Source: a virus. From it: a stretch of DNA of 62,627 bases. A program made the position numbers and the translations under genes. The notes beneath the pieces were generated by a model. The model was given only the letters and a program-made list of their open reading frames with translations. It was not told the DNA's origin and searched no databases. Numbering within the stretch: position 1 is the first letter of the stretch; the number at the start of each line of letters is the position of its first letter. The stretch covers positions 1 through 62,627 of the IMG/VR virus record IMGVR_UViG_3300025115_000633; one strand, 5' to 3'. This document shows, piece after piece, positions 1-62,627 of the stretch.

Positions 1-17
1 CTTGAAGGTTGGGTAGA

Positions 18-431
18 GTGTCGCCAATACCGTTAAACAAAGCCTTGGACATCCTGCTCAATGAGAGTGAAGCTCCGGAGGACATGAACTGGGGTGATGC
101 AGGTTTGACAAAATATAGTTTGGGGACTGTGCACGTCAACTTTACCAAGATAGGTTTTGATATTGAGATAGAGGCAGCGGTGGCAGTAGGCGATGGGAAC
201 AGTACTGAAGTTGTCACCTCGAGTGGACACACAATCAAGCCGGGCAAACATTATAACTTGTATTCTTCGCCTTCGGAAATTTTGCCCCACGCACGTAAAG
301 AGTTGAGAGACTTAAAAAGACGGCTTTTTGCAAAAGGCATACAGGAGAACGAAACTGATTGGAGGAACAAGTATATTGCGGCAGAGGAGCAGGCAGAAAG
401 GACGTTTGAACATATCTTATCTCATTTGTAG
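18..431 (+). CDS. Hypothetical protein
   Basis: Unrecognised protein of 137 aa. I chose GTG 18 because GAAGG at 4-8 sits nine bases upstream; TTG 9 in the same frame is too close to that ribosome site, and an in-frame TGA at 3-5 shows the gene does not begin outside the window. The first half looks beta-rich and the last 50 residues are charged and helical. It heads a run of glycan-related genes, but nothing in it indicates an enzyme. Confidence 0.6.
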   Translation: MSPIPLNKALDILLNESEAPEDMNWGDAGLTKYSLGTVHVNFTKIGFDIEIEAAVAVGDGNSTEVVTSSGHTIKPGKHYNLYSSPSEILPHARKELRDLKRRLFAKGIQENETDWRNKYIAAEEQAERTFEHILSHL

Positions 432-448
432 AAAGTTTTGAGGGCAAT

Positions 449-1150
449 ATGCATGTGACAATCCTGATGCCCGCATATAACCGGGCAAACTTTATCTCCG
501 AAGCAATCAAATCGGTCTTTGACCAGACGTATAAGGATTGGGATATCCTTGTTGTTGATGACGGGTCGACAGACGGTACGGCGGATAAGGTGATAGAGTG
601 GATGTCGGATCAACCTATCACTCTTATTAAAACCAAGCACGGAGGTTGCGCACATGCAACCAAGATAGGGCTTGAGAAAGCGAAAGGCCCTATTATTACT
701 GTTCTCGATTCCGATGACCGGCTTTTGCCCCTTTCGTTAGCTGTAGTCGTCCCACATTTTAAGACCAACCCAAAACTAGGGTATCTGTGGACGCAGTTCG
801 TGAAATCAAACGGAGGGGCAGGATGGAGTAAGGGACTGCCAAAAGGGAAAAATTTGAGGCAAGCTTTGGAAAATGGTTGGTGGAGCGCCAGCCACCAGCG
901 GTTTTTACGGAAGGACGCTTATCTTAAAACCAAAGGGCTTGATGCCGCATACCCGTGCGCAGTTGACCTTCAGCTTGTTCTGCTTTTAGCAAACACCGAC
1001 TGTGAAACAAAACATGTTTCTGTGCCAACCTATTGGTATAGATTTCATCCTAAAATGATGACAAGGGTGGACAAAAGTTTGCAAAGGGACTGCGCTAAAC
1101 AACTTATTGAGATGTCAAAAAATAAAGTGTTTGAAGTCGGTCAAGTTTAA
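449..1150 (+). CDS. Family 2 glycosyltransferase
   Basis: A 233-aa GT-A fold glycosyltransferase that would transfer a sugar from a nucleotide sugar to an unknown acceptor. The N-terminus has the GT2 nucleotide-binding start (VTILMPAYNRA), then VVDDGSTDGT at about residues 35-44 and the metal-binding LDSDD at about 88-92. Length is that of a bare catalytic domain with no membrane segment, so it is probably cytosolic. It is a close paralog of the gene at 2383-3054, pointing to duplication. A GT2 role is clear; donor and acceptor are unknown. Confidence 0.9.
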   Translation: MHVTILMPAYNRANFISEAIKSVFDQTYKDWDILVVDDGSTDGTADKVIEWMSDQPITLIKTKHGGCAHATKIGLEKAKGPIITVLDSDDRLLPLSLAVVVPHFKTNPKLGYLWTQFVKSNGGAGWSKGLPKGKNLRQALENGWWSASHQRFLRKDAYLKTKGLDAAYPCAVDLQLVLLLANTDCETKHVSVPTYWYRFHPKMMTRVDKSLQRDCAKQLIEMSKNKVFEVGQV

Positions 1151-1168
1151 TGCCCTGCCCGGTATAAT
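1145..1168 (+). promoter_or_regulatory. Phage promoter, GTTTAA-N12-TATAAT family
   Basis: GTTTAA at 1145-1150 and TATAAT at 1163-1168 are separated by exactly 12 bases, with GG directly before TATAAT. The same arrangement occurs at 39149, 43941, 45710, 49079 and 61415. The -10 box is 22 bases before the ATG at 1190. GTTTAA overlaps the last codons of the preceding gene. Confidence 0.7.
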
Positions 1169-1189
1169 GAAGCTTAGAAAGGGTTTAGT

Positions 1190-1810
1190 ATGAGAATACG
1201 GAGTTACGCCAGAGTGGGGGGGCCGGATAGAGAGTTTGCTGTAGAGACTGAACAAGGATGGTTAACATATATTAACGTCGGGCAATCGGCTTATGATGAG
1301 TTTGTTGAGGACCTTCGTAGGCGTCCTAACGATCACGATTATGCTCTGTGGAGATTGGTAGGAAAAAATAATGCGGAACTAAAGACTAAGCCGGAATTTT
1401 CATCCCCTCCACCTCCTCCTGCCAAAGATGAGTATTCGGTATCAGCTACAGGAGATGTGGTGGTTGGAGACATAATCAAATTTAATGAATCTGTGTTTGT
1501 TTGGAGTTTTAAGAAAGCTAAGTATAAGGGCGAAAGGACGGTCGAGGCGGAGGTTGTTAAGGATTCTTATGGGGCTAAAACTCAGCAGCATACGTTCACA
1601 TTAAAGATAATCTCAGCCCAAGGGATTGATGCATACACGCTTCCACCAGGCAAGCTGACGACCCGCAAGGGTCGAAATTTGTATAAGAAAGGCGTGAATC
1701 GCAAGCCCTGGCCAGACGAGTCGAAACGGGAAACGGTGGCTGATGAGAAACATCTTAGAGGTAAAGAGGCGAGAGATAAGCGACAGAGGCGGTTGTTTGG
1801 AGAAGAGTGA
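1190..1810 (+). CDS. Hypothetical protein behind a phage promoter
   Basis: Unrecognised 206-aa protein. Residues 1-65 form one charged block, then a proline run (about 70-75) leads into a beta-rich central part (about 80-160). The tail from about 160 is strongly basic (many K and R) and could bind nucleic acid. It is the first gene after the promoter at 1145-1168 and has AAAGGG ahead of ATG 1190. The middle part recalls small beta-barrel domains, but I cannot assign a family. Confidence 0.65.
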   Translation: MRIRSYARVGGPDREFAVETEQGWLTYINVGQSAYDEFVEDLRRRPNDHDYALWRLVGKNNAELKTKPEFSSPPPPPAKDEYSVSATGDVVVGDIIKFNESVFVWSFKKAKYKGERTVEAEVVKDSYGAKTQQHTFTLKIISAQGIDAYTLPPGKLTTRKGRNLYKKGVNRKPWPDESKRETVADEKHLRGKEARDKRQRRLFGEE

Positions 1811-1823
1811 GAGGGTAAGTTTA

Positions 1824-2381
1824 ATGCATGTGTTCGTGCTTAACACCGGTAGGTGCGGGTCAGTTACGTTTTATAAAGCCTGCAGCCACATTACCAATTT
1901 TACCTGTGGTCATGAAACTAAAACGTCTTTAACCGGGCGTGACCGTTTGAGGTACAGTGATAATCATATTGAGGTGGATAATCGCCTGTCTTGGCTATTG
2001 GGTAGGTTGGACGGGGAGTTTGGCGACACGGCGTTTTATGTGCATTTGTTCAGGGACGCAGATGCTGTCGCACGGAGTTATTCTAAACGAGCCGTTTCAG
2101 GTATAGCCTTTGCTCATGGGATTATGAGGGCACATGCGGAAGTGCTGTTGTATGTTAATCCCCTTATGCATCCAATGGAGCTGGCCCGTGACATGGTAAA
2201 TACTGTCAGGTCAAACATACAGATGTTCTTGAAAGACAAGACCCACAAAATGAATTTTAAACTGGAGAATTATAAAGAGGATTTCCCAAAATTTTGGGCG
2301 GCTATAAACGCCCAGGGGGATTATCAGGCGGCACTTGATGAGTTTTTGGTCCGTCATAATGCCAGCCCCGAGGTTCAATGA
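1824..2381 (+). CDS. Sulfotransferase-like protein
   Basis: A 185-aa protein whose start resembles a sulfotransferase 5'-PSB loop: LNTGRCGSVTFYKAC at about residues 5-19. A second motif, HLFRDADAVARSYSKR at about 75-90, fits the 3'-phosphate-binding element (RDP..A..S). Known members transfer sulfate from PAPS to sugars, lipids or proteins. The start at ATG 1824 follows GAGAGGG; an upstream in-frame ATG at 1743 would overlap the previous gene by 68 bases and add a non-conserved arginine-rich stretch. It lies between two GT2 genes, so its target could be a glycan (inference). It is short for the family. Confidence 0.65.
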   Translation: MHVFVLNTGRCGSVTFYKACSHITNFTCGHETKTSLTGRDRLRYSDNHIEVDNRLSWLLGRLDGEFGDTAFYVHLFRDADAVARSYSKRAVSGIAFAHGIMRAHAEVLLYVNPLMHPMELARDMVNTVRSNIQMFLKDKTHKMNFKLENYKEDFPKFWAAINAQGDYQAALDEFLVRHNASPEVQ

Positions 2382-2382
2382 C

Positions 2383-3054
2383 GTGCATGTAACTGTGCTA
2401 ATACCCGCATATAATCGAGCCAAGTACATTAAACATGCGGTTAAATCCGTATGTTATCAGACGTATAAAGACTGGGATTTGCTTGTGGTGGATGATGGGT
2501 CTACGGATGATACGGAACTCGAAGCCGTGAAAGCGGCAGAGGGTCATGCGATTACTGTAGTTAGCATTGAGCACGGTGGTTGTGCTAAGGCTACCCGTGT
2601 AGGTATCGAGCATGCCAGTGGCCCGCTTATCTCTATATTAGATTCGGATGACACACTGTTTGCCGAGGCTTTGGAGACGGTGGTGCCTCCGTTTGAGGCC
2701 GATGAGAACCTCGCATATTTGTGGACAAACCTTATTAAATCTACAGGGGAACTGGGTCCAGGTCAGTCTCTACCCGAGGGCAAAACTTTATACGAGGCTC
2801 TTAAAGGCGGCTGGTGGGCGTGTTCAGCCCAACGGGTGTTTAGGAAGTCTTTTTATTTAAAGACATCTGGAATAGACATAACGATACCCAAAGCCGTGGA
2901 TTTGCAGTTGGCTTTTCTGATGTCGATATCTGGAGGCAAGTCCCTGCATATTCCAAAAGTAACATACTGGTATCGTCAGCATGATGGCCAGATGAGCATT
3001 GATCTTAATAAAGAGCAATACGCTTGTGATAAAAAGTTGAGGAGAAAGTTTTGA
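2383..3054 (+). CDS. Family 2 glycosyltransferase, paralog of 449-1150
   Basis: A 223-aa GT2 enzyme: HVTVLIPAYNRAKYI at the N-terminus, VVDDGSTDDT at about 33-42 and LDSDDT at about 85-90. Alignment with its paralog at 449 (start MHVTILMPAYNRA) favours the GTG at 2383, which follows a GAGG ribosome site; ATG 2359 would add eight unmatched residues and overlap the previous stop. Both paralogs share GGCA(H/K)AT(R/K) and the GGWWA(C)S region, so they probably use related substrates. Confidence 0.9.
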   Translation: MHVTVLIPAYNRAKYIKHAVKSVCYQTYKDWDLLVVDDGSTDDTELEAVKAAEGHAITVVSIEHGGCAKATRVGIEHASGPLISILDSDDTLFAEALETVVPPFEADENLAYLWTNLIKSTGELGPGQSLPEGKTLYEALKGGWWACSAQRVFRKSFYLKTSGIDITIPKAVDLQLAFLMSISGGKSLHIPKVTYWYRQHDGQMSIDLNKEQYACDKKLRRKF

Positions 3055-3911
3055 ACGTTCTTGTGGCTATGGACGATGGTATGGGTAATGGTCTTATGAC
3101 TACGCCCATGATTCAGATCGTTCATGCTAACGGGCATACTGTAGACGTTGTTTGTAGTTATGTCAGATGTCAGGAGATAGCCTTTAAGCATTGGGACTGC
3201 GTTAAAAATGTTTTTGATGTAAATCAGATGCGGTCGAAAATGGTTTATGATGCGGCTCTTTGGAGCTGGAATTTAAAAAACCTCAGGTCTGTTGTTAAAG
3301 CTAAACTCCACTACATGTTCTCAGTTCCAGGTAAAGATTCAGATGATTGGATAAAGAGGTTTAAAAAACATGAGGTTTTATACAACGTTGACCAGGCTTT
3401 GAAAATAGGCTGTAAATTTGATGAGGTGCCGAAACTCAGGGTGTACAGTAATCCCGTGGAAGTGAATCTGAAGAAGGTGGCTATTGGTATAGGGTATTTG
3501 AAAAGTAAGCCTCATTGGAAGGTTAAGTGGATAGCCAAACATTGGGGCAATGATAACTTCCGCAATTTGTGCGATAAACTTTTGGCCGCTGGATTAATCC
3601 CTGTGGTGGTGGGGGATGCAAAGGATTATGATGATGACGGTCACCATATAATGTTACCAGGGATGCAAACGGTTTGTGGCAGGCCTCTCCAGCAAGTGGT
3701 GGATGAAATAGCAAAATGTTCCCTATACGTGGGTAATGATACGGGTCTTATGCACGTGGCGGCTGCGTTGGGAAAGCCATGTGTTGCCAGCTTTCAGATG
3801 GGTTCGATGCTGAAGAATCATCCGTGGGAAGTTCCTTGGATAGGTTTTCAAACAAAGCCGAATGTTGACCAGATGTTCAAAGCCGTTATGCAGTTGAGAG
3901 GTGAAAAATGA
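3051..3911 (+). CDS. GT9-like (heptosyltransferase-type) glycosyltransferase
   Basis: A 286-aa protein with a two-domain GT-B look. The N-terminus has a glycine-rich start (MDDGMGNGLMTTPMIQ, close to the GDGLL..P.. motif of heptosyltransferases). The C-terminal half carries VGNDTGLMHVAAALGKPCVA at about 230-250, the typical GT9 signature. TTG 3051 overlaps the upstream TGA (TTGA) and follows GGAGAAAG. At 286 aa it is somewhat short for the family (usually about 320-350). Confidence 0.8.
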   Translation: MNVLVAMDDGMGNGLMTTPMIQIVHANGHTVDVVCSYVRCQEIAFKHWDCVKNVFDVNQMRSKMVYDAALWSWNLKNLRSVVKAKLHYMFSVPGKDSDDWIKRFKKHEVLYNVDQALKIGCKFDEVPKLRVYSNPVEVNLKKVAIGIGYLKSKPHWKVKWIAKHWGNDNFRNLCDKLLAAGLIPVVVGDAKDYDDDGHHIMLPGMQTVCGRPLQQVVDEIAKCSLYVGNDTGLMHVAAALGKPCVASFQMGSMLKNHPWEVPWIGFQTKPNVDQMFKAVMQLRGEK

Positions 3912-4678
3912 AATACGCTGTCGGTATCCCGACCTGTGATCGACCGAAAGAACTGAAGCGAGTTGTCGAGGCTTTTCTGGGACAAACAGTGTCTCCCAGT
4001 ATGATAGTGATTGTGAATAACAATTCCAATAATTTTGGTGTTTGGCATGATGCCGATTTTTGCACGGCACTGGCCACTAAGAAGGGTATTTTGGTGGCTC
4101 GTAATAATTATCCTACACTAGGTCCCGAACAGGCACATCAGACGTGCCTTGATTATTGGATTAACAAAAACTTAGATATCGCCGTCAGATGGGACGACGA
4201 CTTGGTTCCGGCCACATCCTGTATGGAAAACCTGTTATCCCACTTTGGCGACCCCAACATTAACTGCGTCGGCGGTTGTTACCCAAGAGAAGGTAAGCCG
4301 GTGTGGGAGGGTGGACCTTTAGGCGGACTACCTTCACCGGATGGTAACCCTAATCATGTGCAGTTCTTTGAGTGGGGGCAGGCCACGCTACCTCTTCCAG
4401 TTAAGAGCCTCTATAGCGGATTTGCTTACAGGGTTAAGAAGATGGTTGAGGTGGGCGGCTTTTGCACTGAGTATTCTAGGATGGGTTTCCGTGGGGAGAC
4501 TGATGCCACACTCAGGTTGGGTGGTTGCCTGGTTGAACCCAAAGCCATAGCACTACACTTGCTGGCAAAAGGTGGAATCCGAGCTTTTGGCACAGACGAA
4601 CTTCAGAGGTTGGACACAAAGCTTTTTGAGCATAGAATGAAGGACTTGGGTATAGTTGTAGGAGAAAAGCACGTATGA
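3908..4678 (+). CDS. GT2-like glycosyltransferase
   Basis: A 256-aa protein starting YAVGIPTCDRPKELKRVVE, followed by IVIVNNNS and the acidic triad RWDDDLVP at about residues 94-101, as in GT-A enzymes that bind Mg or Mn. C-terminal GGFCTEYSRMGFRGETDATLR resembles the GG.de....ge..el..R acceptor-side motif of GT2. Starts at ATG 3908 inside the previous stop (ATGA). Acceptor unknown. Confidence 0.8.
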   Translation: MKYAVGIPTCDRPKELKRVVEAFLGQTVSPSMIVIVNNNSNNFGVWHDADFCTALATKKGILVARNNYPTLGPEQAHQTCLDYWINKNLDIAVRWDDDLVPATSCMENLLSHFGDPNINCVGGCYPREGKPVWEGGPLGGLPSPDGNPNHVQFFEWGQATLPLPVKSLYSGFAYRVKKMVEVGGFCTEYSRMGFRGETDATLRLGGCLVEPKAIALHLLAKGGIRAFGTDELQRLDTKLFEHRMKDLGIVVGEKHV

Positions 4679-4812
4679 GTGACGGGGCTTTGTTTTTACG
4701 TAATTTGATAGATGCGGTTAAGTCTGGGCAGGCGGAGCCGGCGGCGACGGTAGAATATTTTGAGTTTGACGGCAGAAGGGGAGAATGGGTTCTGGCACGA
4801 AAGAGCAAATGA
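4675..4812 (+). CDS. Small hypothetical protein, 45 aa
   Basis: ATG 4675 overlaps the previous stop (ATGA) and follows GGAGAAAAG. The frame ends at TGA 4810-4812, overlapping ATG 4809 of the next gene. The exact fit between two ATGA junctions is the main reason to accept it. The product (MSDGALFLRNLIDAVKSGQ...) is mildly charged, has no membrane segment and matches nothing I know. Confidence 0.55.
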   Translation: MSDGALFLRNLIDAVKSGQAEPAATVEYFEFDGRRGEWVLARKSK

Positions 4813-5717
4813 GCAGAATCGTAATAGTCGTTGACACGTCGCTGGATGAAAGATGGGGAGGTGTCCCCATGCATGCCAGCCATTTGATGACGGCTTTCCC
4901 TGATGCCACCCTGGTCACCAGCAGACGTATGGGTTGTGAAGGCATTAAGAACCTTAAAGATCGGGCTGAGGCTTTAGGCTCAACTGCCGTAAAACGTGGA
5001 TTGGTGAATGCGGATGATATCATTATCGCCGATGGGTTTTGGGGCATGGGCTTTCCTAACCAGAGAAACGTGGTAATTGTGGTTCACGGCCTGTTGGAGA
5101 GCAGCTATCATGGTCATCCGCTATCAAAGCTTCAGATTGAATGCATCAAGTCCTGCAAACATTTAGTAGCTGTCGGCCCACTTCCGGCTTTTGAGGTGAC
5201 GGAACAGTGTGGGTGTTCTGTTGATGCTGTGATATTGAACTCTGTCGATGTTGATTTGTTTAAGCCGTCAGATGCCATTAACCCTAAAACCGTTGCGGTG
5301 TCTTGGAAAGGTGAGGACGATGACGGGATTAAGAATCAATTAGCAGATAGGCTACCGGGCTTTGAGTTCAATTTGGTTAAAGGGGCTTGGCCTGATGACA
5401 TAGCGGGTGCTCTTAAACGAAGTGGAGTACTTGTTCATCTGTCGAAATACGAAGGCAACAGTTATGCCGTGCTTGAGGCTATGGCATGTGGCTTACCTAT
5501 TGTCGGTACTCCTGTGGGTCTTCTATGGCGGTCAGGGGGCGAGTTTGGACCAAGTGTTCTTAAATCAGCATCAATGGACGATGTCGTAAATGCCGTGTTG
5601 GTGGCTTTGGAGCATCGTGATAAGTTTGGCAAATATAACCGAATGTGGGTCGAAGCTAACGCAACGCTGCCGATGTTTATTGCTAACTGGCAGAAATACC
5701 TAGGGAGCATAGTTTGA
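4809..5717 (+). CDS. GT4-type glycosyltransferase (GT-B fold)
   Basis: A 302-aa GT-B enzyme. The C-terminal nucleotide-sugar domain contains VHLSKYEGNSYAVLEAMACG at about 206-225, the E-x7-E signature of GT4, followed by LPIVGTPVGL. ATG 4809 is preferred because it forms an ATGA overlap with the small gene before it and starts cleanly with SRIVIVVDTS; ATG 4785 has its AAGGGGAG only one base away. Paired with the next gene, also GT4. Donor and acceptor unknown. Confidence 0.8.
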   Translation: MSRIVIVVDTSLDERWGGVPMHASHLMTAFPDATLVTSRRMGCEGIKNLKDRAEALGSTAVKRGLVNADDIIIADGFWGMGFPNQRNVVIVVHGLLESSYHGHPLSKLQIECIKSCKHLVAVGPLPAFEVTEQCGCSVDAVILNSVDVDLFKPSDAINPKTVAVSWKGEDDDGIKNQLADRLPGFEFNLVKGAWPDDIAGALKRSGVLVHLSKYEGNSYAVLEAMACGLPIVGTPVGLLWRSGGEFGPSVLKSASMDDVVNAVLVALEHRDKFGKYNRMWVEANATLPMFIANWQKYLGSIV

Positions 5718-6697
5718 AGATTTTGCATTTGGCTTATGCCGCAGCTACAACGCCCCCTGTGGATTATGGGGGAACGGAACGCCTGCTTTATCCTACGCTT
5801 AAAGGGCAGGTTGAGCGTGGGCATCAGGTCTGGCTACACAGCCACCCGAATTCCAAGATTCCTGGAGTGGTGACAGTCGGCTGTGATGTTGATTCAGCCA
5901 CCCAAGTTCAGCAGGCGATAGACGTTGTGAAGTCTTTAAAACCGGACATTATCCATGACCATACCCAATGGAACGGGTTGGGTTTTGATAACACGGGTGT
6001 GCGGGTAGTGAGAACCTTTCATGGAGATCCTCATTTAAAATATAGAAGCAGGTATGGTGTAAGGAAGGATATCATCCCCACATTTCTTTCAGCCGGCTTT
6101 GCCAAGTTTTATGGTATGCCCGATGCCATAATAACCCGAATGCCTTTTACGTTAAACCCTATGGCGGGTTGCCCGTTTAACCCTGATGGCAGGGCAAGTC
6201 ATTTACTTTTCGTAGGCTCAATAGCGGATTTTAAGGGGGCGCATATAGCTATACGGTGGGCTGAGATGATGGACAGAAAGCTAACTATGATGGGGCCGTG
6301 CCCACATAATCAATCTCAATTCTTTAAAGACCAGATACAGCCGTCAATAGCATCCAAGCATGTGACTTATATGGGTTCGGTTAAAGATGATGTTAAATGG
6401 AAAGCCCTCTGCGAGGCTCATGCTTTGCTGGTTCCGTCGATTTGTGAGGAGGGGCTTTCGATAGTTGTGGCGGAAGCCATGCTTGCTGGCTGCCCCGTTC
6501 TCGGGCATCCGGTTGGTGGCATACCCGAAACTCTCGGGGACTGGGGCGGACGTGCCACCTATAACCTGACAGAGGTGGTAAAGTTCGATGAGTGGTTAAA
6601 GAGCAGATACAAGCCAGAGATGGCAAGGCAACGGGTTATGGATTTGTTTGATGTAAATACTTGTTTAAATAGAATAGAGGAGGTTTATCGTGGCTAA
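5714..6697 (+). CDS. GT4 glycosyltransferase
   Basis: A 327-aa GT4-type protein. The N-terminus has the GT-B element YGGTERLLYPTLKGQVERGH at about 18-37, then DIIHDHTQWNGL, and GSIADFKGAHIAIRWAE for the second Rossmann domain. LVPSICEEGLSIVVAEAMLA at about 239-258 is the E-x7-E motif. TTG 5714 overlaps the upstream TGA. GT4 members of this subtype are typical of lipopolysaccharide or capsule assembly; here the acceptor may be host envelope or virion protein (inference). Confidence 0.9.
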   Translation: MKILHLAYAAATTPPVDYGGTERLLYPTLKGQVERGHQVWLHSHPNSKIPGVVTVGCDVDSATQVQQAIDVVKSLKPDIIHDHTQWNGLGFDNTGVRVVRTFHGDPHLKYRSRYGVRKDIIPTFLSAGFAKFYGMPDAIITRMPFTLNPMAGCPFNPDGRASHLLFVGSIADFKGAHIAIRWAEMMDRKLTMMGPCPHNQSQFFKDQIQPSIASKHVTYMGSVKDDVKWKALCEAHALLVPSICEEGLSIVVAEAMLAGCPVLGHPVGGIPETLGDWGGRATYNLTEVVKFDEWLKSRYKPEMARQRVMDLFDVNTCLNRIEEVYRG

Positions 6698-7016
6698 GCT
6701 TGCGGGTGTGGCGGGAGATGCCTATCCAGTTCGGAATTGGCGTGTTGGCGACCTGCCTGACGGCAGGACGATGCCCACTCTATGGGGTCAGCCGATAGAG
6801 CAGATACTTAGTGCTTTACCAGCATCGGTGGATTTAGCGATACTCCGTAAGGAACTGTCTGTACTCATGTATCACGGAGTCGCATCTAAGTCTCCAAAAG
6901 GATGGGATATATCGTGGGAGATGTTTGTGCGTCAAATGGCATATGTGTCTCGGAGAGTTGAGGACAAAAGCATAGCATGTTTGACGCCAGAGGAACTTTT
7001 AAGGAGAAACGAATGA
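6690..7016 (+). CDS. Hypothetical protein with polysaccharide-deacetylase-like N-terminal element
   Basis: A 108-aa protein from GTG 6690 behind a GAGGAGG ribosome site inside the previous gene. Residues about 55-105 (VLMYHGV ... ISWEMFVRQMAYVSR ... LTPEELL) resemble the beginning of NodB-type polysaccharide deacetylases, where MYH is followed by the F..QM..L helix. The catalytic remainder (DD, HxxxH) is absent, so it is either a truncated remnant or a recognition module. Placement in the glycan block fits. The family match is tentative. Confidence 0.6.
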   Translation: MAKLAGVAGDAYPVRNWRVGDLPDGRTMPTLWGQPIEQILSALPASVDLAILRKELSVLMYHGVASKSPKGWDISWEMFVRQMAYVSRRVEDKSIACLTPEELLRRNE

Positions 7017-7294
7017 GCGAATTGGGAGAAAAATTGGTGCCTAAAGGTATTACGATGTTGGTTGACGGATGTTGGAATTGTATTCATCGCAATCAGTTTC
7101 ATTGCGGGTTTGCACCCGTCCAACCTCAACTAATAGGGGCTAACGGGGATACTTCCGAGATGATGAAGTGGACCCAGAAATGGGCAGCAGTGCCTTTTGG
7201 CAAGTGTGAACTGTGGGCTAAGACCCCCGTTGATATCCCTGTTAAAGCGGGGGTGTTCGCTGAAATTAAGGAGAAGACAGATGATCAACAGTAA
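7013..7294 (+). CDS. Small cysteine-containing protein, 93 aa
   Basis: Starts at ATG 7013 (ATGA overlap) with AAGGAGA upstream; an earlier in-frame ATG at 6977 lacks a ribosome site. CWNCIHRNQFHCGF at about 21-34 plus a later FGKCELW suggests a metal-binding site with four cysteines. Function unknown. Confidence 0.65.
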   Translation: MSELGEKLVPKGITMLVDGCWNCIHRNQFHCGFAPVQPQLIGANGDTSEMMKWTQKWAAVPFGKCELWAKTPVDIPVKAGVFAEIKEKTDDQQ

Positions 7295-7454
7295 TGATAT
7301 CCCGTATTGGGGGGATGAAGATCCTGAATTTGGTACATGTGAAGAGTGTGGAGAAGAACGCGACGTAATTCTCATCGAACATCCTATAACCAAAGAAGAT
7401 GTTTGGCTATGTGAGGATTGTTATACTGACTTGTTGGACGAGGTGGAATTTTGA
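7281..7454 (+). CDS. Small zinc-ribbon protein, 57 aa
   Basis: ATG 7281 follows AAGGAGA and overlaps the preceding gene by 14 bases. CEECGEE at about 20-26 and CEDCYTD at about 44-50 form a CxxC...CxxC zinc ribbon. Such short acidic zinc ribbons are common phage proteins of unknown role. Stop TGA 7452-7454 overlaps the TTG start of the next gene. Confidence 0.7.
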   Translation: MINSNDIPYWGDEDPEFGTCEECGEERDVILIEHPITKEDVWLCEDCYTDLLDEVEF

Positions 7455-8272
7455 CCAACCTGCTTGTATGCATACGATGCCACAAATATCCTACGCTCGT
7501 GGAGGACACCATCAGTAGCGTTAAATGGGCTACTGACAGTTCTTTCACGAAGATAATGCTTGCCGTCGACGGGCAATCTTCAATCTCGTCCAAGTTCGCC
7601 GGCAGGGGCGACCTGAAGGTTTATGCGTCGAACAAGCGGTGGGGGTGGGGTGCCGGACTGTACGGTTTAATGGCTGAAAGCATAAGCTGGGCGGAAAAGA
7701 ACTTCTCGTTTGACCATTTCCTGTCCATAGATTACGATGCCCTTTTCATTAAGCAAAAGGCGGATGTGGCGTTATTAACCCTGATAGATTCTGAAGATGT
7801 GGGGTTGATTGGAGCACATGAACCTGACAGTGTTAGGGGTAAGGCTTCGGTCAAATCTTCATGGAATGGGGTAATATCCGCTTTCGGGGAGCCGTCATCT
7901 AACTATATCTTTGGTGAGGGAGTGCAGGGCGGGTGCATGCTCCTTACTCGCAGGGCTATCAATGAGATGGCCGCCAGGGGGATGTTTGACGGCAACTTCA
8001 AGAAAGCCAAGGAATTTGTGAGGATAACTGATGACCGCCTGCTCCCAATGTTCGTAAGGATGTGTGGGCTGACGATTAAAGATTGTAAGTTAATCAGGTG
8101 CGAGTGGACGGCCTCAGGAGATCCGAGAGGTTTGGAGAGTAAAGGGATTTACCTTATCCACCCGACTAAGCTTCGACCCAAAGGGTCTACGGTGGCTACG
8201 GAAGTGACGATGCGGAATTACTTTAGGAAGATACGGGGCGAAAACCCGTTACCGCTTACATTAAAGGAGTAA
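7451..8272 (+). CDS. Putative GT-A glycosyltransferase
   Basis: A 273-aa protein. LVCIRCHKYPTLVEDTISSV at 4-23 resembles the opening of GT2-type sugar transferases, and FLSIDYDALFIK at about 91-102 supplies the acidic D-x-D pair. QGGCMLLTRRAI at about 158-169 and the DDRLLPMF element further on fit the acceptor half. TTG 7451 follows GAGGTGGA. More diverged than the other GT genes in the block, so the assignment is weaker. Confidence 0.65.
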   Translation: MTNLLVCIRCHKYPTLVEDTISSVKWATDSSFTKIMLAVDGQSSISSKFAGRGDLKVYASNKRWGWGAGLYGLMAESISWAEKNFSFDHFLSIDYDALFIKQKADVALLTLIDSEDVGLIGAHEPDSVRGKASVKSSWNGVISAFGEPSSNYIFGEGVQGGCMLLTRRAINEMAARGMFDGNFKKAKEFVRITDDRLLPMFVRMCGLTIKDCKLIRCEWTASGDPRGLESKGIYLIHPTKLRPKGSTVATEVTMRNYFRKIRGENPLPLTLKE

Positions 8273-8275
8273 CCT

Positions 8276-8719
8276 ATGCCGAACAGTATTGTTGAGCTGA
8301 TGCGTCCTTGTGGGGATAAGCTGCACCTCGTTTTTCAGGAGGATGGCAGGATGTCATCTGCGGAGATGGAGTTGGTTGGTGGACGACGCAATAATGTTGC
8401 CGCATATCTTCCGGCGTTGAATGCAGATAATGCTGAGGTGTATCTGGAACGTTTTGGCTTCTGGCCGACTGACGATTGGAAAAAAGAGCAACTTGAACTG
8501 GCAAAAGAAGTTAATGCAAAGGTGGCACGTCACGGTTTATTTGTAGAGGCCATACATAAAGGTGCAATAACGCTGTCTTTGTTGACGGAAAGACATCTGC
8601 CAGTCCCCACAGCGGCGATGATTGTCCAAAAAGATGAAAACACTAGACGGTTTTGTTTGGTTCGGGAATTTGTTCCTGACGTATCCAAGAGTGTGCTTCA
8701 CGATCTTAACGAGAGTTAA
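8276..8719 (+). CDS. Hypothetical protein, last gene of the glycan block
   Basis: A 147-aa unrecognised protein with AAAGGAG upstream of ATG 8276. No membrane segment, signal peptide or cysteine motif. It is followed by an AT-rich gap of 98 bases, so it probably ends the first transcription unit. Confidence 0.65.
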   Translation: MPNSIVELMRPCGDKLHLVFQEDGRMSSAEMELVGGRRNNVAAYLPALNADNAEVYLERFGFWPTDDWKKEQLELAKEVNAKVARHGLFVEAIHKGAITLSLLTERHLPVPTAAMIVQKDENTRRFCLVREFVPDVSKSVLHDLNES

Positions 8720-8805
8720 ACCCATCTAAAAGTCTTAAATTATTAAAATTTTTGATTTTTTTGCCCCTTATTTTGCAAACCCTTTCAAAATAAAAAGTTA
8801 CCTCG

Positions 8806-8811
8806 TATAAG
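8806..8811 (+). promoter_or_regulatory. Possible -10 element before the head genes
   Basis: The 98-base AT-rich gap 8720-8817 has T-runs and ends in CGTATAAG. TATAAG at 8806-8811 is only six bases before ATG 8818, and no Shine-Dalgarno precedes that ATG. If used, transcription would begin at or next to the start codon (leaderless). A CGTATAAG also occurs at 22823-22830 before the tail genes. Weak evidence. Confidence 0.3.
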
Positions 8812-8817
8812 CATTGT

Positions 8818-9363
8818 ATGAGGAGATTGTATCCGCGTAGACGAGATATAACGGAGGAGTTTGGGCTTGAACCAGCTCAAAGTTTTGGGGTGGGAATACC
8901 CAATCCGAGTAAGGCTACGCAGGGGGCAGTTGAGCCGGTCACGCCAGATCATTCCACTCCAGTAGGCGAAGTCGTCGATAAGCTGATTGAATTTGTGAAC
9001 GGGCAGGGTCTTTTATCTAGTTATGTTGGCGTAGAATATGATTCCAACACAATGGACATATGGCTTTATTTCTCGAAAGAGGCCGAGCAAGAGGAGTTAG
9101 AAGCCCTCGCTGATACTATCCGTAATTCCAAATACGCCCAGCATGTCGATGTAATGCCACATCAGGGTAAAGAAAGCTCATGGATTATAGCTGTAGGCAA
9201 AACCCGTCCTGCTGGAAACCCTAAGTTGAATGGCGATGTGGGGTTCGCTATCAGCACATTCTCAGGCACAATGGATGTTACCAATGCTCAGGGGCAGAAC
9301 AATAATGCTCCTGCGATGAGTGGGCAACTCTCAACTCTACCTAATTCTCAGGAGCCGACGTGA
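8818..9363 (+). CDS. Hypothetical protein, probable head-region protein
   Basis: A 181-aa protein: basic N-terminus (MRRLYPRRR), a folded central region about 45-135 (VGEVVDKLIEF ... WIIAVGK) and a Q/N/T-rich tail. It opens the head gene block. ATG 8818 lacks a ribosome-binding site, and I see no better in-frame start. Role unknown; small virion or assembly protein is the inference from position. Confidence 0.6.
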   Translation: MRRLYPRRRDITEEFGLEPAQSFGVGIPNPSKATQGAVEPVTPDHSTPVGEVVDKLIEFVNGQGLLSSYVGVEYDSNTMDIWLYFSKEAEQEELEALADTIRNSKYAQHVDVMPHQGKESSWIIAVGKTRPAGNPKLNGDVGFAISTFSGTMDVTNAQGQNNNAPAMSGQLSTLPNSQEPT

Positions 9364-10313
9364 TGAGTGCTTGGCGTGATAAACTTATGGTTTGTCCTTC
9401 ATGTAAGGCAGAGAGCAAACTGGAAGAAATATCTTTGAACGAAGAAGCTCAGTTTGCCTGCCCGGTATGTAAAACGGCTTATGTTATCTCCGCCCAAATG
9501 AAAAATCCAGTTCAGGGTGGTGAAGGTGGAGCGACCCCTCCTTCGCCTGAGCCGCCCAAGAACGTGCCCCCTCCTCCAGAACCAACGCCTGAGCCTGGAC
9601 CTCCCCCTGGTGAAGGCGGCGCTGTCTCCGGCACTGCTGGTGAAAGCATTGAGCTTTGTAGGCAGTGGGCACGTAATACGAAAAACCAGACCCCTGCCAA
9701 CCTGAATCGAGCCACCCTTTTTCACCCTGTGGTGGTTGAGGAATGGAAAAAGATTGGTTTGGCGGTCAACGAGGGGGCTGTGGTTCTTATATGCCCAGAA
9801 TGCAAAACTGATTGGCCGTCTGCGAAAATGGAATCCTGCCCCAAGTGTGGGTCGGCAAAATCGGAGGTGTCTGAAGAGACCGTCCGTGAACGTACTGGGC
9901 GGCTGATGGCCATGCTCGTTAATGATGGGCAATCGACTGAGGGTATGGTTGATATGCTTTTAGGAGAGAAGAAAGACAAGAAAGATAAGGAAGATAAAAA
10001 AAACAAGAAGGGGAAATTGTTCGCCAAGAAACAATGTAAAGGGCGTCGTTGTGAGAGTCTAAATGAATCTTTGCCCGACGACGAAGCTTTGGCGTTTATT
10101 GCTGATGGTCTGTTGGAATATATACGAGAGTGCAAAGAAAATTCTAGTTCTATCGCCAACTGGACAGATTTTGCCAGTCAGTCAGGTCTCCAGTCCTCTA
10201 TCGCCAAGACAGCCTTATCTTATGCTTTGACGAGGTTAGAGAATTACTTTCATAACCTGAGTGGATTTGGGGAGAGGAAAGGACGTGAAACACTTGGTTG
10301 GGGCGAGGATTGA
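9363..10313 (+). CDS. Zinc-ribbon protein with proline-rich linker
   Basis: A 316-aa protein. An N-terminal zinc ribbon (CPSC ... CPVC, about 12-38) is joined by a proline/glycine linker (about 50-90) to a second ribbon (CPEC ... CPKC, about 144-165), then a very lysine-rich run (about 205-225, KKDKKDKEDKKNKK) and a helical C-terminus. ATG 9363 overlaps the previous stop (TGATG) with GGAG eight bases upstream. The layout suggests nucleic-acid or protein contacts during head assembly, but no family is recognised. Confidence 0.65.
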   Translation: MSAWRDKLMVCPSCKAESKLEEISLNEEAQFACPVCKTAYVISAQMKNPVQGGEGGATPPSPEPPKNVPPPPEPTPEPGPPPGEGGAVSGTAGESIELCRQWARNTKNQTPANLNRATLFHPVVVEEWKKIGLAVNEGAVVLICPECKTDWPSAKMESCPKCGSAKSEVSEETVRERTGRLMAMLVNDGQSTEGMVDMLLGEKKDKKDKEDKKNKKGKLFAKKQCKGRRCESLNESLPDDEALAFIADGLLEYIRECKENSSSIANWTDFASQSGLQSSIAKTALSYALTRLENYFHNLSGFGERKGRETLGWGED

Positions 10314-10351
10314 TGATACATATTCAGGTTGACGATATTAGGAGTTAAGTG

Positions 10352-10747
10352 ATGGCAAATAGACCTACGGTTCGTGCTCACGATCGTTTCAACGCCGTTT
10401 GTAATCTGTGGCTGGCGTGGGACATTTACCCGGTGCACCCCGCTGGAATGTGTCTGGCTTTCAAGAACGAGAGCGATGCTCTGGCGACCATATCGATTGA
10501 GGAGTCGGAAGACGGTGTGGCATGGAATCCAGTGCTTTTCAGCACCCCAGTGGTTGCTGGACTTCCTAGTCTTGACCTCGTTCCTCTGGCTAATGCAATG
10601 GTGCTATTCGTTACCAGAATGAGATATGTACGGATTGTTGCCACGCCTGACCCTAACGCTAATGTCGATAAGGTAGCCGAAGGTTTATGGATGTGGAGTT
10701 TTGAATACCCGCCGATCAATGCTCAGACGGCGGCTGAAGAGTATTAA
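10352..10747 (+). CDS. Hypothetical head-region protein
   Basis: A 131-aa beta-rich protein. AGGAG lies seven bases before ATG 10352 (GTG 10349 is also in frame). Alternating hydrophobic strands (MCLAFKN, ISIEES, YVRIVA) suggest a beta-sandwich such as a capsid decoration or neck component. No cysteine motif beyond single residues. Assignment by position only. Confidence 0.65.
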   Translation: MANRPTVRAHDRFNAVCNLWLAWDIYPVHPAGMCLAFKNESDALATISIEESEDGVAWNPVLFSTPVVAGLPSLDLVPLANAMVLFVTRMRYVRIVATPDPNANVDKVAEGLWMWSFEYPPINAQTAAEEY

Positions 10748-10763
10748 TATAAGGAGGAAACCA

Positions 10764-11234
10764 ATGCCAGGTTCGTGCGGTCCAATTGCCTCAGCCGTTA
10801 AGAAGGGTCATCGTCATATGTCTCTAGGCAAGGCGAAAAAACTGTTTCATGATGTGCAGAAAAAGGAAACCCCGAAACTGGGCAAGGAACGTGCCGGAGG
10901 GGCGGCTATGTCGGCTGTTCAGAAAGCCACTGGAGCAAAGAAGGAAGACCTTGCTCTTATGGGTATTCCAGCCCGTTTCCTGCTGAATGAGTCGTATGCC
11001 AAGCCTATTATGGAGATGGACGACTTTTCAAAAGGGCTTTGTTCAATGATGCTCTATGAGCTTTACCAGAACCCGGAATGGGAACTGCCAACAGAAGAGG
11101 ACATCAGTTCCCTGTGCGAATCGGCCACATCGTCAGAATTTGTCGAGATGGCGAAGAAATTGTTCCCCAATGTTCCAGAGAGGTATCAGCAATATTTAGC
11201 AAGTATTTTAGCGGCAGGGTCGAAGCGAGGTTAA
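10764..11234 (+). CDS. Hypothetical head-region protein
   Basis: A 156-aa protein beginning at ATG 10764, eight bases after AGGAGG; an in-frame ATG 63 bases upstream lies inside the previous gene and adds an arginine-rich stretch with no ribosome site. Basic first third (K/R/H rich, about 10-50) and a helical acidic remainder. Unrecognised; perhaps a scaffold or core protein. Confidence 0.65.
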   Translation: MPGSCGPIASAVKKGHRHMSLGKAKKLFHDVQKKETPKLGKERAGGAAMSAVQKATGAKKEDLALMGIPARFLLNESYAKPIMEMDDFSKGLCSMMLYELYQNPEWELPTEEDISSLCESATSSEFVEMAKKLFPNVPERYQQYLASILAAGSKRG

Positions 11235-11235
11235 T

Positions 11236-11538
11236 TTGACGACCAAGAAAAAATTCCCCCTTCCCGTTAATTACGGGGTGGTGTATATCGAAAGGATGAT
11301 AAAGTCACCCTTTTTCACCCTGTATTTGCCTGGCGGAGATAGTTATGACCTGTCGAGTGAGGACATGGAAAAATGGCTCTTGTCCTCTGGTGTTGAGGAC
11401 GTAGCACATGTTTTGTCATATATTTGGAATTTTCATACGGTGCTGCTGAATGTTGAAGAACAGATTCCAATGTGGGTCAGTTCAGAAGATCTCCATTCTG
11501 TGGTTGGTAATAGACCTTCATTTGTTGCGATCTTGTAG
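11236..11538 (+). CDS. Hypothetical protein, 100 aa
   Basis: Starts at a TTG directly after the preceding TAA. Compact alpha/beta protein with no recognisable motif; sits just before the protease gene, whose AGGAG overlaps this gene's stop. Probably co-translated with its neighbours. Confidence 0.55.
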   Translation: MTTKKKFPLPVNYGVVYIERMIKSPFFTLYLPGGDSYDLSSEDMEKWLLSSGVEDVAHVLSYIWNFHTVLLNVEEQIPMWVSSEDLHSVVGNRPSFVAIL

Positions 11539-11547
11539 GAGTTGGAG

Positions 11548-13347
11548 ATGTTACTCACAGAAAACAAAAAACCTCTGGTTTCGAGGCCTGTAATAACTGA
11601 AGCCAAAACAGATGGTCCGTATAAGCAGTATGCCGGGCGGATGATTGTTCGTCAGGTCTGCCAACGGGAAGATGTGAAAAACGAAAATCATCGAAGCTAT
11701 CCCAGTCGGGTATGGGATATAAACCTGGCTGAAGATTCGGCGTTTATGAGACGCCTTAAAGCCGGCAAGGTGGTGGGAGAGCTTGAGCACCCTGAAAGTG
11801 GCAACACCCATCTAGCTCGTGTAAGCCACAAAATATTGAACGTTGAACGTATGTATCTTCCTGAAGGCAACGAATTTGGTGTGCCAGCAGGCAAATACCT
11901 GGTTGATACTTATGTTATTCTTAAAACCCCGATGGGTCAAATTGCTGAAGAGCTTCATCATTGTGGCATTTCGCCAGGGCAAAGTTCTCGTGGTCGTGGA
12001 GATGTTCGTTCTGAAGGTGATGTTGAAATAGTCCAGGATAATTATGTTCTGGATACTTTTGACCTTGTTTACCAGCCGTCCGTGGTGGAGGCAGATAGGA
12101 GTCATCGAGTGAAAACAGAAGGCGCACCAGTGGTTCCGAGTGTGTTACCAGAACCGTCTGCTCCAGGAGTTACACCCTCTCCGCCATCAGGCGAAGCTCC
12201 TCCTCCCTCTCCCCTACCTACTGATGCCGATATGCCCCAAGACATGCCGGAAACCCAAGCGCCTCCTACGATGTCCAGGGAAGAGGTGGAAGCTCTTGTT
12301 CGGCGGCTCAGAGAGATGGTCATCTCGAAAACCGCGTCGGATGATATGGTCATAACTCATGAGACGGCAATGAGCTATATCGAGAAAACTTCCGATGATG
12401 CGGGACCTGAGACCATTAAATTCAGGTCTGAGCTTGCAATGCTTTGCAGCATGCTGGTGTCAGCTTTTGCCGAGGTTTTTGGACCTAACAAGATTAAACC
12501 AAGCAAGCATAAGAAGGGGGACGGCGAGGCGAAAGAGGAAGAAGAGGAAACGGAGGCATCTGAATCATCGGAGGACGAGAAAAAGACTGAGGCAAAGATG
12601 GTGGAGGCAGACATGAGTGCTGTCGCCAATCAGGTGAAGGAAGCTAACAAAGATAATGTGGCTAAGGCGTACTATGCGGGCGACCTGCGGGATTTGCTCC
12701 GTAAGACAGGGCACGACGAGACGCCAGAAAATATAGCGGCTCTTGAATCTGAGATGTCAAAGATTGGGTTGAACGTTCAGCGAAAAGAATCGCCTGGTTT
12801 CAAAAAGGAGGATAAATCCATGACTCAGGCAACAGCAGTGGACATTGTGAACAAGTTGACAGAGGAGAACGCCCAGATCCGCAAGGAGTTAGCGGCGTTT
12901 AAGCAGGGCAAGGTTGGTGACTCGAAGCTTAAAGTGCGGTACGAAGCACTCGTCAAGATTGCTGACGAGCTTCTTAATCGCTCTGAAAGCCTGACCAAAG
13001 AGAACGCCAATCTGAAGGTTCGTTACAACGCAGCCGTCCGGCTCGTTGAAGGTGTGGCTTCACGGTTCAAGAAATTGAGCGTTGTCACACATGTTGAAAG
13101 CAAATATGCGGACCTGCCCGCAGTGGCGAAAGCTGTTCTTACGGAATGTAAGAGCACAACTGAAGTTGACAAGAAGGCGAAGGTCTTTAAGTCGGTTTCT
13201 GAAACCAAGCACCAGGTCGACCCGACCGCCCCTCCCATCACAGAATCGTCTGCAAAGCGGGCAGTGACGGACGGCAAAGCGACACCCAAGAAGGGACTCG
13301 GCTCCCTGATGGAGCGTGTTGCTGAACGGACTGGTGAAGTTAAATAA
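11548..13347 (+). CDS. Prohead protease fused to scaffold-like region
   Basis: A 599-aa protein. Residues about 1-185 match T4 gp21-type prohead proteases: NENHRSYP, then GELEHPE with the likely catalytic His at 81, an SH.I..V element, and SPGQSSRGRG with the likely catalytic Ser at 146 or 147. A proline-rich linker (about 198-240), an acidic stretch (about 325-350) and a coiled-coil C-terminus follow, as expected for an assembly scaffold. ATG 11548 has AGGAG six bases upstream; TTG 11542 is too close. It lies directly before the capsid gene. A strong internal start at 12820 makes the last 175 residues separately (see next entry). The enzyme would trim head proteins during maturation. Confidence 0.85.
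   Translation: MLLTENKKPLVSRPVITEAKTDGPYKQYAGRMIVRQVCQREDVKNENHRSYPSRVWDINLAEDSAFMRRLKAGKVVGELEHPESGNTHLARVSHKILNVERMYLPEGNEFGVPAGKYLVDTYVILKTPMGQIAEELHHCGISPGQSSRGRGDVRSEGDVEIVQDNYVLDTFDLVYQPSVVEADRSHRVKTEGAPVVPSVLPEPSAPGVTPSPPSGEAPPPSPLPTDADMPQDMPETQAPPTMSREEVEALVRRLREMVISKTASDDMVITHETAMSYIEKTSDDAGPETIKFRSELAMLCSMLVSAFAEVFGPNKIKPSKHKKGDGEAKEEEEETEASESSEDEKKTEAKMVEADMSAVANQVKEANKDNVAKAYYAGDLRDLLRKTGHDETPENIAALESEMSKIGLNVQRKESPGFKKEDKSMTQATAVDIVNKLTEENAQIRKELAAFKQGKVGDSKLKVRYEALVKIADELLNRSESLTKENANLKVRYNAAVRLVEGVASRFKKLSVVTHVESKYADLPAVAKAVLTECKSTTEVDKKAKVFKSVSETKHQVDPTAPPITESSAKRAVTDGKATPKKGLGSLMERVAERTGEVK
12820..13347 (+). CDS. Nested in-frame scaffold protein
   Basis: AAAAAGGAGG ends at 12811 and is followed after eight bases by ATG 12820, in frame with the protease gene. 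This is one of the best ribosome sites in the window and lies in the middle of a coding region. The product would be 175 aa, with heptad-like helices (about 12-35 and 40-85) and a basic C-terminus. Known parallels: lambda C/Nu3, where the scaffold is made from an internal start of the protease gene. Separate production is inferred. Confidence 0.65.
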   Translation: MTQATAVDIVNKLTEENAQIRKELAAFKQGKVGDSKLKVRYEALVKIADELLNRSESLTKENANLKVRYNAAVRLVEGVASRFKKLSVVTHVESKYADLPAVAKAVLTECKSTTEVDKKAKVFKSVSETKHQVDPTAPPITESSAKRAVTDGKATPKKGLGSLMERVAERTGEVK

Positions 13348-13383
13348 GGTTGTTGTCAGTAACTTTTTGCAAGGAGTTTAACA

Positions 13384-14829
13384 ATGGCAGATACTATGAT
13401 GCTGGAAGCTATGGCTTCCAAAGGCTCACTCCTCGCAGAGAAATGGTCGAAGCTTCCGGGCGCGAACATTCGTGGCTACGGCGATTATAAGCAAGTAGAC
13501 TTTCTGCGTGGAATCCAGAACGAGAGCAAACGTGCGATGATGGCACAGCTCTACGAGAACACCCTCAACTGGCTGAACGGACTTGATGAGTCCACCCGTA
13601 CCCTCCAGGTCGGCAGCTTTGAGAAGCTCGTTTTCCCCATCATCCGGGCGTTCCTGGCAAACCTGGTCGCCTCGGAACTCGTCACCGTCTACCCGATGGA
13701 TGCCCCGACCGGGCTGATTTTCTACTTTGAGGCTGTGTATGGCACCTCGAAGGGGAACGTCGCCCGTGGCTCAAAGGTGTATGACGCACGTTCCGGTCCT
13801 GCGGCGGACTACAATTATTCTTCGGAAATAATTCAGTCCGAGCAGATCAGTGTCGGTGATGGTAGTACCACGAACTTCCAGGGCAACCTGGCGTTCTTGC
13901 CTGCCCGTGCTGGCACAGTCCGTTTCCGTGATGGTGAAATTGGAGATGGTGGTACTCAGCTTGTGGCTGATGACTCGAACGGCAATCTCGTAGGTAACAT
14001 CGGTGCGGGCACGAACACGATTATCTACCCGACTGGTGGCTACAATTTCGATTTTGCTGCACCTCCGGATAACGGTGCACCTATTTACGTGGATTATGAG
14101 TATAACATGGAAGCAAACTCCAATCTTCCGGAGCTTGATATCCAGCTCACATCCGCACCGGTAACCGTCCGCCCGAACAAGCTTCGTGCACGTTACAGTG
14201 CTGAAGCTGCTCAGGACTTCAAGGCGTATCACGGCATCTCCGCAGAGGAAGAAATCGTGATGTTCATGGCGAACCTGATTGCGAAGGAACTGAACTATCG
14301 CATCATCCGCCATCTCGCCCAAGTCGCATCCGCTGGTAATCTGACGTGGGATCGTACCCCGGCGGCAGGTGTACCGTGGATTTGGCACAAAGAAAGTCTC
14401 TTTGACGCTCTCATCCAGGGATCGAACCTCGTGTTCTCGGCAACGCAACGTGTCCGTCCCAACTGGCTCGTCTGCGGTCTGGGTGCTGCGAATGTTATTG
14501 AGACCTTGTCCAAGTTTGAGCGTCGTGCGGAAACCCCGAAGGAAGGTGCAGGTCCTCAGATTATTGGCCGTATCGGTCAGTACGACCCCGTCATTGCAGA
14601 CCCGACATACCCGTCCAATCAGGGTATTATCGGCTATAAGGGCGGCTCGTTCCTTGATACTGGCTATGTCTGGGCTCCGTATCTCCCGCTTTATACGACT
14701 CCGACTATCACCCTTGACGATATGCTTTCTCGTAAAGGGATGATGCAGAGAAGTGCAACGAAGGTGGTGAACAGTCGTATGTACGCCACATTCGATATCA
14801 CCCAGAGCGGTGGTCCTTTCGAGCCTTAA
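13384..14829 (+). CDS. Major capsid protein, T4 gp23-like
   Basis: A 481-aa HK97-fold capsid protein of the T4 type. LVASELVTVYPMDAPTGLIF at about 97-116 and RPNKLRARYSAEAAQDFKAY followed by HG at about 260-281 are the hallmark regions; the C-terminus ATFDI agrees. Residues about 155-240 hold an inserted beta module (DDSNGNLVG ... IIYPTGGYNFDF) that also occurs twice in the baseplate protein at 33768. Codon usage is visibly more C-ending than the neighbours, as expected for a very highly expressed gene. AAGGAG precedes ATG 13384. A terminator hairpin follows at 14843. Confidence 0.9.
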   Translation: MADTMMLEAMASKGSLLAEKWSKLPGANIRGYGDYKQVDFLRGIQNESKRAMMAQLYENTLNWLNGLDESTRTLQVGSFEKLVFPIIRAFLANLVASELVTVYPMDAPTGLIFYFEAVYGTSKGNVARGSKVYDARSGPAADYNYSSEIIQSEQISVGDGSTTNFQGNLAFLPARAGTVRFRDGEIGDGGTQLVADDSNGNLVGNIGAGTNTIIYPTGGYNFDFAAPPDNGAPIYVDYEYNMEANSNLPELDIQLTSAPVTVRPNKLRARYSAEAAQDFKAYHGISAEEEIVMFMANLIAKELNYRIIRHLAQVASAGNLTWDRTPAAGVPWIWHKESLFDALIQGSNLVFSATQRVRPNWLVCGLGAANVIETLSKFERRAETPKEGAGPQIIGRIGQYDPVIADPTYPSNQGIIGYKGGSFLDTGYVWAPYLPLYTTPTITLDDMLSRKGMMQRSATKVVNSRMYATFDITQSGGPFEP

Positions 14830-14842
14830 TGTTACTTTACCC

Positions 14843-14872
14843 AACCAAGGTGGAGTAAAATCCACCTTGGTT
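14843..14872 (+). terminator. Hairpin after the capsid gene
   Basis: Perfect 12-bp stem AACCAAGGTGGA / TCCACCTTGGTT with a six-base GTAAAA loop, 14 bases after the capsid stop. Only a weak T-run (CTTATATA) follows, so it may act as a leaky terminator or a 3' mRNA stabiliser. Confidence 0.7.
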
Positions 14873-14881
14873 CTTATATAT

Positions 14882-14898
14882 GTTCGGGTGTACCGAAC
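14882..14898 (+). other. Small hairpin in 5' leader
   Basis: GTTCGG / CCGAAC six-bp stem with loop GTGTA, 10 bases downstream of the larger hairpin and 24 bases before ATG 14923. No T-run. May be an mRNA 5' end or processing structure. Confidence 0.4.
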
Positions 14899-14922
14899 CG
14901 TCTCTGTTAGAGGGGTAAAGCT

Positions 14923-15588
14923 ATGGCGAAAGCAATACGTTATACTAATCTGAATCCGTTTCCTGTCTGTGTTCCAGGTCCTCGTGGAGTAATGACGATG
15001 TTCGCATCGAATCAGGGGACGTTTGACCCTTGGTACGGGCGATTTATCGGTCCTCGACAGCTGTCGAAAGTAGAGGTGGATGAATCGCAAGCACCTAAAA
15101 CGCCGTCTAAGGCCATTACTCCTTTTCCTCAGCCTGCCGGCACGGTGAAGAATACAGGAAGCATCCCCAAAGTCAATTATGAAAAACCTCCATTTAAGAC
15201 AGCTAACGTACCTGTCGAAGAAACTAATGCTTACATCAAGAAGAACGGTATTTATTATTGCAAGTTCTGTGATGAATTTTGCACAGGCAGTGGTGCAGTA
15301 ATGAATGCCCATGTTGCCGACAATCACCAGGTAGAGGTTGCTACTCCTCCGACCAGACATGGCTCGATGGGCGAGGCGGTACCTGCTCCTCGACCTATTG
15401 TTGAACCCTCGGCTGAGAAAGAAACTCCACCTGTTGCTGAGAACAAACCGGAAATCCAGGAAGTCATAGAGGTGACGCAGGAACTTGTGACCGATAATGA
15501 TTTCCGTTGTGAGGTTTGCGGTAAATCCTTCAAGTCCTCTACGGGGCTTGGAGTGCACAAAGCAAAAAAACATCCAGCGAAGGCATAG
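14923..15588 (+). CDS. Virion-region protein with two C2H2 zinc fingers
   Basis: A 221-aa protein. Residues 1-50 are a compact domain, followed by a proline-rich linker. A C2H2-like finger lies at about 109-128 (YCKFCDEFCTGSGAVMNAHV followed by ADNH) and a second at about 195-216 (CEVCGKSFKSSTGLGVHKAK followed by KH). These are classical spacing C-x2-C-x12-H-x3/4-H. GAGGGGTAAAG precedes ATG 14923. C2H2 fingers in a phage head gene region are unusual; the partner (DNA at the portal or another protein) is unknown. Confidence 0.75.
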   Translation: MAKAIRYTNLNPFPVCVPGPRGVMTMFASNQGTFDPWYGRFIGPRQLSKVEVDESQAPKTPSKAITPFPQPAGTVKNTGSIPKVNYEKPPFKTANVPVEETNAYIKKNGIYYCKFCDEFCTGSGAVMNAHVADNHQVEVATPPTRHGSMGEAVPAPRPIVEPSAEKETPPVAENKPEIQEVIEVTQELVTDNDFRCEVCGKSFKSSTGLGVHKAKKHPAKA

Positions 15589-15619
15589 GTTGACCTTCGC
15601 TTAGTGGAGGATCAATCAG

Positions 15620-16336
15620 TTGCCTGACCTTACCCGAGACAATCTCTGGCAATATGTAAGAATTAAGTTGGGGGGCAGCTATCACCCTATCGAGATAGGG
15701 CTGCCTGAACTTGATGTCGCCATCCAGGATTCTCTCGACTTGTTCAATCATTATGTTGGCGAGTTTGAATTCAGGGTGGAGAAGAATATCTCCACAGGCA
15801 CTTTTATCGACCTGTCTACAGTAGAGGGGTTAAAAGGGGTAGTGTCGGTAAGGATGGCCTTCCCTGAACAGGACTCAGTTTATACGCAGATGAACATTTT
15901 CGAGTTGATGTACCGTATGGTGTTTCCACGAATGCCAGTAGGCGAGTGGTATCAACTCAGGATGTTCTACGAGATGTATCAGAAGGTGCGTGGAACTGAC
16001 CCTGACTGGCGGTATGACCCAGCAGCCAAAAGGTTATGGGTTGATTGCCATAGTGGTCCGTATGACGTGGCTATGGTGTTGTCGAAGGAATTGACGCTTG
16101 AGGGATTGAACAAAAGTCGGCCAATGTATAAAGACCTTTTCAAATCAGCTGCACTCGCTTTCTGTAAGCAGATGCTTGCGAGGGTGAGGGGCAAGTGGGG
16201 GGATACAATCCCTGCTCCGCCTGGCACTATGTCGACTGACGCAGCGGCTTTGAGGGACGAGGCTGGCAAGGAGATAGAGGCTGTGCGGCTGGCTGTACAA
16301 GGCACATCAGATGCTCAGGTTGCTATATTTGGATAA
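15620..16336 (+). CDS. Neck / head-completion protein
   Basis: A 238-aa protein from TTG 15620 with GGAGG nine bases upstream. Aromatic and charged mixed alpha/beta region, an internal LFKSAALAFCKQMLARVRGK helix and an alanine/glutamate C-terminus. Position directly after the capsid genes and before the tail genes fits a T4 gp13/gp14-type neck protein, though I cannot see a diagnostic motif. Functional call from order only. Confidence 0.55.
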   Translation: MPDLTRDNLWQYVRIKLGGSYHPIEIGLPELDVAIQDSLDLFNHYVGEFEFRVEKNISTGTFIDLSTVEGLKGVVSVRMAFPEQDSVYTQMNIFELMYRMVFPRMPVGEWYQLRMFYEMYQKVRGTDPDWRYDPAAKRLWVDCHSGPYDVAMVLSKELTLEGLNKSRPMYKDLFKSAALAFCKQMLARVRGKWGDTIPAPPGTMSTDAAALRDEAGKEIEAVRLAVQGTSDAQVAIFG

Positions 16337-16341
16337 AGACT

Positions 16342-17793
16342 ATGCTCCCAGATTTTGATAAATGGATGGATTCTAAATCGTGGGGCGAAGGCGAGAGGTT
16401 GGATTTTCTTAGCTTTTGCCACCATAAGAGTATTGATATACGCAACTACGTCCTTGAAAACAGGGAAAGGGTGTACAAGAAGTGGCAGAATAGCGGATAT
16501 AAGGGTCGTTGGTTTGATATTCGGCATTCTAAGCAGAGGCGGGAAGTAGGTCCAGGCAAATTTTACGGGCGAAAATTTCGTGGTGATTCTCCCTATCCTA
16601 TAGGCGGGCACAAGTGGAGGTGGGAAGAATCTTTGCTTGACGAAAGCTTGGAGTGGGATGAGGACGATGATGACGGGGATTTGGTTGCCTGGCAGGGTGA
16701 GACATATGCCGTGATAAGGGCTACATCTTTTCTGAACCGCCGTTTTGGTAAATCTCTCGAACAACTTAATGCTGAGCTTGAGAAAAGTGGAAAGACGTTT
16801 CGGTGGCAGAAAGATTCTCCGAAGTACATTTTGTATATTAGTGCACCTAGTAGAGACGAACATGACCCTATTGCCCTCCAAGAATTTGATACGTTGGAGC
16901 AGGCGAAGGTTTATGCTGAGAAGATAATGAACCCTTTTATTCGGAGAGCCAGGAGGGAAGATTTCCCTACACAACAACAGATAATGGAGTTTTTGTCAAA
17001 ATATTTCCCTAAAGAGACTCCTGAGCAAAGGCTGTTCAATGACAGGTATGGGCTTCAAAATGCTGATCCGTCTGCTGTTGTTAAACGCATTTTGATATGT
17101 ACTACCCCTTCTTCAGGTGTTGTAAGGGATTTTACGGCCGGGGGGTACGACCTTTTGATTTCGCATCACGACATGCCTGCCGGTGTGCCCCAGATAATTA
17201 TGCACAGCACTATGGATTTCGGGGATAAAGGGCATAACGCTTATTTTGCCCAACGTATCGGGTTGAGAGATTTTCATCGGGTGGGCGGATATTTTGCCGC
17301 CGGCACTTTGTATAAACCGATGCATATAATTGAATTCAAACATTTTTTACAGATGAGAGGATTTCCTATAGAGGGAATGATATGGCGAAATCCCGAATCC
17401 AAAGACCAGTGGATACAGAGTGTTTTATTCTGTTCAGGAATGGGCGGCTGTTTTTTCAAAGGTCAATATTGTGCAAATAAAGAAATGGATTTGCACAACA
17501 TAGATGCTGATGTGTTTGTGACAGGGCATTTGCTTGCACATCCTAAAGAGACGCCTAATAAGTTTAAGTTTATCATCGAATTGGGGCATACGCCGAGTGA
17601 AAAACCGGTGTTCACCAAAGTGAAAATATGGTTAAAGAACAGGTGGCAGAATCTGGAAATTGATTTTGCCAAAGCTGATGTGGACAGGTTTGAGTTTGGA
17701 GACAACCTTTATAATCTAAACCCGAATGTGTCTATTCGTGATTTAGATAAAACAAATGATGTTTCTTGGGTATACAAGCATGATAGCCGCTAA
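16342..17793 (+). CDS. NIF3-like metal-binding protein
   Basis: A 483-aa protein. Residues about 250-440 resemble the NIF3/DUF34 family of di-metal proteins: DLLISHHDM (His 275-276), MHSTMD (His 288, Asp 292), FCSGMGGCF, DADVFVTGHLLAH, and GHTPSE (His 416, Glu 420). In known members these positions bind two metal ions. The first 240 residues are a separate charged part with an acidic patch (WDEDDDDGD at about 110-118). Family activity is poorly defined (hydrolase-like). Its place between neck genes suggests either a virion enzyme or an inserted cargo gene. Confidence 0.7.
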   Translation: MLPDFDKWMDSKSWGEGERLDFLSFCHHKSIDIRNYVLENRERVYKKWQNSGYKGRWFDIRHSKQRREVGPGKFYGRKFRGDSPYPIGGHKWRWEESLLDESLEWDEDDDDGDLVAWQGETYAVIRATSFLNRRFGKSLEQLNAELEKSGKTFRWQKDSPKYILYISAPSRDEHDPIALQEFDTLEQAKVYAEKIMNPFIRRARREDFPTQQQIMEFLSKYFPKETPEQRLFNDRYGLQNADPSAVVKRILICTTPSSGVVRDFTAGGYDLLISHHDMPAGVPQIIMHSTMDFGDKGHNAYFAQRIGLRDFHRVGGYFAAGTLYKPMHIIEFKHFLQMRGFPIEGMIWRNPESKDQWIQSVLFCSGMGGCFFKGQYCANKEMDLHNIDADVFVTGHLLAHPKETPNKFKFIIELGHTPSEKPVFTKVKIWLKNRWQNLEIDFAKADVDRFEFGDNLYNLNPNVSIRDLDKTNDVSWVYKHDSR

Positions 17794-18097
17794 GATAGGC
17801 GCAATACTGATTTGCCTTGCCATACTGGTAGTATGGGCGGGCAAGTGCACAAAGCGGAATAGGAAATATTTCTGCTATGTGGCTTTTTGCATGGCGGCTT
17901 TTGTGGGATTTATTGATGTTCCTCTATATGAGAAAGGTGTTGAATATACGGTCACTGCCTTTGTGCAGATGGCTGTCCCTTACCCTCTGAGCCTTCTCGT
18001 TTTGGCGTTCTGCGTATTTACGACTGGAGTTATTTTTGGTTTTAAGGCGATGACTCAGTTCCTTATGGGTTCGATAGCCGGACACTTGTTTTGGTAA
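17780..18097 (+). CDS. Small membrane protein, tandem copy 1
   Basis: A 105-aa protein with three likely membrane segments (ILICLAILVVWA; YVAFCMAAFVGFI; LSLLVLAFCVFTTGVIFGF) and a short basic loop (KCTKRNRKY). ATG 17780 overlaps the previous gene by 14 bases; ATG 17756 in the same frame adds eight residues. It is a paralog of the next gene, both ending in GHLFW. Holin-like size and topology, but no endolysin is visible nearby, so lysis is only a possibility. Confidence 0.65.
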   Translation: MIAAKIGAILICLAILVVWAGKCTKRNRKYFCYVAFCMAAFVGFIDVPLYEKGVEYTVTAFVQMAVPYPLSLLVLAFCVFTTGVIFGFKAMTQFLMGSIAGHLFW

Positions 18098-18109
18098 CGG
18101 AGAATAACG

Positions 18110-18421
18110 ATGAGCGAAATCGGCGCATACCTAATCTGCTTATCCGTGCTTCTTATGTGGGCAAGCAAGCTCACAAAGAAGTATAGAAAGGCGGTATTGT
18201 GGACGAGCTTCGGTGTCCTGATAGTGGTAGGTGTTCTTGATATATCTCTACTCAATACAGGACAGCAGACAATCACGCAGTTCATCCAGTCCATAGTTCC
18301 GCAGTGGGTTGGATTGATAATGGTGGTGTTTTTCGTATTCACGCTTGGCTTTGTATTTGGCATACGCCAGATGTTGCCAGCATTACTCGGTGTTATTGCA
18401 GGACACCTTTTTTGGAGTTAA
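18110..18421 (+). CDS. Small membrane protein, tandem copy 2
   Basis: A 103-aa protein with the same plan as copy 1: YLICLSVLLMWASKLTKKYR, a second segment VLIVVGVLDISLL, and MVVFFVFTLGFVFGIRQM, ending GHLFWS. GGAG lies upstream of ATG 18110. Tandem duplication suggests dosage or a heteromeric membrane assembly. Function unknown. Confidence 0.7.
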   Translation: MSEIGAYLICLSVLLMWASKLTKKYRKAVLWTSFGVLIVVGVLDISLLNTGQQTITQFIQSIVPQWVGLIMVVFFVFTLGFVFGIRQMLPALLGVIAGHLFWS

Positions 18422-18424
18422 TCA

Positions 18425-18757
18425 ATGTCTGATTTAGCCATACCGATTGAATCAACGCCGGTCACGCCGCTCGTGCCGAACAAAATTATTCCGGTGCATA
18501 TCCTAGTCACGAATACGCCAATGGGCAACAAGGTATATCGCACGACGTTTCACGTTGTAGTAAAGGAAGCATACGAAGATGCTGATGGCAACATAACATT
18601 TTGCGGACGGACAGGAACGTATTTTGACCCCGATATATCACAACTCGGCGGCGGCTTTGAGCAGTATCAGTCAGTGGTCGATGATGTATTCGCAGGCGAA
18701 TTTCAGATTGTGTCGTTGCTGGTGCAAATGGGCAAGATTACTTGGAATGAGCAATAA
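18425..18757 (+). CDS. Hypothetical protein
   Basis: A 110-aa protein with beta-strand character and DADGNITFCGRTGTYFDPD in the middle. No membrane segment. It overlaps the next start by one base (TAATG). Unrecognised, probably a minor virion protein by location. Confidence 0.6.
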   Translation: MSDLAIPIESTPVTPLVPNKIIPVHILVTNTPMGNKVYRTTFHVVVKEAYEDADGNITFCGRTGTYFDPDISQLGGGFEQYQSVVDDVFAGEFQIVSLLVQMGKITWNEQ

Positions 18758-21480
18758 TGGCTGACATCGTTTTGGTTGCTGCAGGCAACGGAACAGCGGC
18801 TAACGCTTGGTCAACTTGTAATAGCGGCTCGCCGCCAGCGGCAGGCGATCTTATTTATCTATCGAATAATGGTTGTATTCTTGCGTTAGATGGCGGTGAT
18901 GGGGCAACTTATACTTGTGCGTCGATTAGGGCAAGGACTACTGGTGGTGGATATACGTCAGGGTCAATCAATCATAACAATTATACAAATTACACTCTCG
19001 CGTGTGACCTTTATGGCGGGTCGGTAGGCACAACTCTATTGACTAATCCAGCCGGTAAAAACATTATTTCTATCGGAAAGATATACGGCGGTCATACAAC
19101 AACAGCCGGAGTAGTCGCAGGTGCGGGGACTATTGGCTCGATTGCAGGCTGCTATGGCGGAACTGCCAGTAGTTCTATGGCGTTGTTCGTCACAGGGACT
19201 GTAGGGTCGATAGGCGAGTGCATAGCATCGAATTATTTATGTGCTTCGGTAAGTGCAAATATTACCACAGGTGTCACTTTAGCGAGAGGCGGGTCAGGCA
19301 CTAACGCTCATGGCATACGAGTAGGAGGTGGCTTCAAGATAGCATCAATAACAACGGCTGAAGGCGGTAGTGGCACAGGTGCTTGTGGGGTTCGGGGCGA
19401 TTATGGAAACATCGGAGATGTTGGAACGGCAACCGGTGGGTCAGGAACGAATGCGTATGGCGTGACAATAAGCGGCTCGTCTGTGTATAGACTTGATACC
19501 GTAACCACCGCACAAGGTGGTATCGGACCTGGCGCACATGGCGTTTATGTCGATGTCGCATATACATGCAAGGGCATAGGGACTGCGATAGGCGGCGGTA
19601 ATGCAACGGCATACGGTGTTCTATGTAGAGGAACTTTGACTAACGGGGTGACGACAGCGAAAGGTGGAACCGTTGCTGGCGCACATGGTGTAGTTGTTTA
19701 TGGCCATACATCAACGGTAGATATTTCAAACTTGGACTTTAGCGGTTTTGCGACGCCAGTGGGACTTGATAAAGTCAGACTGCCAGCCAATGCTCAATTT
19801 GCTGTTAGGACGAGTGCAGGGGCAGAGATGCCGTGCATCGAAGAGGCCTCGATTGTAGCCGCCGAGAATGTTGTGTCGGGCGTCGCTCGGTATCCGTTAG
19901 GAGGCAATGGCACATACCCAACTAGTGAAAGCGTGATTGCCGATGTTATGTCATATACGAACAGCGTGCTTGAAGCAAACAAAGCGAGTATATTAAATAG
20001 CTACACCTTCACCTATGGTCCCCCATATGAACAATACGACGTTCAGGGCACTTATGACGCTTCTCTATATGTGGAGAAAACGGCTGTTGCTCCTGTTGAT
20101 GTTATTGTCAGCGGATTCTTGCGGTGGGTGGGAGGCACAGAATATGGTATTTACCCTACGACTGAAACGAGTAAGGCAGAACAATTGATTGCGGATACTG
20201 CTGAAGTTGAAGCGAATAAATCAAGTATAAAAGACGACACCACAATTCTGACCATTGCGGGAACTTATGACTTTCAAGGAGCTATCGACTCAGCGGTTGA
20301 CGCTCAACGTTCTTCTGATGAGGCAGAAGTTGTCCCCTATGCCCCTGTCATAATCGTAGGTAATACCATTCTAGGAACTGATGGCACCCACCCTACTGCC
20401 GCCACATCTAAAGCAGAGCAATTGGCAGAGGACGAGGCCGTAGTTGAAAGCAACAAAAACGGAATCCTTACCACTACGACTATTCTTGGTGTAGCAGGAA
20501 CTTTTGATGTTGATGAATATGAAGCGGCGAGAAATACAAATCCTGGGGAGGAGAACGTCAGGTTGGGCGTAACGTGGCTATACTTGGGGGATCAACAGAT
20601 AGGGGAGCTTGATGTATCCCAATGGATACCTATTTCAGATATTGTGGCTGCCGAGCATGTTGAGCAGGGGTACTATAATTACGTGGGAGGGGAAGCTGGG
20701 ACTTTTACTCATAAGCCAGAATACACGCTAATAAGTGGGGTGGTGGCTCCTGAATATGTGCTTGTTGGGCACCACAATTACCAGGGTGGCGAGGAAGGGG
20801 AGTTCGATGAGCAGGCACGGAACACTAATCCTGGACAACAGAATGTGTTGGCAAATATATCTTATAAGGTTTGGGGTGTAAGTTATTCGGGAGGTTTGGT
20901 TTACACTATACCTTCACCTGTGCCACCTACGCCGTTACCTCCAGGCGGGTGGGAAACTTTCTCTCCGGCTACACCTGTTGCCCCATCAATGAACTTCCCG
21001 AGGCTTGCCGATATCGACAATGCCTACAGGATGTTAAAGAACATGGGGGACTGGTATTACCCTGAGATTACGTACAAAGAGCTTATTATCCCTGATAGGG
21101 CTGAAATTGATGATATTCATCTCGAAGCCTCAGAGACGAGAAAGCGGTTTAAGCTGCCGATTAAGGTCAGGGCGTATATCCATCCCGATCCAGTTACCCA
21201 GTCTCTTACCAATTTTGGGTTGGAAGAGAGACGTAATGTGACGATGTCGATGACTGTGCCACATATGATTGATGCAGGTTTGGCTACAAGGGATGTTAAA
21301 ACAGGGGAGATATCCGTATTGGCTAAGATAGGGGATAGGTTCTGGCACTCAGAGAGTGTTCAGTATGATGTGCTGGAGGTAAAGAGAAGCAAGATGTTCG
21401 GGCTAACGGATATCCCGTTGACGTTTGATTTCGTTGCGGAACGTTTCCGCTTGGAATCTACGCCATATGAGGGGGTGTAA
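18757..21480 (+). CDS. Repeat-rich fibre fused to neck-type C-terminal domain
   Basis: A 907-aa protein in three parts. Residues about 1-330 contain glycine-rich repeats of about 30-35 aa (GGSGTNAHGI, GGSGTNAYGV, GGIGPGAHGV, GGNATAYGV), typical of a beta-helical fibre. Residues about 375-620 have three to four copies of a module with T(Y/H)PT...SKAEQL...VE.NK..I...TTIL..AGT(Y/F)D. After a proline linker (about 730-745), residues 745-907 form a compact domain without repeats that looks like a neck or tail-completion protein. The fusion suggests a collar-attached fibre or whisker. Confidence 0.7.
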   Translation: MADIVLVAAGNGTAANAWSTCNSGSPPAAGDLIYLSNNGCILALDGGDGATYTCASIRARTTGGGYTSGSINHNNYTNYTLACDLYGGSVGTTLLTNPAGKNIISIGKIYGGHTTTAGVVAGAGTIGSIAGCYGGTASSSMALFVTGTVGSIGECIASNYLCASVSANITTGVTLARGGSGTNAHGIRVGGGFKIASITTAEGGSGTGACGVRGDYGNIGDVGTATGGSGTNAYGVTISGSSVYRLDTVTTAQGGIGPGAHGVYVDVAYTCKGIGTAIGGGNATAYGVLCRGTLTNGVTTAKGGTVAGAHGVVVYGHTSTVDISNLDFSGFATPVGLDKVRLPANAQFAVRTSAGAEMPCIEEASIVAAENVVSGVARYPLGGNGTYPTSESVIADVMSYTNSVLEANKASILNSYTFTYGPPYEQYDVQGTYDASLYVEKTAVAPVDVIVSGFLRWVGGTEYGIYPTTETSKAEQLIADTAEVEANKSSIKDDTTILTIAGTYDFQGAIDSAVDAQRSSDEAEVVPYAPVIIVGNTILGTDGTHPTAATSKAEQLAEDEAVVESNKNGILTTTTILGVAGTFDVDEYEAARNTNPGEENVRLGVTWLYLGDQQIGELDVSQWIPISDIVAAEHVEQGYYNYVGGEAGTFTHKPEYTLISGVVAPEYVLVGHHNYQGGEEGEFDEQARNTNPGQQNVLANISYKVWGVSYSGGLVYTIPSPVPPTPLPPGGWETFSPATPVAPSMNFPRLADIDNAYRMLKNMGDWYYPEITYKELIIPDRAEIDDIHLEASETRKRFKLPIKVRAYIHPDPVTQSLTNFGLEERRNVTMSMTVPHMIDAGLATRDVKTGEISVLAKIGDRFWHSESVQYDVLEVKRSKMFGLTDIPLTFDFVAERFRLESTPYEGV

Positions 21481-22778
21481 TGGCTGAAACAGTTGTTCAA
21501 CGACCTCCCACATGGACAGGGGCACAAACTGTTCTTTTGAACACCGCTGGTTTGACGTGGATGGTTGACCAGTATATCTCAAGTACAAAATCGGCTTTAT
21601 CTCAGTGGTGGGCATATTGGTGGAATGAATTTAGTAAAGTAGCGAAGAATCCTGCACAAGTTCAAAAGGTGAGAGAAAAGTATCTTTCTCAGTTCTCTGA
21701 AACCTCGAAACGGGGTTTTTCTTGTAAGATCATAAATTTTTCTGCCCCGCCTTCAGTAGTTGACTGGCTTAAAAAATACAAGATAAAAAAAGCTCCACCC
21801 CCTGGTTTTTTAGAGGTTTTTCCAGAGAGAGAACAGACGAGGGCTTTTCCTGCGACATCTTTGAGTACGGTGGATGGGTCTTTTGCCTATTCCGTAAAAG
21901 CAAATAAGGTAAGGTTTGGCGTTGCTTTGGGGTCCAAGTGTGCAAATTTTAATGATGTAAACCAAATGTGGAGTGAGCAATTTGCCGAAAATTTAGAGGT
22001 TAAAGTTCGGCATGAAATGGAACATTGGAATACGTTAGATAAAGAGTTTTGGAAACAAAGACATGCTGCATATATGGCAAACCCGTCAGGTTTTCAGGAG
22101 TACCAAAAAAGTGAAGAGGATTGGGGAGAGTGGGTTACAGTTTTGGATTATGCGTCCAAATTAAAAGCTAAGGGGTGGAAACGGGAAGACGCAATTAAGC
22201 AAATTGTAAAAGCATATAAAGGTTCAGGTGTTGCTCCAGATACAGAGATGGCCGCCGCAGCCTATGATGAATGCGAACAGTATCAATTTGAAACCAAGTA
22301 TGCTCGAATAGAGAGGTTGGTGGATGCGGTTTTATTGGAGCTTAAAACTCCAGACGATGAAGGATCTCCAAACTTAATTCTCCCCGCAGGAACAAAGTTG
22401 TATAAGAGTGTGGCTGATGATTCTTGGAGTAATACTCATTTTCCCGCCTATTTTTGGTTAGAAAAGGTTTCCGCACTTTTAAGCCATTGTTCTTTTTCGG
22501 CAAACAAACCTTTTGTGGTTATAGCGGAGACGACTAAAGACCTCCGGCTTTTTGATGTTGCTTACGATTGGGCGTTTAATTTGACAGGAATAGATGAATT
22601 TGACTCTGAAATTATAAAGCAACTCCGGCTTAAAGGGTATAGCGGAACTTTAAGGCGAGATACGGATAGATATAGACGTGACGCAAATGGCGTTTGTGCA
22701 ACAGACACGGCGATTGCTCTTTTAGACGGAGATAGCGTAAACGTTGTAAACGTAGAAAAAAAGCCTGTTAGACATTAA
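21480..22778 (+). CDS. Putative zincin-like metalloprotease with distinct C-terminal domain
   Basis: A 432-aa protein beginning at ATG 21480 inside the previous stop (TAATG). HEMEH at residues 178-182, within an amphipathic helix, is the HExxH zinc-protease motif. A second region from about 300 (LPAGTKLYKSV ... PAYFWLEKVSALL) vaguely recalls ADP-ribosyltransferase-like folds, but the catalytic residues are not clear. Codons are more A/T-ending than the flanking genes, suggesting later acquisition. Could be an injected effector or a virion maturation protease; both are speculative. Confidence 0.55.
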   Translation: MAETVVQRPPTWTGAQTVLLNTAGLTWMVDQYISSTKSALSQWWAYWWNEFSKVAKNPAQVQKVREKYLSQFSETSKRGFSCKIINFSAPPSVVDWLKKYKIKKAPPPGFLEVFPEREQTRAFPATSLSTVDGSFAYSVKANKVRFGVALGSKCANFNDVNQMWSEQFAENLEVKVRHEMEHWNTLDKEFWKQRHAAYMANPSGFQEYQKSEEDWGEWVTVLDYASKLKAKGWKREDAIKQIVKAYKGSGVAPDTEMAAAAYDECEQYQFETKYARIERLVDAVLLELKTPDDEGSPNLILPAGTKLYKSVADDSWSNTHFPAYFWLEKVSALLSHCSFSANKPFVVIAETTKDLRLFDVAYDWAFNLTGIDEFDSEIIKQLRLKGYSGTLRRDTDRYRRDANGVCATDTAIALLDGDSVNVVNVEKKPVRH

Positions 22779-22824
22779 ACAAGAGAATTTTTTGTATTCA
22801 CACGCAAAATTTAATTTTCGCACG

Positions 22825-22875
22825 TATAAGTAATTAGTACGAGATTCTTGCTTTAGTATGACCGCTTAGTACGAG
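22825..22875 (+). promoter_or_regulatory. Control region before tail genes with TTAGTAYGA repeats
   Basis: The 104-base gap 22779-22882 holds TATAAG at 22825-22830 (context CACGTATAAG) and three copies of TTAGTAYGA at 22834, 22853 and 22866; the first and third are identical over TTAGTACGAG. Direct repeats just downstream of a possible -10 look like operator sites. No terminator hairpin is visible. Weak evidence. Confidence 0.35.
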
Positions 22876-22882
22876 TGCTGAT

Positions 22883-23356
22883 TTGAATTTAGATCTCAAG
22901 ATAGCCGCCAATCCCAGTATTGCTGACGCAGCGATGGCTGAATTCCACGAGAAGTTCCTCAAAGACGTTCTGCCGTTACTTATGGAAGCTGTGGCGAATA
23001 TTGTGGTGAGCAATATCGAGAGCAAGATGCACTCGTATCAGCCTAGTGCTGAGGCGATTGAAGCGTGGCCTGTTCTGGAAGATATAAGTGCTTTCATAAG
23101 TGTTTTATCCTCAACAGTTAAAGTGAAAAGTGATAAAGCTGGGGTATATGTGGTCGCTGACCCCAAGGAGATGCTTAACCAAGGAATGGATCCCTTATGG
23201 ATTGCCAGGGCTGAGGAAGGGTCGAGTTTAACCCCTGCTTTTTATATGTGGGATTCTGCGGCTAAACTGTTTGCCTCAAACCCAGCGTTAGCAAACGCTA
23301 TTCTTCAAGAATCACTTGAAAAAATCGTGATGTCGAAATATGTCAATGAGGTTTGA
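22883..23356 (+). CDS. Hypothetical tail-region protein
   Basis: A 157-aa mostly helical protein starting at TTG 22883 with no clear ribosome site. Contains a hydrophobic helix LLMEAVANIVVSNIES and a helical C-terminus (LANAILQESLEKIVM). Opens the tail block. No family recognised. Confidence 0.55.
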   Translation: MNLDLKIAANPSIADAAMAEFHEKFLKDVLPLLMEAVANIVVSNIESKMHSYQPSAEAIEAWPVLEDISAFISVLSSTVKVKSDKAGVYVVADPKEMLNQGMDPLWIARAEEGSSLTPAFYMWDSAAKLFASNPALANAILQESLEKIVMSKYVNEV

Positions 23357-23660
23357 TGACATTGTTGAGGCTTATAGGTGTTGGGTCAGGGATTTGGCGT
23401 ATAAGGCCGAGAGGTGGGGCGCCGACGACCTGTTGGAGATGATTGATAGCCTGCCTGAGCAAAGAACCGCTGCGGGTTGTTCAGGACATCTGAAAGCTGT
23501 TTTGAGGACTATACCGTCAAATGTGCGGTTTGAGAAGGATATGAAGAAAGCCAAGGCGTTTGAGGCAACATTGAAAGGTTTGGTTAATAGGGAAGAGTTG
23601 ATGTCTGTCGACGATGCCGTAATCGAGCTTTTAGTGGACAGGATGTTCGATGATAAATAA
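23340..23660 (+). CDS. Hypothetical protein, 106 aa
   Basis: ATG 23340 overlaps the previous gene by 17 bases (ATG 23346 is also possible). Helical, charged; no motif recognised. Ends in an overlap with the next start at 23650. Likely part of the tail-assembly unit. Confidence 0.6.
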   Translation: MSMRFDDIVEAYRCWVRDLAYKAERWGADDLLEMIDSLPEQRTAAGCSGHLKAVLRTIPSNVRFEKDMKKAKAFEATLKGLVNREELMSVDDAVIELLVDRMFDDK

Positions 23661-24402
23661 TACCGAACTTCTGACACAGATTCAAACCGAGCAAGGCGCT
23701 GACGTTACGGATATTTATGGACCTTGCGATAAAGCCCTTGTCCGCTGGCTTCATACTATAAAATATGAGAATAAGCCCATTCTTATGTGTTTTGCAAGCC
23801 CAGAACGAGCCTTCGCTCAGATTGGTCAACAGATTAAAGAGCGTAACAGGCTTGATGCTCCCCCTAAAGTGATACCCCTGCCCTTCGGTTCTGTGGATAG
23901 GACGGATCATCAATATGACCATACCCGGTATGTAGCACATGGCGAGTTACACCGAATGTGGGTCAGGAAGGACGGGCAAAAGTTTATAGGTCAATCGGCT
24001 ATGCCGCAGCCCATAAAGTTGACATATCAGGTGAATTTTTGGGCACGTTTGCTAAAGGATTTGGACATTATAATGTCTCAGATAGTTAAACAGTTGAGGG
24101 CAAATGAAATATATTTGATGACGCAATATGCTATGCCTGAAGGTGTTCTAAAGATGCACGTAACTCTTGAGGGGATTAAGAGCTTATCCAATCTGGAACC
24201 TGAAGCCGGCCAGCGGGTCCTGCGCCGTGGCTTTACGTTTAACGTGGACGGGTGGATACCTATGCCGCCTGTCGAATATGGCATCGTCGAAACGGTCACT
24301 GTTGACATCGACGATATTACAACGAGCAGGAGCTTGGACAGTGGTACTGTCACTACTGCCGAAGTGGAAACGCCCGACTGGGCACAGGAGGTTGGTTTAT
24401 GA
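23650..24402 (+). CDS. Tail terminator / sheath-completion protein (gp15- or gp3-like by position)
   Basis: A 250-aa protein immediately before the sheath gene, the usual place for the protein that caps the tail and joins it to the neck. Region about 112-190 (QPIKLTYQVNFWARLLKDLD ... IMSQIVKQLRAN) fits the 'transform to local frame, then measure' style of tail terminators of large myoviruses, with strand-rich C-terminus GFTFNVDGWIP. Assignment rests on synteny and this similarity. Confidence 0.6.
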   Translation: MINNTELLTQIQTEQGADVTDIYGPCDKALVRWLHTIKYENKPILMCFASPERAFAQIGQQIKERNRLDAPPKVIPLPFGSVDRTDHQYDHTRYVAHGELHRMWVRKDGQKFIGQSAMPQPIKLTYQVNFWARLLKDLDIIMSQIVKQLRANEIYLMTQYAMPEGVLKMHVTLEGIKSLSNLEPEAGQRVLRRGFTFNVDGWIPMPPVEYGIVETVTVDIDDITTSRSLDSGTVTTAEVETPDWAQEVGL

Positions 24403-25919
24403 TTATCGTATCGCCTGGCATTTATGGCGTGGAGCGTTCCTATGCAGCGTATGCGCCGGCAATCTCCACAAGCGTCTTAGCCATCGTGTCGTCGGCAAGC
24501 AAAGGTCCGGTGAATACTCCGACGATGATTACGGACATCAACTCGTTAATCAGCACTTTCGGCACACCTTCCATTAACCATTATGGAGTGTTAGCCGCAG
24601 TGGAGTATCTGAAACGAGGGAGGCAGTGTTTGTTTATCCGTGTTGCCACGTATGATGTTACCGCAGATAACGTCATACGAAATGAGGCAGACAGTGCAGA
24701 TGCATGTGCTGTTGAAGCTACATCCAGTGGCAGCTGGGGCAACAGCATCTCTGTCGTGGTCGGAGCTGGCCGTGATGCCAACACCTACAAGATTACGGTC
24801 AAGTATGGTGGCTACACTGTGGAGACGTTTGACCTTCTGCGAGTAGGGACTGCAAACGTCGAACACCAGAATTACTGGGCTACCCGCATCAATGGGGTGA
24901 GCAATTATATCATCTTGACCGACATAGATGATACTCAGACTACTCTCAAGACCAGCACTACAGCTATTCAGCTTGAAGATGGGGAGGATGGTGCCCCGAC
25001 AGACGTATCAGACGTTGTTGGTGTAGCTGGATCCCCGCCGGCTGTTCCTACGACAGGAATGCAGCATCTGCGTAATACTGAGAGATGGCAGATTAATATG
25101 ATGGCGGTTCCTGGACGCACGGATGCGGCTATTGTAGCTGAGTTGCTTTCTATAGCCGAAGAACGTGCTGATTGCCTTGCCATTATTGACCCTCCGTATG
25201 GCTATTCCGTGCAACAGGTCGTGGACTGGCATAACGGCAGTTTTGAGGGCATGACGTTGGATTCGTCCTATGCGGCTCTCTACTGGCCGTGGTTGCAGGT
25301 GTATGATGCATATAGTCAAAGCAATATATGGGTGCCTCCGAGTGGGCATGTGGCGGCAGCTATGGCATATACCGATTATGTAGCTGATCCGTGGTATGCC
25401 CCTGCTGGTCAGAGTCGTGGTCAGCTGTTTAATATTATCGAGCTTGAGCATTCTCCGACTCAAGGTGAACGTGATTACATGTACGCCAACGGCAACGCTG
25501 TTAATCCGATAGTTGCCTTCTTACGCCAGAGTCCGATGATCTGGGGGCAGAGAACCCTGCACCGTCAGGCAGACCCTACTGACAGGATACATGTACGCAG
25601 GATGCTCAACTATCTCAAGACCCGTGTTCTTGCAGGTGCGAAGGTTTGTATCTTTGAGCCCAACGACGAGACCACGTGGGCTGTGTTCCGTCAGGTAGCG
25701 GAGTCGGTGTGTGCCGAAATCGCCGGTCGTCGTGGCCTAGACGCCTATCAGGTCATCTGTGACGAGACCACTAACCCCGAAACTTTGCGTGAACGCAATG
25801 AGATGCATGCGAACATTCTGATTGCCCCAACGCATTGTGCGGAAATGATTTCGGTTGAGTTCTCGATTGTTGCCAGTGCCGCAAGCTTTAACGAGTTTGT
25901 GGTTGGAAGTACTGTCTGA
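24399..25919 (+). CDS. Contractile tail sheath protein
   Basis: A 506-aa sheath protein. The N-terminus IVSPGIYGVERSYA and ISTSVLAIVSSASKGPVNTP are characteristic; the middle has GRQCLFIRVA, and the C-terminal third (INRMLNYLKTRVL-like RRMLNYLKTRVLAGAKVCIF at about 400-420, FEPND..TW..FRQVAESV) is the conserved sheath core. ATGA overlap with the previous gene. Followed by the tube gene after an HNH-type insertion. This establishes a contractile-tailed phage. Confidence 0.92.
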   Translation: MIIVSPGIYGVERSYAAYAPAISTSVLAIVSSASKGPVNTPTMITDINSLISTFGTPSINHYGVLAAVEYLKRGRQCLFIRVATYDVTADNVIRNEADSADACAVEATSSGSWGNSISVVVGAGRDANTYKITVKYGGYTVETFDLLRVGTANVEHQNYWATRINGVSNYIILTDIDDTQTTLKTSTTAIQLEDGEDGAPTDVSDVVGVAGSPPAVPTTGMQHLRNTERWQINMMAVPGRTDAAIVAELLSIAEERADCLAIIDPPYGYSVQQVVDWHNGSFEGMTLDSSYAALYWPWLQVYDAYSQSNIWVPPSGHVAAAMAYTDYVADPWYAPAGQSRGQLFNIIELEHSPTQGERDYMYANGNAVNPIVAFLRQSPMIWGQRTLHRQADPTDRIHVRRMLNYLKTRVLAGAKVCIFEPNDETTWAVFRQVAESVCAEIAGRRGLDAYQVICDETTNPETLRERNEMHANILIAPTHCAEMISVEFSIVASAASFNEFVVGSTV

Positions 25920-25934
25920 TAACTGGAGAGCTTT

Positions 25935-26204
25935 GTGTACATGCTTCCTGATTTACACAAAAGACGATCCCTGCTAAAAGCTGTTAATTGTGACCTATCT
26001 GTAGAACAGTGGGAAGCAATTAAGAGAGGGCAGAACGGCAGGTGTGCGATGTGCGGAAAGGCGGTTCAACTGACTAAAGATTGTGTCATTCCAGTTAGCC
26101 GTGGCGGGGCTTATACCGCCAGCAATGTGCAAGGATTATGTAGATCCTGCAATTCGAGGAAAAAGGATAGGTTGCTCTCTGAAATGATGGCAGCCACGTT
26201 TTAA
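25935..26204 (+). CDS. HNH endonuclease-like protein lacking the first His
   Basis: An 89-aa free-standing HNH-type protein between sheath and tube genes. C-x2-C at CAMC, then SNVQGLCRSCNSRKKDR gives the N, second C-x2-C and basic tail. The usual DH(I/V)IP element reads DCVIP here, so the general-base His is replaced by Cys at about residue 50 and cleavage is doubtful. GTG 25935 has GGAGAG six bases upstream. HNH genes are mobile; this one may be a decayed homing enzyme whose insertion altered the start of the tube gene. Confidence 0.75.
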   Translation: MYMLPDLHKRRSLLKAVNCDLSVEQWEAIKRGQNGRCAMCGKAVQLTKDCVIPVSRGGAYTASNVQGLCRSCNSRKKDRLLSEMMAATF

Positions 26205-26215
26205 GGAGTACTACC

Positions 26216-26779
26216 ATCGACTATATTAGCGCCGATCATATTGCGAAAGCTGGAGGTAGGTACGAGCCGCAACGTACCAACAATTTCACTGTGGTTATTT
26301 CGCCTCCTCAGGGTATGGGAGCGGCAAACGGTGACGCTAATGCTAATAAGCTTATCAAGTTCAGTCTTGACTCTTTCCCGATGCCCACAGAGGAAAATGC
26401 CGAGATTAAGCTCCCGTACGGCAACGAGTTCCGTTATGTTGCCGGGATGACAACTTTCTCGGATGAAACTCTGGTCATCAAGGACTTTTGTGATATAGCA
26501 ACGTCCTCGATGGTGGACAAATGGCGTCGTGCTGTGTATGATCCCGACACCGGTGAAATCGGTTTGGCGAAGAACTACAAGTGCGACGGCGAGGTCTGGA
26601 TGTTCGGACCTGGTGGCATTCAGCAGTTTTGCCGTAAGTGGAAGCTTTGGGGCGTATGGCCTAAGTCCGTAAAGTTCGGCGAAGGCAAGATGGGCGATGC
26701 TACGGACAACAAAATCACCATCGTCCTCAAAGTTGACAAGATCACGTTCCTTGGACAGCAGGGCGCAACAAACGCCTAA
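26216..26779 (+). CDS. Tail tube protein with apparent AUC start
   Basis: A 187-aa T4 gp19-like tube protein. The reading frame has no ATG, GTG or TTG between an upstream stop at 26180 and GTG 26291, yet residues coded before 26291 (ADHIAKAGGRYEPQRTNNFT) match the conserved N-terminus of tube proteins (..F.RPNLFQVEIS). AAGGAG at 26203-26208 stands seven bases before ATC 26216, the best candidate start. Later KLPYGNEFRYVAG, WMFGPGGIQQF and KLWGVWPKSVKFGE agree with the family (..GLWP..). A sequencing error or a truncated start at 26291 are the alternatives. Confidence 0.8.
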   Translation: MDYISADHIAKAGGRYEPQRTNNFTVVISPPQGMGAANGDANANKLIKFSLDSFPMPTEENAEIKLPYGNEFRYVAGMTTFSDETLVIKDFCDIATSSMVDKWRRAVYDPDTGEIGLAKNYKCDGEVWMFGPGGIQQFCRKWKLWGVWPKSVKFGEGKMGDATDNKITIVLKVDKITFLGQQGATNA

Positions 26780-26807
26780 GCTTAACACTTTTAATGAGGG
26801 GTAAATT

Positions 26808-27599
26808 ATGAGTACGTTTGGTATGAATGGTTCGTCCGGTTCGCCGATTGATGCCTTTGTAGAGGAAGTAGCACTGCCGAGTAAGGGTGTGCTTTATGAA
26901 GGCAAAATGCCAGACGGCAAGGTTAAGATTCGGCCCCTGACCACGGCCGAGGAGAAAATTCTTCTCGGCCAAGGTCAGGATCGGCTGACCTTGTTCGATA
27001 AGGCTCTCGAGCAGTGTTTGATTAATCTGCCGATTCCTTACAATGAGCTTCTTATTGGCGACAAGCTGTTCTTGTTCTTCTTCCTTCGGGGCATAACCTG
27101 GGGTTTTGAGTATTCCCCCACGTTCCGTTGCTCGGAGTGTCGGAAGGATTTCAGGCACACTTTGAAAGTGCCTGATGACCTTCGTATCCGTCAACTGAAT
27201 GAGGCGGACGATAAGGAGCCTTTCACGGTGGTTCTGCCGAAGTGTAAGAAGACTGTCCAGCTTCGCCTTCTTCGTATCTATGACGAGAAGGAGATAGAGG
27301 CTCGTGTCAAGGAAGACATTAAACGAGGACTATCAGGTATCGGAGACCCGTCGTATATCCACACCCTTTCGATGTATATTGTTTCAATCGACGGGCAAGA
27401 GGCTTCCGCTATCGAAGCTTTTAACTTCTGTTCACATATGCATAGTATGGACAGTGCTGCTGTTAGGACAGAAATTGAGAAGCACGACTGTGGCGGCGAC
27501 TTCATGCTCCGACTTACTTGCCCTCATTGTGGAGCCAGGATTGAGCAGATGCTCCCGTTCGAGACCGACTTTTTTCGTCCAAGCCCTTCCAGAGTATGA
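26808..27599 (+). CDS. Tail assembly / baseplate protein, T4 gp26-like
   Basis: A 263-aa protein just before the tape measure. VALPSKGVLYEGKMPDGKVK and IRPLTTAEEKILL at about 21-55 match the T4 base-plate protein family (gp26 type). A zinc ribbon is formed by CSEC (about 108-111) and CPHC (about 243-246). Position equals that of tail assembly chaperones (lambda G). A run of six T at 27570-27575 and a following C lie 24 bases before the stop, where the next frame overlaps (see next entry). GAGGGGTAAATT precedes ATG 26808. Confidence 0.75.
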   Translation: MSTFGMNGSSGSPIDAFVEEVALPSKGVLYEGKMPDGKVKIRPLTTAEEKILLGQGQDRLTLFDKALEQCLINLPIPYNELLIGDKLFLFFFLRGITWGFEYSPTFRCSECRKDFRHTLKVPDDLRIRQLNEADDKEPFTVVLPKCKKTVQLRLLRIYDEKEIEARVKEDIKRGLSGIGDPSYIHTLSMYIVSIDGQEASAIEAFNFCSHMHSMDSAAVRTEIEKHDCGGDFMLRLTCPHCGARIEQMLPFETDFFRPSPSRV

Positions 27600-27813
27600 G
27601 GGTAAATACGTAAAAGCCGGGGACTCGGCTGGAGCTATTCTTGAAGCCCAAGTCCTGCTTTCCAAGATGGTATATATCAGCATAGATGTTTCTGACAGAC
27701 TTAGCGTACCTGCTCGTCGTAAAGCGGTTCACGTTGTTGAAGGCGTGTTGAAGGATGAGCAGGAGGTGATGGATAAATCCATGCGGGCAGACAACTCTGG
27801 ATCACCGTTTTAA
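27541..27813 (+). CDS. Out-of-frame extension of the tail chaperone (frameshift or TTG start)
   Basis: The +1 frame overlaps the end of the preceding gene and codes LPEYEGKYVKAGDSAGAILE and onward (about 75 aa of normal-looking protein) up to the tape-measure ATG. It has no good own start: TTG 27541 (GGAG at 27531) would begin with an arginine-rich stretch. Alternatively ribosomes slip +1 (or -2) at TTT TTT C (27570-27576), giving a G/GT-like fusion of about 338 aa. Lambda, Mu and many myoviruses make such products at this very position. I cannot decide which applies. Confidence 0.6.
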   Translation: MSRCSRSRPTFFVQALPEYEGKYVKAGDSAGAILEAQVLLSKMVYISIDVSDRLSVPARRKAVHVVEGVLKDEQEVMDKSMRADNSGSPF

Positions 27814-30524
27814 TGGCAATAACCCTGTCTGAATATTATTTTGACTTTGTCACTCGTTTCAGAGATGAGACGAGTGGCAAAGCCATGTCCGTACTGGATA
27901 TGCTGAAGCGGGCTTTCCATAAGACGTATGATGAAATCGAAGCCAAGTCTATAAGTAAGCAGTTTCAGAAGGTGGCTGATGCGGCAGGCAAGCCTGAGAT
28001 GCTGACGGAACTGGGGAAGTTCAGCTATGCTCTTAAGAATATGGGGAAGTCCAATGCTGAAATCAGCATGATAACCGAGAACCTGCTGAAGAAAAACAAT
28101 CTGACCGAGTTCTCTACTGTTGTGGGTAAGCTTGATGCCTCTAAGGTTAAGGAGGTGGAATCGGCATTAAAAAATGTAGCCACAGCCTTAGATGTGGGCA
28201 AACTGAATGCAGACTTTGAATCTTTGAAGGTGGGGTTAAACAGCCTGGATTTGGGAACGCAAGAAACCCGATCACTTTTTAATTCGCTATATCACGTAAT
28301 GAGTGAAGGCGGCATTAATATGGAGGCATTACAATCATCTATTGATATGCTGTCTGGCGATTTATCTGCAATGAATCCAGAACAACTTAAACGCCTCAGT
28401 GTATCGGCGACACAGTCCGCTGCTTCAATAAACGAAATGGTTGGCAAATTAAAGGAGGCAAAATATGCGGCAGGCACTCCTGAATCCGCCGCAAAAATAG
28501 AAGTTGAAATTCAAAAATTATTGGGGCTTAGGGACAAAATCGGCGGGGCTGGCAAGCAGATTTCTGAATCGTTGGGGAAGGTTAATATCTTTCAAGGAAT
28601 TCTGACAGCCTCGGATCCTAAAGTTTTCTTGTCAGAGATGACCAAATTGGGGCAGAAGAGTACCCTCGCCATCAGCGGCGTGGAAAATGAGATAATGCAG
28701 AAGTTGACGGATTCGCCTGAGATGTTTGCAGGAATGGGTGAAGAGGGTCAGCGGGCTTTAGCTGCGATGATCCAAGGCTACGGGATGAAGTTCTCAGCCG
28801 AGCAAAAAGCCGTAATGGATAAGCTTATTGCCGATTTTGATAAAGGTTTGTTGACTGGCGAGGAGAAAGCAAAAGCAGAGGCTTATAAAGCAATGCAGGC
28901 AATGACTGCGGAGGGCGCTGCGGGGAAAGCTAAAGCCGCTGGAGAGTCTGCCGCACCCGCCGTGCCTGCTGGAAGATCGCCGATTGATAAGCTGGGAAGC
29001 TCCCTCAAATATTTGGGTACTACGCTTGCCCCGTTCAGGATGATAACTGAGGTTCTGGCACCTTTGGGAGATCTGATTAGATCAAGTATTATGCCAGCGT
29101 TAGTTCCTCTGTCTTTTGCCCTGATGAACATCGGGCATGATTTAATGCCTGCAGTGATAACTATAATCAGAGCATTAACTTCAGTGCTTTTATCTTTAGC
29201 TCCGGTATTAACAGTCATAGCTAAAGTTATTGCTTGGGTTGTCACGGCTCTCGACGAGTTGGGCATTCTTAAGCCACTAATAGCCACCATATTAACTATA
29301 GGTGTGGCGTTACATCTTATGTCTATAAAAACGATATTTTTGTCGCAAGCAATGATTGGGCTTAGGGCGGCACTTACACTTATTGCTCAGCACCCGGTTA
29401 TTCTTGTAATTGCTTTGTTGGTTGCAGGGCTTGTTCTTCTTCATAAATGGTGTCCAAAATTAGCTACAGGTATTGCGATAGTTGGCGTGGCTTTATGGGC
29501 TATATCCAAGCATCCAGTAATAACGGCAATCAGTTTGGTGGTTTTGGGTTTTGTTGCTTTGTATAAGGCATGTCCACCTCTTGCTATAGCGATAGCCGTG
29601 ATTGGTGCGGCGTTATGGGGCTTGGCGGCTAACCCTGTAGTAACCGCTATTGCTTTGATTGTTGTGGCTGTGGCTGGTTTGATATATGGCATCATTAAAT
29701 TGGTAGGATGGCTTAACAGGTTGGGGGTTTTCAGTGCGATATTTTCTGTCCTTTTTGCACCAATAAAAATAGTAATAGGATTAATTAAATCTGTGTGGGG
29801 ATGGTTAGGCAAAGTAACTGGGTTAGGTTCAGGGTTAAAGTTGGCTTTGGTTGCGATATTTGCTCCAGTTATAATTCCCATTATAGCTATTGTGAAAGGT
29901 GTCAAAGCGTTATGGGAGTGGTTCGGCAAATTGGGCAAGATGGGTGAAGTATTAAAAACAGCCTTCTTGATATTGCTCGGACCAATAGGGGCAATAATTG
30001 CTGGTGTACGTCTTGCAATTAAACTTGTCGGGTGGCTTTTCGGCAGGAAAAAGAAAGCAGAGGCTCCCGTTGAGAAATCCCCTAAAGCAGAGGCTCCCGT
30101 TGAGAAGTCCCCTAAAGCAGAGGCTCCCGTTGAGAAGTCCCCTAAAGCAAAAGCCTCACACGAAGCTATTCAAGAAAAACGAAGACTTGAGCTGATACAA
30201 CGGGGTGAATTGGAAAAAGAAACACCTACAACGCCGGAAACAGCCGCACCGTCAACTACCTCCTCAGCAGCACCGGCTGTGCCTCCTTCTCAGACAACCA
30301 AAGGGTTGCTATCAGGAATATTAGGTTCTGCCTTCTCTGCAACACCTTTTGGTTTAATGAAAAATATGTTGACGAAACAGACTGCCTTAGCTCAAGCTGG
30401 CCAGACCAACCAGCAGATAACGAATAAATTCTTGAAGGATGTCAGGGATACTGTGCAGGAATGGAGAGCGTCTTCTGAAGACCCGTCGATTGATCGCCTG
30501 GCTTCGTTTAATAGGAGGGCATAG
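27813..30524 (+). CDS. Tape measure protein
   Basis: A 903-aa protein that would set tail length. Long helical N-terminal half (about 1-380), then a chain of hydrophobic helices between about 400 and 730 (IGVALWAIS, IAVIGAALWGLA, LIVVAVAGLIYGI and others) typical of tape measures, then a basic K/R patch and three perfect 10-aa repeats KAEAPVEKSP (30054-30143), and a helical C-terminus. ATG 27813 overlaps the preceding stop. The C-terminal half is AT-richer. Confidence 0.85.
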   Translation: MAITLSEYYFDFVTRFRDETSGKAMSVLDMLKRAFHKTYDEIEAKSISKQFQKVADAAGKPEMLTELGKFSYALKNMGKSNAEISMITENLLKKNNLTEFSTVVGKLDASKVKEVESALKNVATALDVGKLNADFESLKVGLNSLDLGTQETRSLFNSLYHVMSEGGINMEALQSSIDMLSGDLSAMNPEQLKRLSVSATQSAASINEMVGKLKEAKYAAGTPESAAKIEVEIQKLLGLRDKIGGAGKQISESLGKVNIFQGILTASDPKVFLSEMTKLGQKSTLAISGVENEIMQKLTDSPEMFAGMGEEGQRALAAMIQGYGMKFSAEQKAVMDKLIADFDKGLLTGEEKAKAEAYKAMQAMTAEGAAGKAKAAGESAAPAVPAGRSPIDKLGSSLKYLGTTLAPFRMITEVLAPLGDLIRSSIMPALVPLSFALMNIGHDLMPAVITIIRALTSVLLSLAPVLTVIAKVIAWVVTALDELGILKPLIATILTIGVALHLMSIKTIFLSQAMIGLRAALTLIAQHPVILVIALLVAGLVLLHKWCPKLATGIAIVGVALWAISKHPVITAISLVVLGFVALYKACPPLAIAIAVIGAALWGLAANPVVTAIALIVVAVAGLIYGIIKLVGWLNRLGVFSAIFSVLFAPIKIVIGLIKSVWGWLGKVTGLGSGLKLALVAIFAPVIIPIIAIVKGVKALWEWFGKLGKMGEVLKTAFLILLGPIGAIIAGVRLAIKLVGWLFGRKKKAEAPVEKSPKAEAPVEKSPKAEAPVEKSPKAKASHEAIQEKRRLELIQRGELEKETPTTPETAAPSTTSSAAPAVPPSQTTKGLLSGILGSAFSATPFGLMKNMLTKQTALAQAGQTNQQITNKFLKDVRDTVQEWRASSEDPSIDRLASFNRRA
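30054..30149 (+). repeat. 30-bp direct repeats in the tape measure gene
   Basis: Three 30-bp units begin at 30054, 30084 and 30114, differing at one base, followed by a six-base partial copy. They code KAEAPVEKSP three times. Copy number could vary by slippage and shift tape length by 10 aa steps. Confidence 0.9.
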
Positions 30525-30526
30525 AA

Positions 30527-31099
30527 ATGCAGTGGAATGCCCCGTTAGTGACCCTCACCAACCGAGGGAATAAATTTCAAATGCTGATGGGCGAGAGTGT
30601 AAAAATCTCGTACGACAATGGCATTAGCCAGGCTTCGTCAACTAGGGGAATGTCGCACCCTCCATATATTCAGTGGAAAGAAGCTGGCGAAATGCAACCA
30701 ATAGATATATCTGTATATCTCGCAGCTGGGGGTAGTGAACGTGCGTCTTTTACTCAACCATCATGTGAAACGGCAGATGAGTTGCTTGCTTTAATAGAGA
30801 AAATTCACGATCTTGCAATGCCAGATGTTAAAAATGATATGGCGACTTTGACGACATCAAAACTTGAAATCGGTAGCGCAAGCGGGACTTCCTGGCTGGT
30901 CAGGAATGTGGTGCTTAAAACCATAAGCGTGGAATTGGAGGGTCCTTGGGAAATTAACACCGGTAAACCTTTGGTGGCAAAGCTTTCAATGACTTTTCTT
31001 CAGACATGCACCGGCGTGTTAGGGGATGCTAATGCGGGCAAAATTGATATCAAGAAACTACCGAGAAAAAATTGGTCTTTCTCAAATCCTTGGGGTTAG
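30527..31099 (+). CDS. Baseplate / tube-initiator-type protein
   Basis: A 190-aa protein immediately after the tape measure. PYIQWKEAGEMQPIDISVYL and the strand-rich C-terminal part (VVLKTISVELEGPW) resemble baseplate-proximal proteins that cap the tube (T4 gp48/gp54 or P2 region). GGAGGG precedes ATG 30527. Family unproven; role from order. Confidence 0.55.
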   Translation: MQWNAPLVTLTNRGNKFQMLMGESVKISYDNGISQASSTRGMSHPPYIQWKEAGEMQPIDISVYLAAGGSERASFTQPSCETADELLALIEKIHDLAMPDVKNDMATLTTSKLEIGSASGTSWLVRNVVLKTISVELEGPWEINTGKPLVAKLSMTFLQTCTGVLGDANAGKIDIKKLPRKNWSFSNPWG

Positions 31100-31109
31100 G
31101 AGTTAGTAG

Positions 31110-31493
31110 ATGAGTGATACAGGAGAATATGGTAGTCCTGCGGGAAATGACAAAAGACCTGACCCGAATGACAGGTTTGCCCTTACCCGTATTTATGTCG
31201 ATGACAGTGTGTCTCCTGGCACAAGGAGATTCGGCAGATGGGTCGAGCCAGCTATTGATATGACGGACTACGATCAGTATATTGTAACTGAGGTTGACAT
31301 AATGCGTCCAGACCTTATCGCATATAAAACTCTTGGGGATGAGAGATTGTGGTGGGCGATAATGCTTGTAAACAGCATCCGTGCACCTCTGCGTATAGTG
31401 GCTGTCGGGTCAGAGACTGTACTCACGCCTGGTTTGATTTTGAAAATCCCCAAGCTCCATAATATCGTGGCTGCGATTAAGGGGACGGCGTAA
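31110..31493 (+). CDS. Baseplate wedge protein, T4 gp53-like
   Basis: A 127-aa protein. RPDLIAYKTLGDERLWWAIM at about 70-89 followed by LVNSIRAPL, and LTPGLILKIP near the end, match the gp53 family pattern (RPDL..Y..YG...LWW...NNI..P....G..L.IP). In T4 gp53 locks wedges to the hub. ATG 31110 follows GGAG. Overlaps the next gene by one base. Confidence 0.75.
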   Translation: MSDTGEYGSPAGNDKRPDPNDRFALTRIYVDDSVSPGTRRFGRWVEPAIDMTDYDQYIVTEVDIMRPDLIAYKTLGDERLWWAIMLVNSIRAPLRIVAVGSETVLTPGLILKIPKLHNIVAAIKGTA

Positions 31494-32590
31494 TGTTTAT
31501 AGTCCCAATGGTGGAATTCAGATGGAAGGGTAAGGTTCTAACCAAAGAATCCTCTTTAATGTCTTTGACCTACACTGAAGGGGTGACGGGCAGCGCTACG
31601 TATTCGTTAAAAGTTCAATCTCATTGGGCTTTGTGGAATAATTTGATAAGGGATAAGGGTAAGACTCCCGGAGATTTGCGATGGGGGCAAATGATAGATG
31701 GCGTACCTTTTTGGAGTGTTTGGCACTCGGTGGTAGCCAACTCTCCGGATTTTGAATATTGGCCGACTTTGGTGTATGCAAATATTTCAGGCACATGCGC
31801 TGGCATCACCCTTAACGAACAGTGCTCTGAAAAAGCTTACAGTAAGATGACGATTTCTGATATCGTTTCAGAGATAGCACAACGGCATAAACTTGAACCC
31901 GACGTAACCCCCACCAAAGGAAAATATTCTTTTTATCAAGGGGCTTTTTCTGATACAGACTTCATATCTAATACTCTGATGAAATACGCTGTGTCTCAAG
32001 ACGGGCGTACCGATTTTCAATTCTACGTGAAAGATGGCAAAAAGTTGGTGTTCAAAGTACCAAGCTTGAAAGTAGAAAAGAAGATTGTGTTTATGACGCC
32101 TGATAGTGATGCCATAACTGCAACAGGGGTTAAGCTTTTTAGTAAGCGGATAAATGTCCCGTCGATGAGGAGCTGGTATACCAAATTACGATGTATCGAC
32201 TTGTGGGAAAAAGAGGTCATAAAATCGGAAGCTAAAGACGGGAAAAATAAAATACCTAAACTTGGCAAAACACCGCCTGAACCCCCGGCTAACCCTTCAG
32301 ATATCTATATTGTTACATCGCCACCCACAGAAATGTTCAGAAGATCAGATATAGATAATGCGGCAGAATCTTTGTGGGGAAGAAATTGTCGTTCTTTTTT
32401 TGTTGTCAAAGTGGAGACACTTTTTATCCCCAATATCGAACCTGGCGTGGTGGCGCATTTGAAAATGGCTGCCGTGAATGGTGTGGAACACCCGTTGACC
32501 GGCAAATACCTTATAACACAAGTCACCCACAAAATTAGGACGGAGAGGTTTTATTCGGTTCTGTGGCTTGAGAGGAGGGAGACGAATTGA
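31493..32590 (+). CDS. Baseplate hub protein, gpD/gp27-like
   Basis: A 365-aa protein between gp53 and the spike. NEQCSEKAYSKMTISDIVSE followed by IAQRH..., YSFYQGAFSDTDFISNTLMK and FQFYVKDGKKLVFKVPSL follow the pattern of P2 gpD / T4 gp27-type hub proteins that form the ring holding the spike. TAATG overlap upstream; spike gene start at 32587 overlaps its end. Confidence 0.7.
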   Translation: MFIVPMVEFRWKGKVLTKESSLMSLTYTEGVTGSATYSLKVQSHWALWNNLIRDKGKTPGDLRWGQMIDGVPFWSVWHSVVANSPDFEYWPTLVYANISGTCAGITLNEQCSEKAYSKMTISDIVSEIAQRHKLEPDVTPTKGKYSFYQGAFSDTDFISNTLMKYAVSQDGRTDFQFYVKDGKKLVFKVPSLKVEKKIVFMTPDSDAITATGVKLFSKRINVPSMRSWYTKLRCIDLWEKEVIKSEAKDGKNKIPKLGKTPPEPPANPSDIYIVTSPPTEMFRRSDIDNAAESLWGRNCRSFFVVKVETLFIPNIEPGVVAHLKMAAVNGVEHPLTGKYLITQVTHKIRTERFYSVLWLERRETN

Positions 32591-33333
32591 ACCTGGGCGG
32601 AATATATAGGGCTACAGTGGTAGACAATGACGACACTCATTATAACGATGACCGTAACGTTGGGAGGATCAAGATTAAAGCTCCCCAGATTTATGGTGAT
32701 TTGAATGAGGATGAAATGCCTTGGGCTTGGCCGTGTTTCCTTCTTGCCGGCATCGAGAAGGTCGGAGAGATACGTTTGCCGAGAAAAGAATCACAGGTGT
32801 GGATAATGTTTGATTCCTGCGACATCCATCATCCTGTATGGATAGGTGGTTGTCACGGAAAAGAAGAGGTTCCGGATGAAGCTAAAGAGGATGATAATGA
32901 CCATAAGTACCCAGACATATTTCTGGTTAAGCCGTTTGCTGGGGATTCGTATATTCGCATATCCACATCTGAATCTGAAGAAGATAGTAGGATAGAAATA
33001 AAATGTGGGGATTCCCTGTTGTATATGGATACGATAAATAAAGAAATCGGGATAACCACAACCGATTGGAACGTGAAAATCGTCAGCGACTCAGGTAATC
33101 TGACATTGACCGGCAATGATGTTAAGCTGTCAGGTTCGACTTTGAATATGGAGTTTACGGGCGATAGTTCAATCACTTGTGGTCAGGAAACGGAAGTCAC
33201 TGACGAGAACGGAATTGTTAATTCTGAATGGTCTGGAACATTTACACTTACCGGGCAAGGTGAGATGAAATTGATTTCAGAGGGCGCTGTTCAATGCTCA
33301 GCCCCGTCCACCAGCGGGTTTGAGAAACATTGA
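32587..33333 (+). CDS. Tail spike, gp5/gpV-like
   Basis: A 248-aa protein. Residues about 5-95 are an OB-fold spike start (GIYRATVVDNDD ... NVGRIKIKAPQIYGD ... WIGGCHG), followed by beta-repeat stretches (IEIKCGDSLLYMDTINKEIG, LTLTGNDVKLSGSTL, EMKLISEGAVQCS) of a beta-helical puncturing tip. No lysozyme domain is present, unlike T4 gp5. TTG 32587 lies in an overlap (TTGA). Confidence 0.8.
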   Translation: MNLGGIYRATVVDNDDTHYNDDRNVGRIKIKAPQIYGDLNEDEMPWAWPCFLLAGIEKVGEIRLPRKESQVWIMFDSCDIHHPVWIGGCHGKEEVPDEAKEDDNDHKYPDIFLVKPFAGDSYIRISTSESEEDSRIEIKCGDSLLYMDTINKEIGITTTDWNVKIVSDSGNLTLTGNDVKLSGSTLNMEFTGDSSITCGQETEVTDENGIVNSEWSGTFTLTGQGEMKLISEGAVQCSAPSTSGFEKH

Positions 33334-33360
33334 GTGTTGTCCTCTAGGAGGAATTGATTA

Positions 33361-33756
33361 ATGACAACCAGATGGAAAACCCCGTCCCTTCCATGGGCGG
33401 GTACACTGGACGACTTTTTCAGCGTTAAGGATGACATTGAGGTTTTGAGAACCAGCATCACATTTATTTTGCTTACCAGCTATGGCGAGAGGGTGATGCT
33501 TCCGACTTTTGGCTCCACTTTGTCGAGAGTGTTATTTGAGCCAAACAATACCTATACGGTGGACAGCTTAAAAGCATCTATTGTTGAGGCTATCAGAGCG
33601 TGGGACGATCGTATAGAAGTGATTGAAGTTAGTGCGACGAGCTTTAATGAGCAGTTGGACGTAGCTGTAACTTTCCGTAGCACGAAAGACCCGACGGCAA
33701 CAACTCAGACGGTAATGTTGCCGGTTAAACTTTCGTCGATTACCCATAACGATTAA
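33361..33756 (+). CDS. Baseplate wedge protein, gp25/W-like
   Basis: A 131-aa gp25-type protein: ILLTSYGERVMLPTFGSTLS at about 38-57 matches the conserved lysozyme-like gp25 signature (T..GER...P.FG..L), then LFEPNN and the VIEAIRAWDDRIEV-like VEAIRAWDDRIEVIEV. GGAGG precedes ATG 33361. It forms the inner wedge ring with the next gene product. Confidence 0.9.
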   Translation: MTTRWKTPSLPWAGTLDDFFSVKDDIEVLRTSITFILLTSYGERVMLPTFGSTLSRVLFEPNNTYTVDSLKASIVEAIRAWDDRIEVIEVSATSFNEQLDVAVTFRSTKDPTATTQTVMLPVKLSSITHND

Positions 33757-33767
33757 GGAGTGTTCTG

Positions 33768-35762
33768 ATGGTTCAGAAGCCGGCAATTAATTACACGAAT
33801 GTGACTTATGAATCTATTCAAGCCGCAATAAAAGCTTGGATACAGGCTAAGTTTCCTGATACATGGTCGGATATGTACGAGAGTTCGATGGGCCAGGTTT
33901 GGGTTGAGGCAGTGGCTTATGCTTTTGACCAGTTGAACTTTGGGCTTAATTATGCGGCTAACGAGGTGTATCTTCCTTCGGCACGTGACCGCCAAAGCGT
34001 TATGGATATCGGGAAAGCTGTGGGTTATCAGATGCGGACAGCCACCGCCGCTTCTGTTAAATGCGCGGTATCTATAGCTTCGGTTCAGGCCAAGGATGTT
34101 GTTATTCCTCCTGGCGTTACGTTGACCGCAACATCTGGTGTCACTTTCAGGACGCTTGAACAGTGGTATATTCCAGCAGGCTCCCTCTCTGCCGAGATTT
34201 ACATGTCGGAAGGTGTTGCCCATTCAGACAGCTTTACTTCTGATGGTTCGTCCTTCCAGAAATTCAAATTGACCACCAACGAGGTTGTTCACGGCTCGAT
34301 AACCGCAAGCGTATCTGGTACGGAGTGGACGAAGGTTGATGGTTTGATAATGGCTGATTCCGCTACTCAGGCATATGAAATCGAGTATGACGTTGACGAT
34401 TATGGGTACGTCAAGTTCGGTGACGGAACAAACGGCATCGTGCCAGCTATGGGTGAACCTATAACTGTAAATTACAGAGTTGGCGGCGGGCTGGCAGGCA
34501 ATGTGGCGGTAGGAGAGATTAACCAGGTCGACAATAATAACTGTTATTTACGTGATATTCTACCTACAACGTATGTGGCGGTTACGTTTTATAATTCCGA
34601 AAGAGGTACAGGTGGTCTTGAGGCCGAGACGGTAGAACATGCGAAGATGGGAATACCTCACTGGACAAAGGCTGCTGGCAGGGCGGTGACGATTAATGAC
34701 TTCAACATTCTGGCAGTTCAGTTCAATGACCCTACGTATGGCAGCCCGGCGTTCGCCAGTGCAAAACTCAAATACATCATCCCTGAGTATAACATCGTTC
34801 AGATGTTTTTGTGGGCAAGAGATAACGGAGGGAACATTGTTGTTCCCAGCTCCGGTCTCAAAGATGCCATATTTGCGTATTTTATGAACGATGGAACAAA
34901 TTCAGTAAGGGTTGCGTGTACGGAGATGGAGGTGGAGGACGGTGGCATATTGAAAATCGACGTTAATGCCGAACTGACTGTCGATAGTGATTACTCCATA
35001 GCCACCGTCGAGGGCGACGTATCGACGGCCTTGAACAGCTTTTTCGACAGTACCGACGTTATACCTGGCTATGATATACGCCTCAGCCACGTCTACAGAA
35101 TCATTCAGGATGTATCGGGAGTTCTGCATACTCTCATCGTCAACGTTACGGCACACAGGGAGACCTCTGAGGTGCTGGCTGGAACATCGGGCACATTCGA
35201 CCTGCCGCCAGGACAACCCATAGCCCCCGGCTCTGTTGTGATTGCCGACGATTCAAACACTCTGACGGACGATAAAGATGGAAACCTGGTTGGTGATGGC
35301 TCTGGCACTATTGACTATGATACAGGAGCATACAGCTTTACTCTCACAGCTCCATCTGGAGACATCGTTGCTACGTATGGCATTATTGAAATGTACCAGA
35401 GAGGGAAGGCTGAACAGACGCTGGACGGGACAACCGAAACCATAAAAGGCGTTCTTCAGTATCCGCCGGTCATCCCGATAGACCCAGTATCTGGGGCTAA
35501 TGGTATAGCTTTTGCTGTTGCTGACCGTGTTGTGGTAGATGATGGCAATGGCAATCTGGTCGGCGACGTTAATCCGTTGGGTGTGAACCGCATAGATTAC
35601 GATACAGGGGCGTATGAGTTCACCCTGTCCACATTGCCGGCCAACGGTTCTATTTTGTACTCGACGTATAAACAGCTTCTCAGGGTAAATGCCGAAGATA
35701 TTCCCATTGATGCCTCCGATATGCCGGTAAAGGGTACGTGGACGTTCTCCTCTTCTAGCTGA
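33768..35762 (+). CDS. Baseplate wedge protein, gp6/J-like, with added beta modules
   Basis: A 664-aa baseplate J-type protein. The N-terminal half has WIQAKFPDTWSDMYESSMGQ, AADRQSVMDIGKAVGYQMRT-like DRQSVMDIGKAVGYQM, and GTGGLEAETVEHAK. The C-terminal quarter has two copies of a beta module at about 475-545 and 577-640 (DDKDGNLVGDGSG ... DYDTGAYSFTL; DDGNGNLVGDV ... DYDTGAYEFTL) that resembles the insertion in the capsid protein. Such modules could decorate the virion surface. AAGGAG precedes ATG 33768. Confidence 0.85.
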   Translation: MVQKPAINYTNVTYESIQAAIKAWIQAKFPDTWSDMYESSMGQVWVEAVAYAFDQLNFGLNYAANEVYLPSARDRQSVMDIGKAVGYQMRTATAASVKCAVSIASVQAKDVVIPPGVTLTATSGVTFRTLEQWYIPAGSLSAEIYMSEGVAHSDSFTSDGSSFQKFKLTTNEVVHGSITASVSGTEWTKVDGLIMADSATQAYEIEYDVDDYGYVKFGDGTNGIVPAMGEPITVNYRVGGGLAGNVAVGEINQVDNNNCYLRDILPTTYVAVTFYNSERGTGGLEAETVEHAKMGIPHWTKAAGRAVTINDFNILAVQFNDPTYGSPAFASAKLKYIIPEYNIVQMFLWARDNGGNIVVPSSGLKDAIFAYFMNDGTNSVRVACTEMEVEDGGILKIDVNAELTVDSDYSIATVEGDVSTALNSFFDSTDVIPGYDIRLSHVYRIIQDVSGVLHTLIVNVTAHRETSEVLAGTSGTFDLPPGQPIAPGSVVIADDSNTLTDDKDGNLVGDGSGTIDYDTGAYSFTLTAPSGDIVATYGIIEMYQRGKAEQTLDGTTETIKGVLQYPPVIPIDPVSGANGIAFAVADRVVVDDGNGNLVGDVNPLGVNRIDYDTGAYEFTLSTLPANGSILYSTYKQLLRVNAEDIPIDASDMPVKGTWTFSSSS

Positions 35763-35769
35763 GATCGTT

Positions 35770-36705
35770 ATGAGCTATTCGTTCTACGAATTGCTGCCTG
35801 CAATAATTAAGCTCAGAGACGCTATATCCTCTGGGCAGGAAAGTGACACCCTGCTCCAGAAGATTTTTTACATGCTTGACCAGGAGGCTGATTGGGCTGA
35901 CGGCAAGATCAACACCATCTATGACCTTATTGACCCCAACGACTGTCCGGAAGAGTATCTTCCTATGCTTGCCACGTTGGTCGATTTCCCTTTGCAGGGC
36001 GGTTGGACTGAAGATAAGAAGCGGATGGCAATACTGGGTGCGGTCAAGCTTTATTGCAGAAAGGGTGTTGTTGCGAGTTGGCGGGCTGTCCTCGCTATGT
36101 TCGGGCACCCCGAGATGGATATTCAGGAACTTTATAAAAATGAAATCCATCCCGTCGACGGCTACTCGACCGAGAAAGACTATTTCGATTTCCCTGCCGC
36201 CAGAATTGATTTGACGGAATACGGCTCTACGATACTGCCGCCGGATACCGATCCCGTTTGGCAGGGTATTGAATTAATGCGCCCGATACATGTTCTTGTC
36301 CGTAGAGATTTGGTTAAAGATGAAACCCAAGATGCCATATCCGCTTCGGACTCCACCGAGGCTGGCTCTTTCTCCAAAATAACAGATTGTGCCGGCATGT
36401 TATCCGATGGGGATGTCACCCTTCCTGGCGAAGAGTGTCAGGTGGGCTTGCAGATTTCCTCATACGCCTGCACTAACTTCTCTTGTGAAGCTACCAGTTG
36501 TGAAACCTTTTGTGAAGGGTCGTGTGAGAGCATTTGCGAAACTGAATGCGAAACCTCATGCCAGATCGGTTGCGAGAACGTGTGCCAGACGTTTTGTGAA
36601 GGAGAATGTGAAAGTTTTTGTGAGGGTACATGTACGGTTTCATGCCAGGTGTGGTGCCAGCTATATTGCCAACAAAATTGTCAATATAAGGTGCAGTCTA
36701 CATGA
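35770..36705 (+). CDS. gpI-like baseplate protein with period-4 cysteine tail
   Basis: A 311-aa protein. Residues 1-195 are a P2 gpI-type domain (FYELLPAIIKLRDA, DQEADWADGKINTIYDLIDP, then RPIHVLVRRDLV). After a linker, residues 244-304 carry 16 cysteines exactly every fourth position (CETFCEGSCESICETEC and so on), usually followed by E or Q. Two more Cys lie at 234 and 239. No known gpI has such a tail to my knowledge. The gene is followed by a GT25 gene (ATGA overlap), then a paralog, then a radical-SAM enzyme. The repeat could be cross-linked, glycosylated, or metal-binding. Confidence 0.8.
   Translation: MSYSFYELLPAIIKLRDAISSGQESDTLLQKIFYMLDQEADWADGKINTIYDLIDPNDCPEEYLPMLATLVDFPLQGGWTEDKKRMAILGAVKLYCRKGVVASWRAVLAMFGHPEMDIQELYKNEIHPVDGYSTEKDYFDFPAARIDLTEYGSTILPPDTDPVWQGIELMRPIHVLVRRDLVKDETQDAISASDSTEAGSFSKITDCAGMLSDGDVTLPGEECQVGLQISSYACTNFSCEATSCETFCEGSCESICETECETSCQIGCENVCQTFCEGECESFCEGTCTVSCQVWCQLYCQQNCQYKVQST
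36499..36681 (+). repeat. (C-x3)15-C coding repeat
   Basis: Each fourth codon from 36499 to 36681 is TGT or TGC, 16 in all. The intervening triplets vary and are rich in E, Q, S, T, G. DNA-level identity between units is low, so selection on the protein pattern rather than recent slippage is likely. Confidence 0.9.
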
Positions 36706-37400
36706 GCAAGGTTTTAGGTTTCTTTGATGTAGCGTATGTGATTAATCTCGATCACCGACCAGACAGAATGGAAAATGTGACTAGAGAGATGCAGAAAGTG
36801 GGCATAGATTTTGTGAGGGTGCCGGGTGTGGAATATGTCGGCGACGGCAAAGATTTGCCTGATGCCCCCGGCTATGAAACGCCGGACAAGAAATGCAGGG
36901 CTTTGGGTTGCAGTCTTGGGCACAGGCGGGCGGTGCAGATGGCTAAGGCTTCAGGAGCATCAAACTGCCTGATTTTTGAGGATGATGTAACTTTCATCCA
37001 GGGATTTGCGAAAGAGGCTTCTGCCGCCTTGAGGGAGTTAAGATGGGTGGATTGGGAATTGTTCTATTTTTACAGCGACCCTCACCTTGTCCCTCCATTA
37101 TCTGTCGGGATAACTGAACATTTGCGGATTCTTCCTGGAACTTGTTGCTGCCATGCGTATGCACTTAACAAGAGGGCGATTGATTATTTTTTGGGGGAGT
37201 TCAATCCTCCTTATAATGGGATGATTGTCGATTATTTCACCAAGAGTGCTCCACTTGTTAAAGTGGCCACGAAAGTAAATCTTGCTTTTCAGGCGAGTGG
37301 ATTCTCTGATATCAAACATGAGTATGTGGTCAATAGTCCTGGCAAACCTCATGTGTGCGTTAAAACGAAAGAAGAATACGAGGCGTTGATTAAAGCATGA
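36702..37400 (+). CDS. GT25-type glycosyltransferase
   Basis: A 232-aa protein of the LPS-type glycosyltransferase family 25: VAYVINLDHRPDRMENVTRE at about 10-29, then ALGCSLGHRRAVQMAKASGA and CLIFEDDVTF at about 89-98 (acidic D-D metal site). ATG 36702 overlaps the previous stop, and its end overlaps the second gpI gene. GT25 enzymes add galactose or other sugars to LPS or to collagen hydroxylysine; placed between two cysteine-rich tail genes, a tail-protein acceptor is conceivable (inference). Confidence 0.88.
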   Translation: MSKVLGFFDVAYVINLDHRPDRMENVTREMQKVGIDFVRVPGVEYVGDGKDLPDAPGYETPDKKCRALGCSLGHRRAVQMAKASGASNCLIFEDDVTFIQGFAKEASAALRELRWVDWELFYFYSDPHLVPPLSVGITEHLRILPGTCCCHAYALNKRAIDYFLGEFNPPYNGMIVDYFTKSAPLVKVATKVNLAFQASGFSDIKHEYVVNSPGKPHVCVKTKEEYEALIKA

Positions 37401-39127
37401 GTGATACTGGGTTTTATTTTTATAATCTGCTGCCTTGGATTGTCAGACTGAACGACCAGATTGCCGCAGGGTCTGATACTAATACTACGTTACAGGGCAT
37501 ATTTTCGATATTAGACCTTCAGGCGGATTGGGCTGATGAAGAGGTTCTCGGTATATACAACTTGATGAACGCTGAGGTGTGTGACGCCGAGTTCCTTCTT
37601 TATCTGTCAGCCACTCTGGGCACCGCTGTCACCACAGATATCTCGCCAATTTTCCGCCGTTGGTTTGTACGCAATCTTGTGAAATTTCATAAGATAAAAG
37701 GCACCCACATGTCGTGGGATAAGCAGTGGTTATGGCTAACTGAGAACGCTTACGGGGCAACTGAGCTATGGAAGGGGCAAATTCATGAGGTGGGCGACTA
37801 TGAGCAGTCAGAAGATCCTAACCATCAGTTAAATTCGGCGAGGTTTGACGTTTATAGTTCTGATGGTTCAACGTATCTTGTTCCCTCTGAAGCTCAGCTA
37901 TATGTCAATAAAATAGATGACCTTAGACCTGTACATGTTCTCCTTCGTTATTGGTATTTGGCTGGCGGAATTGATGATTATTTTGCCCCTGTGCTTGAAG
38001 AGCCAATATTTAATGCTCAGGCTAATTTTGAAGACTCGGCTCAGAACTTGTCCGATTATGTGACCACAAGAGTGGTATGTATTGGCTCTTCGGTGGTTTG
38101 TCAGAGTGGTTGTGAAAGTTTATGTGAAGATTGGTGTCAAACGGGTTGTGAAACCATATGCGAACACTTCTGCGAGATAGATAGTTGCCAGATAAGATGC
38201 ATGTTTTCTAGCGAGGGCAACCAGCAGTGCCAGACAACGTGTATGATTTTAACCGAACCGGCATGCCAAACAAGTTGTGTATTCTCAGCTGTAATGAATC
38301 AAATATGTTATGCCAGTTGCCAATTGGCAATTCAACCTTGGTGTCATACGAGTTGCGTAGGTGCACTTGAGCCCTTCTGCCAGACATCCTGTACGGTTTG
38401 TAATTGTGAAAGTTATGCTTTTTGCCAGACATCATGTATTGGTTTAACTCAAGCTGCATGCCAAACAATGAATATGATGTCAGTTGGTCCTTACCCAAGA
38501 CCTCCTTGGTGGCCACCGGCGAATGAAAGTATCCCCGATTGGCTTTGGAATCGTCCTGGTGGTGATCCCTGTCTTACTTCTCAAACATTGACAATACGAC
38601 CGCCGTGGTTTCCACCACCGGGTGACCCTTGTTTCACTTCTCAAACATTTCCTCCTCTACCCCCAACGTCCCCATGTCCTACACATTGTGAATTCGTCTT
38701 TGAAGGCGGTGGTGTAATTTGGTCTCCCACAGGTCGATTTTATTGTTATAATGATCCGTTTGGTGACAGTCCCACACCTGTACCGCATATTTTTGGTGGA
38801 GACGGCTATATAGAAATGCGGTATAATGGAATTCTTAAAGGACTATCCGTAACAACCAATTTTACAAATCATTTTAGCCCTAAGTTAATTAGCGTCTCGT
38901 TTTCGGCTAATAAAGAAGGAACAACTTTAACTGGAGCCCCAACAACTGGGGATATTAGTGTACCTCTTAGTGGTATTTACCACGCTATAAATAATTCAGA
39001 TGGCACCGCCGTTGTATCAAAAGGCGATCTCATTGGCTTATCAGCAAGTTGCAGATATGAAGGTGGTGGAGCAGGCAGTGTTTGGGGCAATGTTGATGTG
39101 ACTTTTGATATTGAGGTTACGAGTTAA
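37397..39127 (+). CDS. Second gpI-like protein: cysteine repeats and candidate receptor-binding tip
   Basis: A 576-aa paralog of the protein at 35770. N-terminal gpI domain (FYFYNLLPWIVRLNDQ, LQADWADEEVLGIYNL, RPVHVLLRYWYL). Cysteines lie at 235, 239, 243, 247, 251, 255 and 259 (every fourth), then about seven CQTSC-like pairs spaced 10-15 aa apart. A proline/tryptophan linker (about 374-430) leads to a C-terminal beta domain (about 435-576) of adhesin character. ATGA overlap upstream. The C-terminal part is AT-richer, perhaps a swapped tip. Confidence 0.75.
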   Translation: MSDTGFYFYNLLPWIVRLNDQIAAGSDTNTTLQGIFSILDLQADWADEEVLGIYNLMNAEVCDAEFLLYLSATLGTAVTTDISPIFRRWFVRNLVKFHKIKGTHMSWDKQWLWLTENAYGATELWKGQIHEVGDYEQSEDPNHQLNSARFDVYSSDGSTYLVPSEAQLYVNKIDDLRPVHVLLRYWYLAGGIDDYFAPVLEEPIFNAQANFEDSAQNLSDYVTTRVVCIGSSVVCQSGCESLCEDWCQTGCETICEHFCEIDSCQIRCMFSSEGNQQCQTTCMILTEPACQTSCVFSAVMNQICYASCQLAIQPWCHTSCVGALEPFCQTSCTVCNCESYAFCQTSCIGLTQAACQTMNMMSVGPYPRPPWWPPANESIPDWLWNRPGGDPCLTSQTLTIRPPWFPPPGDPCFTSQTFPPLPPTSPCPTHCEFVFEGGGVIWSPTGRFYCYNDPFGDSPTPVPHIFGGDGYIEMRYNGILKGLSVTTNFTNHFSPKLISVSFSANKEGTTLTGAPTTGDISVPLSGIYHAINNSDGTAVVSKGDLIGLSASCRYEGGGAGSVWGNVDVTFDIEVTS

Positions 39128-39148
39128 ATGCTCTATAACATTGGTTAA

Positions 39149-39172
39149 GTTTAAGTGTCCGTTTGGTATAAA
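39149..39172 (+). promoter_or_regulatory. Phage promoter before the radical-SAM gene
   Basis: GTTTAA 39149-39154, 12-base gap, TATAAA 39167-39172, GG directly before it. Same geometry as five other sites in the window; the -10 differs by the last base. ATG 39193 is 20 bases downstream with AGGAGG between. Confidence 0.6.
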
Positions 39173-39192
39173 AAGGTCTAAGGAGGTTTAGA

Positions 39193-40602
39193 ATGAAGCA
39201 GTTGACAGAGGGGTGCTCACTGAGGAACTCAGCCGTCTGTGAGCCGAAAACTTTGGATTTTGAAATCGAGGGGCGTAAGTTTTCCTATGATTGCAATTCA
39301 ATGAAATTGTTCCAACTCGAAGAGGGAGAGAGCATTACTGGGGCAGATCGTGTACCCCAGTTCCCTTTCACGTCATGGTTTGGCGTTTCTGCAATGGTGC
39401 TGGAAGCCACCCACGCCTGCCATAATGCTTGCCGCTATTGCTTTGTTGACCTGAAATACGATGACCATGTCCACACGATGAAGCTGGACACGGCTTTACG
39501 GGCTATAACCTACTTTTTCCCCAGACCGGAAAAGGGGTTTAATCCTCGGGTTAAAGCCCCCCATATCGGGTTCTTCGGCGGAGAGCCGTTACTCAACTGG
39601 CCACTAATTGATGGGGTGACGGGGTTCTTAAGGGGGTATTGCCACCCTATACGCCCGTCGTTGGGTATGACCACGTCTGCCGTTCTAATGACAGAAGAAC
39701 GAGCTAAATACCTCACCGATCACGGATATTCCTTTATCGTCTCGTTGGACGGACCCAAAGATATTCATGATGCCTTTCGCCCGCATAAAGATGGAGACGG
39801 AACGTATGACAGGGCTATTCAGGGCATTAAATACCTGAACGACGCCGGCACCAGGAACATTACCCTGAGAGGCACGTTCACCGCAGACTGCGTGAGATTG
39901 CTGGACAGGGTCGTTCACCTCAACGAACTTTGTGACGTGGGGATGGGCAACTGGGCGTCCGTGGAGCCAGCAGACCTCTCTGAACACGCCTGCGTCAAGG
40001 CTGGACCGGGGATGGTGTTCACCCCCGAAACCGTGAGGGCTTTGGAATCTGAATATATGGCGTGTGCCAAATGGTTTGTTGAGAGGGTTAAAAATGGAAA
40101 GAAAGTCAGATTTCATCAGCTGTATAAAACGGTGGAGCGATTGCTCTACGGGTTTGCTTCCCCCAATGAGTGTGGGGCTGGCAGGGCATATATTGGTATC
40201 GGACCAACAGGTTCTATTCATGCATGCCACAGAGAGAACAACTCCTACATTGGTCACATGGACAAGGGGTGGATTGACGAAGCCCTCCGTGCTAAATGGG
40301 TGGATAACAGAGGCATTTACACTAGACCTAAGTGCGTAGCCTGCCCTATACGCTTTGTTTGTGGGAGTGGGTGCAGGGAGTCGTCTCTTGGGGATTCTGG
40401 GGATATAACTATACCTAACGTCATTTCTTGCGAGTTTTGGAAGCTGTTTTTCAAGGCTGCGGTATGGGTGGTGTCTGAGGTGGATAAGGCAACATTGATG
40501 ACTGCCATACCTATGCCTCAAGGGTTGTGCCGACCCAAGATTGGGCAATGTAAAGGCTGTGTAGATAAAGGAGAGCCTGTTGAAGGTAGCCCTGCTCCGT
40601 GA
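39193..40602 (+). CDS. Radical-SAM/SPASM protein maturase
   Basis: A 469-aa enzyme. Cys 76, 80 and 83 (CHNACRYC) form the C-x3-C-x2-C site for the SAM-binding 4Fe-4S cluster; FFGGEPLLNW is the GGEP motif. The C-terminus has a full SPASM domain: C327-x12-G-x4-C345, then C381-x2-C384-x5-C390-x3-C394 and C413, expected to hold two auxiliary clusters. Known SPASM enzymes modify peptides or proteins (thioether cross-links, formylglycine). Own promoter at 39149 and AGGAGG before ATG 39193. Adjacent cysteine-rich tail proteins are the obvious candidate substrates (inference); there is no small precursor peptide nearby. Confidence 0.9.
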   Translation: MKQLTEGCSLRNSAVCEPKTLDFEIEGRKFSYDCNSMKLFQLEEGESITGADRVPQFPFTSWFGVSAMVLEATHACHNACRYCFVDLKYDDHVHTMKLDTALRAITYFFPRPEKGFNPRVKAPHIGFFGGEPLLNWPLIDGVTGFLRGYCHPIRPSLGMTTSAVLMTEERAKYLTDHGYSFIVSLDGPKDIHDAFRPHKDGDGTYDRAIQGIKYLNDAGTRNITLRGTFTADCVRLLDRVVHLNELCDVGMGNWASVEPADLSEHACVKAGPGMVFTPETVRALESEYMACAKWFVERVKNGKKVRFHQLYKTVERLLYGFASPNECGAGRAYIGIGPTGSIHACHRENNSYIGHMDKGWIDEALRAKWVDNRGIYTRPKCVACPIRFVCGSGCRESSLGDSGDITIPNVISCEFWKLFFKAAVWVVSEVDKATLMTAIPMPQGLCRPKIGQCKGCVDKGEPVEGSPAP

Positions 40603-41530
40603 GTCCGGAGGCTATGGTGATATAATAACCATGTCCGCTGCCGGGCAGTCAGTAAAAGCCAGGATGGGTGCAGATGTCCATGTTGAGGCGTTTGTACCTA
40701 AAGATTTCGAGCAGGCGGCAGATCATCTTGTGGGCATTGATTCTGTGGTGGCATTGAACCCTCCGCCAATACATAGTAGGAGAAGACGCGATACTTATTT
40801 GGATGTTCATCAGCACCCATATCTCAGAACGGTATTTGAGGCTAAGCCCGATAAGATAGTTGATTTGTTTTGCCCTGGTTTTCTTTATGAAGAGACGACA
40901 CGTGATGAAATTCTGTACAGCAGGGCACAACTTTTCGCTATGGCTGCCGGCGGTCTTGATGTGTCGAAGGTTGCACCTATTTGGCAAATTGAGCCGTGGG
41001 AAGCAGATAATGCAGAGTATATGATGAAAACTCTGAAGCTGGAGGATGGGTTTATAGGTGTTGCTTTGCGAGGGACATGCAGTTGCAGAACTTTTCCTGC
41101 GGATAAGTGCCAGGAGCTTTTGATGGGGATAAAGAAAATGGGGTTTCAGATAGGGCTTTTGGATTGCGTACATCCTAAATATTCTTTACCCTCTGGCTCT
41201 GTAAGGATAGTCGGGTTTGATATTCCGACCGTGGCGGCCATACTAACTAAAGCGAGGTTGCTGATCACCGTAGATACAGGAATGTTGCATTTAAGTCAGG
41301 CAGTGGGCACGAAATTTATAACAATTTTCGGTCCCACGACAACTGCTATAGTAAATACTTATGATAACTGTGTGGGTAAAGTTGTAAATCCGGGAACCAA
41401 ATGCTCTGTACCATGCAATTACAGAAGGATGCTTGGGTGGAACAGTGAAGTTTGTAGGAAGACGGGGTGCGATAGAATGTTATCGGTTGAGGTGCAGCAG
41501 GTGCTTTCAACCTTTAAGGAGGCATTATGA
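40580..41530 (+). CDS. GT9-like glycosyltransferase
   Basis: A 316-aa heptosyltransferase-type enzyme: VALLRESGGYGDIITMSAAG at the N-terminus (G.GD....) and LLITVDTGMLHLSQAVGTKF followed by ITIFGPTT at about 230-257. A cysteine cluster lies near the end (CSVPCNYRRM ... CRKTGC). TTG 40580 overlaps the radical-SAM gene by 23 bases with GGAGAG upstream, indicating translational coupling with it. It is the second GT9 gene in the window. Confidence 0.82.
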   Translation: MKVALLRESGGYGDIITMSAAGQSVKARMGADVHVEAFVPKDFEQAADHLVGIDSVVALNPPPIHSRRRRDTYLDVHQHPYLRTVFEAKPDKIVDLFCPGFLYEETTRDEILYSRAQLFAMAAGGLDVSKVAPIWQIEPWEADNAEYMMKTLKLEDGFIGVALRGTCSCRTFPADKCQELLMGIKKMGFQIGLLDCVHPKYSLPSGSVRIVGFDIPTVAAILTKARLLITVDTGMLHLSQAVGTKFITIFGPTTTAIVNTYDNCVGKVVNPGTKCSVPCNYRRMLGWNSEVCRKTGCDRMLSVEVQQVLSTFKEAL

Positions 41531-42396
41531 GTTGCATGATATGCGTTTTCTCATATGAACGTTATGGACATTTGAAATTGTGCCTTCATTATCTTTCTAA
41601 GGCTATAGAGGGTATGGATTTCAAAGTAGTGGTTATGGATGATGGGAGCAAAGACGAGCGTATTCCTGGAATGTTGCACCAAAAGGTGGTGTCCAATGAA
41701 ATAGCCAGATTTATGACCAGTACTAATCCACGAACAGAGGATACCCAATCAAATAAAGCCGCCCGTATTGGGCTTCAGCGTCAGGCTGCGGTTGAGTATT
41801 TTCTTACTATCGGGACAGAACCGTATCTTTTTCTCATGGATGATGATATCATTCTAGGCAAAGGTGTTATACAGGAGGCCGTAGCTGATTTCGAGATGAT
41901 GAGGAATATAACGGACGCTAATCCTGGAGGGTTGTCGCTTCACGCAATGTTTGCCCATGATGGTTATAGATATTTTGGTCAGAATATTTTTTGCGAATGT
42001 AGATTCTCTGGCGAAGCCAATATGCTTCTGAGCAGGGACGGGCTACAGAAAACAGGGAACAAATTTAACGACCAGAAAAGTGGATTTGGGGATACGCAAA
42101 TTAAAGCTATACGGGATGCTGGCTTGAGATATTACACCCGCGTTCGTCCTCCTTATGCTGTTCAACATATAGGGATAGGGCTTGGCGGTTCAGTTATTCA
42201 TGCGGGGGTTGTTCGTCAGCCGAAATGGACATGCCACCCATATAGACATCTCTTCAAAGAAGACCAGGGCAAGCTTGTGTGTGTGCCGGGCTTTAACATA
42301 ATCAGATACACGGAGCTTCTGGGGCAGGTGGATCCTTCTCAGGCTCCTTTGGTTTATCTTGATAGGATTAAGGAGTTATCCAATGGAAGCGAGTAA
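41527..42396 (+). CDS. GT2-like glycosyltransferase
   Basis: A 289-aa protein: MICVFSYERYGHLKLCLHYL at the N-terminus, VVVMDDGSKDERIP at about 36-49 and LFLMDDDIILG at about 101-111 (acidic metal-binding run). ATGA overlap with the GT9 gene and AAGGAGG upstream, so radical SAM, GT9 and GT2 form one translational unit. Acceptor unknown. Confidence 0.82.
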   Translation: MSCMICVFSYERYGHLKLCLHYLSKAIEGMDFKVVVMDDGSKDERIPGMLHQKVVSNEIARFMTSTNPRTEDTQSNKAARIGLQRQAAVEYFLTIGTEPYLFLMDDDIILGKGVIQEAVADFEMMRNITDANPGGLSLHAMFAHDGYRYFGQNIFCECRFSGEANMLLSRDGLQKTGNKFNDQKSGFGDTQIKAIRDAGLRYYTRVRPPYAVQHIGIGLGGSVIHAGVVRQPKWTCHPYRHLFKEDQGKLVCVPGFNIIRYTELLGQVDPSQAPLVYLDRIKELSNGSE

Positions 42397-42889
42397 ATTC
42401 TTTGAGCATGTCTCTGAGCCGAAAGGTGCTTTCCGTTTAGAGGCAGTAGGCAAGGGCGGTGAACGGAAAGTGTTGGTTGACATCAATAATTTGATAGTCA
42501 AAAATTTTGCCACCCAGTGCTCATATCTCCTGGCAGGCGATGGGCTGAACGACAGATATATTAACCGTATAGGTTATGGTGTGGGCACGTCTGAGCCTTC
42601 GGTAGACGATTATGAGCTTACACGGTATGTACCTTATGGCGAGGAAGAGGGGGATCCGTATATCGCTGTGGCTACTGTGGACGATGTTCAGTTCCCCACG
42701 ACGTACAGCGTGAGGTTCCGGGCGACGGTGGAGGCTCCCGATTTTAACGGCGTGGAGTGGAGTGAAGCTGGGCTTATGACAGCTAACACTAGTCCTTATT
42801 TAATGTCTAGAGTAACTTTCCCGCCGCAGATGAAGTCCGAGTATTGGTCTTGGACGGCTGCGTGGACGATATATTGGATCCCAGCATAA
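42383..42889 (+). CDS. Tail-fibre-like protein, tandem copy 1
   Basis: A 168-aa beta-rich protein. ATG 42383 follows AAGGAG and overlaps the GT2 gene by 14 bases; ATG 42359 is inside that gene without a ribosome site. NNLIVKNFATQCSYLLAG, RIGYGVGTSEPS and VEWSEAGLMT have clear counterparts in the next gene. The pattern recalls fibre or collar domains found at the end of tail gene blocks. Confidence 0.65.
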   Translation: MEASKFFEHVSEPKGAFRLEAVGKGGERKVLVDINNLIVKNFATQCSYLLAGDGLNDRYINRIGYGVGTSEPSVDDYELTRYVPYGEEEGDPYIAVATVDDVQFPTTYSVRFRATVEAPDFNGVEWSEAGLMTANTSPYLMSRVTFPPQMKSEYWSWTAAWTIYWIPA

Positions 42890-42899
42890 GGAGTGAAAA

Positions 42900-43346
42900 A
42901 TGAAGGGTTTAGTTGAAATTCAGAAAATGAACAGGGACGGTGAGGTTGTTGATGAACGGAAGATAACTAATCTGGTGGTTTCAGGAGCATACGTCAATCT
43001 AGCCCGCCTGCTGGCAGGTCCGGAGCATAATCTTAACCGTGAAATCACCCAGATGCAGTTTGGGACGGGAAGCATGTCGCCGGCAATCACCGACACTCGT
43101 CTTCAGCTACCAATTACCCCCGTTAAGACGATTCAGTCGGTGGACATATTTTATGCAGAGTTTTCAGTAAGCTTCAGGGCATTCTTGCTTGCAGAAGAAG
43201 GCAATGGGTTCTCTATATCGGAAGCTGGGCTGATAACCGATTCAAGAGTCCTGATTGCTAGATGCGGGTTCTCCGGTTTAGAGAAGACTTCAGACTATAT
43301 TCTAGGGTTTACCTGGACTATTGTAACTGGCGAGTTCGATTACTAA
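42900..43346 (+). CDS. Tail-fibre-like protein, tandem copy 2
   Basis: A 148-aa paralog of the preceding protein: TNLVVSGAYVNLARLLAG, QMQFGTGSMSPA, FSISEAGLITDSRVL and FTWTIVTGE align with it. AAGGAG precedes ATG 42900. Last gene of the structural region; a host-like promoter begins 11 bases after its stop. Confidence 0.65.
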   Translation: MKGLVEIQKMNRDGEVVDERKITNLVVSGAYVNLARLLAGPEHNLNREITQMQFGTGSMSPAITDTRLQLPITPVKTIQSVDIFYAEFSVSFRAFLLAEEGNGFSISEAGLITDSRVLIARCGFSGLEKTSDYILGFTWTIVTGEFDY

Positions 43347-43356
43347 AAAATATTTC

Positions 43357-43385
43357 TTGACAGTGGCCTTTTAAGACTGTATACT
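43357..43385 (+). promoter_or_regulatory. Sigma-70-type promoter
   Basis: TTGACA 43357-43362, 17-base spacer, TATACT 43380-43385. This is a near-perfect host-type promoter, unlike the GTTTAA-N12 family used elsewhere here. Transcription would start close to 43392, exactly at the first base of a long stem in the leader RNA. Confidence 0.85.
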
Positions 43386-43391
43386 AGAGAT

Positions 43392-43486
43392 GTGGTTGAT
43401 GCTCACTGTCAAATGAAAAATTTCCGAGTGGCGCAAAAGACCTTTCTTAGCAGAGTGTCAACCACCTTTGTGCCACTCGGTTTTTT
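43392..43486 (+). ncRNA. Bistable leader RNA / small RNA with terminator
   Basis: About 95 nt from the predicted start to a T6 tract (43481-43486). Stem A pairs 43392-43404 with 43453-43465 (13 pairs, two G-U). Stem B pairs 43424-43437 with 43467-43480 (14 pairs, one G-U) and runs into T6, an intrinsic terminator. A-prime lies inside the loop of B, and only one base separates A-prime from B-prime, so the stems should exclude each other. AAGGAG of the next gene (43487-43492) begins right after the T-run. It looks like an attenuator or a stable small RNA; no known family recognised. Confidence 0.7.
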
Positions 43487-43500
43487 AAGGAGAGTCGGAT

Positions 43501-43929
43501 ATGAATATGAAGAGAGAAATACCAGCACATGTTGGTACACCTGAGATCTGGTTTAATCACCATGATCACACAACTGAAGAAATGAAAAAGCTATTAAGCA
43601 AAAGAAAAATAGATCCATTTCGATCGTGCAGAGTAACTCGTGACATGCCGATAGATAGGATATTTTATCGCAGGACTCTTCTGATTGTCCCGCACCTCGC
43701 CGGTATATGGAGAACCTCGTGGCGGGATCCAGAGGTTCGAGAAGCGATGGAGCGGAGCCTTGCTCTGGTCGGCGACCAAATAGGTGTTACGGACATCCAC
43801 ATCTATAGCAAGGGTCCGAAGTTCGCTTTCACTTGGAAGGTGAATGGCACTACATACAGGACTAGGGTTATGCCCAATACAGTCCAGTATGACAGGAAGA
43901 TAGAAACCAAGAAGCCGATAAAAGCTTAA
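43501..43929 (+). CDS. Hypothetical protein controlled by the leader RNA
   Basis: A 142-aa basic protein (many R, K, H) with HHDHTTEEMKKLLSKRK near the start and RTRVMPNTVQYDRK near the end. No family recognised. Its ribosome site AAGGAG follows the leader terminator directly, so expression should depend on read-through or on translation from a processed RNA. First gene of the replication region. Confidence 0.65.
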   Translation: MNMKREIPAHVGTPEIWFNHHDHTTEEMKKLLSKRKIDPFRSCRVTRDMPIDRIFYRRTLLIVPHLAGIWRTSWRDPEVREAMERSLALVGDQIGVTDIHIYSKGPKFAFTWKVNGTTYRTRVMPNTVQYDRKIETKKPIKA

Positions 43930-43940
43930 AATTTGGCGAG

Positions 43941-43964
43941 GTTTAACGCCCCGTCCGGTATAAT
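43941..43964 (+). promoter_or_regulatory. Phage promoter, GTTTAA-N12-TATAAT family
   Basis: GTTTAA 43941-43946 and TATAAT 43959-43964 with a 12-base spacer CGCCCCGTCCGG identical to that at 61421-61432. The -10 box is 40 bases before ATG 44005. Confidence 0.75.
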
Positions 43965-44004
43965 GCTTTTACGGAGAACAATAATTTCAGTAAGGAGAAT
44001 TGAA

Positions 44005-45027
44005 ATGGGTGCACCTGAATTGAAGGCTTTCGATGATGCGAGAACGGAAATCGAAACTTTGGCTATCCGTTCATTTGAGTGTGAACCATCAAAACTTGAA
44101 CTGGCGACAGAGGTGTCGTCAACTGCGACGACTTTGACCATCGCTGGTGTAAGGGGCAGGGATGTTCAGCCTGCCAAAATGAGTAACCATCTAGTTCTTC
44201 GGCGAGTCGAAAAATTTATGGGCATCAGCCCATCACTAATCAAAGAGTTTTACGACGACAAAGACCTTTTGAGAGCGATTTTCAAACACACACTGTCTCA
44301 CAGAGATAATGACCAAGTGCGGTTCATTTGCCGTGGAAACGAGGTTATCGACATAACCGACACTCAAAAGCCGTTTGTGTCTCCATTAACGTCGTTTGAC
44401 ATGGTGGCCGACATTTTGGGAAAGAACATCTTCGGCATCTCACGTTGCGGTGTCGGGTACGGGACTGACGGCTTCGAGGCTGAGTTTGTGACTCAGGTGA
44501 ACAACGCCCCGAAGAAAGACAAGGGCGACCTGTCTTATGCCGGCATCTATTTCCATAGCGATGGAGAGATGTTGGTTGAACCTTTCGTGTACCGTCTTGT
44601 CTGTAGCAACGGGGCTATTCGCAGGTCATCTGTGATGCGGCTGTATGATAGCACCGAGAGCTACATGAAGTCTCTTGGTTCGGCTGTGTCGGTTGAGGTC
44701 GTGGAGAGCCAGAAGATGCTCGAGAGGTTTATCAAGAGTGCAGAGATTCCCGTAACCGACCCTGTTCGGCTTATTACGGCTGAGGGCAGACGTAGCGGGC
44801 TGCCTGACCACGCAGTTCGAGGGTTCATTGAGTCAGTTCCTGCTATGGGCAGGGATGTAACTATGTATGATGTCGTCAATATGTTCACTTCAGCGGCCAA
44901 TGAGCAGAATTCGAGGACTGCCAGAATGAAGCTGCAAAAGGCAGGTGGCGGACTGACAAATGATTCTGACCATTATAATCATTGTGTGGAATGCGGTCAG
45001 TTGCTTTATGTAAAACATCACAATTAA
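44005..45027 (+). CDS. DUF932-like phage protein
   Basis: A 340-aa protein starting at ATG 44005 (TAAGGAG upstream); an in-frame ATG at 43933 lies before the promoter and cannot be used from it. VYRLVCSNGAIRRSSVMRLY at about 215-235 resembles the R..CtNG element of DUF932/phage-plasmid proteins of unknown function. The end has CVECGQLLY, a half zinc site. Immediate position after a phage promoter suggests a middle-stage product. Confidence 0.6.
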   Translation: MGAPELKAFDDARTEIETLAIRSFECEPSKLELATEVSSTATTLTIAGVRGRDVQPAKMSNHLVLRRVEKFMGISPSLIKEFYDDKDLLRAIFKHTLSHRDNDQVRFICRGNEVIDITDTQKPFVSPLTSFDMVADILGKNIFGISRCGVGYGTDGFEAEFVTQVNNAPKKDKGDLSYAGIYFHSDGEMLVEPFVYRLVCSNGAIRRSSVMRLYDSTESYMKSLGSAVSVEVVESQKMLERFIKSAEIPVTDPVRLITAEGRRSGLPDHAVRGFIESVPAMGRDVTMYDVVNMFTSAANEQNSRTARMKLQKAGGGLTNDSDHYNHCVECGQLLYVKHHN

Positions 45028-45042
45028 GGCGTTTAGACGTAC

Positions 45043-45064
45043 GGCGGGAATTCCCGTCCCTTTT
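45043..45064 (+). terminator. Short terminator-like hairpin
   Basis: GGCGGG / CCCGTC stem (one G-T pair) with AATT loop, then CC and TTTT, 16 bases after the preceding stop. Weak T-run; may be partial. Confidence 0.5.
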
Positions 45065-45092
45065 GAAAACTTTACCAGAAGAGGGGTAAACG

Positions 45093-45698
45093 ATGAAAAC
45101 TAATTTGTCTCCTGAAACCATTACCGAAATGTATACGCAATTCGAGGCTATGATGTGGTCATATACGGAGAAAGCGTGGACGGCTGTCCGTAAACCTTGC
45201 TATTATAGTAAGGAAGACCTCTTTCAGGAAGCGAACATCATATTCATGGAAGCGGTGAAGAAGTACATGCCCTCAAAGGGCTCGTTCTCCACCCTTCTTT
45301 CTCGCAAGCTGCATAATCGGTTTGCGTGGATTGTGGTGAAAAGTTACGGATATAATGATCTCAATCCCGCCGAATTGACTGGACAGGAGGTAGAAATTAG
45401 GGGGCGCACGTCCCCTGAATACTCAAAGGAAATAACCATAGAGGATATTAACCTTGTGGGCAGTATTTCTGCTGAGGCTAGGGAGTTAATTAATCTCGTG
45501 CTCTCTCCTCCGACTGACCTGCTCGAAATGATGCTCCAGCATGAGGCGAAGGCGGATGCTGAGGTTACAAAAACAGGCAACCGTGCAAAGGCAACGCAAA
45601 AACATCGGCTGAGTCCAGTGTTGAGAGAATATATGGGGCTTACGCCTCGTCAGTATACGCATTTACGTAAAGAGATTCTCGCAAAAGTGGCTGTGTGA
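45093..45698 (+). CDS. Sigma-70-like RNA polymerase factor
   Basis: A 201-aa protein. SKEDLFQEANIIFMEAVKKY and MPSKGSFSTLLSRKLHNRF at about 39-77 resemble sigma region 2.1-2.2 (DL.QEg.i.l.eAv..f....g..FstYl...i...). The C-terminal LTPRQYTHLRKEILAK could be a region 4-like helix pair. GAGGGGTAAACG precedes ATG 45093. A phage sigma of this type (like T4 gp55) could recognise the window's repeated promoter; that link is inference. Confidence 0.7.
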   Translation: MKTNLSPETITEMYTQFEAMMWSYTEKAWTAVRKPCYYSKEDLFQEANIIFMEAVKKYMPSKGSFSTLLSRKLHNRFAWIVVKSYGYNDLNPAELTGQEVEIRGRTSPEYSKEITIEDINLVGSISAEARELINLVLSPPTDLLEMMLQHEAKADAEVTKTGNRAKATQKHRLSPVLREYMGLTPRQYTHLRKEILAKVAV

Positions 45699-45709
45699 AA
45701 CTTGGCGAG

Positions 45710-45733
45710 GTTTAATATCTCGTCCGGTATAAT
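45710..45733 (+). promoter_or_regulatory. Phage promoter, GTTTAA-N12-TATAAT family
   Basis: GTTTAA 45710-45715, TATAAT 45728-45733, 12-base spacer ending CGTCCGG. Preceded by CTTGGCGAG as at 43941 (TTTGGCGAG). ATG 45749 is 15 bases downstream with GGAGG between. Confidence 0.75.
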
Positions 45734-45748
45734 GCTCTTGGAGGAAAT

Positions 45749-46198
45749 ATGAAAGCCGAAGAGAGACAGGGCATTTATTCCACTTTGAGAGATAGGGTCA
45801 AAATTGACCAAATCCACCTCACAAAAGAATGTTCCGAGCATCCGGAATTGTTTGCCTTGGTATGCGATCTCATTGTTAATACTGAGGTTGAGCTTAGTTT
45901 AGCCGAGCGTGAATTGAGCCGTGTAAAGGGTACGGCTCTGCTACGGGCACTCAAATCGGTGCAAAGCACTGGGTGCAAATCAGCAGAACGTTCCAAAGTG
46001 CTTCAAGCGATTACAGATGAAGATCCAGATGTGCTTGTGGCAGAGGATATTGTTTTGACTATAAAAACCGAACTCAGCAAATATCATCGTCTTTATGAGG
46101 TGTTCAGGGCGCGTAAGGACATGTTAACAGAGGTTAGCCGTCGTGATATGGATACCGTATTTCAAGATCGTTGGCAGAAAAGGAGGGTAGAACAATGA
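45749..46198 (+). CDS. Hypothetical protein
   Basis: A 149-aa helical protein, first in a unit that leads to the DNA polymerase. Coiled-coil-like region about 45-130. GGAGG precedes ATG 45749. No family recognised; may act in replication by context. Confidence 0.65.
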   Translation: MKAEERQGIYSTLRDRVKIDQIHLTKECSEHPELFALVCDLIVNTEVELSLAERELSRVKGTALLRALKSVQSTGCKSAERSKVLQAITDEDPDVLVAEDIVLTIKTELSKYHRLYEVFRARKDMLTEVSRRDMDTVFQDRWQKRRVEQ

Positions 46199-46473
46199 CC
46201 GAACCAGAAAGAATAGGTTACAACATCGGAATTTTGGTTGCCGAGAAATTGCCAGATAAATACATGGTGAGCAAAGACAGGTTTATCCTGGCGGCAAAAG
46301 AACTAGAATGCAAAATGGCAGGGGATGGACAGCTACCGAGTGAGTATAACTGCAATCGTTTATTAGGTACAAATGTAAAGGCTACCCAATATTTCAAAGG
46401 TATGGAAGACGGTATCGCTGAGGTGTGGAAAAGGAAATCCGATGCTGCCAAGCAAAAAAAACCTACTGTTTGA
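46195..46473 (+). CDS. Hypothetical protein, 92 aa
   Basis: ATG 46195 overlaps the previous stop with AAGGAGGG upstream (an in-frame ATG at 46171 lies inside the previous gene). Small helical protein ending KRKSDAAKQKKPTV. It overlaps the polymerase gene start by 32 bases. Unrecognised. Confidence 0.65.
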   Translation: MTEPERIGYNIGILVAEKLPDKYMVSKDRFILAAKELECKMAGDGQLPSEYNCNRLLGTNVKATQYFKGMEDGIAEVWKRKSDAAKQKKPTV

Positions 46474-49075
46474 GTTGGAAGAACCTAAAGACGGAGCGAC
46501 CGAAGAGCCAAAGAAGGAAGTTAAGAAGCGGAAGCCGAAAGTGGCAGAGCTGCCGCCTAACACTCCTGAAGGCATAACGGAAGAGTGTGTCAAGTGTTTA
46601 GCTTATCCTTGCTGCAATTCCCCTTTCATGAATCCTTATGGTAAAAATGAGCTGGGGGTAGTTTTGGTAGGGGATTGTCCTAGTGCCGAGGATGACAGAC
46701 GTGGCAGGCCATTTATGGGGAATGACGGGGAAGAGTTGTCGCTTATTTTACGGTCAATGGGTCTCGATGTGGGCAGGGACTTCCTGCGGCTTAATGTAAT
46801 GCAGTGTTTTCCTGCTAACGGGGAATTCAAGAAAGTTTCGGCGAATAAATGTAAGCATCGTTGGCATAAACAAATATTAGACTCGAAACCTCAACTCATA
46901 ATAATGCTGGGTGGCGATGCCTGGAAGTTGGTGGGCGACCCGCCATTACCTCTTAGCGGACATCCTCCAAACATCACAAGTGTCAGAGGACGGGTATTTC
47001 CTTTACGGCAATATGGGTGTTGGGGTTTAGCTACGTTGCATCCGCGAGAAATATTCAAATCTTTAGATAATAAACGTGATCCTAATTTGCATAAAGAGAT
47101 TACGGATTTGGTGACAAAAGACTTATGGCGAGGTTTTGAACATCTTGGAAAACCCTTGCCGGAACTTCCTAACCCAAAAGACTATATGGTTATGCGGACA
47201 GTAGAAGAAGTTCTGAACTTAGAAAAAGCGTTGTTTGACGACGATAGGCCTGTTAGTGTCGATTATGAAACTAATCAGGCTGACCCTTATGGACCTAATC
47301 CTCCTCAGATTCTATTTCTTTCTGTGGCGATAATGGGGGCAGAACATTTTTCTTTTATTATACCTCTTGACCACAAAGAGCATACGTGGTTGCCTGAAGA
47401 ACGTCTTGAGGTTGTTCGAATTATTACACGGATAATGAGCAAAGAGAAAAAAAAGATTGTCCAGAACGTTAGTTTTGAGATGATGTGGACGGAGATCTAT
47501 TTTGGTGTCCCGTTTGAAAATTACATATATGATACAATGTTGGGTGCCCATGTTATCGATAGCCGTAAAGGAACGACAAGCCTGGCTTTTCAGGTATTTG
47601 AACTTAATGGAGACAAATATAAGGAAAAAGTTGACAGGCTGAACCTTGCTGATACGTCACTTGAAGTTGCGGCAGAATACGGGGGGTTGGATGCCCGATA
47701 TCCTTTAATGCTGACTCAGGCACATGAACAAAAAATGGAGGCCGAGCCTTTTATTAAGGAGGGGTATAAACTTTGTCATGATTCAATCCGAACACTTACT
47801 GAAATGGAAATGACCGGCATTCGTGCTGATCGGGAGGCTTTGCAGGAGCTTAAAGAGGATTGTGCCAAAGAAATTCAGGCTATCGAAGAATGGGTTTATG
47901 GCTCTGAGCCCTTTCAAAAATATATATCTTTAACAGGAAAAACCCCCAATTTCGCGCATGTGTGTGTCAATAAGGTTTTGTTCGACATAATGAACCTCCC
48001 AAAATCGAAACGTACAACCAGAGCTGGAAATCCTGAAGTCGGGCAGGACGCTCTAGCTGAAATGGCAAATGAGATGAAGCCAGACACATTTGAGTGGGAG
48101 CTGGTTAAAAAGATTGCCAGAGGTTCACGCCTTACCAAACTGATGTCTAATTTTATTCAACGGTTTGAAGCATCTATCCACCCAGATGGCCGGTTTCATC
48201 CTGGTTTTCTAATGCATGTTGTGGAAACATACCGTAGTAGTTCGACGAATCCGAGTTTTCATAACCTGCCAAAACATGACCCCTATACGTTGAAGTTCAG
48301 GAAAGTGATAGCCGCTGATCCAGGGTATTTGCTCGTTTCTGGCGACTTTTCAGCGGCAGAAGTGCGGTGTCTTGCGATGAGAAGCAAAGACCCCACGCTG
48401 GTGAAATACATGAAAACCGGCTATGACATGCATAAAGAATGGGCTGCAAAAGGGTTAAAGTTGCCTCTTGACCAGATTAAAAAGGAACTGAGGCAGATAT
48501 TCAAGAATAAGCTCGTTTTTCCTTGGTATTACGGGGCGACGGTAGGCACAGTGTTGCGGGGCTTAAGGGATGGGGCGGTCGAGTTATCAGATATTTCAGG
48601 AATGGCTACTGAGATTCAACGCCTTCGCACCATAACCTACGAGGAAGTTTTGCAGATGGAGAAGTTGTTTTGGCGGGAGTTTGCGGGTGTGCACAAGTGG
48701 CAAAAAAAGGTGTGGACAGAATACAAAGCTACCGGATATGCTGAGCTGGCTTCGGGGTTTAGACGACGAGGTCCACTTGAGTATAACGAATTGATTTCTA
48801 CGGTTATTCAGGGTCCTACTTTCCATATAGTTCTAAAAGGGTTATGCGAGACCCGTAATCGATTGGTGGACGAAAAGCTTAAAGCTAAGCCCGTTATAGA
48901 GGTTCATGACGATGGTTTGTTTCTCGTTCCCGAGGATGAAGTATCTAAATTTTTAAGTATTGCTGATGAAGAATTTACGAAAAAGCGGTACGATTGGCAG
49001 GGGGATGTGCCTATGAACGTGAAATGGGGAAAGGGTAAAAATTGGTATGAAATGGAAGATATTGAACTTTCTTGA
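46442..49075 (+). CDS. Uracil-DNA glycosylase / family A DNA polymerase fusion
   Basis: An 877-aa replication enzyme. Residues about 45-245 resemble family 4-type uracil-DNA glycosylases: CVKCLAYPCC, VVLVGDCPSAEDD and GRPFMGNDGEEL, LNVMQCFP, and ATLHPREIF with the HP element. Residues about 262-430 are a 3'-5' exonuclease (SVDYETN, then QNVSFEMMW where Glu stands for the usual Asp, then YGGLDARYPL). Residues about 450-877 are a PolA core: motif A SGDFSAAEVR (Asp 635), motif B around 685-700 (KLVFPWYYGAT), motif C EVHDDG (Asp 823). The glycosylase may check template uracil or be inactive and structural. Confidence 0.9.
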   Translation: MLPSKKNLLFELEEPKDGATEEPKKEVKKRKPKVAELPPNTPEGITEECVKCLAYPCCNSPFMNPYGKNELGVVLVGDCPSAEDDRRGRPFMGNDGEELSLILRSMGLDVGRDFLRLNVMQCFPANGEFKKVSANKCKHRWHKQILDSKPQLIIMLGGDAWKLVGDPPLPLSGHPPNITSVRGRVFPLRQYGCWGLATLHPREIFKSLDNKRDPNLHKEITDLVTKDLWRGFEHLGKPLPELPNPKDYMVMRTVEEVLNLEKALFDDDRPVSVDYETNQADPYGPNPPQILFLSVAIMGAEHFSFIIPLDHKEHTWLPEERLEVVRIITRIMSKEKKKIVQNVSFEMMWTEIYFGVPFENYIYDTMLGAHVIDSRKGTTSLAFQVFELNGDKYKEKVDRLNLADTSLEVAAEYGGLDARYPLMLTQAHEQKMEAEPFIKEGYKLCHDSIRTLTEMEMTGIRADREALQELKEDCAKEIQAIEEWVYGSEPFQKYISLTGKTPNFAHVCVNKVLFDIMNLPKSKRTTRAGNPEVGQDALAEMANEMKPDTFEWELVKKIARGSRLTKLMSNFIQRFEASIHPDGRFHPGFLMHVVETYRSSSTNPSFHNLPKHDPYTLKFRKVIAADPGYLLVSGDFSAAEVRCLAMRSKDPTLVKYMKTGYDMHKEWAAKGLKLPLDQIKKELRQIFKNKLVFPWYYGATVGTVLRGLRDGAVELSDISGMATEIQRLRTITYEEVLQMEKLFWREFAGVHKWQKKVWTEYKATGYAELASGFRRRGPLEYNELISTVIQGPTFHIVLKGLCETRNRLVDEKLKAKPVIEVHDDGLFLVPEDEVSKFLSIADEEFTKKRYDWQGDVPMNVKWGKGKNWYEMEDIELS

Positions 49076-49078
49076 GAA

Positions 49079-49102
49079 GTTTAACCTGTCGCCCGGTATA
49101 AT
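49079..49102 (+). promoter_or_regulatory. Phage promoter, GTTTAA-N12-TATAAT family
   Basis: GTTTAA 49079-49084 and TATAAT 49097-49102, 12-base spacer ending CGCCCGG. Begins four bases after the polymerase stop and drives the small membrane protein, SSB and RecA genes. Confidence 0.75.
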
Positions 49103-49123
49103 ACCTATGAAAGGAAAATTTGT

Positions 49124-49291
49124 ATGCACAGCTTTTTACTTGGGCTACTTTTAGTTATTGGGCTGGTCGTCGCAGTCCTGATAGTTGCAGTGGTTGTCTA
49201 TATTTTGGCAAAGGCTGTAACTGCGGGCATACTGTCGGCGACCAGATATTACAAACAAAAGGACGAGAGTAAACGTCCGTCTCATTTTTGA
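49124..49291 (+). CDS. Small membrane protein, 55 aa
   Basis: ATG 49124 follows AAAGGAAAA and the phage promoter. Residues 4-36 form one long hydrophobic segment (LLGLLLVIGLVVAVLIVAVV), followed by a charged tail (YYKQKDESKRPSHF). The other frame at 49107 gives only 16 codons. A tiny membrane protein first in a strong unit ahead of SSB is odd; it may act on the host membrane. Confidence 0.7.
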   Translation: MHSFLLGLLLVIGLVVAVLIVAVVVYILAKAVTAGILSATRYYKQKDESKRPSHF

Positions 49292-49304
49292 AAAGGAGAG
49301 AAGT

Positions 49305-50297
49305 ATGGCAATTCCGTCAAATCAGAACAGGCGTCCAGGTTTCGACCCGGCAAGAAGGGCAGAAGCTTTCAAGGCAGCAACAGAGAGGAGCAAACATCCA
49401 GGCGGCAACAGGAAAACGTATGTTGATGCCGCAGCCCTCGAGCGTGCCGGCATCCGAAAGTTTCAGGCGAAGGTTGGCCCAAACTTCCTTCGTGTGATTC
49501 CGTGGTCGAAAGACCCCAACGAGGTGTGGTTCATGGAAATTGGTGTTCACTACGATGAAGGGCTTAATAACGACAATTTCCTTTGTCCGAGGGTCACTAA
49601 CCATATGCCATGCCCTGTTTGCGAAGAGTTTCAACGCATCCATGCTGAGGGCGGCGACAAAGATGCCACACGGTCATATCGTGTAACCACACGATATCTG
49701 GCGTATGTTGTAAACGCTAAGAATGAGGAAACCCTTAGCGAAGGTGTGCACCTCTACGACTTCCCGCCAACCGTTTTTCAGGGAATTATGGACGCATCTA
49801 CAAACCAGAGAACTGGTGACATTGTGTTCATAGATACCCCTAATGATGGAAAAGTCGTCAGCTTCGTCCGCACTGGCACAAGCATGAAAGACACCAGATA
49901 TTCTGCGTTCAAGCTCGAAGATGAGACGACTAGGCTTGGCGCTGAGTTCTTCGATGTGCCGGAGATCTCAGATTTCCTTATCCTCGCCCAGTACGACGAG
50001 ATAAAGGCAGCGATGGACGGCACTGCCCCGCCAGCAGAAAATTCTTTCGACGATGACCCTGAAGAGTCAATTGATGATGCTGAAACCGCTATGGTGGATG
50101 AGGGCTTTGGCGAAACCGTAGAGGAGTCGCAGGAGCTGGCAGAACCCGAAACTGAGACGGAAACTGCCTCTAAACCAAAAGTTGCCATAAAGCCACTCTT
50201 GCGTCCAGGCGTTAAGCCTACATCGGCAGCATCTCAGATGGTTGAGAGGGCACATAAGAACATCGAGACCGCCCGCAAACATCGCATGCAGAAATAG
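49305..50297 (+). CDS. Single-stranded DNA-binding protein, gp32-like
   Basis: A 330-aa protein with the plan of T4-type SSB proteins: basic N-terminus, core with NFLRVIPWSKDP, EIGVHYDEG and zinc-type CPRVTNHMPCPVCEEF at about 95-110, and a long acidic tail (about 235-290). The tail then becomes basic, unlike gp32. GGAGAG precedes ATG 49305. It lies just before RecA, as partners in replication and recombination. Confidence 0.8.
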   Translation: MAIPSNQNRRPGFDPARRAEAFKAATERSKHPGGNRKTYVDAAALERAGIRKFQAKVGPNFLRVIPWSKDPNEVWFMEIGVHYDEGLNNDNFLCPRVTNHMPCPVCEEFQRIHAEGGDKDATRSYRVTTRYLAYVVNAKNEETLSEGVHLYDFPPTVFQGIMDASTNQRTGDIVFIDTPNDGKVVSFVRTGTSMKDTRYSAFKLEDETTRLGAEFFDVPEISDFLILAQYDEIKAAMDGTAPPAENSFDDDPEESIDDAETAMVDEGFGETVEESQELAEPETETETASKPKVAIKPLLRPGVKPTSAASQMVERAHKNIETARKHRMQK

Positions 50298-50306
50298 GAG
50301 TGCTTT

Positions 50307-51491
50307 GTGAGAAGAAAAGCTGTTTCGCTTGATCTGGCGGAAGAGACCGAAGATGACGTTGTTCTTCAGCTTTTGAAGCTTCCGAATGTAGTGTCATGGT
50401 TAAGCACGGGATGCACTGTCCTAGATTTGTCTCTTTCGGGTAAACTGCCCGGCGGGTTCCCTGCCGGGCGAGTTTCCCAAATCTACGGGCAGACCTCGAC
50501 GGGCAAAAGTGTAATGGTGCAAGAACCTTTGGGATCAGCTCAACGGCAGGGCGGCAAGGCTTTCTTTGCCGATTCTGAGTTTTCGTTGGATATCGACCGA
50601 GCTATGGCTATTCACGGCATTTCCGTTGACCCTAACCGGTGGAACTATTTTTGCCCCAAATCCGCCGAGCAACTTTTTGACGTGTATATCGAGTCTATTT
50701 TGAATGGTCGTGATTCCTTCCCGGAGAGCGAAATCAAGGTACTCAAGAAAAATGGTATTTACGACCTACTGCCTGATGGTCCACTGCCGCAACATGGCCC
50801 ACCGTGTGCCGTAGCAGTGGACTCGCTCTCCGCTCTTTCTGATGAGGCAGAGATAGATCATAAGCTGGCAGACCCAATGGCTCGAGCGACAAAAGCCAAA
50901 GTGTTGAGTCGTGCGTTCAGGAAATACACCTACCCGGTCAGCCGCAAGAACTTGGCTTTGATTATGGTTGACCAGGTACGGTTTAAGCCTGATGCTCTTG
51001 GTAATCCAGAGACCACATCTGGCGGGCAGGCTCCTGGGTTTTACTCCAGCGTCCGTTTACGGCTTTCTGAAGCTGGTGGCCGTGAGGATAAAGCTGAACG
51101 GTGGATAAAAGATACACGTGGCAGAATCATAGGTGAGAGGTTCGGGTTTTTTGTAAAGAAAAACAAGGTTGCAATGCCCTTTGAAAAAGGGTATTACAGA
51201 TATCTGTTCGGCTATGGGGTTGATGATATTGGCACAAGCCTCGAGTGGCTACGCCCTATGGGGGAAAGTGATCCCGCTAATGAGCTTAAGAAGAAGTTCT
51301 GGACAGGTTCTCATTTCTCTCTCGGCGGCAAGAAAGTAAACGGTATAGATAACGCTATTAAGATGGTAGAAGGTGAGGGGTTTGAGGTTGAACTCACGAA
51401 AGCTGTGCAGGAAGTATGGGATTTCACGCACCCAAAATTGGACCGCAAAGCAAGAATTAGATTGGAAAAAGAAGAGCCGTGCACCGAATAA
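50307..51491 (+). CDS. RecA/UvsX-like recombinase
   Basis: A 394-aa protein. Walker A GQTSTGKS at 61-68, AVAVDSLSAL for Walker B, and LALIMVDQVRFKP followed by TTSGGQAPGFYSSVRLRLSE (loop L2 and strand) define a RecA-type ATPase for strand exchange. GTG 50307 has AGGAG six bases upstream. Acidic C-terminal part as in UvsX. Confidence 0.88.
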   Translation: MRRKAVSLDLAEETEDDVVLQLLKLPNVVSWLSTGCTVLDLSLSGKLPGGFPAGRVSQIYGQTSTGKSVMVQEPLGSAQRQGGKAFFADSEFSLDIDRAMAIHGISVDPNRWNYFCPKSAEQLFDVYIESILNGRDSFPESEIKVLKKNGIYDLLPDGPLPQHGPPCAVAVDSLSALSDEAEIDHKLADPMARATKAKVLSRAFRKYTYPVSRKNLALIMVDQVRFKPDALGNPETTSGGQAPGFYSSVRLRLSEAGGREDKAERWIKDTRGRIIGERFGFFVKKNKVAMPFEKGYYRYLFGYGVDDIGTSLEWLRPMGESDPANELKKKFWTGSHFSLGGKKVNGIDNAIKMVEGEGFEVELTKAVQEVWDFTHPKLDRKARIRLEKEEPCTE

Positions 51492-52927
51492 TCCTCGGAA
51501 ATGTGCTTGACGAGCTTCAAAAGCTACCGAGTGAGAGCGTTCATTGTATTCTCACATCTCCGCCTTATTATGGGCTTAGATCGTATGGTACACCGTCTCA
51601 AATTTGGGGTGGCAATCCCGTATGTGAGCACGATTTCAGCATCGAGACTCCCCCGCCAAGGGAGAGGAACGAGGACGATGTCGTGAACCCCGACACGTTG
51701 CAAAACGCCAATCGTGGTGCTTGTTATGATGCGGAAGAGAACAGTGGACGATTTTGCTCTAAGTGTGGTGCTTGGTTCGGTCATTTGGGGCTTGAGCCAA
51801 ACCCTATCATGTATATCGAGCACATGACAGAAATTCTTGTTGAGGCGAAACGGGTGCTCCGTAACGACGGCACTTTCTGGCTTAACATCGGCGACTCCTA
51901 CGTAGGCGGCAAAGGCCAGAGTGGGACGAGAGGTGCTGAATATCAGGAAGCCAGAAACGATTCTGGCGAAAGCATAAACCAAGGGTATCAAACGCTTGGG
52001 GGTCCCGTACTTACTCGCCCAACTGATAATATGGTTATGCTTCGAGAAATGCGGATGAAGCCAAAAGATTTGATGGGTATTCCGTGGATGCTGGCTTTTG
52101 CTTTACGGGATACCGGATGGTGGCTTAGGCAGGACATTATTTGGGCTAAAAAGAACTGCATGCCTGAGAGTGTTAAAGATCGTTGTACTCGTAGTCATGA
52201 ATATGTTTTCTTGCTTACCAAGTCGGAACAATATTATTACGACTGGTATGCCATTAGAGAGCCAGCAGCATATGATGGCAGGAAAGATGAAATGTTCAAA
52301 GGTGCGGTAAAGAGCTATGATGGCGTTATGCCTGGTGGTAAGCCTCACACTTTTGCCCAAGCAGGCCATCCGAGATGGAACAAAGATGAGAATGGTGAGA
52401 GGTATCGGAATAAGCGAGATGTGTGGTTTTTATCTTTACAGCCGTTTAAGGAAGCCCATTTTGCTACATTCCCTCCAGATTTAATCCGTCCAATGATTCT
52501 CGCTGGCACTTCTCAATACGGGGCTTGCTCAACTTGCGGTGCACCGTGGGAAAGATGTTTCGAGGACAATATTGTGGGGGATAGACTAGCTGATGGCTCG
52601 TTGCGGAAAAGTAAAGCTTCTCGTCGGGCACAAACTCCTGGCAGTGAGATAAATGGCGAAACATCCGCATTTAATTCAGGTACATGGAATGAGCCGAAAT
52701 CAACGGGTTGGCGGCCAACGTGTTCGTGTGAGAAGAATGATCCTGTGCCGTGTAAAGTAATGGATATTTTTAACGGTTCTGGCACTTCTGGAATAGTGTG
52801 TTTGCAAGAAAGCCGTGAATATATCGGAATCGAATTGAAGCCTGAATATGTGGAGATGAGTGAACGACGATTAGACGCGGAGGCAAAACGCCTCAAATTT
52901 CTCCCCAAACAGGCAACTCTGTTTTAA
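51479..52927 (+). CDS. DNA methyltransferase (TSPPY type), copy 1
   Basis: A 482-aa beta-class methyltransferase: catalytic TSPPYYGLR at 26-34, a long central target-recognition part with CEHD...CSKC zinc-like cysteines, and C-terminal FNGSGTSG at about 430-437 for SAM. The SPPYYGLR form is common among N4-cytosine enzymes, though N6-adenine cannot be excluded. GTG 51479 overlaps recA by 13 bases. Paralog follows directly. Possible role: self-protection of phage DNA. Confidence 0.88.
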   Translation: MHRIILGNVLDELQKLPSESVHCILTSPPYYGLRSYGTPSQIWGGNPVCEHDFSIETPPPRERNEDDVVNPDTLQNANRGACYDAEENSGRFCSKCGAWFGHLGLEPNPIMYIEHMTEILVEAKRVLRNDGTFWLNIGDSYVGGKGQSGTRGAEYQEARNDSGESINQGYQTLGGPVLTRPTDNMVMLREMRMKPKDLMGIPWMLAFALRDTGWWLRQDIIWAKKNCMPESVKDRCTRSHEYVFLLTKSEQYYYDWYAIREPAAYDGRKDEMFKGAVKSYDGVMPGGKPHTFAQAGHPRWNKDENGERYRNKRDVWFLSLQPFKEAHFATFPPDLIRPMILAGTSQYGACSTCGAPWERCFEDNIVGDRLADGSLRKSKASRRAQTPGSEINGETSAFNSGTWNEPKSTGWRPTCSCEKNDPVPCKVMDIFNGSGTSGIVCLQESREYIGIELKPEYVEMSERRLDAEAKRLKFLPKQATLF

Positions 52928-52956
52928 GTTAAATGTCGAAAAATTAGGAGTGGCAC

Positions 52957-54237
52957 GTGTATACCTTGACCCAAGGTAACGCTTTGGTCGAGCTTCAAAA
53001 GCTCCCATCTAACAGCGTTCACTGTGTCATAACTTCTCCGCCATATTATGGTCTTAGAAATTATAATACTCCTCCTCAGACATGGGGGGAATGGAGTGGG
53101 CATCTTGGAATGGAGCCGACACCAGATCTTTTTGTTGAGCATCTCGTAGAGGTGTTCCGTGAGGTCAAGCGTGTCTTGACAGCCGATGGCACTTTATGGG
53201 TGGTGATTGGCGACACGTATCACGGGTCGTGGGGCAATTACGGCAACCGTCCTGAGTTGGACGGCAAAACCCTGAACCAAAGAGAAAAGAACTGTGAAGC
53301 ATATTCCCGTCGTGGTACGGCAGACCATAGGGAACGTCCACCGTCATCTTTCAAAATCGACGGGTTGAAACCAAAAGATTTGATGGGCGTCCCCTGGAAA
53401 TTGGCTTTTGCTCTTAGAGATGATGGTTGGTGGTTGCGTCAGGATATTATATGGGCAAAGACTTCCTGCATGCCCGAGAGTGTACGGGATAGGTGCACCC
53501 GCAGCCACGAATATGTGTTCCTTTTCAGCAAGTCCTCACAGTATTACTACGATTGGTTTGCTATCCGTGAACCTGTGGCTGATGTCAGCATGGAACGTGT
53601 GAAATACGGTTGGGATTGCGATAGGCCGTCGACCAAGAACAACGCATTCCAGACGGGTGACGGTTTACACTTTGAGGTGATGGGTGATAGATGGACTAAT
53701 TCTGCGGGCAGGAACAAGCGTGACGTGTGGTTCGTGGGTCCGAAACCTTTCAAGGGTGCACACTTTGCCACTTTCCCCGTTGAGTTGATTCGTCCGATGA
53801 TTAAGGCTGGCTGCCCTGAAAAGGTGTGCAGCACGTGTGGAAAATCATGGGAGAGGCGGGTGGAAATGAGGCGCCCGCCGGCGGACGTGTATACGAAGAG
53901 CAAACGCCCGCTTGAAATATGTGCCTTTAGCATTAAAGGTGCTCCTGATAGAGCTTGCGGGCAGAAGTATCAGGACTGGATAAATGCCAACCCTCCTGAT
54001 GACCGGTTGGAGCCAACCTGTGATTGCAATGCCGAAACCAAGTGCGGCACGGTGCTTGACCCCTTTAATGGGTCTGCTACTACAGGCGTTGTCGCTATGC
54101 AGGAGAAACGTGATTATATCGGCATCGAGCTGAACCCAGAATATGTGGTGATGAGTAAAAATCGTTTAGAGAAAGAAGAGCAAAGGTTGTCTCATTTACC
54201 TAAACAAAATCTGCTATTCGGAGAAACTGATGGGTGA
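52957..54237 (+). CDS. DNA methyltransferase (TSPPY type), copy 2
   Basis: A 426-aa paralog of copy 1: TSPPYYGLR at 26-34, KPKDLMGVPWKLAFALRDDG, NKRDVWFVGPKPFKGAHFAT, FNGSATTG at about 369-376. It lacks most of the zinc-like insert of copy 1 after the catalytic motif and differs in the middle, so it likely recognises another sequence. GTG 52957 follows AGGAG. Overlaps the next gene by eight bases. Confidence 0.88.
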   Translation: MYTLTQGNALVELQKLPSNSVHCVITSPPYYGLRNYNTPPQTWGEWSGHLGMEPTPDLFVEHLVEVFREVKRVLTADGTLWVVIGDTYHGSWGNYGNRPELDGKTLNQREKNCEAYSRRGTADHRERPPSSFKIDGLKPKDLMGVPWKLAFALRDDGWWLRQDIIWAKTSCMPESVRDRCTRSHEYVFLFSKSSQYYYDWFAIREPVADVSMERVKYGWDCDRPSTKNNAFQTGDGLHFEVMGDRWTNSAGRNKRDVWFVGPKPFKGAHFATFPVELIRPMIKAGCPEKVCSTCGKSWERRVEMRRPPADVYTKSKRPLEICAFSIKGAPDRACGQKYQDWINANPPDDRLEPTCDCNAETKCGTVLDPFNGSATTGVVAMQEKRDYIGIELNPEYVVMSKNRLEKEEQRLSHLPKQNLLFGETDG

Positions 54238-55132
54238 TAATTCTGTAAAAGATTTGTTTGGGGATAAAGAACAGATAGCCATAGGGAGAATGAAAGCATT
54301 CGAGCCCTCTGAGGGTTACCATCTGGCTTTCAGCGGGGGCAAGGATAGCATTGTCCTTCTCCATCTGGCTAAACGAGCAGGTATAAAATATGACGCACAT
54401 TTTAATGTTACCAGTGTCGACCCTCCGGAGTTGATGCGGTTCATCAAGAAAGAATACCCAGAGGTTAAATGGGATAAGCCTGCGATGACGATGTTTCAGA
54501 TTATCCGCCAACGGGCTTTCCCTACGAGCAAATGCCGTGTGTGTTGTGAGATACTTAAAGAGCGTGGAGGTGAAGGTAGACGGATATTGACGGGCATTCG
54601 CTGGGCTGAATCTCGTAAACGTAGCCTACGTAAGCCGGAGAAGTTTCCAAAAGCGGGGGACGGGGCGGCATGGGTAGAGCATTGCCGGACAGGTAAAGGT
54701 ACAACCTATGTGCATCCGATTATCGACTGGTCAGATGAAGAAGTATGGCAATATATTCGCAACTATAAAGTGCCATATTGCTGCCTATACGATGAGGGTT
54801 GGAAACGAATGGGGTGCATAATGTGTCCTCAGGGTCGTCCTGCTAAGATGCGAAAAGAGGCTGCCAGGTGGCCACATGCTGCGGCAGCATACCAACGGGC
54901 TTTTCGATATCTGTGGGAATCAAAACATGAAGAACGTCCTTTTTATCAAAAATTTAAGGACGGTGATGATATGTTCGATTGGTGGTTAGAGAGAGGTAGA
55001 TGGGCTAAGAAAGAAATGGAGGATTATGATGGAGAAGAATTGTTCGACGACGAACCAGACGGAACAGGAGATTATTCTTCGGCAGACGGGCGAGATGGCG
55101 GCGATGAAATATCTGAACAGGTTGACGGATGA
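54230..55132 (+). CDS. PP-loop (PAPS reductase-type) protein
   Basis: A 300-aa protein with the PP-loop SGGKDS at 35-40, LHLAKRAGIKYDAHFNVTSV, TSKCRVCCEILK, and GIMCPQGR-like CIMCPQGRPAKMRKEA. PAPS-reductase-fold proteins reduce activated sulfate or, as in DndC, insert sulfur into DNA. Four cysteines (CRVCC ... CIMC) could bind an Fe-S cluster. It follows two DNA methyltransferases, so a DNA-modification role is plausible but unproven. Confidence 0.8.
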   Translation: MGDNSVKDLFGDKEQIAIGRMKAFEPSEGYHLAFSGGKDSIVLLHLAKRAGIKYDAHFNVTSVDPPELMRFIKKEYPEVKWDKPAMTMFQIIRQRAFPTSKCRVCCEILKERGGEGRRILTGIRWAESRKRSLRKPEKFPKAGDGAAWVEHCRTGKGTTYVHPIIDWSDEEVWQYIRNYKVPYCCLYDEGWKRMGCIMCPQGRPAKMRKEAARWPHAAAAYQRAFRYLWESKHEERPFYQKFKDGDDMFDWWLERGRWAKKEMEDYDGEELFDDEPDGTGDYSSADGRDGGDEISEQVDG

Positions 55133-55256
55133 GGAGCTAAAAGAAGGCCTCAACGTATGGAAAGAATACTGTATACGTAAAAAGCTTTTATGGGCTTTCA
55201 TTTGCGGGTTTGTTTTAGGCATCATTTTCGCGTCTATGCCGTATGTTATACGTTAA
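55029..55256 (+). CDS. Small single-pass membrane protein
   Basis: A 75-aa frame overlapping the end of the previous gene by 104 bases. GGAGG lies six bases before ATG 55029; an internal ATG at 55095 would give 53 aa. The C-terminus LLWAFICGFVLGIIFASMPY is a membrane segment and lies mostly beyond the overlap. Function unknown. Confidence 0.5.
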   Translation: MEKNCSTTNQTEQEIILRQTGEMAAMKYLNRLTDEELKEGLNVWKEYCIRKKLLWAFICGFVLGIIFASMPYVIR

Positions 55257-55270
55257 ATGAGGGGTGCAGG

Positions 55271-56254
55271 GTGCACAATCTTGAGAACTTTAATATTGAC
55301 CTCGAAGCCGTATTCAAGAAATACGGAATAGATTACCAGCTTACGGGAGCTAACATAAGCCAGAAATGCGTCGGGGTTTGCTGCCCCTTCTGCGGGGACA
55401 GGAACTACCACATGGGGGTATTTAAGACCACCAAACGGTTTACCTGCTGGAAATGCAACGAGACCGGTAGCCTCTATGAGCTTCTCAAGGAGACGAACAA
55501 TATAACGTGGAAAGAGTTTCTGACCATAGTAGCGAAACGCCCATCTCAACGCCCGACTGAGGCTATAGCCAATATTCTTCACAAGAAAGATAAAATTGAG
55601 CACGACGTTTTTACTATCTATAATAAAATGCCCAATGGATGTATTCCTATAACTGAAAACGTGGTTAGGCGTCATACGCTGCTTAGCGAGTTCATGAACA
55701 AACGAAATCTGAGCTTAGAGCAGGCTAAGATGTTCGGTGCACACTACGCTACGGCGGGTGAGATGGCTTGCAGGTTCTGCTTTCCCATTTTCGGCAAAAC
55801 CATATTTCCAAACAAACCTCTGCCTTGGCAAAAGATGGTTTCATACCAGGGTAGGGACATTTCGGGGCAGGCGATTGCCAGATATAAGGGACCTCACAAC
55901 TCTTGCGTGTCCTCGATTTTGTATGTGGTGGGAGATTACTCGAAGCGTTTGGTGCTTGTTGAAGGCGTTCTTGACGCATGGCGGATGGGCGAAGGAGTTG
56001 CGGCTACTTTTTCTGCACAACTTTCTGACGATCAGATAAATCTACTTATCGCAATGAAACCAGAGCAGGTTGTTCTGGCATGGGATGCGGATGCCTATAC
56101 GAAAGCACTTAAAATGGCAAATAATATTGCACCGTTTTTGCCCTCAGTCCGGGTCGCTAAACTTCCTGTCTGGGTCAACGGGAAGAAAGCTGACCCGGAC
56201 TTTTTGGGCAAAGAAGCTATGGAAGCTATCATTTCAGAAGCCAAATTAATTTAA
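55271..56254 (+). CDS. DnaG-type primase
   Basis: A 327-aa primase. N-terminal zinc finger CCPFCGD ... FTCWKCNETGSLYEL at about 31-60, then the TOPRIM domain with LVLVEGVLDAWRMGEGVAAT at about 222-241 and VVLAWDADAYTKAL. It makes RNA primers for the helicase/polymerase system below. GTG 55271 is six bases after GAGGGG; the in-frame ATG at 55190 lies inside the previous gene and adds an unlikely cysteine/arginine stretch. Confidence 0.85.
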   Translation: MHNLENFNIDLEAVFKKYGIDYQLTGANISQKCVGVCCPFCGDRNYHMGVFKTTKRFTCWKCNETGSLYELLKETNNITWKEFLTIVAKRPSQRPTEAIANILHKKDKIEHDVFTIYNKMPNGCIPITENVVRRHTLLSEFMNKRNLSLEQAKMFGAHYATAGEMACRFCFPIFGKTIFPNKPLPWQKMVSYQGRDISGQAIARYKGPHNSCVSSILYVVGDYSKRLVLVEGVLDAWRMGEGVAATFSAQLSDDQINLLIAMKPEQVVLAWDADAYTKALKMANNIAPFLPSVRVAKLPVWVNGKKADPDFLGKEAMEAIISEAKLI

Positions 56255-56262
56255 GGAGAACA

Positions 56263-56487
56263 ATGATGGGTGATATTACGGTGGACGCTGTTTTTTTCAA
56301 GCTCAATTCAAAAACACGGCTATGGGAAAAAGGTATTGCCGGGACCAAAATGTTCGGGTGGAACAACCGTGATGAAAAATGGTTCGTCACTACCTATAGT
56401 AAAATAGGTCCTAACTCTGAACGGCGGGAAATACGGTTTGACGTTTTTCAAGACGCTGTTAATGCTTTTATGGAGGTCGTGGTATGA
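56263..56487 (+). CDS. Hypothetical protein, 74 aa
   Basis: AAGGAG precedes ATG 56263 (a second ATG follows at once). Beta-rich small protein with KLNSKTRLWEKGIAG and GWNNRDEKWFVTTYS. Ends in an overlap with the next gene. Unrecognised. Confidence 0.6.
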   Translation: MMGDITVDAVFFKLNSKTRLWEKGIAGTKMFGWNNRDEKWFVTTYSKIGPNSERREIRFDVFQDAVNAFMEVVV

Positions 56488-56738
56488 GTTTGGAGTACGG
56501 CCAGATTTTCAAGGACAAAGAGCCTAGATGGTTGAGATGCCCAGCGTGTGGCGGTAGTGGCAAGAAGCCGGCATCTGACCCGATGTTGTGGACACTGCTT
56601 CTTTCTCATATTGATATCTCAAAACAGGACAGGGCTTTGATAGCCCAGGGCATCTGCCTCGCCTGTAAAGGGAAAGGGCAGATATTGATTGGCAACAATT
56701 CCGGATGGATTAAACGGGTTTTACGAAAGATATTTTGA
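56484..56738 (+). CDS. Small DnaJ-type zinc-finger protein
   Basis: An 84-aa protein with CPACGGSGKK at about 19-28 and CLACKGKGQ at about 58-66, the paired CxxCxGxG zinc-finger of DnaJ. Between primase and the sigma-like gene. May act as an assembly or redox chaperone of replication proteins, but this is a guess. Confidence 0.7.
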   Translation: MSLEYGQIFKDKEPRWLRCPACGGSGKKPASDPMLWTLLLSHIDISKQDRALIAQGICLACKGKGQILIGNNSGWIKRVLRKIF

Positions 56739-57577
56739 TGCGGTTCTTTACTGAACAACAGATTAACGAGGCTGCATGTTGGGCTGCGGGCATTGTGCAT
56801 TCGCATTTCCCCAAAATGGATTACAAAGACCTTATTCAGCAGGCATGGATGGAAGCTATAATCTGCGACGAGAAGTTTGTCGATAACCATTCTGCTGCAC
56901 CTTCAACGTGGCTGCATCGGACGTTGTGGGGCAAACTGATGAACTATGCTGTAAAATGCCGAAAACAAAACCATCAAGATTTTTCTTATGCTGAAAATAT
57001 GCCCAGCAGCAAATTAGAGAAAATGAACGACGAAACTCCAGATGTTATGCAGTTAGCAAATCAGATACTTTCACCTGTGGCAATAGATGCTTTATCAGCT
57101 ATTGCTATAGAGAAAATTAAATGGTCTGAATGGCGAAAGCTGCGGCATATTGATGCTAGAAGTGCTTATCAAGTTAAGAAAGAAATAAAAAGGGCTATGG
57201 AGTGGGTTATTGAGGAGATCAATTCCAAACCGAAAGCTAATTCGAGAGCGTCAATGCATCGCCCTCCTTGTTTTGGCAAGCTGTGGTCGTCTATTGCTAA
57301 TGAGTGTAAAGTGTGCCCCGTACGGATTGGGTGCCTTGCGGCGGACAACAAAACCTTTGAACTTACCAAATTTCAGGTTGACGTTTTGCAAGGTATAGGT
57401 TCGCTTTCCATAACTGTGAAGGAGTTGTCAAAAAAACTAAAAACTAAAAACCGAAGAGTTTATTACACGTTATGCCGTTTAAGAGAATTGGGTTTTGTGG
57501 TGAGCGATGGGCATGCAAGAGGGGTTTATAAATTAAATGAAAACACCAAAAGAAGTGAAAGTAACATTGTCAGCTGA
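56738..57577 (+). CDS. Sigma-like protein with cysteine cluster and winged helix
   Basis: A 279-aa protein. MDYKDLIQQAWMEAIICDEK and PSTWLHRTLWGKLMNYAVKC at about 27-75 resemble sigma-70 region 2 (DL.Qe..l......f......fsTwl...i.n.l). A cysteine group CFGKLWSSIANECKVCPVRI followed by GC lies at about 185-206, and the last part VKELSKKLKTKNRRVYYTLC plus RLRELGFV fits a winged-helix DNA-binding domain. ATG 56738 (TGATG) is preferred over TTG 56735. A candidate transcription factor for phage promoters. Confidence 0.65.
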   Translation: MRFFTEQQINEAACWAAGIVHSHFPKMDYKDLIQQAWMEAIICDEKFVDNHSAAPSTWLHRTLWGKLMNYAVKCRKQNHQDFSYAENMPSSKLEKMNDETPDVMQLANQILSPVAIDALSAIAIEKIKWSEWRKLRHIDARSAYQVKKEIKRAMEWVIEEINSKPKANSRASMHRPPCFGKLWSSIANECKVCPVRIGCLAADNKTFELTKFQVDVLQGIGSLSITVKELSKKLKTKNRRVYYTLCRLRELGFVVSDGHARGVYKLNENTKRSESNIVS

Positions 57578-58487
57578 TGTGGCTAAAGCCCTGGCAGAAG
57601 GTCGTCCTGTGATTTTGCGGCTTTGTGCTCTGGCGGAATTTTCAGTAGATCCTGCTGTAAAGGCCGGTAAACTGAAGGTTGCGGCGGCGGAATCGACGTA
57701 TAAGACGGTGAAACAAAAGGTGAAGGCCGCCCCTCGTCAAATCAATTTTGGGCATCTCCGTATCATTGACGCATGGAATGGTCATCCGTATATGGAGAAA
57801 TTAGAGAATATGGATCAAAACAGAAAGAGAAACAAACTAGCTCCTACGACAGGTTGCCCCAATGATTTGCTCATCCTTATTGACACGGCTATCGGAATAT
57901 CCACGCCTCAGAAAGTGATTGACAGCATAGATTGTTATTTTGCGAAATGCTCGATAGGGGCGAATATCGGTAAAAAAAACAACATCCCTACGGATTTTAG
58001 CTTTGCGAGTTTGAACACGTTTTTATCGGCGTTTATCGCCCGCAGAAAGTCATACATGTTCGGATGGTGGGAAAAGGATGAAAATACCCGTGTTCAGGCA
58101 CCTCCCGTTGAAGATAAGCACCCCGAACAGACGAAAGCGGTGGCTGACGCTTTTGCTGAAGAATTTCTTGACCGCCCAGCCTACGATTTGAAAAATCCGT
58201 CCAAGGAGTATTGGACATTCCTGTCTGTTGCTGGGCGAATCCGTTCATCCCTCAAAGGTGCACATCAAATGTGGTCGTTTGAGAAACTTCTTAAGTTGGT
58301 TCTTAAGTGTGTTGCAGAGGAGCACAGAGATGGTTCTCTCGTTTATCCTGGCACGTTAATCAACGATAGGCTATGGAAAATATCTTTGCCTCAGTATTTG
58401 AGCAGCACCAATGTGAGATTGTCTTTACCGTCGTTGGGAGCAATCGAAAAAAAGATACCAGAAGAGGAGACGCCCATTGGTGGATAA
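57537..58487 (+). CDS. Hypothetical protein, possible helicase loader by context
   Basis: A 316-aa protein overlapping the sigma-like gene by 41 bases and the helicase gene by 11. Contains GRPVILRLCALAEF, helical region SFEKLLKLVLKCVAEEHRDG near the C-terminus, and an acidic end. No motif of known loaders. Functional suggestion rests on its coupling to DnaB. Confidence 0.6.
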   Translation: MKTPKEVKVTLSADVAKALAEGRPVILRLCALAEFSVDPAVKAGKLKVAAAESTYKTVKQKVKAAPRQINFGHLRIIDAWNGHPYMEKLENMDQNRKRNKLAPTTGCPNDLLILIDTAIGISTPQKVIDSIDCYFAKCSIGANIGKKNNIPTDFSFASLNTFLSAFIARRKSYMFGWWEKDENTRVQAPPVEDKHPEQTKAVADAFAEEFLDRPAYDLKNPSKEYWTFLSVAGRIRSSLKGAHQMWSFEKLLKLVLKCVAEEHRDGSLVYPGTLINDRLWKISLPQYLSSTNVRLSLPSLGAIEKKIPEEETPIGG

Positions 58488-59889
58488 TGTATTTTCAACC
58501 CATGTTCAAGACTGTGCCATTCGTTTAATGATAACGGACACCGAATTCCTCAAGCTAATTTATGGCAATCTGTTTCCTGAGATGATGACCTCTGAGGTTG
58601 CGGAGACCGCTGTCCGTGTATGCTGTGACTATTTCGCTAATTTTAAGTGTTCTCCAAATCAGCATTTTCAGGAAGAGTTTGACCGCCTGACATCTTCTTT
58701 GCCGGAAGAAAAACGTGAGCGTTATCGAGAGTATGGAGCACGGGTGATGGAGATGCCCAAGCCCGACAGCAGATATATCTCGAAACGTATCAACGAATAT
58801 ATTAAGGCTAGAGAGTTCAGTTCGGCTCTTGAGGAAGCGGCCAGTTTTGTGGAAAAAGGTGAGTTTGACAGGGCTTCCCATAGAATGCATTTGGCGATGA
58901 AAGCAGGGATCGATAGAGAGAACGTCGGACTCGATTATACGAGGGACGAGAGCACACTCAGGAGCCGCAGGTCGCCGGACGAAACGTTGATGCCTTTCGG
59001 CATTGAGTGGTTCGACTCCAAGCTGTCTGGAATGCACAGAGGTCAGTTGGTGACGCTTATCGGGTCGTACAAGGGGTCCAAGTCGTGGATGCTCTGCCAT
59101 TTTGCAAGAATAGGGTTGACGCATGGCAAGAACGTGGTATACCTCTCGCACGAAAACAGTGAAGAGGAATTCGCACGGCGGTTCGACATGATGTTCAACG
59201 CCTTCGTCTCAACCCCTGAACCAAAGGAAATATTTTATTCCTATCCTGACGGTGATGAGCGTTCGTATGAGATCAAACGTGAAGCTGTGCCTGAGTTGCG
59301 TGACACCATCTACAATGATGAAAAGGTGCTCCGCAAGCGAAGGTATGTGGAACGTATGGGAGGCAGAAGCCGGCTTTTTGTGAAGAAATATCCTATGGCT
59401 ACCTGTTCTGTGTTTGAGGCAGAAAGGTATATGGATTATCTTGAAAGATACCACAACGTCACAACAGACATTCTGATAACTGACTATGCTGACATTATGA
59501 AACCTACAGACAACCGAATGGACACCCGAGACCGTTTGAACGATACCTATATTCACCTGAAGAGGATAGCTGATGAGCGTAATATTCTTGTAATAACAGC
59601 ATCTCAATGCAAGCGTGAGGCGATTAATGCAAAAACATTGAGCATTAAAGACTTTGCTGAAGACATCCGAAAAGCCGCAAATGTCGATATTGCACTCGGC
59701 ATAACGTCCACCCCGCAGCTTAAAGAAGCTGAAGCTGCGACCGTGCAAGTGCTTGCCCACCGCTCGGAAGAGCAGGGTTTGGCGGCTATTGTGGGTCAGA
59801 AACTGGATACGGGTGGCGTGGTTTTGTGGTCGATGCCAGCTGCCGGCAACAGGACGCCCGGCGCTTCCTCTAATGTGGATGATGACTAA
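58477..59889 (+). CDS. Replicative DNA helicase, DnaB-type
   Basis: A 470-aa hexameric helicase. Helical N-terminal part (about 1-165), then GIEWFDSKLSGMHRGQLVTL and an unusual Walker A (GSYKGSKS at about 204-211), VVYLSHENSEEEFARR (H1a-like E), ILITDYADIMKP for Walker B, and LVITASQCKREA (H3 Q). TTG 58477 or GTG 58480 both fit the GAAGAGGAGA upstream. Works with the primase at 55271. Confidence 0.85.
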   Translation: MVDNVFSTHVQDCAIRLMITDTEFLKLIYGNLFPEMMTSEVAETAVRVCCDYFANFKCSPNQHFQEEFDRLTSSLPEEKRERYREYGARVMEMPKPDSRYISKRINEYIKAREFSSALEEAASFVEKGEFDRASHRMHLAMKAGIDRENVGLDYTRDESTLRSRRSPDETLMPFGIEWFDSKLSGMHRGQLVTLIGSYKGSKSWMLCHFARIGLTHGKNVVYLSHENSEEEFARRFDMMFNAFVSTPEPKEIFYSYPDGDERSYEIKREAVPELRDTIYNDEKVLRKRRYVERMGGRSRLFVKKYPMATCSVFEAERYMDYLERYHNVTTDILITDYADIMKPTDNRMDTRDRLNDTYIHLKRIADERNILVITASQCKREAINAKTLSIKDFAEDIRKAANVDIALGITSTPQLKEAEAATVQVLAHRSEEQGLAAIVGQKLDTGGVVLWSMPAAGNRTPGASSNVDDD

Positions 59890-61376
59890 TGGATTCTGAG
59901 GATTATAAAGGGCTTACCGACGCCGAGATGAACCAGGTGTTCGACTGGTCGGGGCTTAAAAGCAACCCCCTGCACCACCAAAAGGTGGTGGCTACGTGGG
60001 CTATGGCTGAAGGTTTGGATCGCCTGATGCTTTGGATGGGTGTTGGGGTGGGTAAAACCTACACCTCACTCATTCTATCAGAATTATGGGTATGTAATAG
60101 GATACTTGTCCTCTGCCCGCCATCGGTTGTACCGGCGTGGATAGAGCAGGTAAAAATGCATACCGACAGATCCATTTACGTGATAGATGGACCAGCTTAT
60201 CTACGATGGGAGGAATTTTACACCTCCGATGAGAATGTTATAATCTTGCCCTACGACGGCCTCAAGTATGTATTTGGGGACATCAAAGATGTTAAACGCT
60301 GGTCAAAAGGTGAGCTGAGGGACGCCCAGGGCTTTGTCCTGGATGATAAACGCCTGCTTGCCGTCAAAGAGTTGGGATTCGACTGTGTGATAATGGACGA
60401 AATCCACCACATCAGGAATCCGCAGTCGGTGCAATCGAGGGCGGCAATTAAAGCATCTGGGGAGATAAAACATGCAATAGGGATGACCGGCACACCGATA
60501 GCCAATGACGCCGCCGACCTGTGGGCGGCATATTTTGCTGTTGATAGGGGCAAGAGTCTGGGTCCATCGAGGAACGCCTTCATTCACAAATATGGGTATA
60601 TGGATCCCTGGAAACGCCCACATGTGAGAAAATCCAGTTTGCCGGCGATCAGAAAGCAGGTATCTCCTGTTACGATGCAATACGCAAGGCATGAATGTAT
60701 CGACCTGCCGCCTGAGACAAGGGAAGTGGTTTCGGTCGAGATGTCGGACAAGCAAACTAAACTCACAAACCAGCTCAGGACAACATTTGCCGCAAACGTG
60801 GACAATAAAAAGATAACTGTCGCTAATGCCCTTGTAGCCACAATCAAGCTGGCTCAGGTGGCTAACGGATTTATCCAGGACGAGGACGGGAACGTCGAAG
60901 TGTTTAACGAGAATCCTAAGATTGAGATTCTTAAAGAAGTGGTGTCGGAGTTGGAGGAGAAGTGCATCATCTTCCACGCCTTTGAAACAGACGGGCAGCT
61001 TATCGAAAAGGCGATGAAAAAGATGGGGATACATAGCAGGTCATTACGTGGAGAGATAACCCATAAACAGAGGGAGAAAGCTCTAAACGATTTCAAAAAT
61101 GACCCCTCTGTCCGTGTGCTCATCGCCCATCCCCAATGCGGTGGCGAGGGGCTTAATCTTCAGTTTGCAAGCGTGGCAATTTTCTATAGCTGTTGGTATG
61201 AAGGAATGCATGTCAGGGAGCAGGCCGAAGGCAGGATAAGCCGCACAGGGCAAACGAAGCCTGTCCTTTTCATCGATATTGTGGCTGAAAGATCTGTTGA
61301 TGAGGCTATATCTCATAACAGGCAAAGGAAACAGAATACTGCAAAAGCTGTGGTGGATTGGATTAAGAAAAAATGA
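59889..61376 (+). CDS. SNF2/UvsW-like helicase
   Basis: A 495-aa superfamily 2 translocase. Motif I GVGVGKT at 51-57, LVLCPPSVVPAWIEQV (Ia), VIMDEIHH (II), MTGTPIAND (III) and, in the second lobe, HAFETDGQ, HPQCGGEGLNLQFASVAIFY (V) and EQAEGRISRTGQTKP (VI). These match SWI2/SNF2-type proteins of phages that remodel DNA or branch structures, as UvsW does. One-base overlap with the DnaB gene (TAATG). Confidence 0.9.
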   Translation: MDSEDYKGLTDAEMNQVFDWSGLKSNPLHHQKVVATWAMAEGLDRLMLWMGVGVGKTYTSLILSELWVCNRILVLCPPSVVPAWIEQVKMHTDRSIYVIDGPAYLRWEEFYTSDENVIILPYDGLKYVFGDIKDVKRWSKGELRDAQGFVLDDKRLLAVKELGFDCVIMDEIHHIRNPQSVQSRAAIKASGEIKHAIGMTGTPIANDAADLWAAYFAVDRGKSLGPSRNAFIHKYGYMDPWKRPHVRKSSLPAIRKQVSPVTMQYARHECIDLPPETREVVSVEMSDKQTKLTNQLRTTFAANVDNKKITVANALVATIKLAQVANGFIQDEDGNVEVFNENPKIEILKEVVSELEEKCIIFHAFETDGQLIEKAMKKMGIHSRSLRGEITHKQREKALNDFKNDPSVRVLIAHPQCGGEGLNLQFASVAIFYSCWYEGMHVREQAEGRISRTGQTKPVLFIDIVAERSVDEAISHNRQRKQNTAKAVVDWIKKK

Positions 61377-61414
61377 ATAAAGAAAACCTTAAAAAAATCA
61401 AACCGCCTGACGAG

Positions 61415-61438
61415 GTTTAACGCCCCGTCCGGTATAAT
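61415..61438 (+). promoter_or_regulatory. Phage promoter, GTTTAA-N12-TATAAT family
   Basis: GTTTAA 61415-61420, TATAAT 61433-61438, 12-base spacer identical to that at 43947-43958. Preceded by GACGAG. ATG 61459 follows AAGGAG 10 bases upstream. Confidence 0.75.
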
Positions 61439-61458
61439 GCTACTAAAGGAGATTAAAT

Positions 61459-62010
61459 ATGGATAATTCGTTTCTATCGACAATGTTGGATCAGGCAGTA
61501 GAAATGAAAGAGTCGCGAGGGAAAGGCCGAACAACCTTCAAAATCTCGAGTAAAAAGAATACGCCTATACCGGAGGGAGTCTTTCCGGCATGTGAAATTG
61601 TGGTGTTTTATACGCCAGAGGGTAAGCCGAAATCTTGCAGAGCCAAATTTGTCGTGTCTGAGAATTTCAAGCTTTCTCAAACCCACACTTTCCCGTTTTT
61701 TTTTGAGGATGACCAAGATGACCAAGATGACCAAGATATTTCACAAAAACTTGAGAGAATTATCAAGAATCAGATTTACCCTATCTTTGCTCTACAGATA
61801 CTCTCTGCGAATAGCATGATCTCTCTGATGAGCAGAGGGTATTCGTTGCTCGTGGCATCGACACTAGTGGAGAACGTTAGGAAAATGACGGAGCAGATGA
61901 ATTCACCGTCTCAAATTCTCGATATCCAGGTTATGACGCAGCAAATGTTGATAAAGCATTCTCACCCCGAAATTGAGAAAGATTTCAATGATTTTATGTG
62001 TGGAAAGTAA
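61459..62010 (+). CDS. Hypothetical protein with acidic micro-repeat
   Basis: A 183-aa protein. Three copies of the 9-bp unit GATGACCAA (61708-61734) code DDQDDQDDQ, next to a nine-T run (61696-61704) that codes FFF. Both could vary by slippage. Basic N-terminal part, helical C-terminus. Function unknown. Confidence 0.65.
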   Translation: MDNSFLSTMLDQAVEMKESRGKGRTTFKISSKKNTPIPEGVFPACEIVVFYTPEGKPKSCRAKFVVSENFKLSQTHTFPFFFEDDQDDQDDQDISQKLERIIKNQIYPIFALQILSANSMISLMSRGYSLLVASTLVENVRKMTEQMNSPSQILDIQVMTQQMLIKHSHPEIEKDFNDFMCGK

Positions 62011-62011
62011 G

Positions 62012-62278
62012 ATGGCTAGTAAGCTTTGCGGGTGGAAGAATTGTTCACAATCCGTACGTGGACAGAACATATTCTGTTCCAAAGAATGCGAAGACGCGGC
62101 GCGTATGGACAACCTTAAAAATCCGGTTAAGAAGTCTGAGAAACTGCGGGTATGTTTAAGCTGCGATAAATCTTTTATGTCTACCGGTATAGGGAATCGC
62201 CTGTGCCCGTCTTGCTCGTCAAAGAACGAAAATGTTCTTGTATATAGAGTTGCTCCTCTCCGTGAGGATGAAAATTAA
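62012..62278 (+). CDS. Small double zinc-finger protein
   Basis: An 88-aa protein beginning at ATG 62012. First finger CGWKNC ... FCSKEC at about 6-26 and second CLSCDKSF ... LCPSC at about 48-68. Basic loops suggest nucleic-acid or protein binding. In-frame ATG 61973 lies in the previous gene without a ribosome site. Confidence 0.65.
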   Translation: MASKLCGWKNCSQSVRGQNIFCSKECEDAARMDNLKNPVKKSEKLRVCLSCDKSFMSTGIGNRLCPSCSSKNENVLVYRVAPLREDEN

Positions 62279-62297
62279 TCAGATACAGAAGGTGTTT

Positions 62298-62627
62298 ATG
62301 CTTTCGCTTTTGACCTTCACCGAGCTGTGTAAGCCAAATCTCAAAAGACCGGCGGATGGCTACCCCCATGCCGTCAAGCCCCATCCATTCTCCCACGCTA
62401 ATGCCGTGATCTCCAGGATTCATTTCCATTGGAGCCTCAGCAACGGTCAGTGGTTCTGGATGAATGGGCACCCGTTGAACCCTGTGGAAAGGCATGGCAT
62501 AGGGTTTTTAGGTAGTGACCTCAGATGTTACCGTCTTAATCCCTCCCCCTCCGCATCTCTTCTTGGAAGATCTACTACTCCATCTTCCCCGAAATCTTTT
62601 GGAAAGGCGGGTTTTGCTACCCCCCCT
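62298..62627 (+). CDS. Partial gene at window end
   Basis: From ATG 62298 (GAAGG seven bases upstream) the frame stays open for 110 codons to the end of the window, so the C-terminus is missing. Residues about 39-68 have IHFHWSLSNGQWFWMNGHPL; the rest is P/S-rich. Unrecognised. An antisense frame covers the same bases but also overlaps the zinc-finger gene, so the plus strand is preferred. Confidence 0.45.
   Translation, partial: MLSLLTFTELCKPNLKRPADGYPHAVKPHPFSHANAVISRIHFHWSLSNGQWFWMNGHPLNPVERHGIGFLGSDLRCYRLNPSPSASLLGRSTTPSSPKSFGKAGFATPP

Follow-up and report, generated by a model that had tools for sequence, protein, structure and literature searches.

Cysteine-array tail proteins encoded beside a radical-SAM/SPASM enzyme suggest a viral route to chemically hardened phage tail parts

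The viral DNA analysed here (the window, comprising all 62,627 nucleotides of IMG/VR record IMGVR_UViG_3300025115_000633) carries baseplate, glycosyltransferase and radical-SAM genes in close succession on one strand. Genes for a gp25-like (33361..33756, +) and a gpJ-like baseplate wedge protein (33768..35762, +) precede those for two gpI-like proteins, which are the proposed substrates of the system. The first of these, a Tail_P2_I-type baseplate protein of 311 aa (35770..36705, +), has the gpJ-like gene directly 5' of it, and a GT25-like glycosyltransferase gene (36702..37400, +) sits between it and the second, which encodes 576 aa (37397..39127, +). The proposed cross-linking enzyme, a radical-SAM/SPASM protein of 469 aa, follows (39193..40602, +); the 3' end of its gene is overlapped by that of a GT9-like glycosyltransferase of the heptosyltransferase family (40580..41530, +), after which comes a GT2-like glycosyltransferase gene (41527..42396, +). 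The three glycosyltransferase genes around the enzyme were absent from the preliminary description of this DNA, and no dehydrogenase genes were found at the window locus.

The cysteine arrays which prompted the original proposal are present, residue for residue. In the first gpI-like protein, 16 Cys lie at an exact spacing of four between residues 244 and 304 (array codons 244-305, 36499..36684, +), in 15 different x3 units that are mostly of the form C-[E/Q]-x-x, and 16 of its 20 C-terminal Cys have Glu or Gln at +5, including C304 with Q309. The second protein contains 32 Cys, of which seven run at period four (residues 235-259) and are followed by CQTSC-type pairs, several of them lacking Glu or Gln at +5 of the first Cys; its C-terminal part is rich in Pro and aromatic residues. 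Chance was ruled out as the origin of the arrays, as the longest period-four run in 20,000 shuffles was 6 for the first protein (observed, 16) and 5 for the second (observed, 7), and as a check of the array DNA for a 12-base tandem repeat found none, which further implies that the period is maintained at the protein level. For Tail_P2_I, the first protein alone exceeds the Pfam cut-off, at 43.4 bits against 20.6; the second scores 17.9 bits, under that cut-off, but aligns with confirmed relatives. Searching 50,697 phage records with the first protein by tblastn returned no matches, and only four relatives emerged when viral contigs were scanned for gpI, so that array-free gpI proteins were unusable as a contrast. 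The structure model of the first protein is poor (pLDDT 48, with the array below 50), and we therefore make no claim as to array structure.

That the next gene encodes a complete radical-SAM/SPASM enzyme was likewise borne out. Its radical-SAM core scores 45.7 bits against PF04055 (cut-off 29.5), and the motif Cys (C76-x3-C80-x2-C83; C327; C345; C381-x2-C384-x5-C390-x3-C394; C413) are invariant or nearly so in 15 homologues. The seven from C327 to C413 constitute the SPASM motif for two auxiliary clusters, with a spacing identical to that of CteB in alignment. Of solved structures, that of the ranthipeptide maturase CteB (5wgg) is closest both in sequence (2e-40) and in fold (E 1e-23); the anSME group ranks second by fold, and the fold matches both in a TIM-barrel-type core; the N-terminal 60 residues are predicted to form strands only. 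The enzyme falls far under the cut-off of every curated family, scoring 156.1 bits for the QhpD family TIGR03906 (cut-off 453), its best NCBIfam score, 153.6 for the SCIFF maturase TIGR03974 (cut-off 425), 146.3 for the PapB ranthipeptide maturase NF047865 (cut-off 340), and 60 for the CXXX-repeat peptide maturase TIGR04115 (cut-off 350), the last through the core domain only. Its closest relatives are CteB, QhpD and PapB, all of which make thioethers.

The link between arrays and radical-SAM genes is general, not specific to the window. Among 22 viral contigs selected solely on the presence of diverse C-x3 arrays, 19 carry a radical-SAM gene, compared with 1 of 50 controls (p = 2e-13); a count over 18 array contigs gave 15, with 1 of 50 for the controls (p = 3e-11). 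The diversity filter was applied because most matches in a plain DNA scan for (C-x3)7 are simple-repeat frames; eight low-complexity loci which passed it were set aside by eye, and counting these as arrays gives 19/30 (p = 8e-10). In phages that recode TAG as Gln, reading with the standard code would break an array up. Arrays that lack a linked SPASM gene, whose wide occurrence would have counted against the proposal, are thus rare: two of the three contigs concerned are fragments that stop at the array, which leaves G010, a true exception with 35.6 kb of DNA and no enzyme gene. The reverse also holds for close relatives of the enzyme (class A): where 4 kb or more of upstream sequence was available, 14 of 15 are preceded by a same-strand array, which is short in two cases, and the remaining one, L261, shows C-x4-[E/Q] motifs in scattered form. 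Array-bearing proteins include gpI, tail-tip, tail-fibre and other surface-type proteins; the suggestion in the preliminary description that the enzyme acts on gpI tails is supported by this linkage and by the sequence rule outlined below, but gpI is one of several kinds of array protein. The pairing also extends to a second array class, C-[S/T/G]-x-x, which goes with a different enzyme clade, and motif type tracks enzyme clade on the tree (19 label changes, versus 39.6 when shuffled). Cultured relatives of this second class are found in SPN3US-type Salmonella phages, Cronobacter phage CR5 and Erwinia phages. Seventeen array proteins, together with those that jumbo phages CR5 and SEGD1 encode in tandem, match phrog_6085, and the second class has therefore already been clustered, albeit without a function; the entry gives no radical-SAM link, and the proteins are unannotated or mis-framed in the records examined. 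In SEGD1, the unannotated array ORFs occupy 142179-142574 and 142591-142878 on the minus strand, with two radical-SAM genes next to them.

The conserved unit of the arrays is C-x4-[E/Q]. Array-initial Cys have Glu or Gln at +5 in 131 of 155 cases and at +1 in 46 (30%), while array-end Cys, which no further Cys follows, have it at +5 in 91/116 (78%), and the rule is seen in two enzyme groups. Glu (43% of units) and Gln (39%) are about equally common; we know of no exact precedent for the two as equal acceptors. The unit fits thioethers that join Cys(i) and Glu/Gln(i+5). The converse arrangement, in which the acceptor precedes the donor ([E/Q]-x-x-C), was rejected, as only 21% of array-initial Cys have Glu or Gln at -3. 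This order had looked attractive from the pairs of the second gpI-like protein, and resembles Asn20-Cys23 in NxxcA.

Characterised systems share parts of this arrangement. In the SCIFF system (CteA/CteB, Tte1186), the maturase CteB has seven auxiliary Cys spaced as in the window enzyme, and for CteB and Tte1186 a Cys32-Thr37 link, i to i+5, has been reported (PMC8326336); there the substrate is a SCIFF peptide, whereas here it would be a segment of a large virion protein with up to dozens of units, and the likely acceptor Glu or Gln. QhpD links Cys to the methylene carbons of Asp and Glu, including Cys to Glu C-gamma, within a protein subunit and not a small peptide (PMC8172795), although its target QhpC contains three of these links and lacks a regular array. 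In freyrasin (PapA/PapB), many Cys-to-acidic-residue thioethers are likewise made in one chain by a SPASM enzyme, but PapB strictly requires Cys-X3-Asp (PMC8172795), in contrast to the Cys-x4-[E/Q] seen here. TIGR04115 is a curated radical-SAM family named after CXXX-repeat targets; however, the model names no phage tail substrate. Ranthipeptide systems, finally, comprise a short precursor with a leader and RRE-type recognition, whereas the candidate substrates here are virion-type proteins of 311-576 aa.

If the enzyme does modify the arrays, it may do so by another reaction, such as alpha-carbon sactionine formation, oxidation of Cys to formylglycine, epimerisation or linkage to Thr or Ser at +2. 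Each of these reactions is known from SPASM enzymes, anSME comes second among the fold groups, and Thr or Ser occupies +2 in 44% of units. Moreover, the link made by CteB on expression in E. coli ran from Cys32 to Thr34, not Thr37 (PMC8326336), so that the spacing of the model enzyme is itself disputed. Nevertheless, position +2 varies freely, whereas +5 is Glu or Gln in 78-85%, also in the absence of a following Cys, and the thioethers formed by the closest characterised enzymes are of the non-alpha type; we regard these other chemistries as unlikely, if worth keeping in mind. Dense Cys arrays are often metal-binding or disulfide-forming, and the arrays might accordingly be disulfide ladders or Zn or Fe-S domains, with the enzyme serving some other purpose. 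Neither would predict a conserved Glu or Gln at exactly +5, nor Gln about as common as Glu, and the enzyme linkage and the match between motif type and clade would be left unexplained, which makes this explanation very improbable.

The glycosyltransferases call for separate consideration. A GT9 gene follows the enzyme in 15 of 19 class-A loci and in 0 of approximately 55 others (p = 2e-12), and on one contig (L465) the two are fused into a single protein; GT9 occurs with a single enzyme clade and belongs to the window's version of the pairing. A GT2-like gene follows GT9 in six related loci. The GT25-like gene has no counterpart next to arrays in related loci, and was rejected as part of the system. 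TibC-type autotransporter heptosyltransferases, which are also GT9-like and bear a four-Cys motif, hyperglycosylate surface adhesins (PMC4358343). The GT9 here has four conserved Cys, but at C-x3-C-x12-C-x4-C, as opposed to Cys 339, 342, 358 and 370 in TibC, and its profile matches LPS heptosyltransferases (1e-19) much better than TibC (0.003, a weak match); the spacing thus departs from that of the TibC-type iron finger. Since GT9 follows the enzyme clade and is in one case fused to it, glycosylation is probably a second modification. The flanking GT9, GT2 and GT25 genes and the fusion could also be taken to indicate a tail-protein glycosylation cassette in which the radical-SAM enzyme works on a sugar or sugar donor, yet arrays accompany several enzyme clades without GT9, and the fold and cluster motif match peptide-modifying SPASM enzymes; we give this reading little credence. 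Least plausible of all are spontaneous complement-type thioesters between Cys and Gln for covalent attachment to host surfaces, for while such bonds occur in surface proteins and many units contain Gln, Glu, which cannot lose ammonia to form one, is as frequent, and the radical-SAM gene would be left without a role.

The explanation we favour, and consider fairly probable as a whole, is that the radical-SAM/SPASM enzyme acts on the Cys arrays of adjoining tail proteins, most likely by forming a thioether between each Cys(i) and the Glu or Gln at i+5, on a side-chain carbon of the latter that is probably C-gamma. The overlapping rings would form an interlocked ladder, to which the adjoining or fused GT9-like enzyme would then probably add sugar in the same region. 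The resulting stalk or surface, on the baseplate or at the tail tip, would be stiff and would withstand both reduction and proteases. We also incline, with some reservation, to the broader view that there is a widespread class of phage virion proteins with enzymatic thioether ladders, in which overlapping Cys(i)-Glu/Gln(i+5) rings recur up to dozens of times, served by several clades of phage-encoded SPASM enzymes and in one of them also by a partner or fused GT9; this would represent a new viral covalent architecture.

Phage radical-SAM genes have been read as metabolic extras, for instance in Campylobacter phages CP220 and CPt10 (PMC2853527), and our literature search found no paper describing phage tail Cys arrays matured by a radical-SAM/SPASM enzyme. 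The Cys-ladder tail proteins that many phages encode beside a SPASM enzyme suggest a hitherto unrecognised viral route to the chemical hardening of tail parts and, probably, to sugar-coating of the same parts. If this is true, then many phage radical-SAM genes would instead finish virion proteins, tail tips and fibres would be built covalently and reduction-proof inside the reducing cytosol, and a large number of Cys-rich phage genes that now lack annotation would be accounted for. It would also provide a supply of enzymes that form thioethers processively and follow a simple repeat code, and the cultured phages that carry the second array class make the general idea testable now.

The window, a virus record of 62,627 bases, belongs to a contractile-tailed phage, with genes for tail sheath, major head protein, head protease and DNA polymerase, together with gp25-like and gpJ-like baseplate genes. 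Downstream of gpJ lies a plus-strand series (35770-42396) in which gene ends overlap or almost touch, comprising a first gpI-like gene (35770-36705), a GT25-like gene (36702-37400), a second gpI-like gene (37397-39127), a radical-SAM/SPASM gene (39193-40602), a GT9-like gene (40580-41530) and a GT2-like gene (41527-42396). The cysteine arrays attributed to both gpI-like proteins in the preliminary description match the sequence: the longest period-4 Cys runs are 16 in the first and 7 in the second, versus at most 6 and 5, respectively, in 20,000 shuffles. As Tandem Repeats Finder reported no 12-base repeat at the array DNA, the period is maintained by selection on the protein. After the glycosyltransferases lie two related small proteins of unknown function (phrog_5417; 42359-42889 and 42900-43346), which recur in many loci of the enzyme's close relatives and may therefore belong to the same module as tail components.

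By NCBIfam ranking the enzyme is nearest to QhpD, a ScfB-like orphan, the SCIFF maturase and PapB (146-156 bits), falling far under the cut-off of each. Its closest solved structure by sequence is CteB (5wgg; E 2e-40, residues 65-428), with which it shares identical spacing of seven auxiliary Cys. A structure predicted from 15 homologues (pLDDT 86) likewise gave CteB as top fold match (E 1e-23, TM 0.72-0.77), with anSME, TigE, ChlB and SuiB behind, and every cluster Cys was invariant or almost invariant in the 15-homologue alignment.

The co-occurrence of C-x3 arrays and radical-SAM genes, proposed as a check in the preliminary description, was borne out across viral contigs. Two C-x3 pattern scans, run blind to any enzyme, returned mostly simple repeats; a diverse-unit filter left 22 contigs once eight low-complexity loci had been discarded on visual inspection. 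Radical-SAM genes occurred in 19 of these, versus 1 of 50 control contigs drawn from the same scans and searched with the same family search (Fisher p = 2e-13, or 8e-10 when the eight dropped loci count as arrays). A whole-contig search of 18 array contigs gave 15 positives; without L055 and L058, two contigs first noticed via their enzyme, the count is 13/16 (p = 4e-10). Of the three array contigs without the enzyme, two (G004 and G007) stop at the array, and G010, a 35.6 kb contig in which a radical-SAM gene was not found, is a true exception. A separate gpI-anchored scan found four viral contigs, three of which carry the enzyme (the window's own relative, L465 and the L263 contig), the fourth (L182/L466) being the 7.8 kb fragment that stops at its arrays.

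The linkage holds in both search directions. An alignment of four enzymes retrieved 80 loci, 19 of them relatives at 32% identity or more (class A). Upstream DNA of 4 kb or more was available for 15 class-A loci. In 14 of them a same-strand array precedes the enzyme gene, those of L257 and L259 being short, while in the fifteenth, L261, C-x4-[E/Q] motifs are merely scattered (10 among 28 Cys, p = 5e-4). Upstream DNA was too short to judge in L249, L250, L260 and L207, although an array is visible in the last. More distant SPASM loci have arrays in approximately 25 of approximately 60.

By family, the array proteins are virion surface parts, with matches to Tail_P2_I, central tail fibre J, tail fibre, Phage_Tail_Tip, Laminin_G_3, F5/8 type C, fibronectin III, RCC1 and Hoc-like proteins. 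The arrays fall into two classes according to the residue that follows Cys: Glu (43%) or Gln (39%) in class 1, and chiefly Ser, Thr or Gly in class 2. On a quick tree of 87 enzymes, in which some long branches are unsure, a well-supported clade of 17 pairs almost only with class 2 arrays and class-A enzymes only with class 1, and array labels change 19 times versus 39.6 for shuffles; thus motif type tracks enzyme type.

Class 1 arrays also adjoin a SPASM gene in contigs from Oscillospiraceae and other Bacillota genomes (loci L340, L352, L429 and L430), probably as prophages. The jumbo phages Cronobacter phage CR5 (~3100-3930 of locus L242), EarlPhillipIV and SEGD1 (3196-3904 of locus L247) each carry two to three tandem array ORFs, members of phrog_6085 (function unknown), immediately 5' of two radical-SAM genes; in their records these ORFs are absent, misassigned to the opposite strand (CR5_157) or misframed (SEGD1_169). 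In Phage Phass-1 (code 15), an unannotated Cys-rich ORF of 174 aa (7144-7665 of locus L463) lies directly 3' of a radical-SAM gene that the annotation splits into two CDS pieces; since Gln is an array residue, phages reading TAG as Gln may conceal arrays. The large viral contig G001 (292 kb) has three consecutive radical-SAM genes at ~199.5-202 kb, and also encodes a 45-Cys protein in which E/Q is scarce. A Cys-rich protein of another kind is the viral ORF of L097 (1395-3977, minus strand; 861 aa, 141 Cys, many in CCC/CC clusters), where the locus DNA searched held no radical-SAM match.

Inside a continuous array, Glu/Gln is simultaneously +1, +5 and -3 of some Cys, and offsets were therefore read at array ends in 40 de-duplicated array proteins. 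For array-end Cys followed by no other Cys between +3 and +7, position +5 is E/Q in 91/116 cases (78%), versus 5-14% at +2 to +4 and +6 to +12. Among array-initial Cys, E/Q stands at +5 in 131/155 (85%), and at +1 and -3 in only 46/155 (30%) and 33/155 (21%), the drop at +1 being significant (p = 8e-17; protein bootstrap 99% interval 0.22-0.72). Together these counts define the repeat unit as C-x4-[E/Q], equally valid for class-A and other class 1 enzymes. The +5 rule fits 16 of the 20 C-terminal Cys of the first gpI-like protein, including the last (C304, Q309), and 14 of 31 Cys in the second. As the units tile every four residues, rings would interlock. The same +5 spacing is reported for the Cys32-Thr37 link of Tte1186 and CteB, and the QhpD product has Cys-Glu C-gamma links, the acceptor carbon in known cases adjoining an acid, amide or hydroxyl group (PMC8326336, PMC8172795); the analogy is limited by a dispute in print over the CteB spacing (Thr34 in E. 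coli).

A GT9-like gene follows the enzyme gene, mostly overlapping it, in 15/19 class-A loci, versus none of approximately 55 loci of other SPASM enzymes (p = 2e-12). In L465, from a 135 kb contig with two gpI genes in tandem, a continuous reading frame (locus positions 18286-20553, plus strand), which runs off the locus end, encodes radical-SAM/SPASM (40-458) and GT9 (476-755) together, and this fusion argues that the two act on the same substrate. The GT9 enzyme TibC glycosylates adhesins (PMC4358343), although the GT9 profile of these loci is nearer to LPS heptosyltransferases.

We propose, as the likeliest mechanism, that the enzyme would cleave SAM and abstract a hydrogen from the Glu/Gln side chain, by analogy with QhpD at C-gamma, whereupon the Cys lying five positions before it, bound to an auxiliary cluster, would close a thioether, and that closure would repeat along the array. 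GT9 (and GT2) would probably then attach sugar, plausibly at the Ser/Thr-rich x positions. Radical-SAM genes of Campylobacter phages have been described as probably metabolic (PMC2853527), and a literature search, with subscription journals and preprints largely outside its scope, returned no paper joining phage tails, radical SAM and thioethers. Ranthipeptides and QhpC already provide examples of this type of chemistry; what appears to be new is its application to virion proteins, together with the tiled code and the partner glycosyltransferase. The expected product would be a stiff, protease-resistant tail element for which disulfides are unnecessary.
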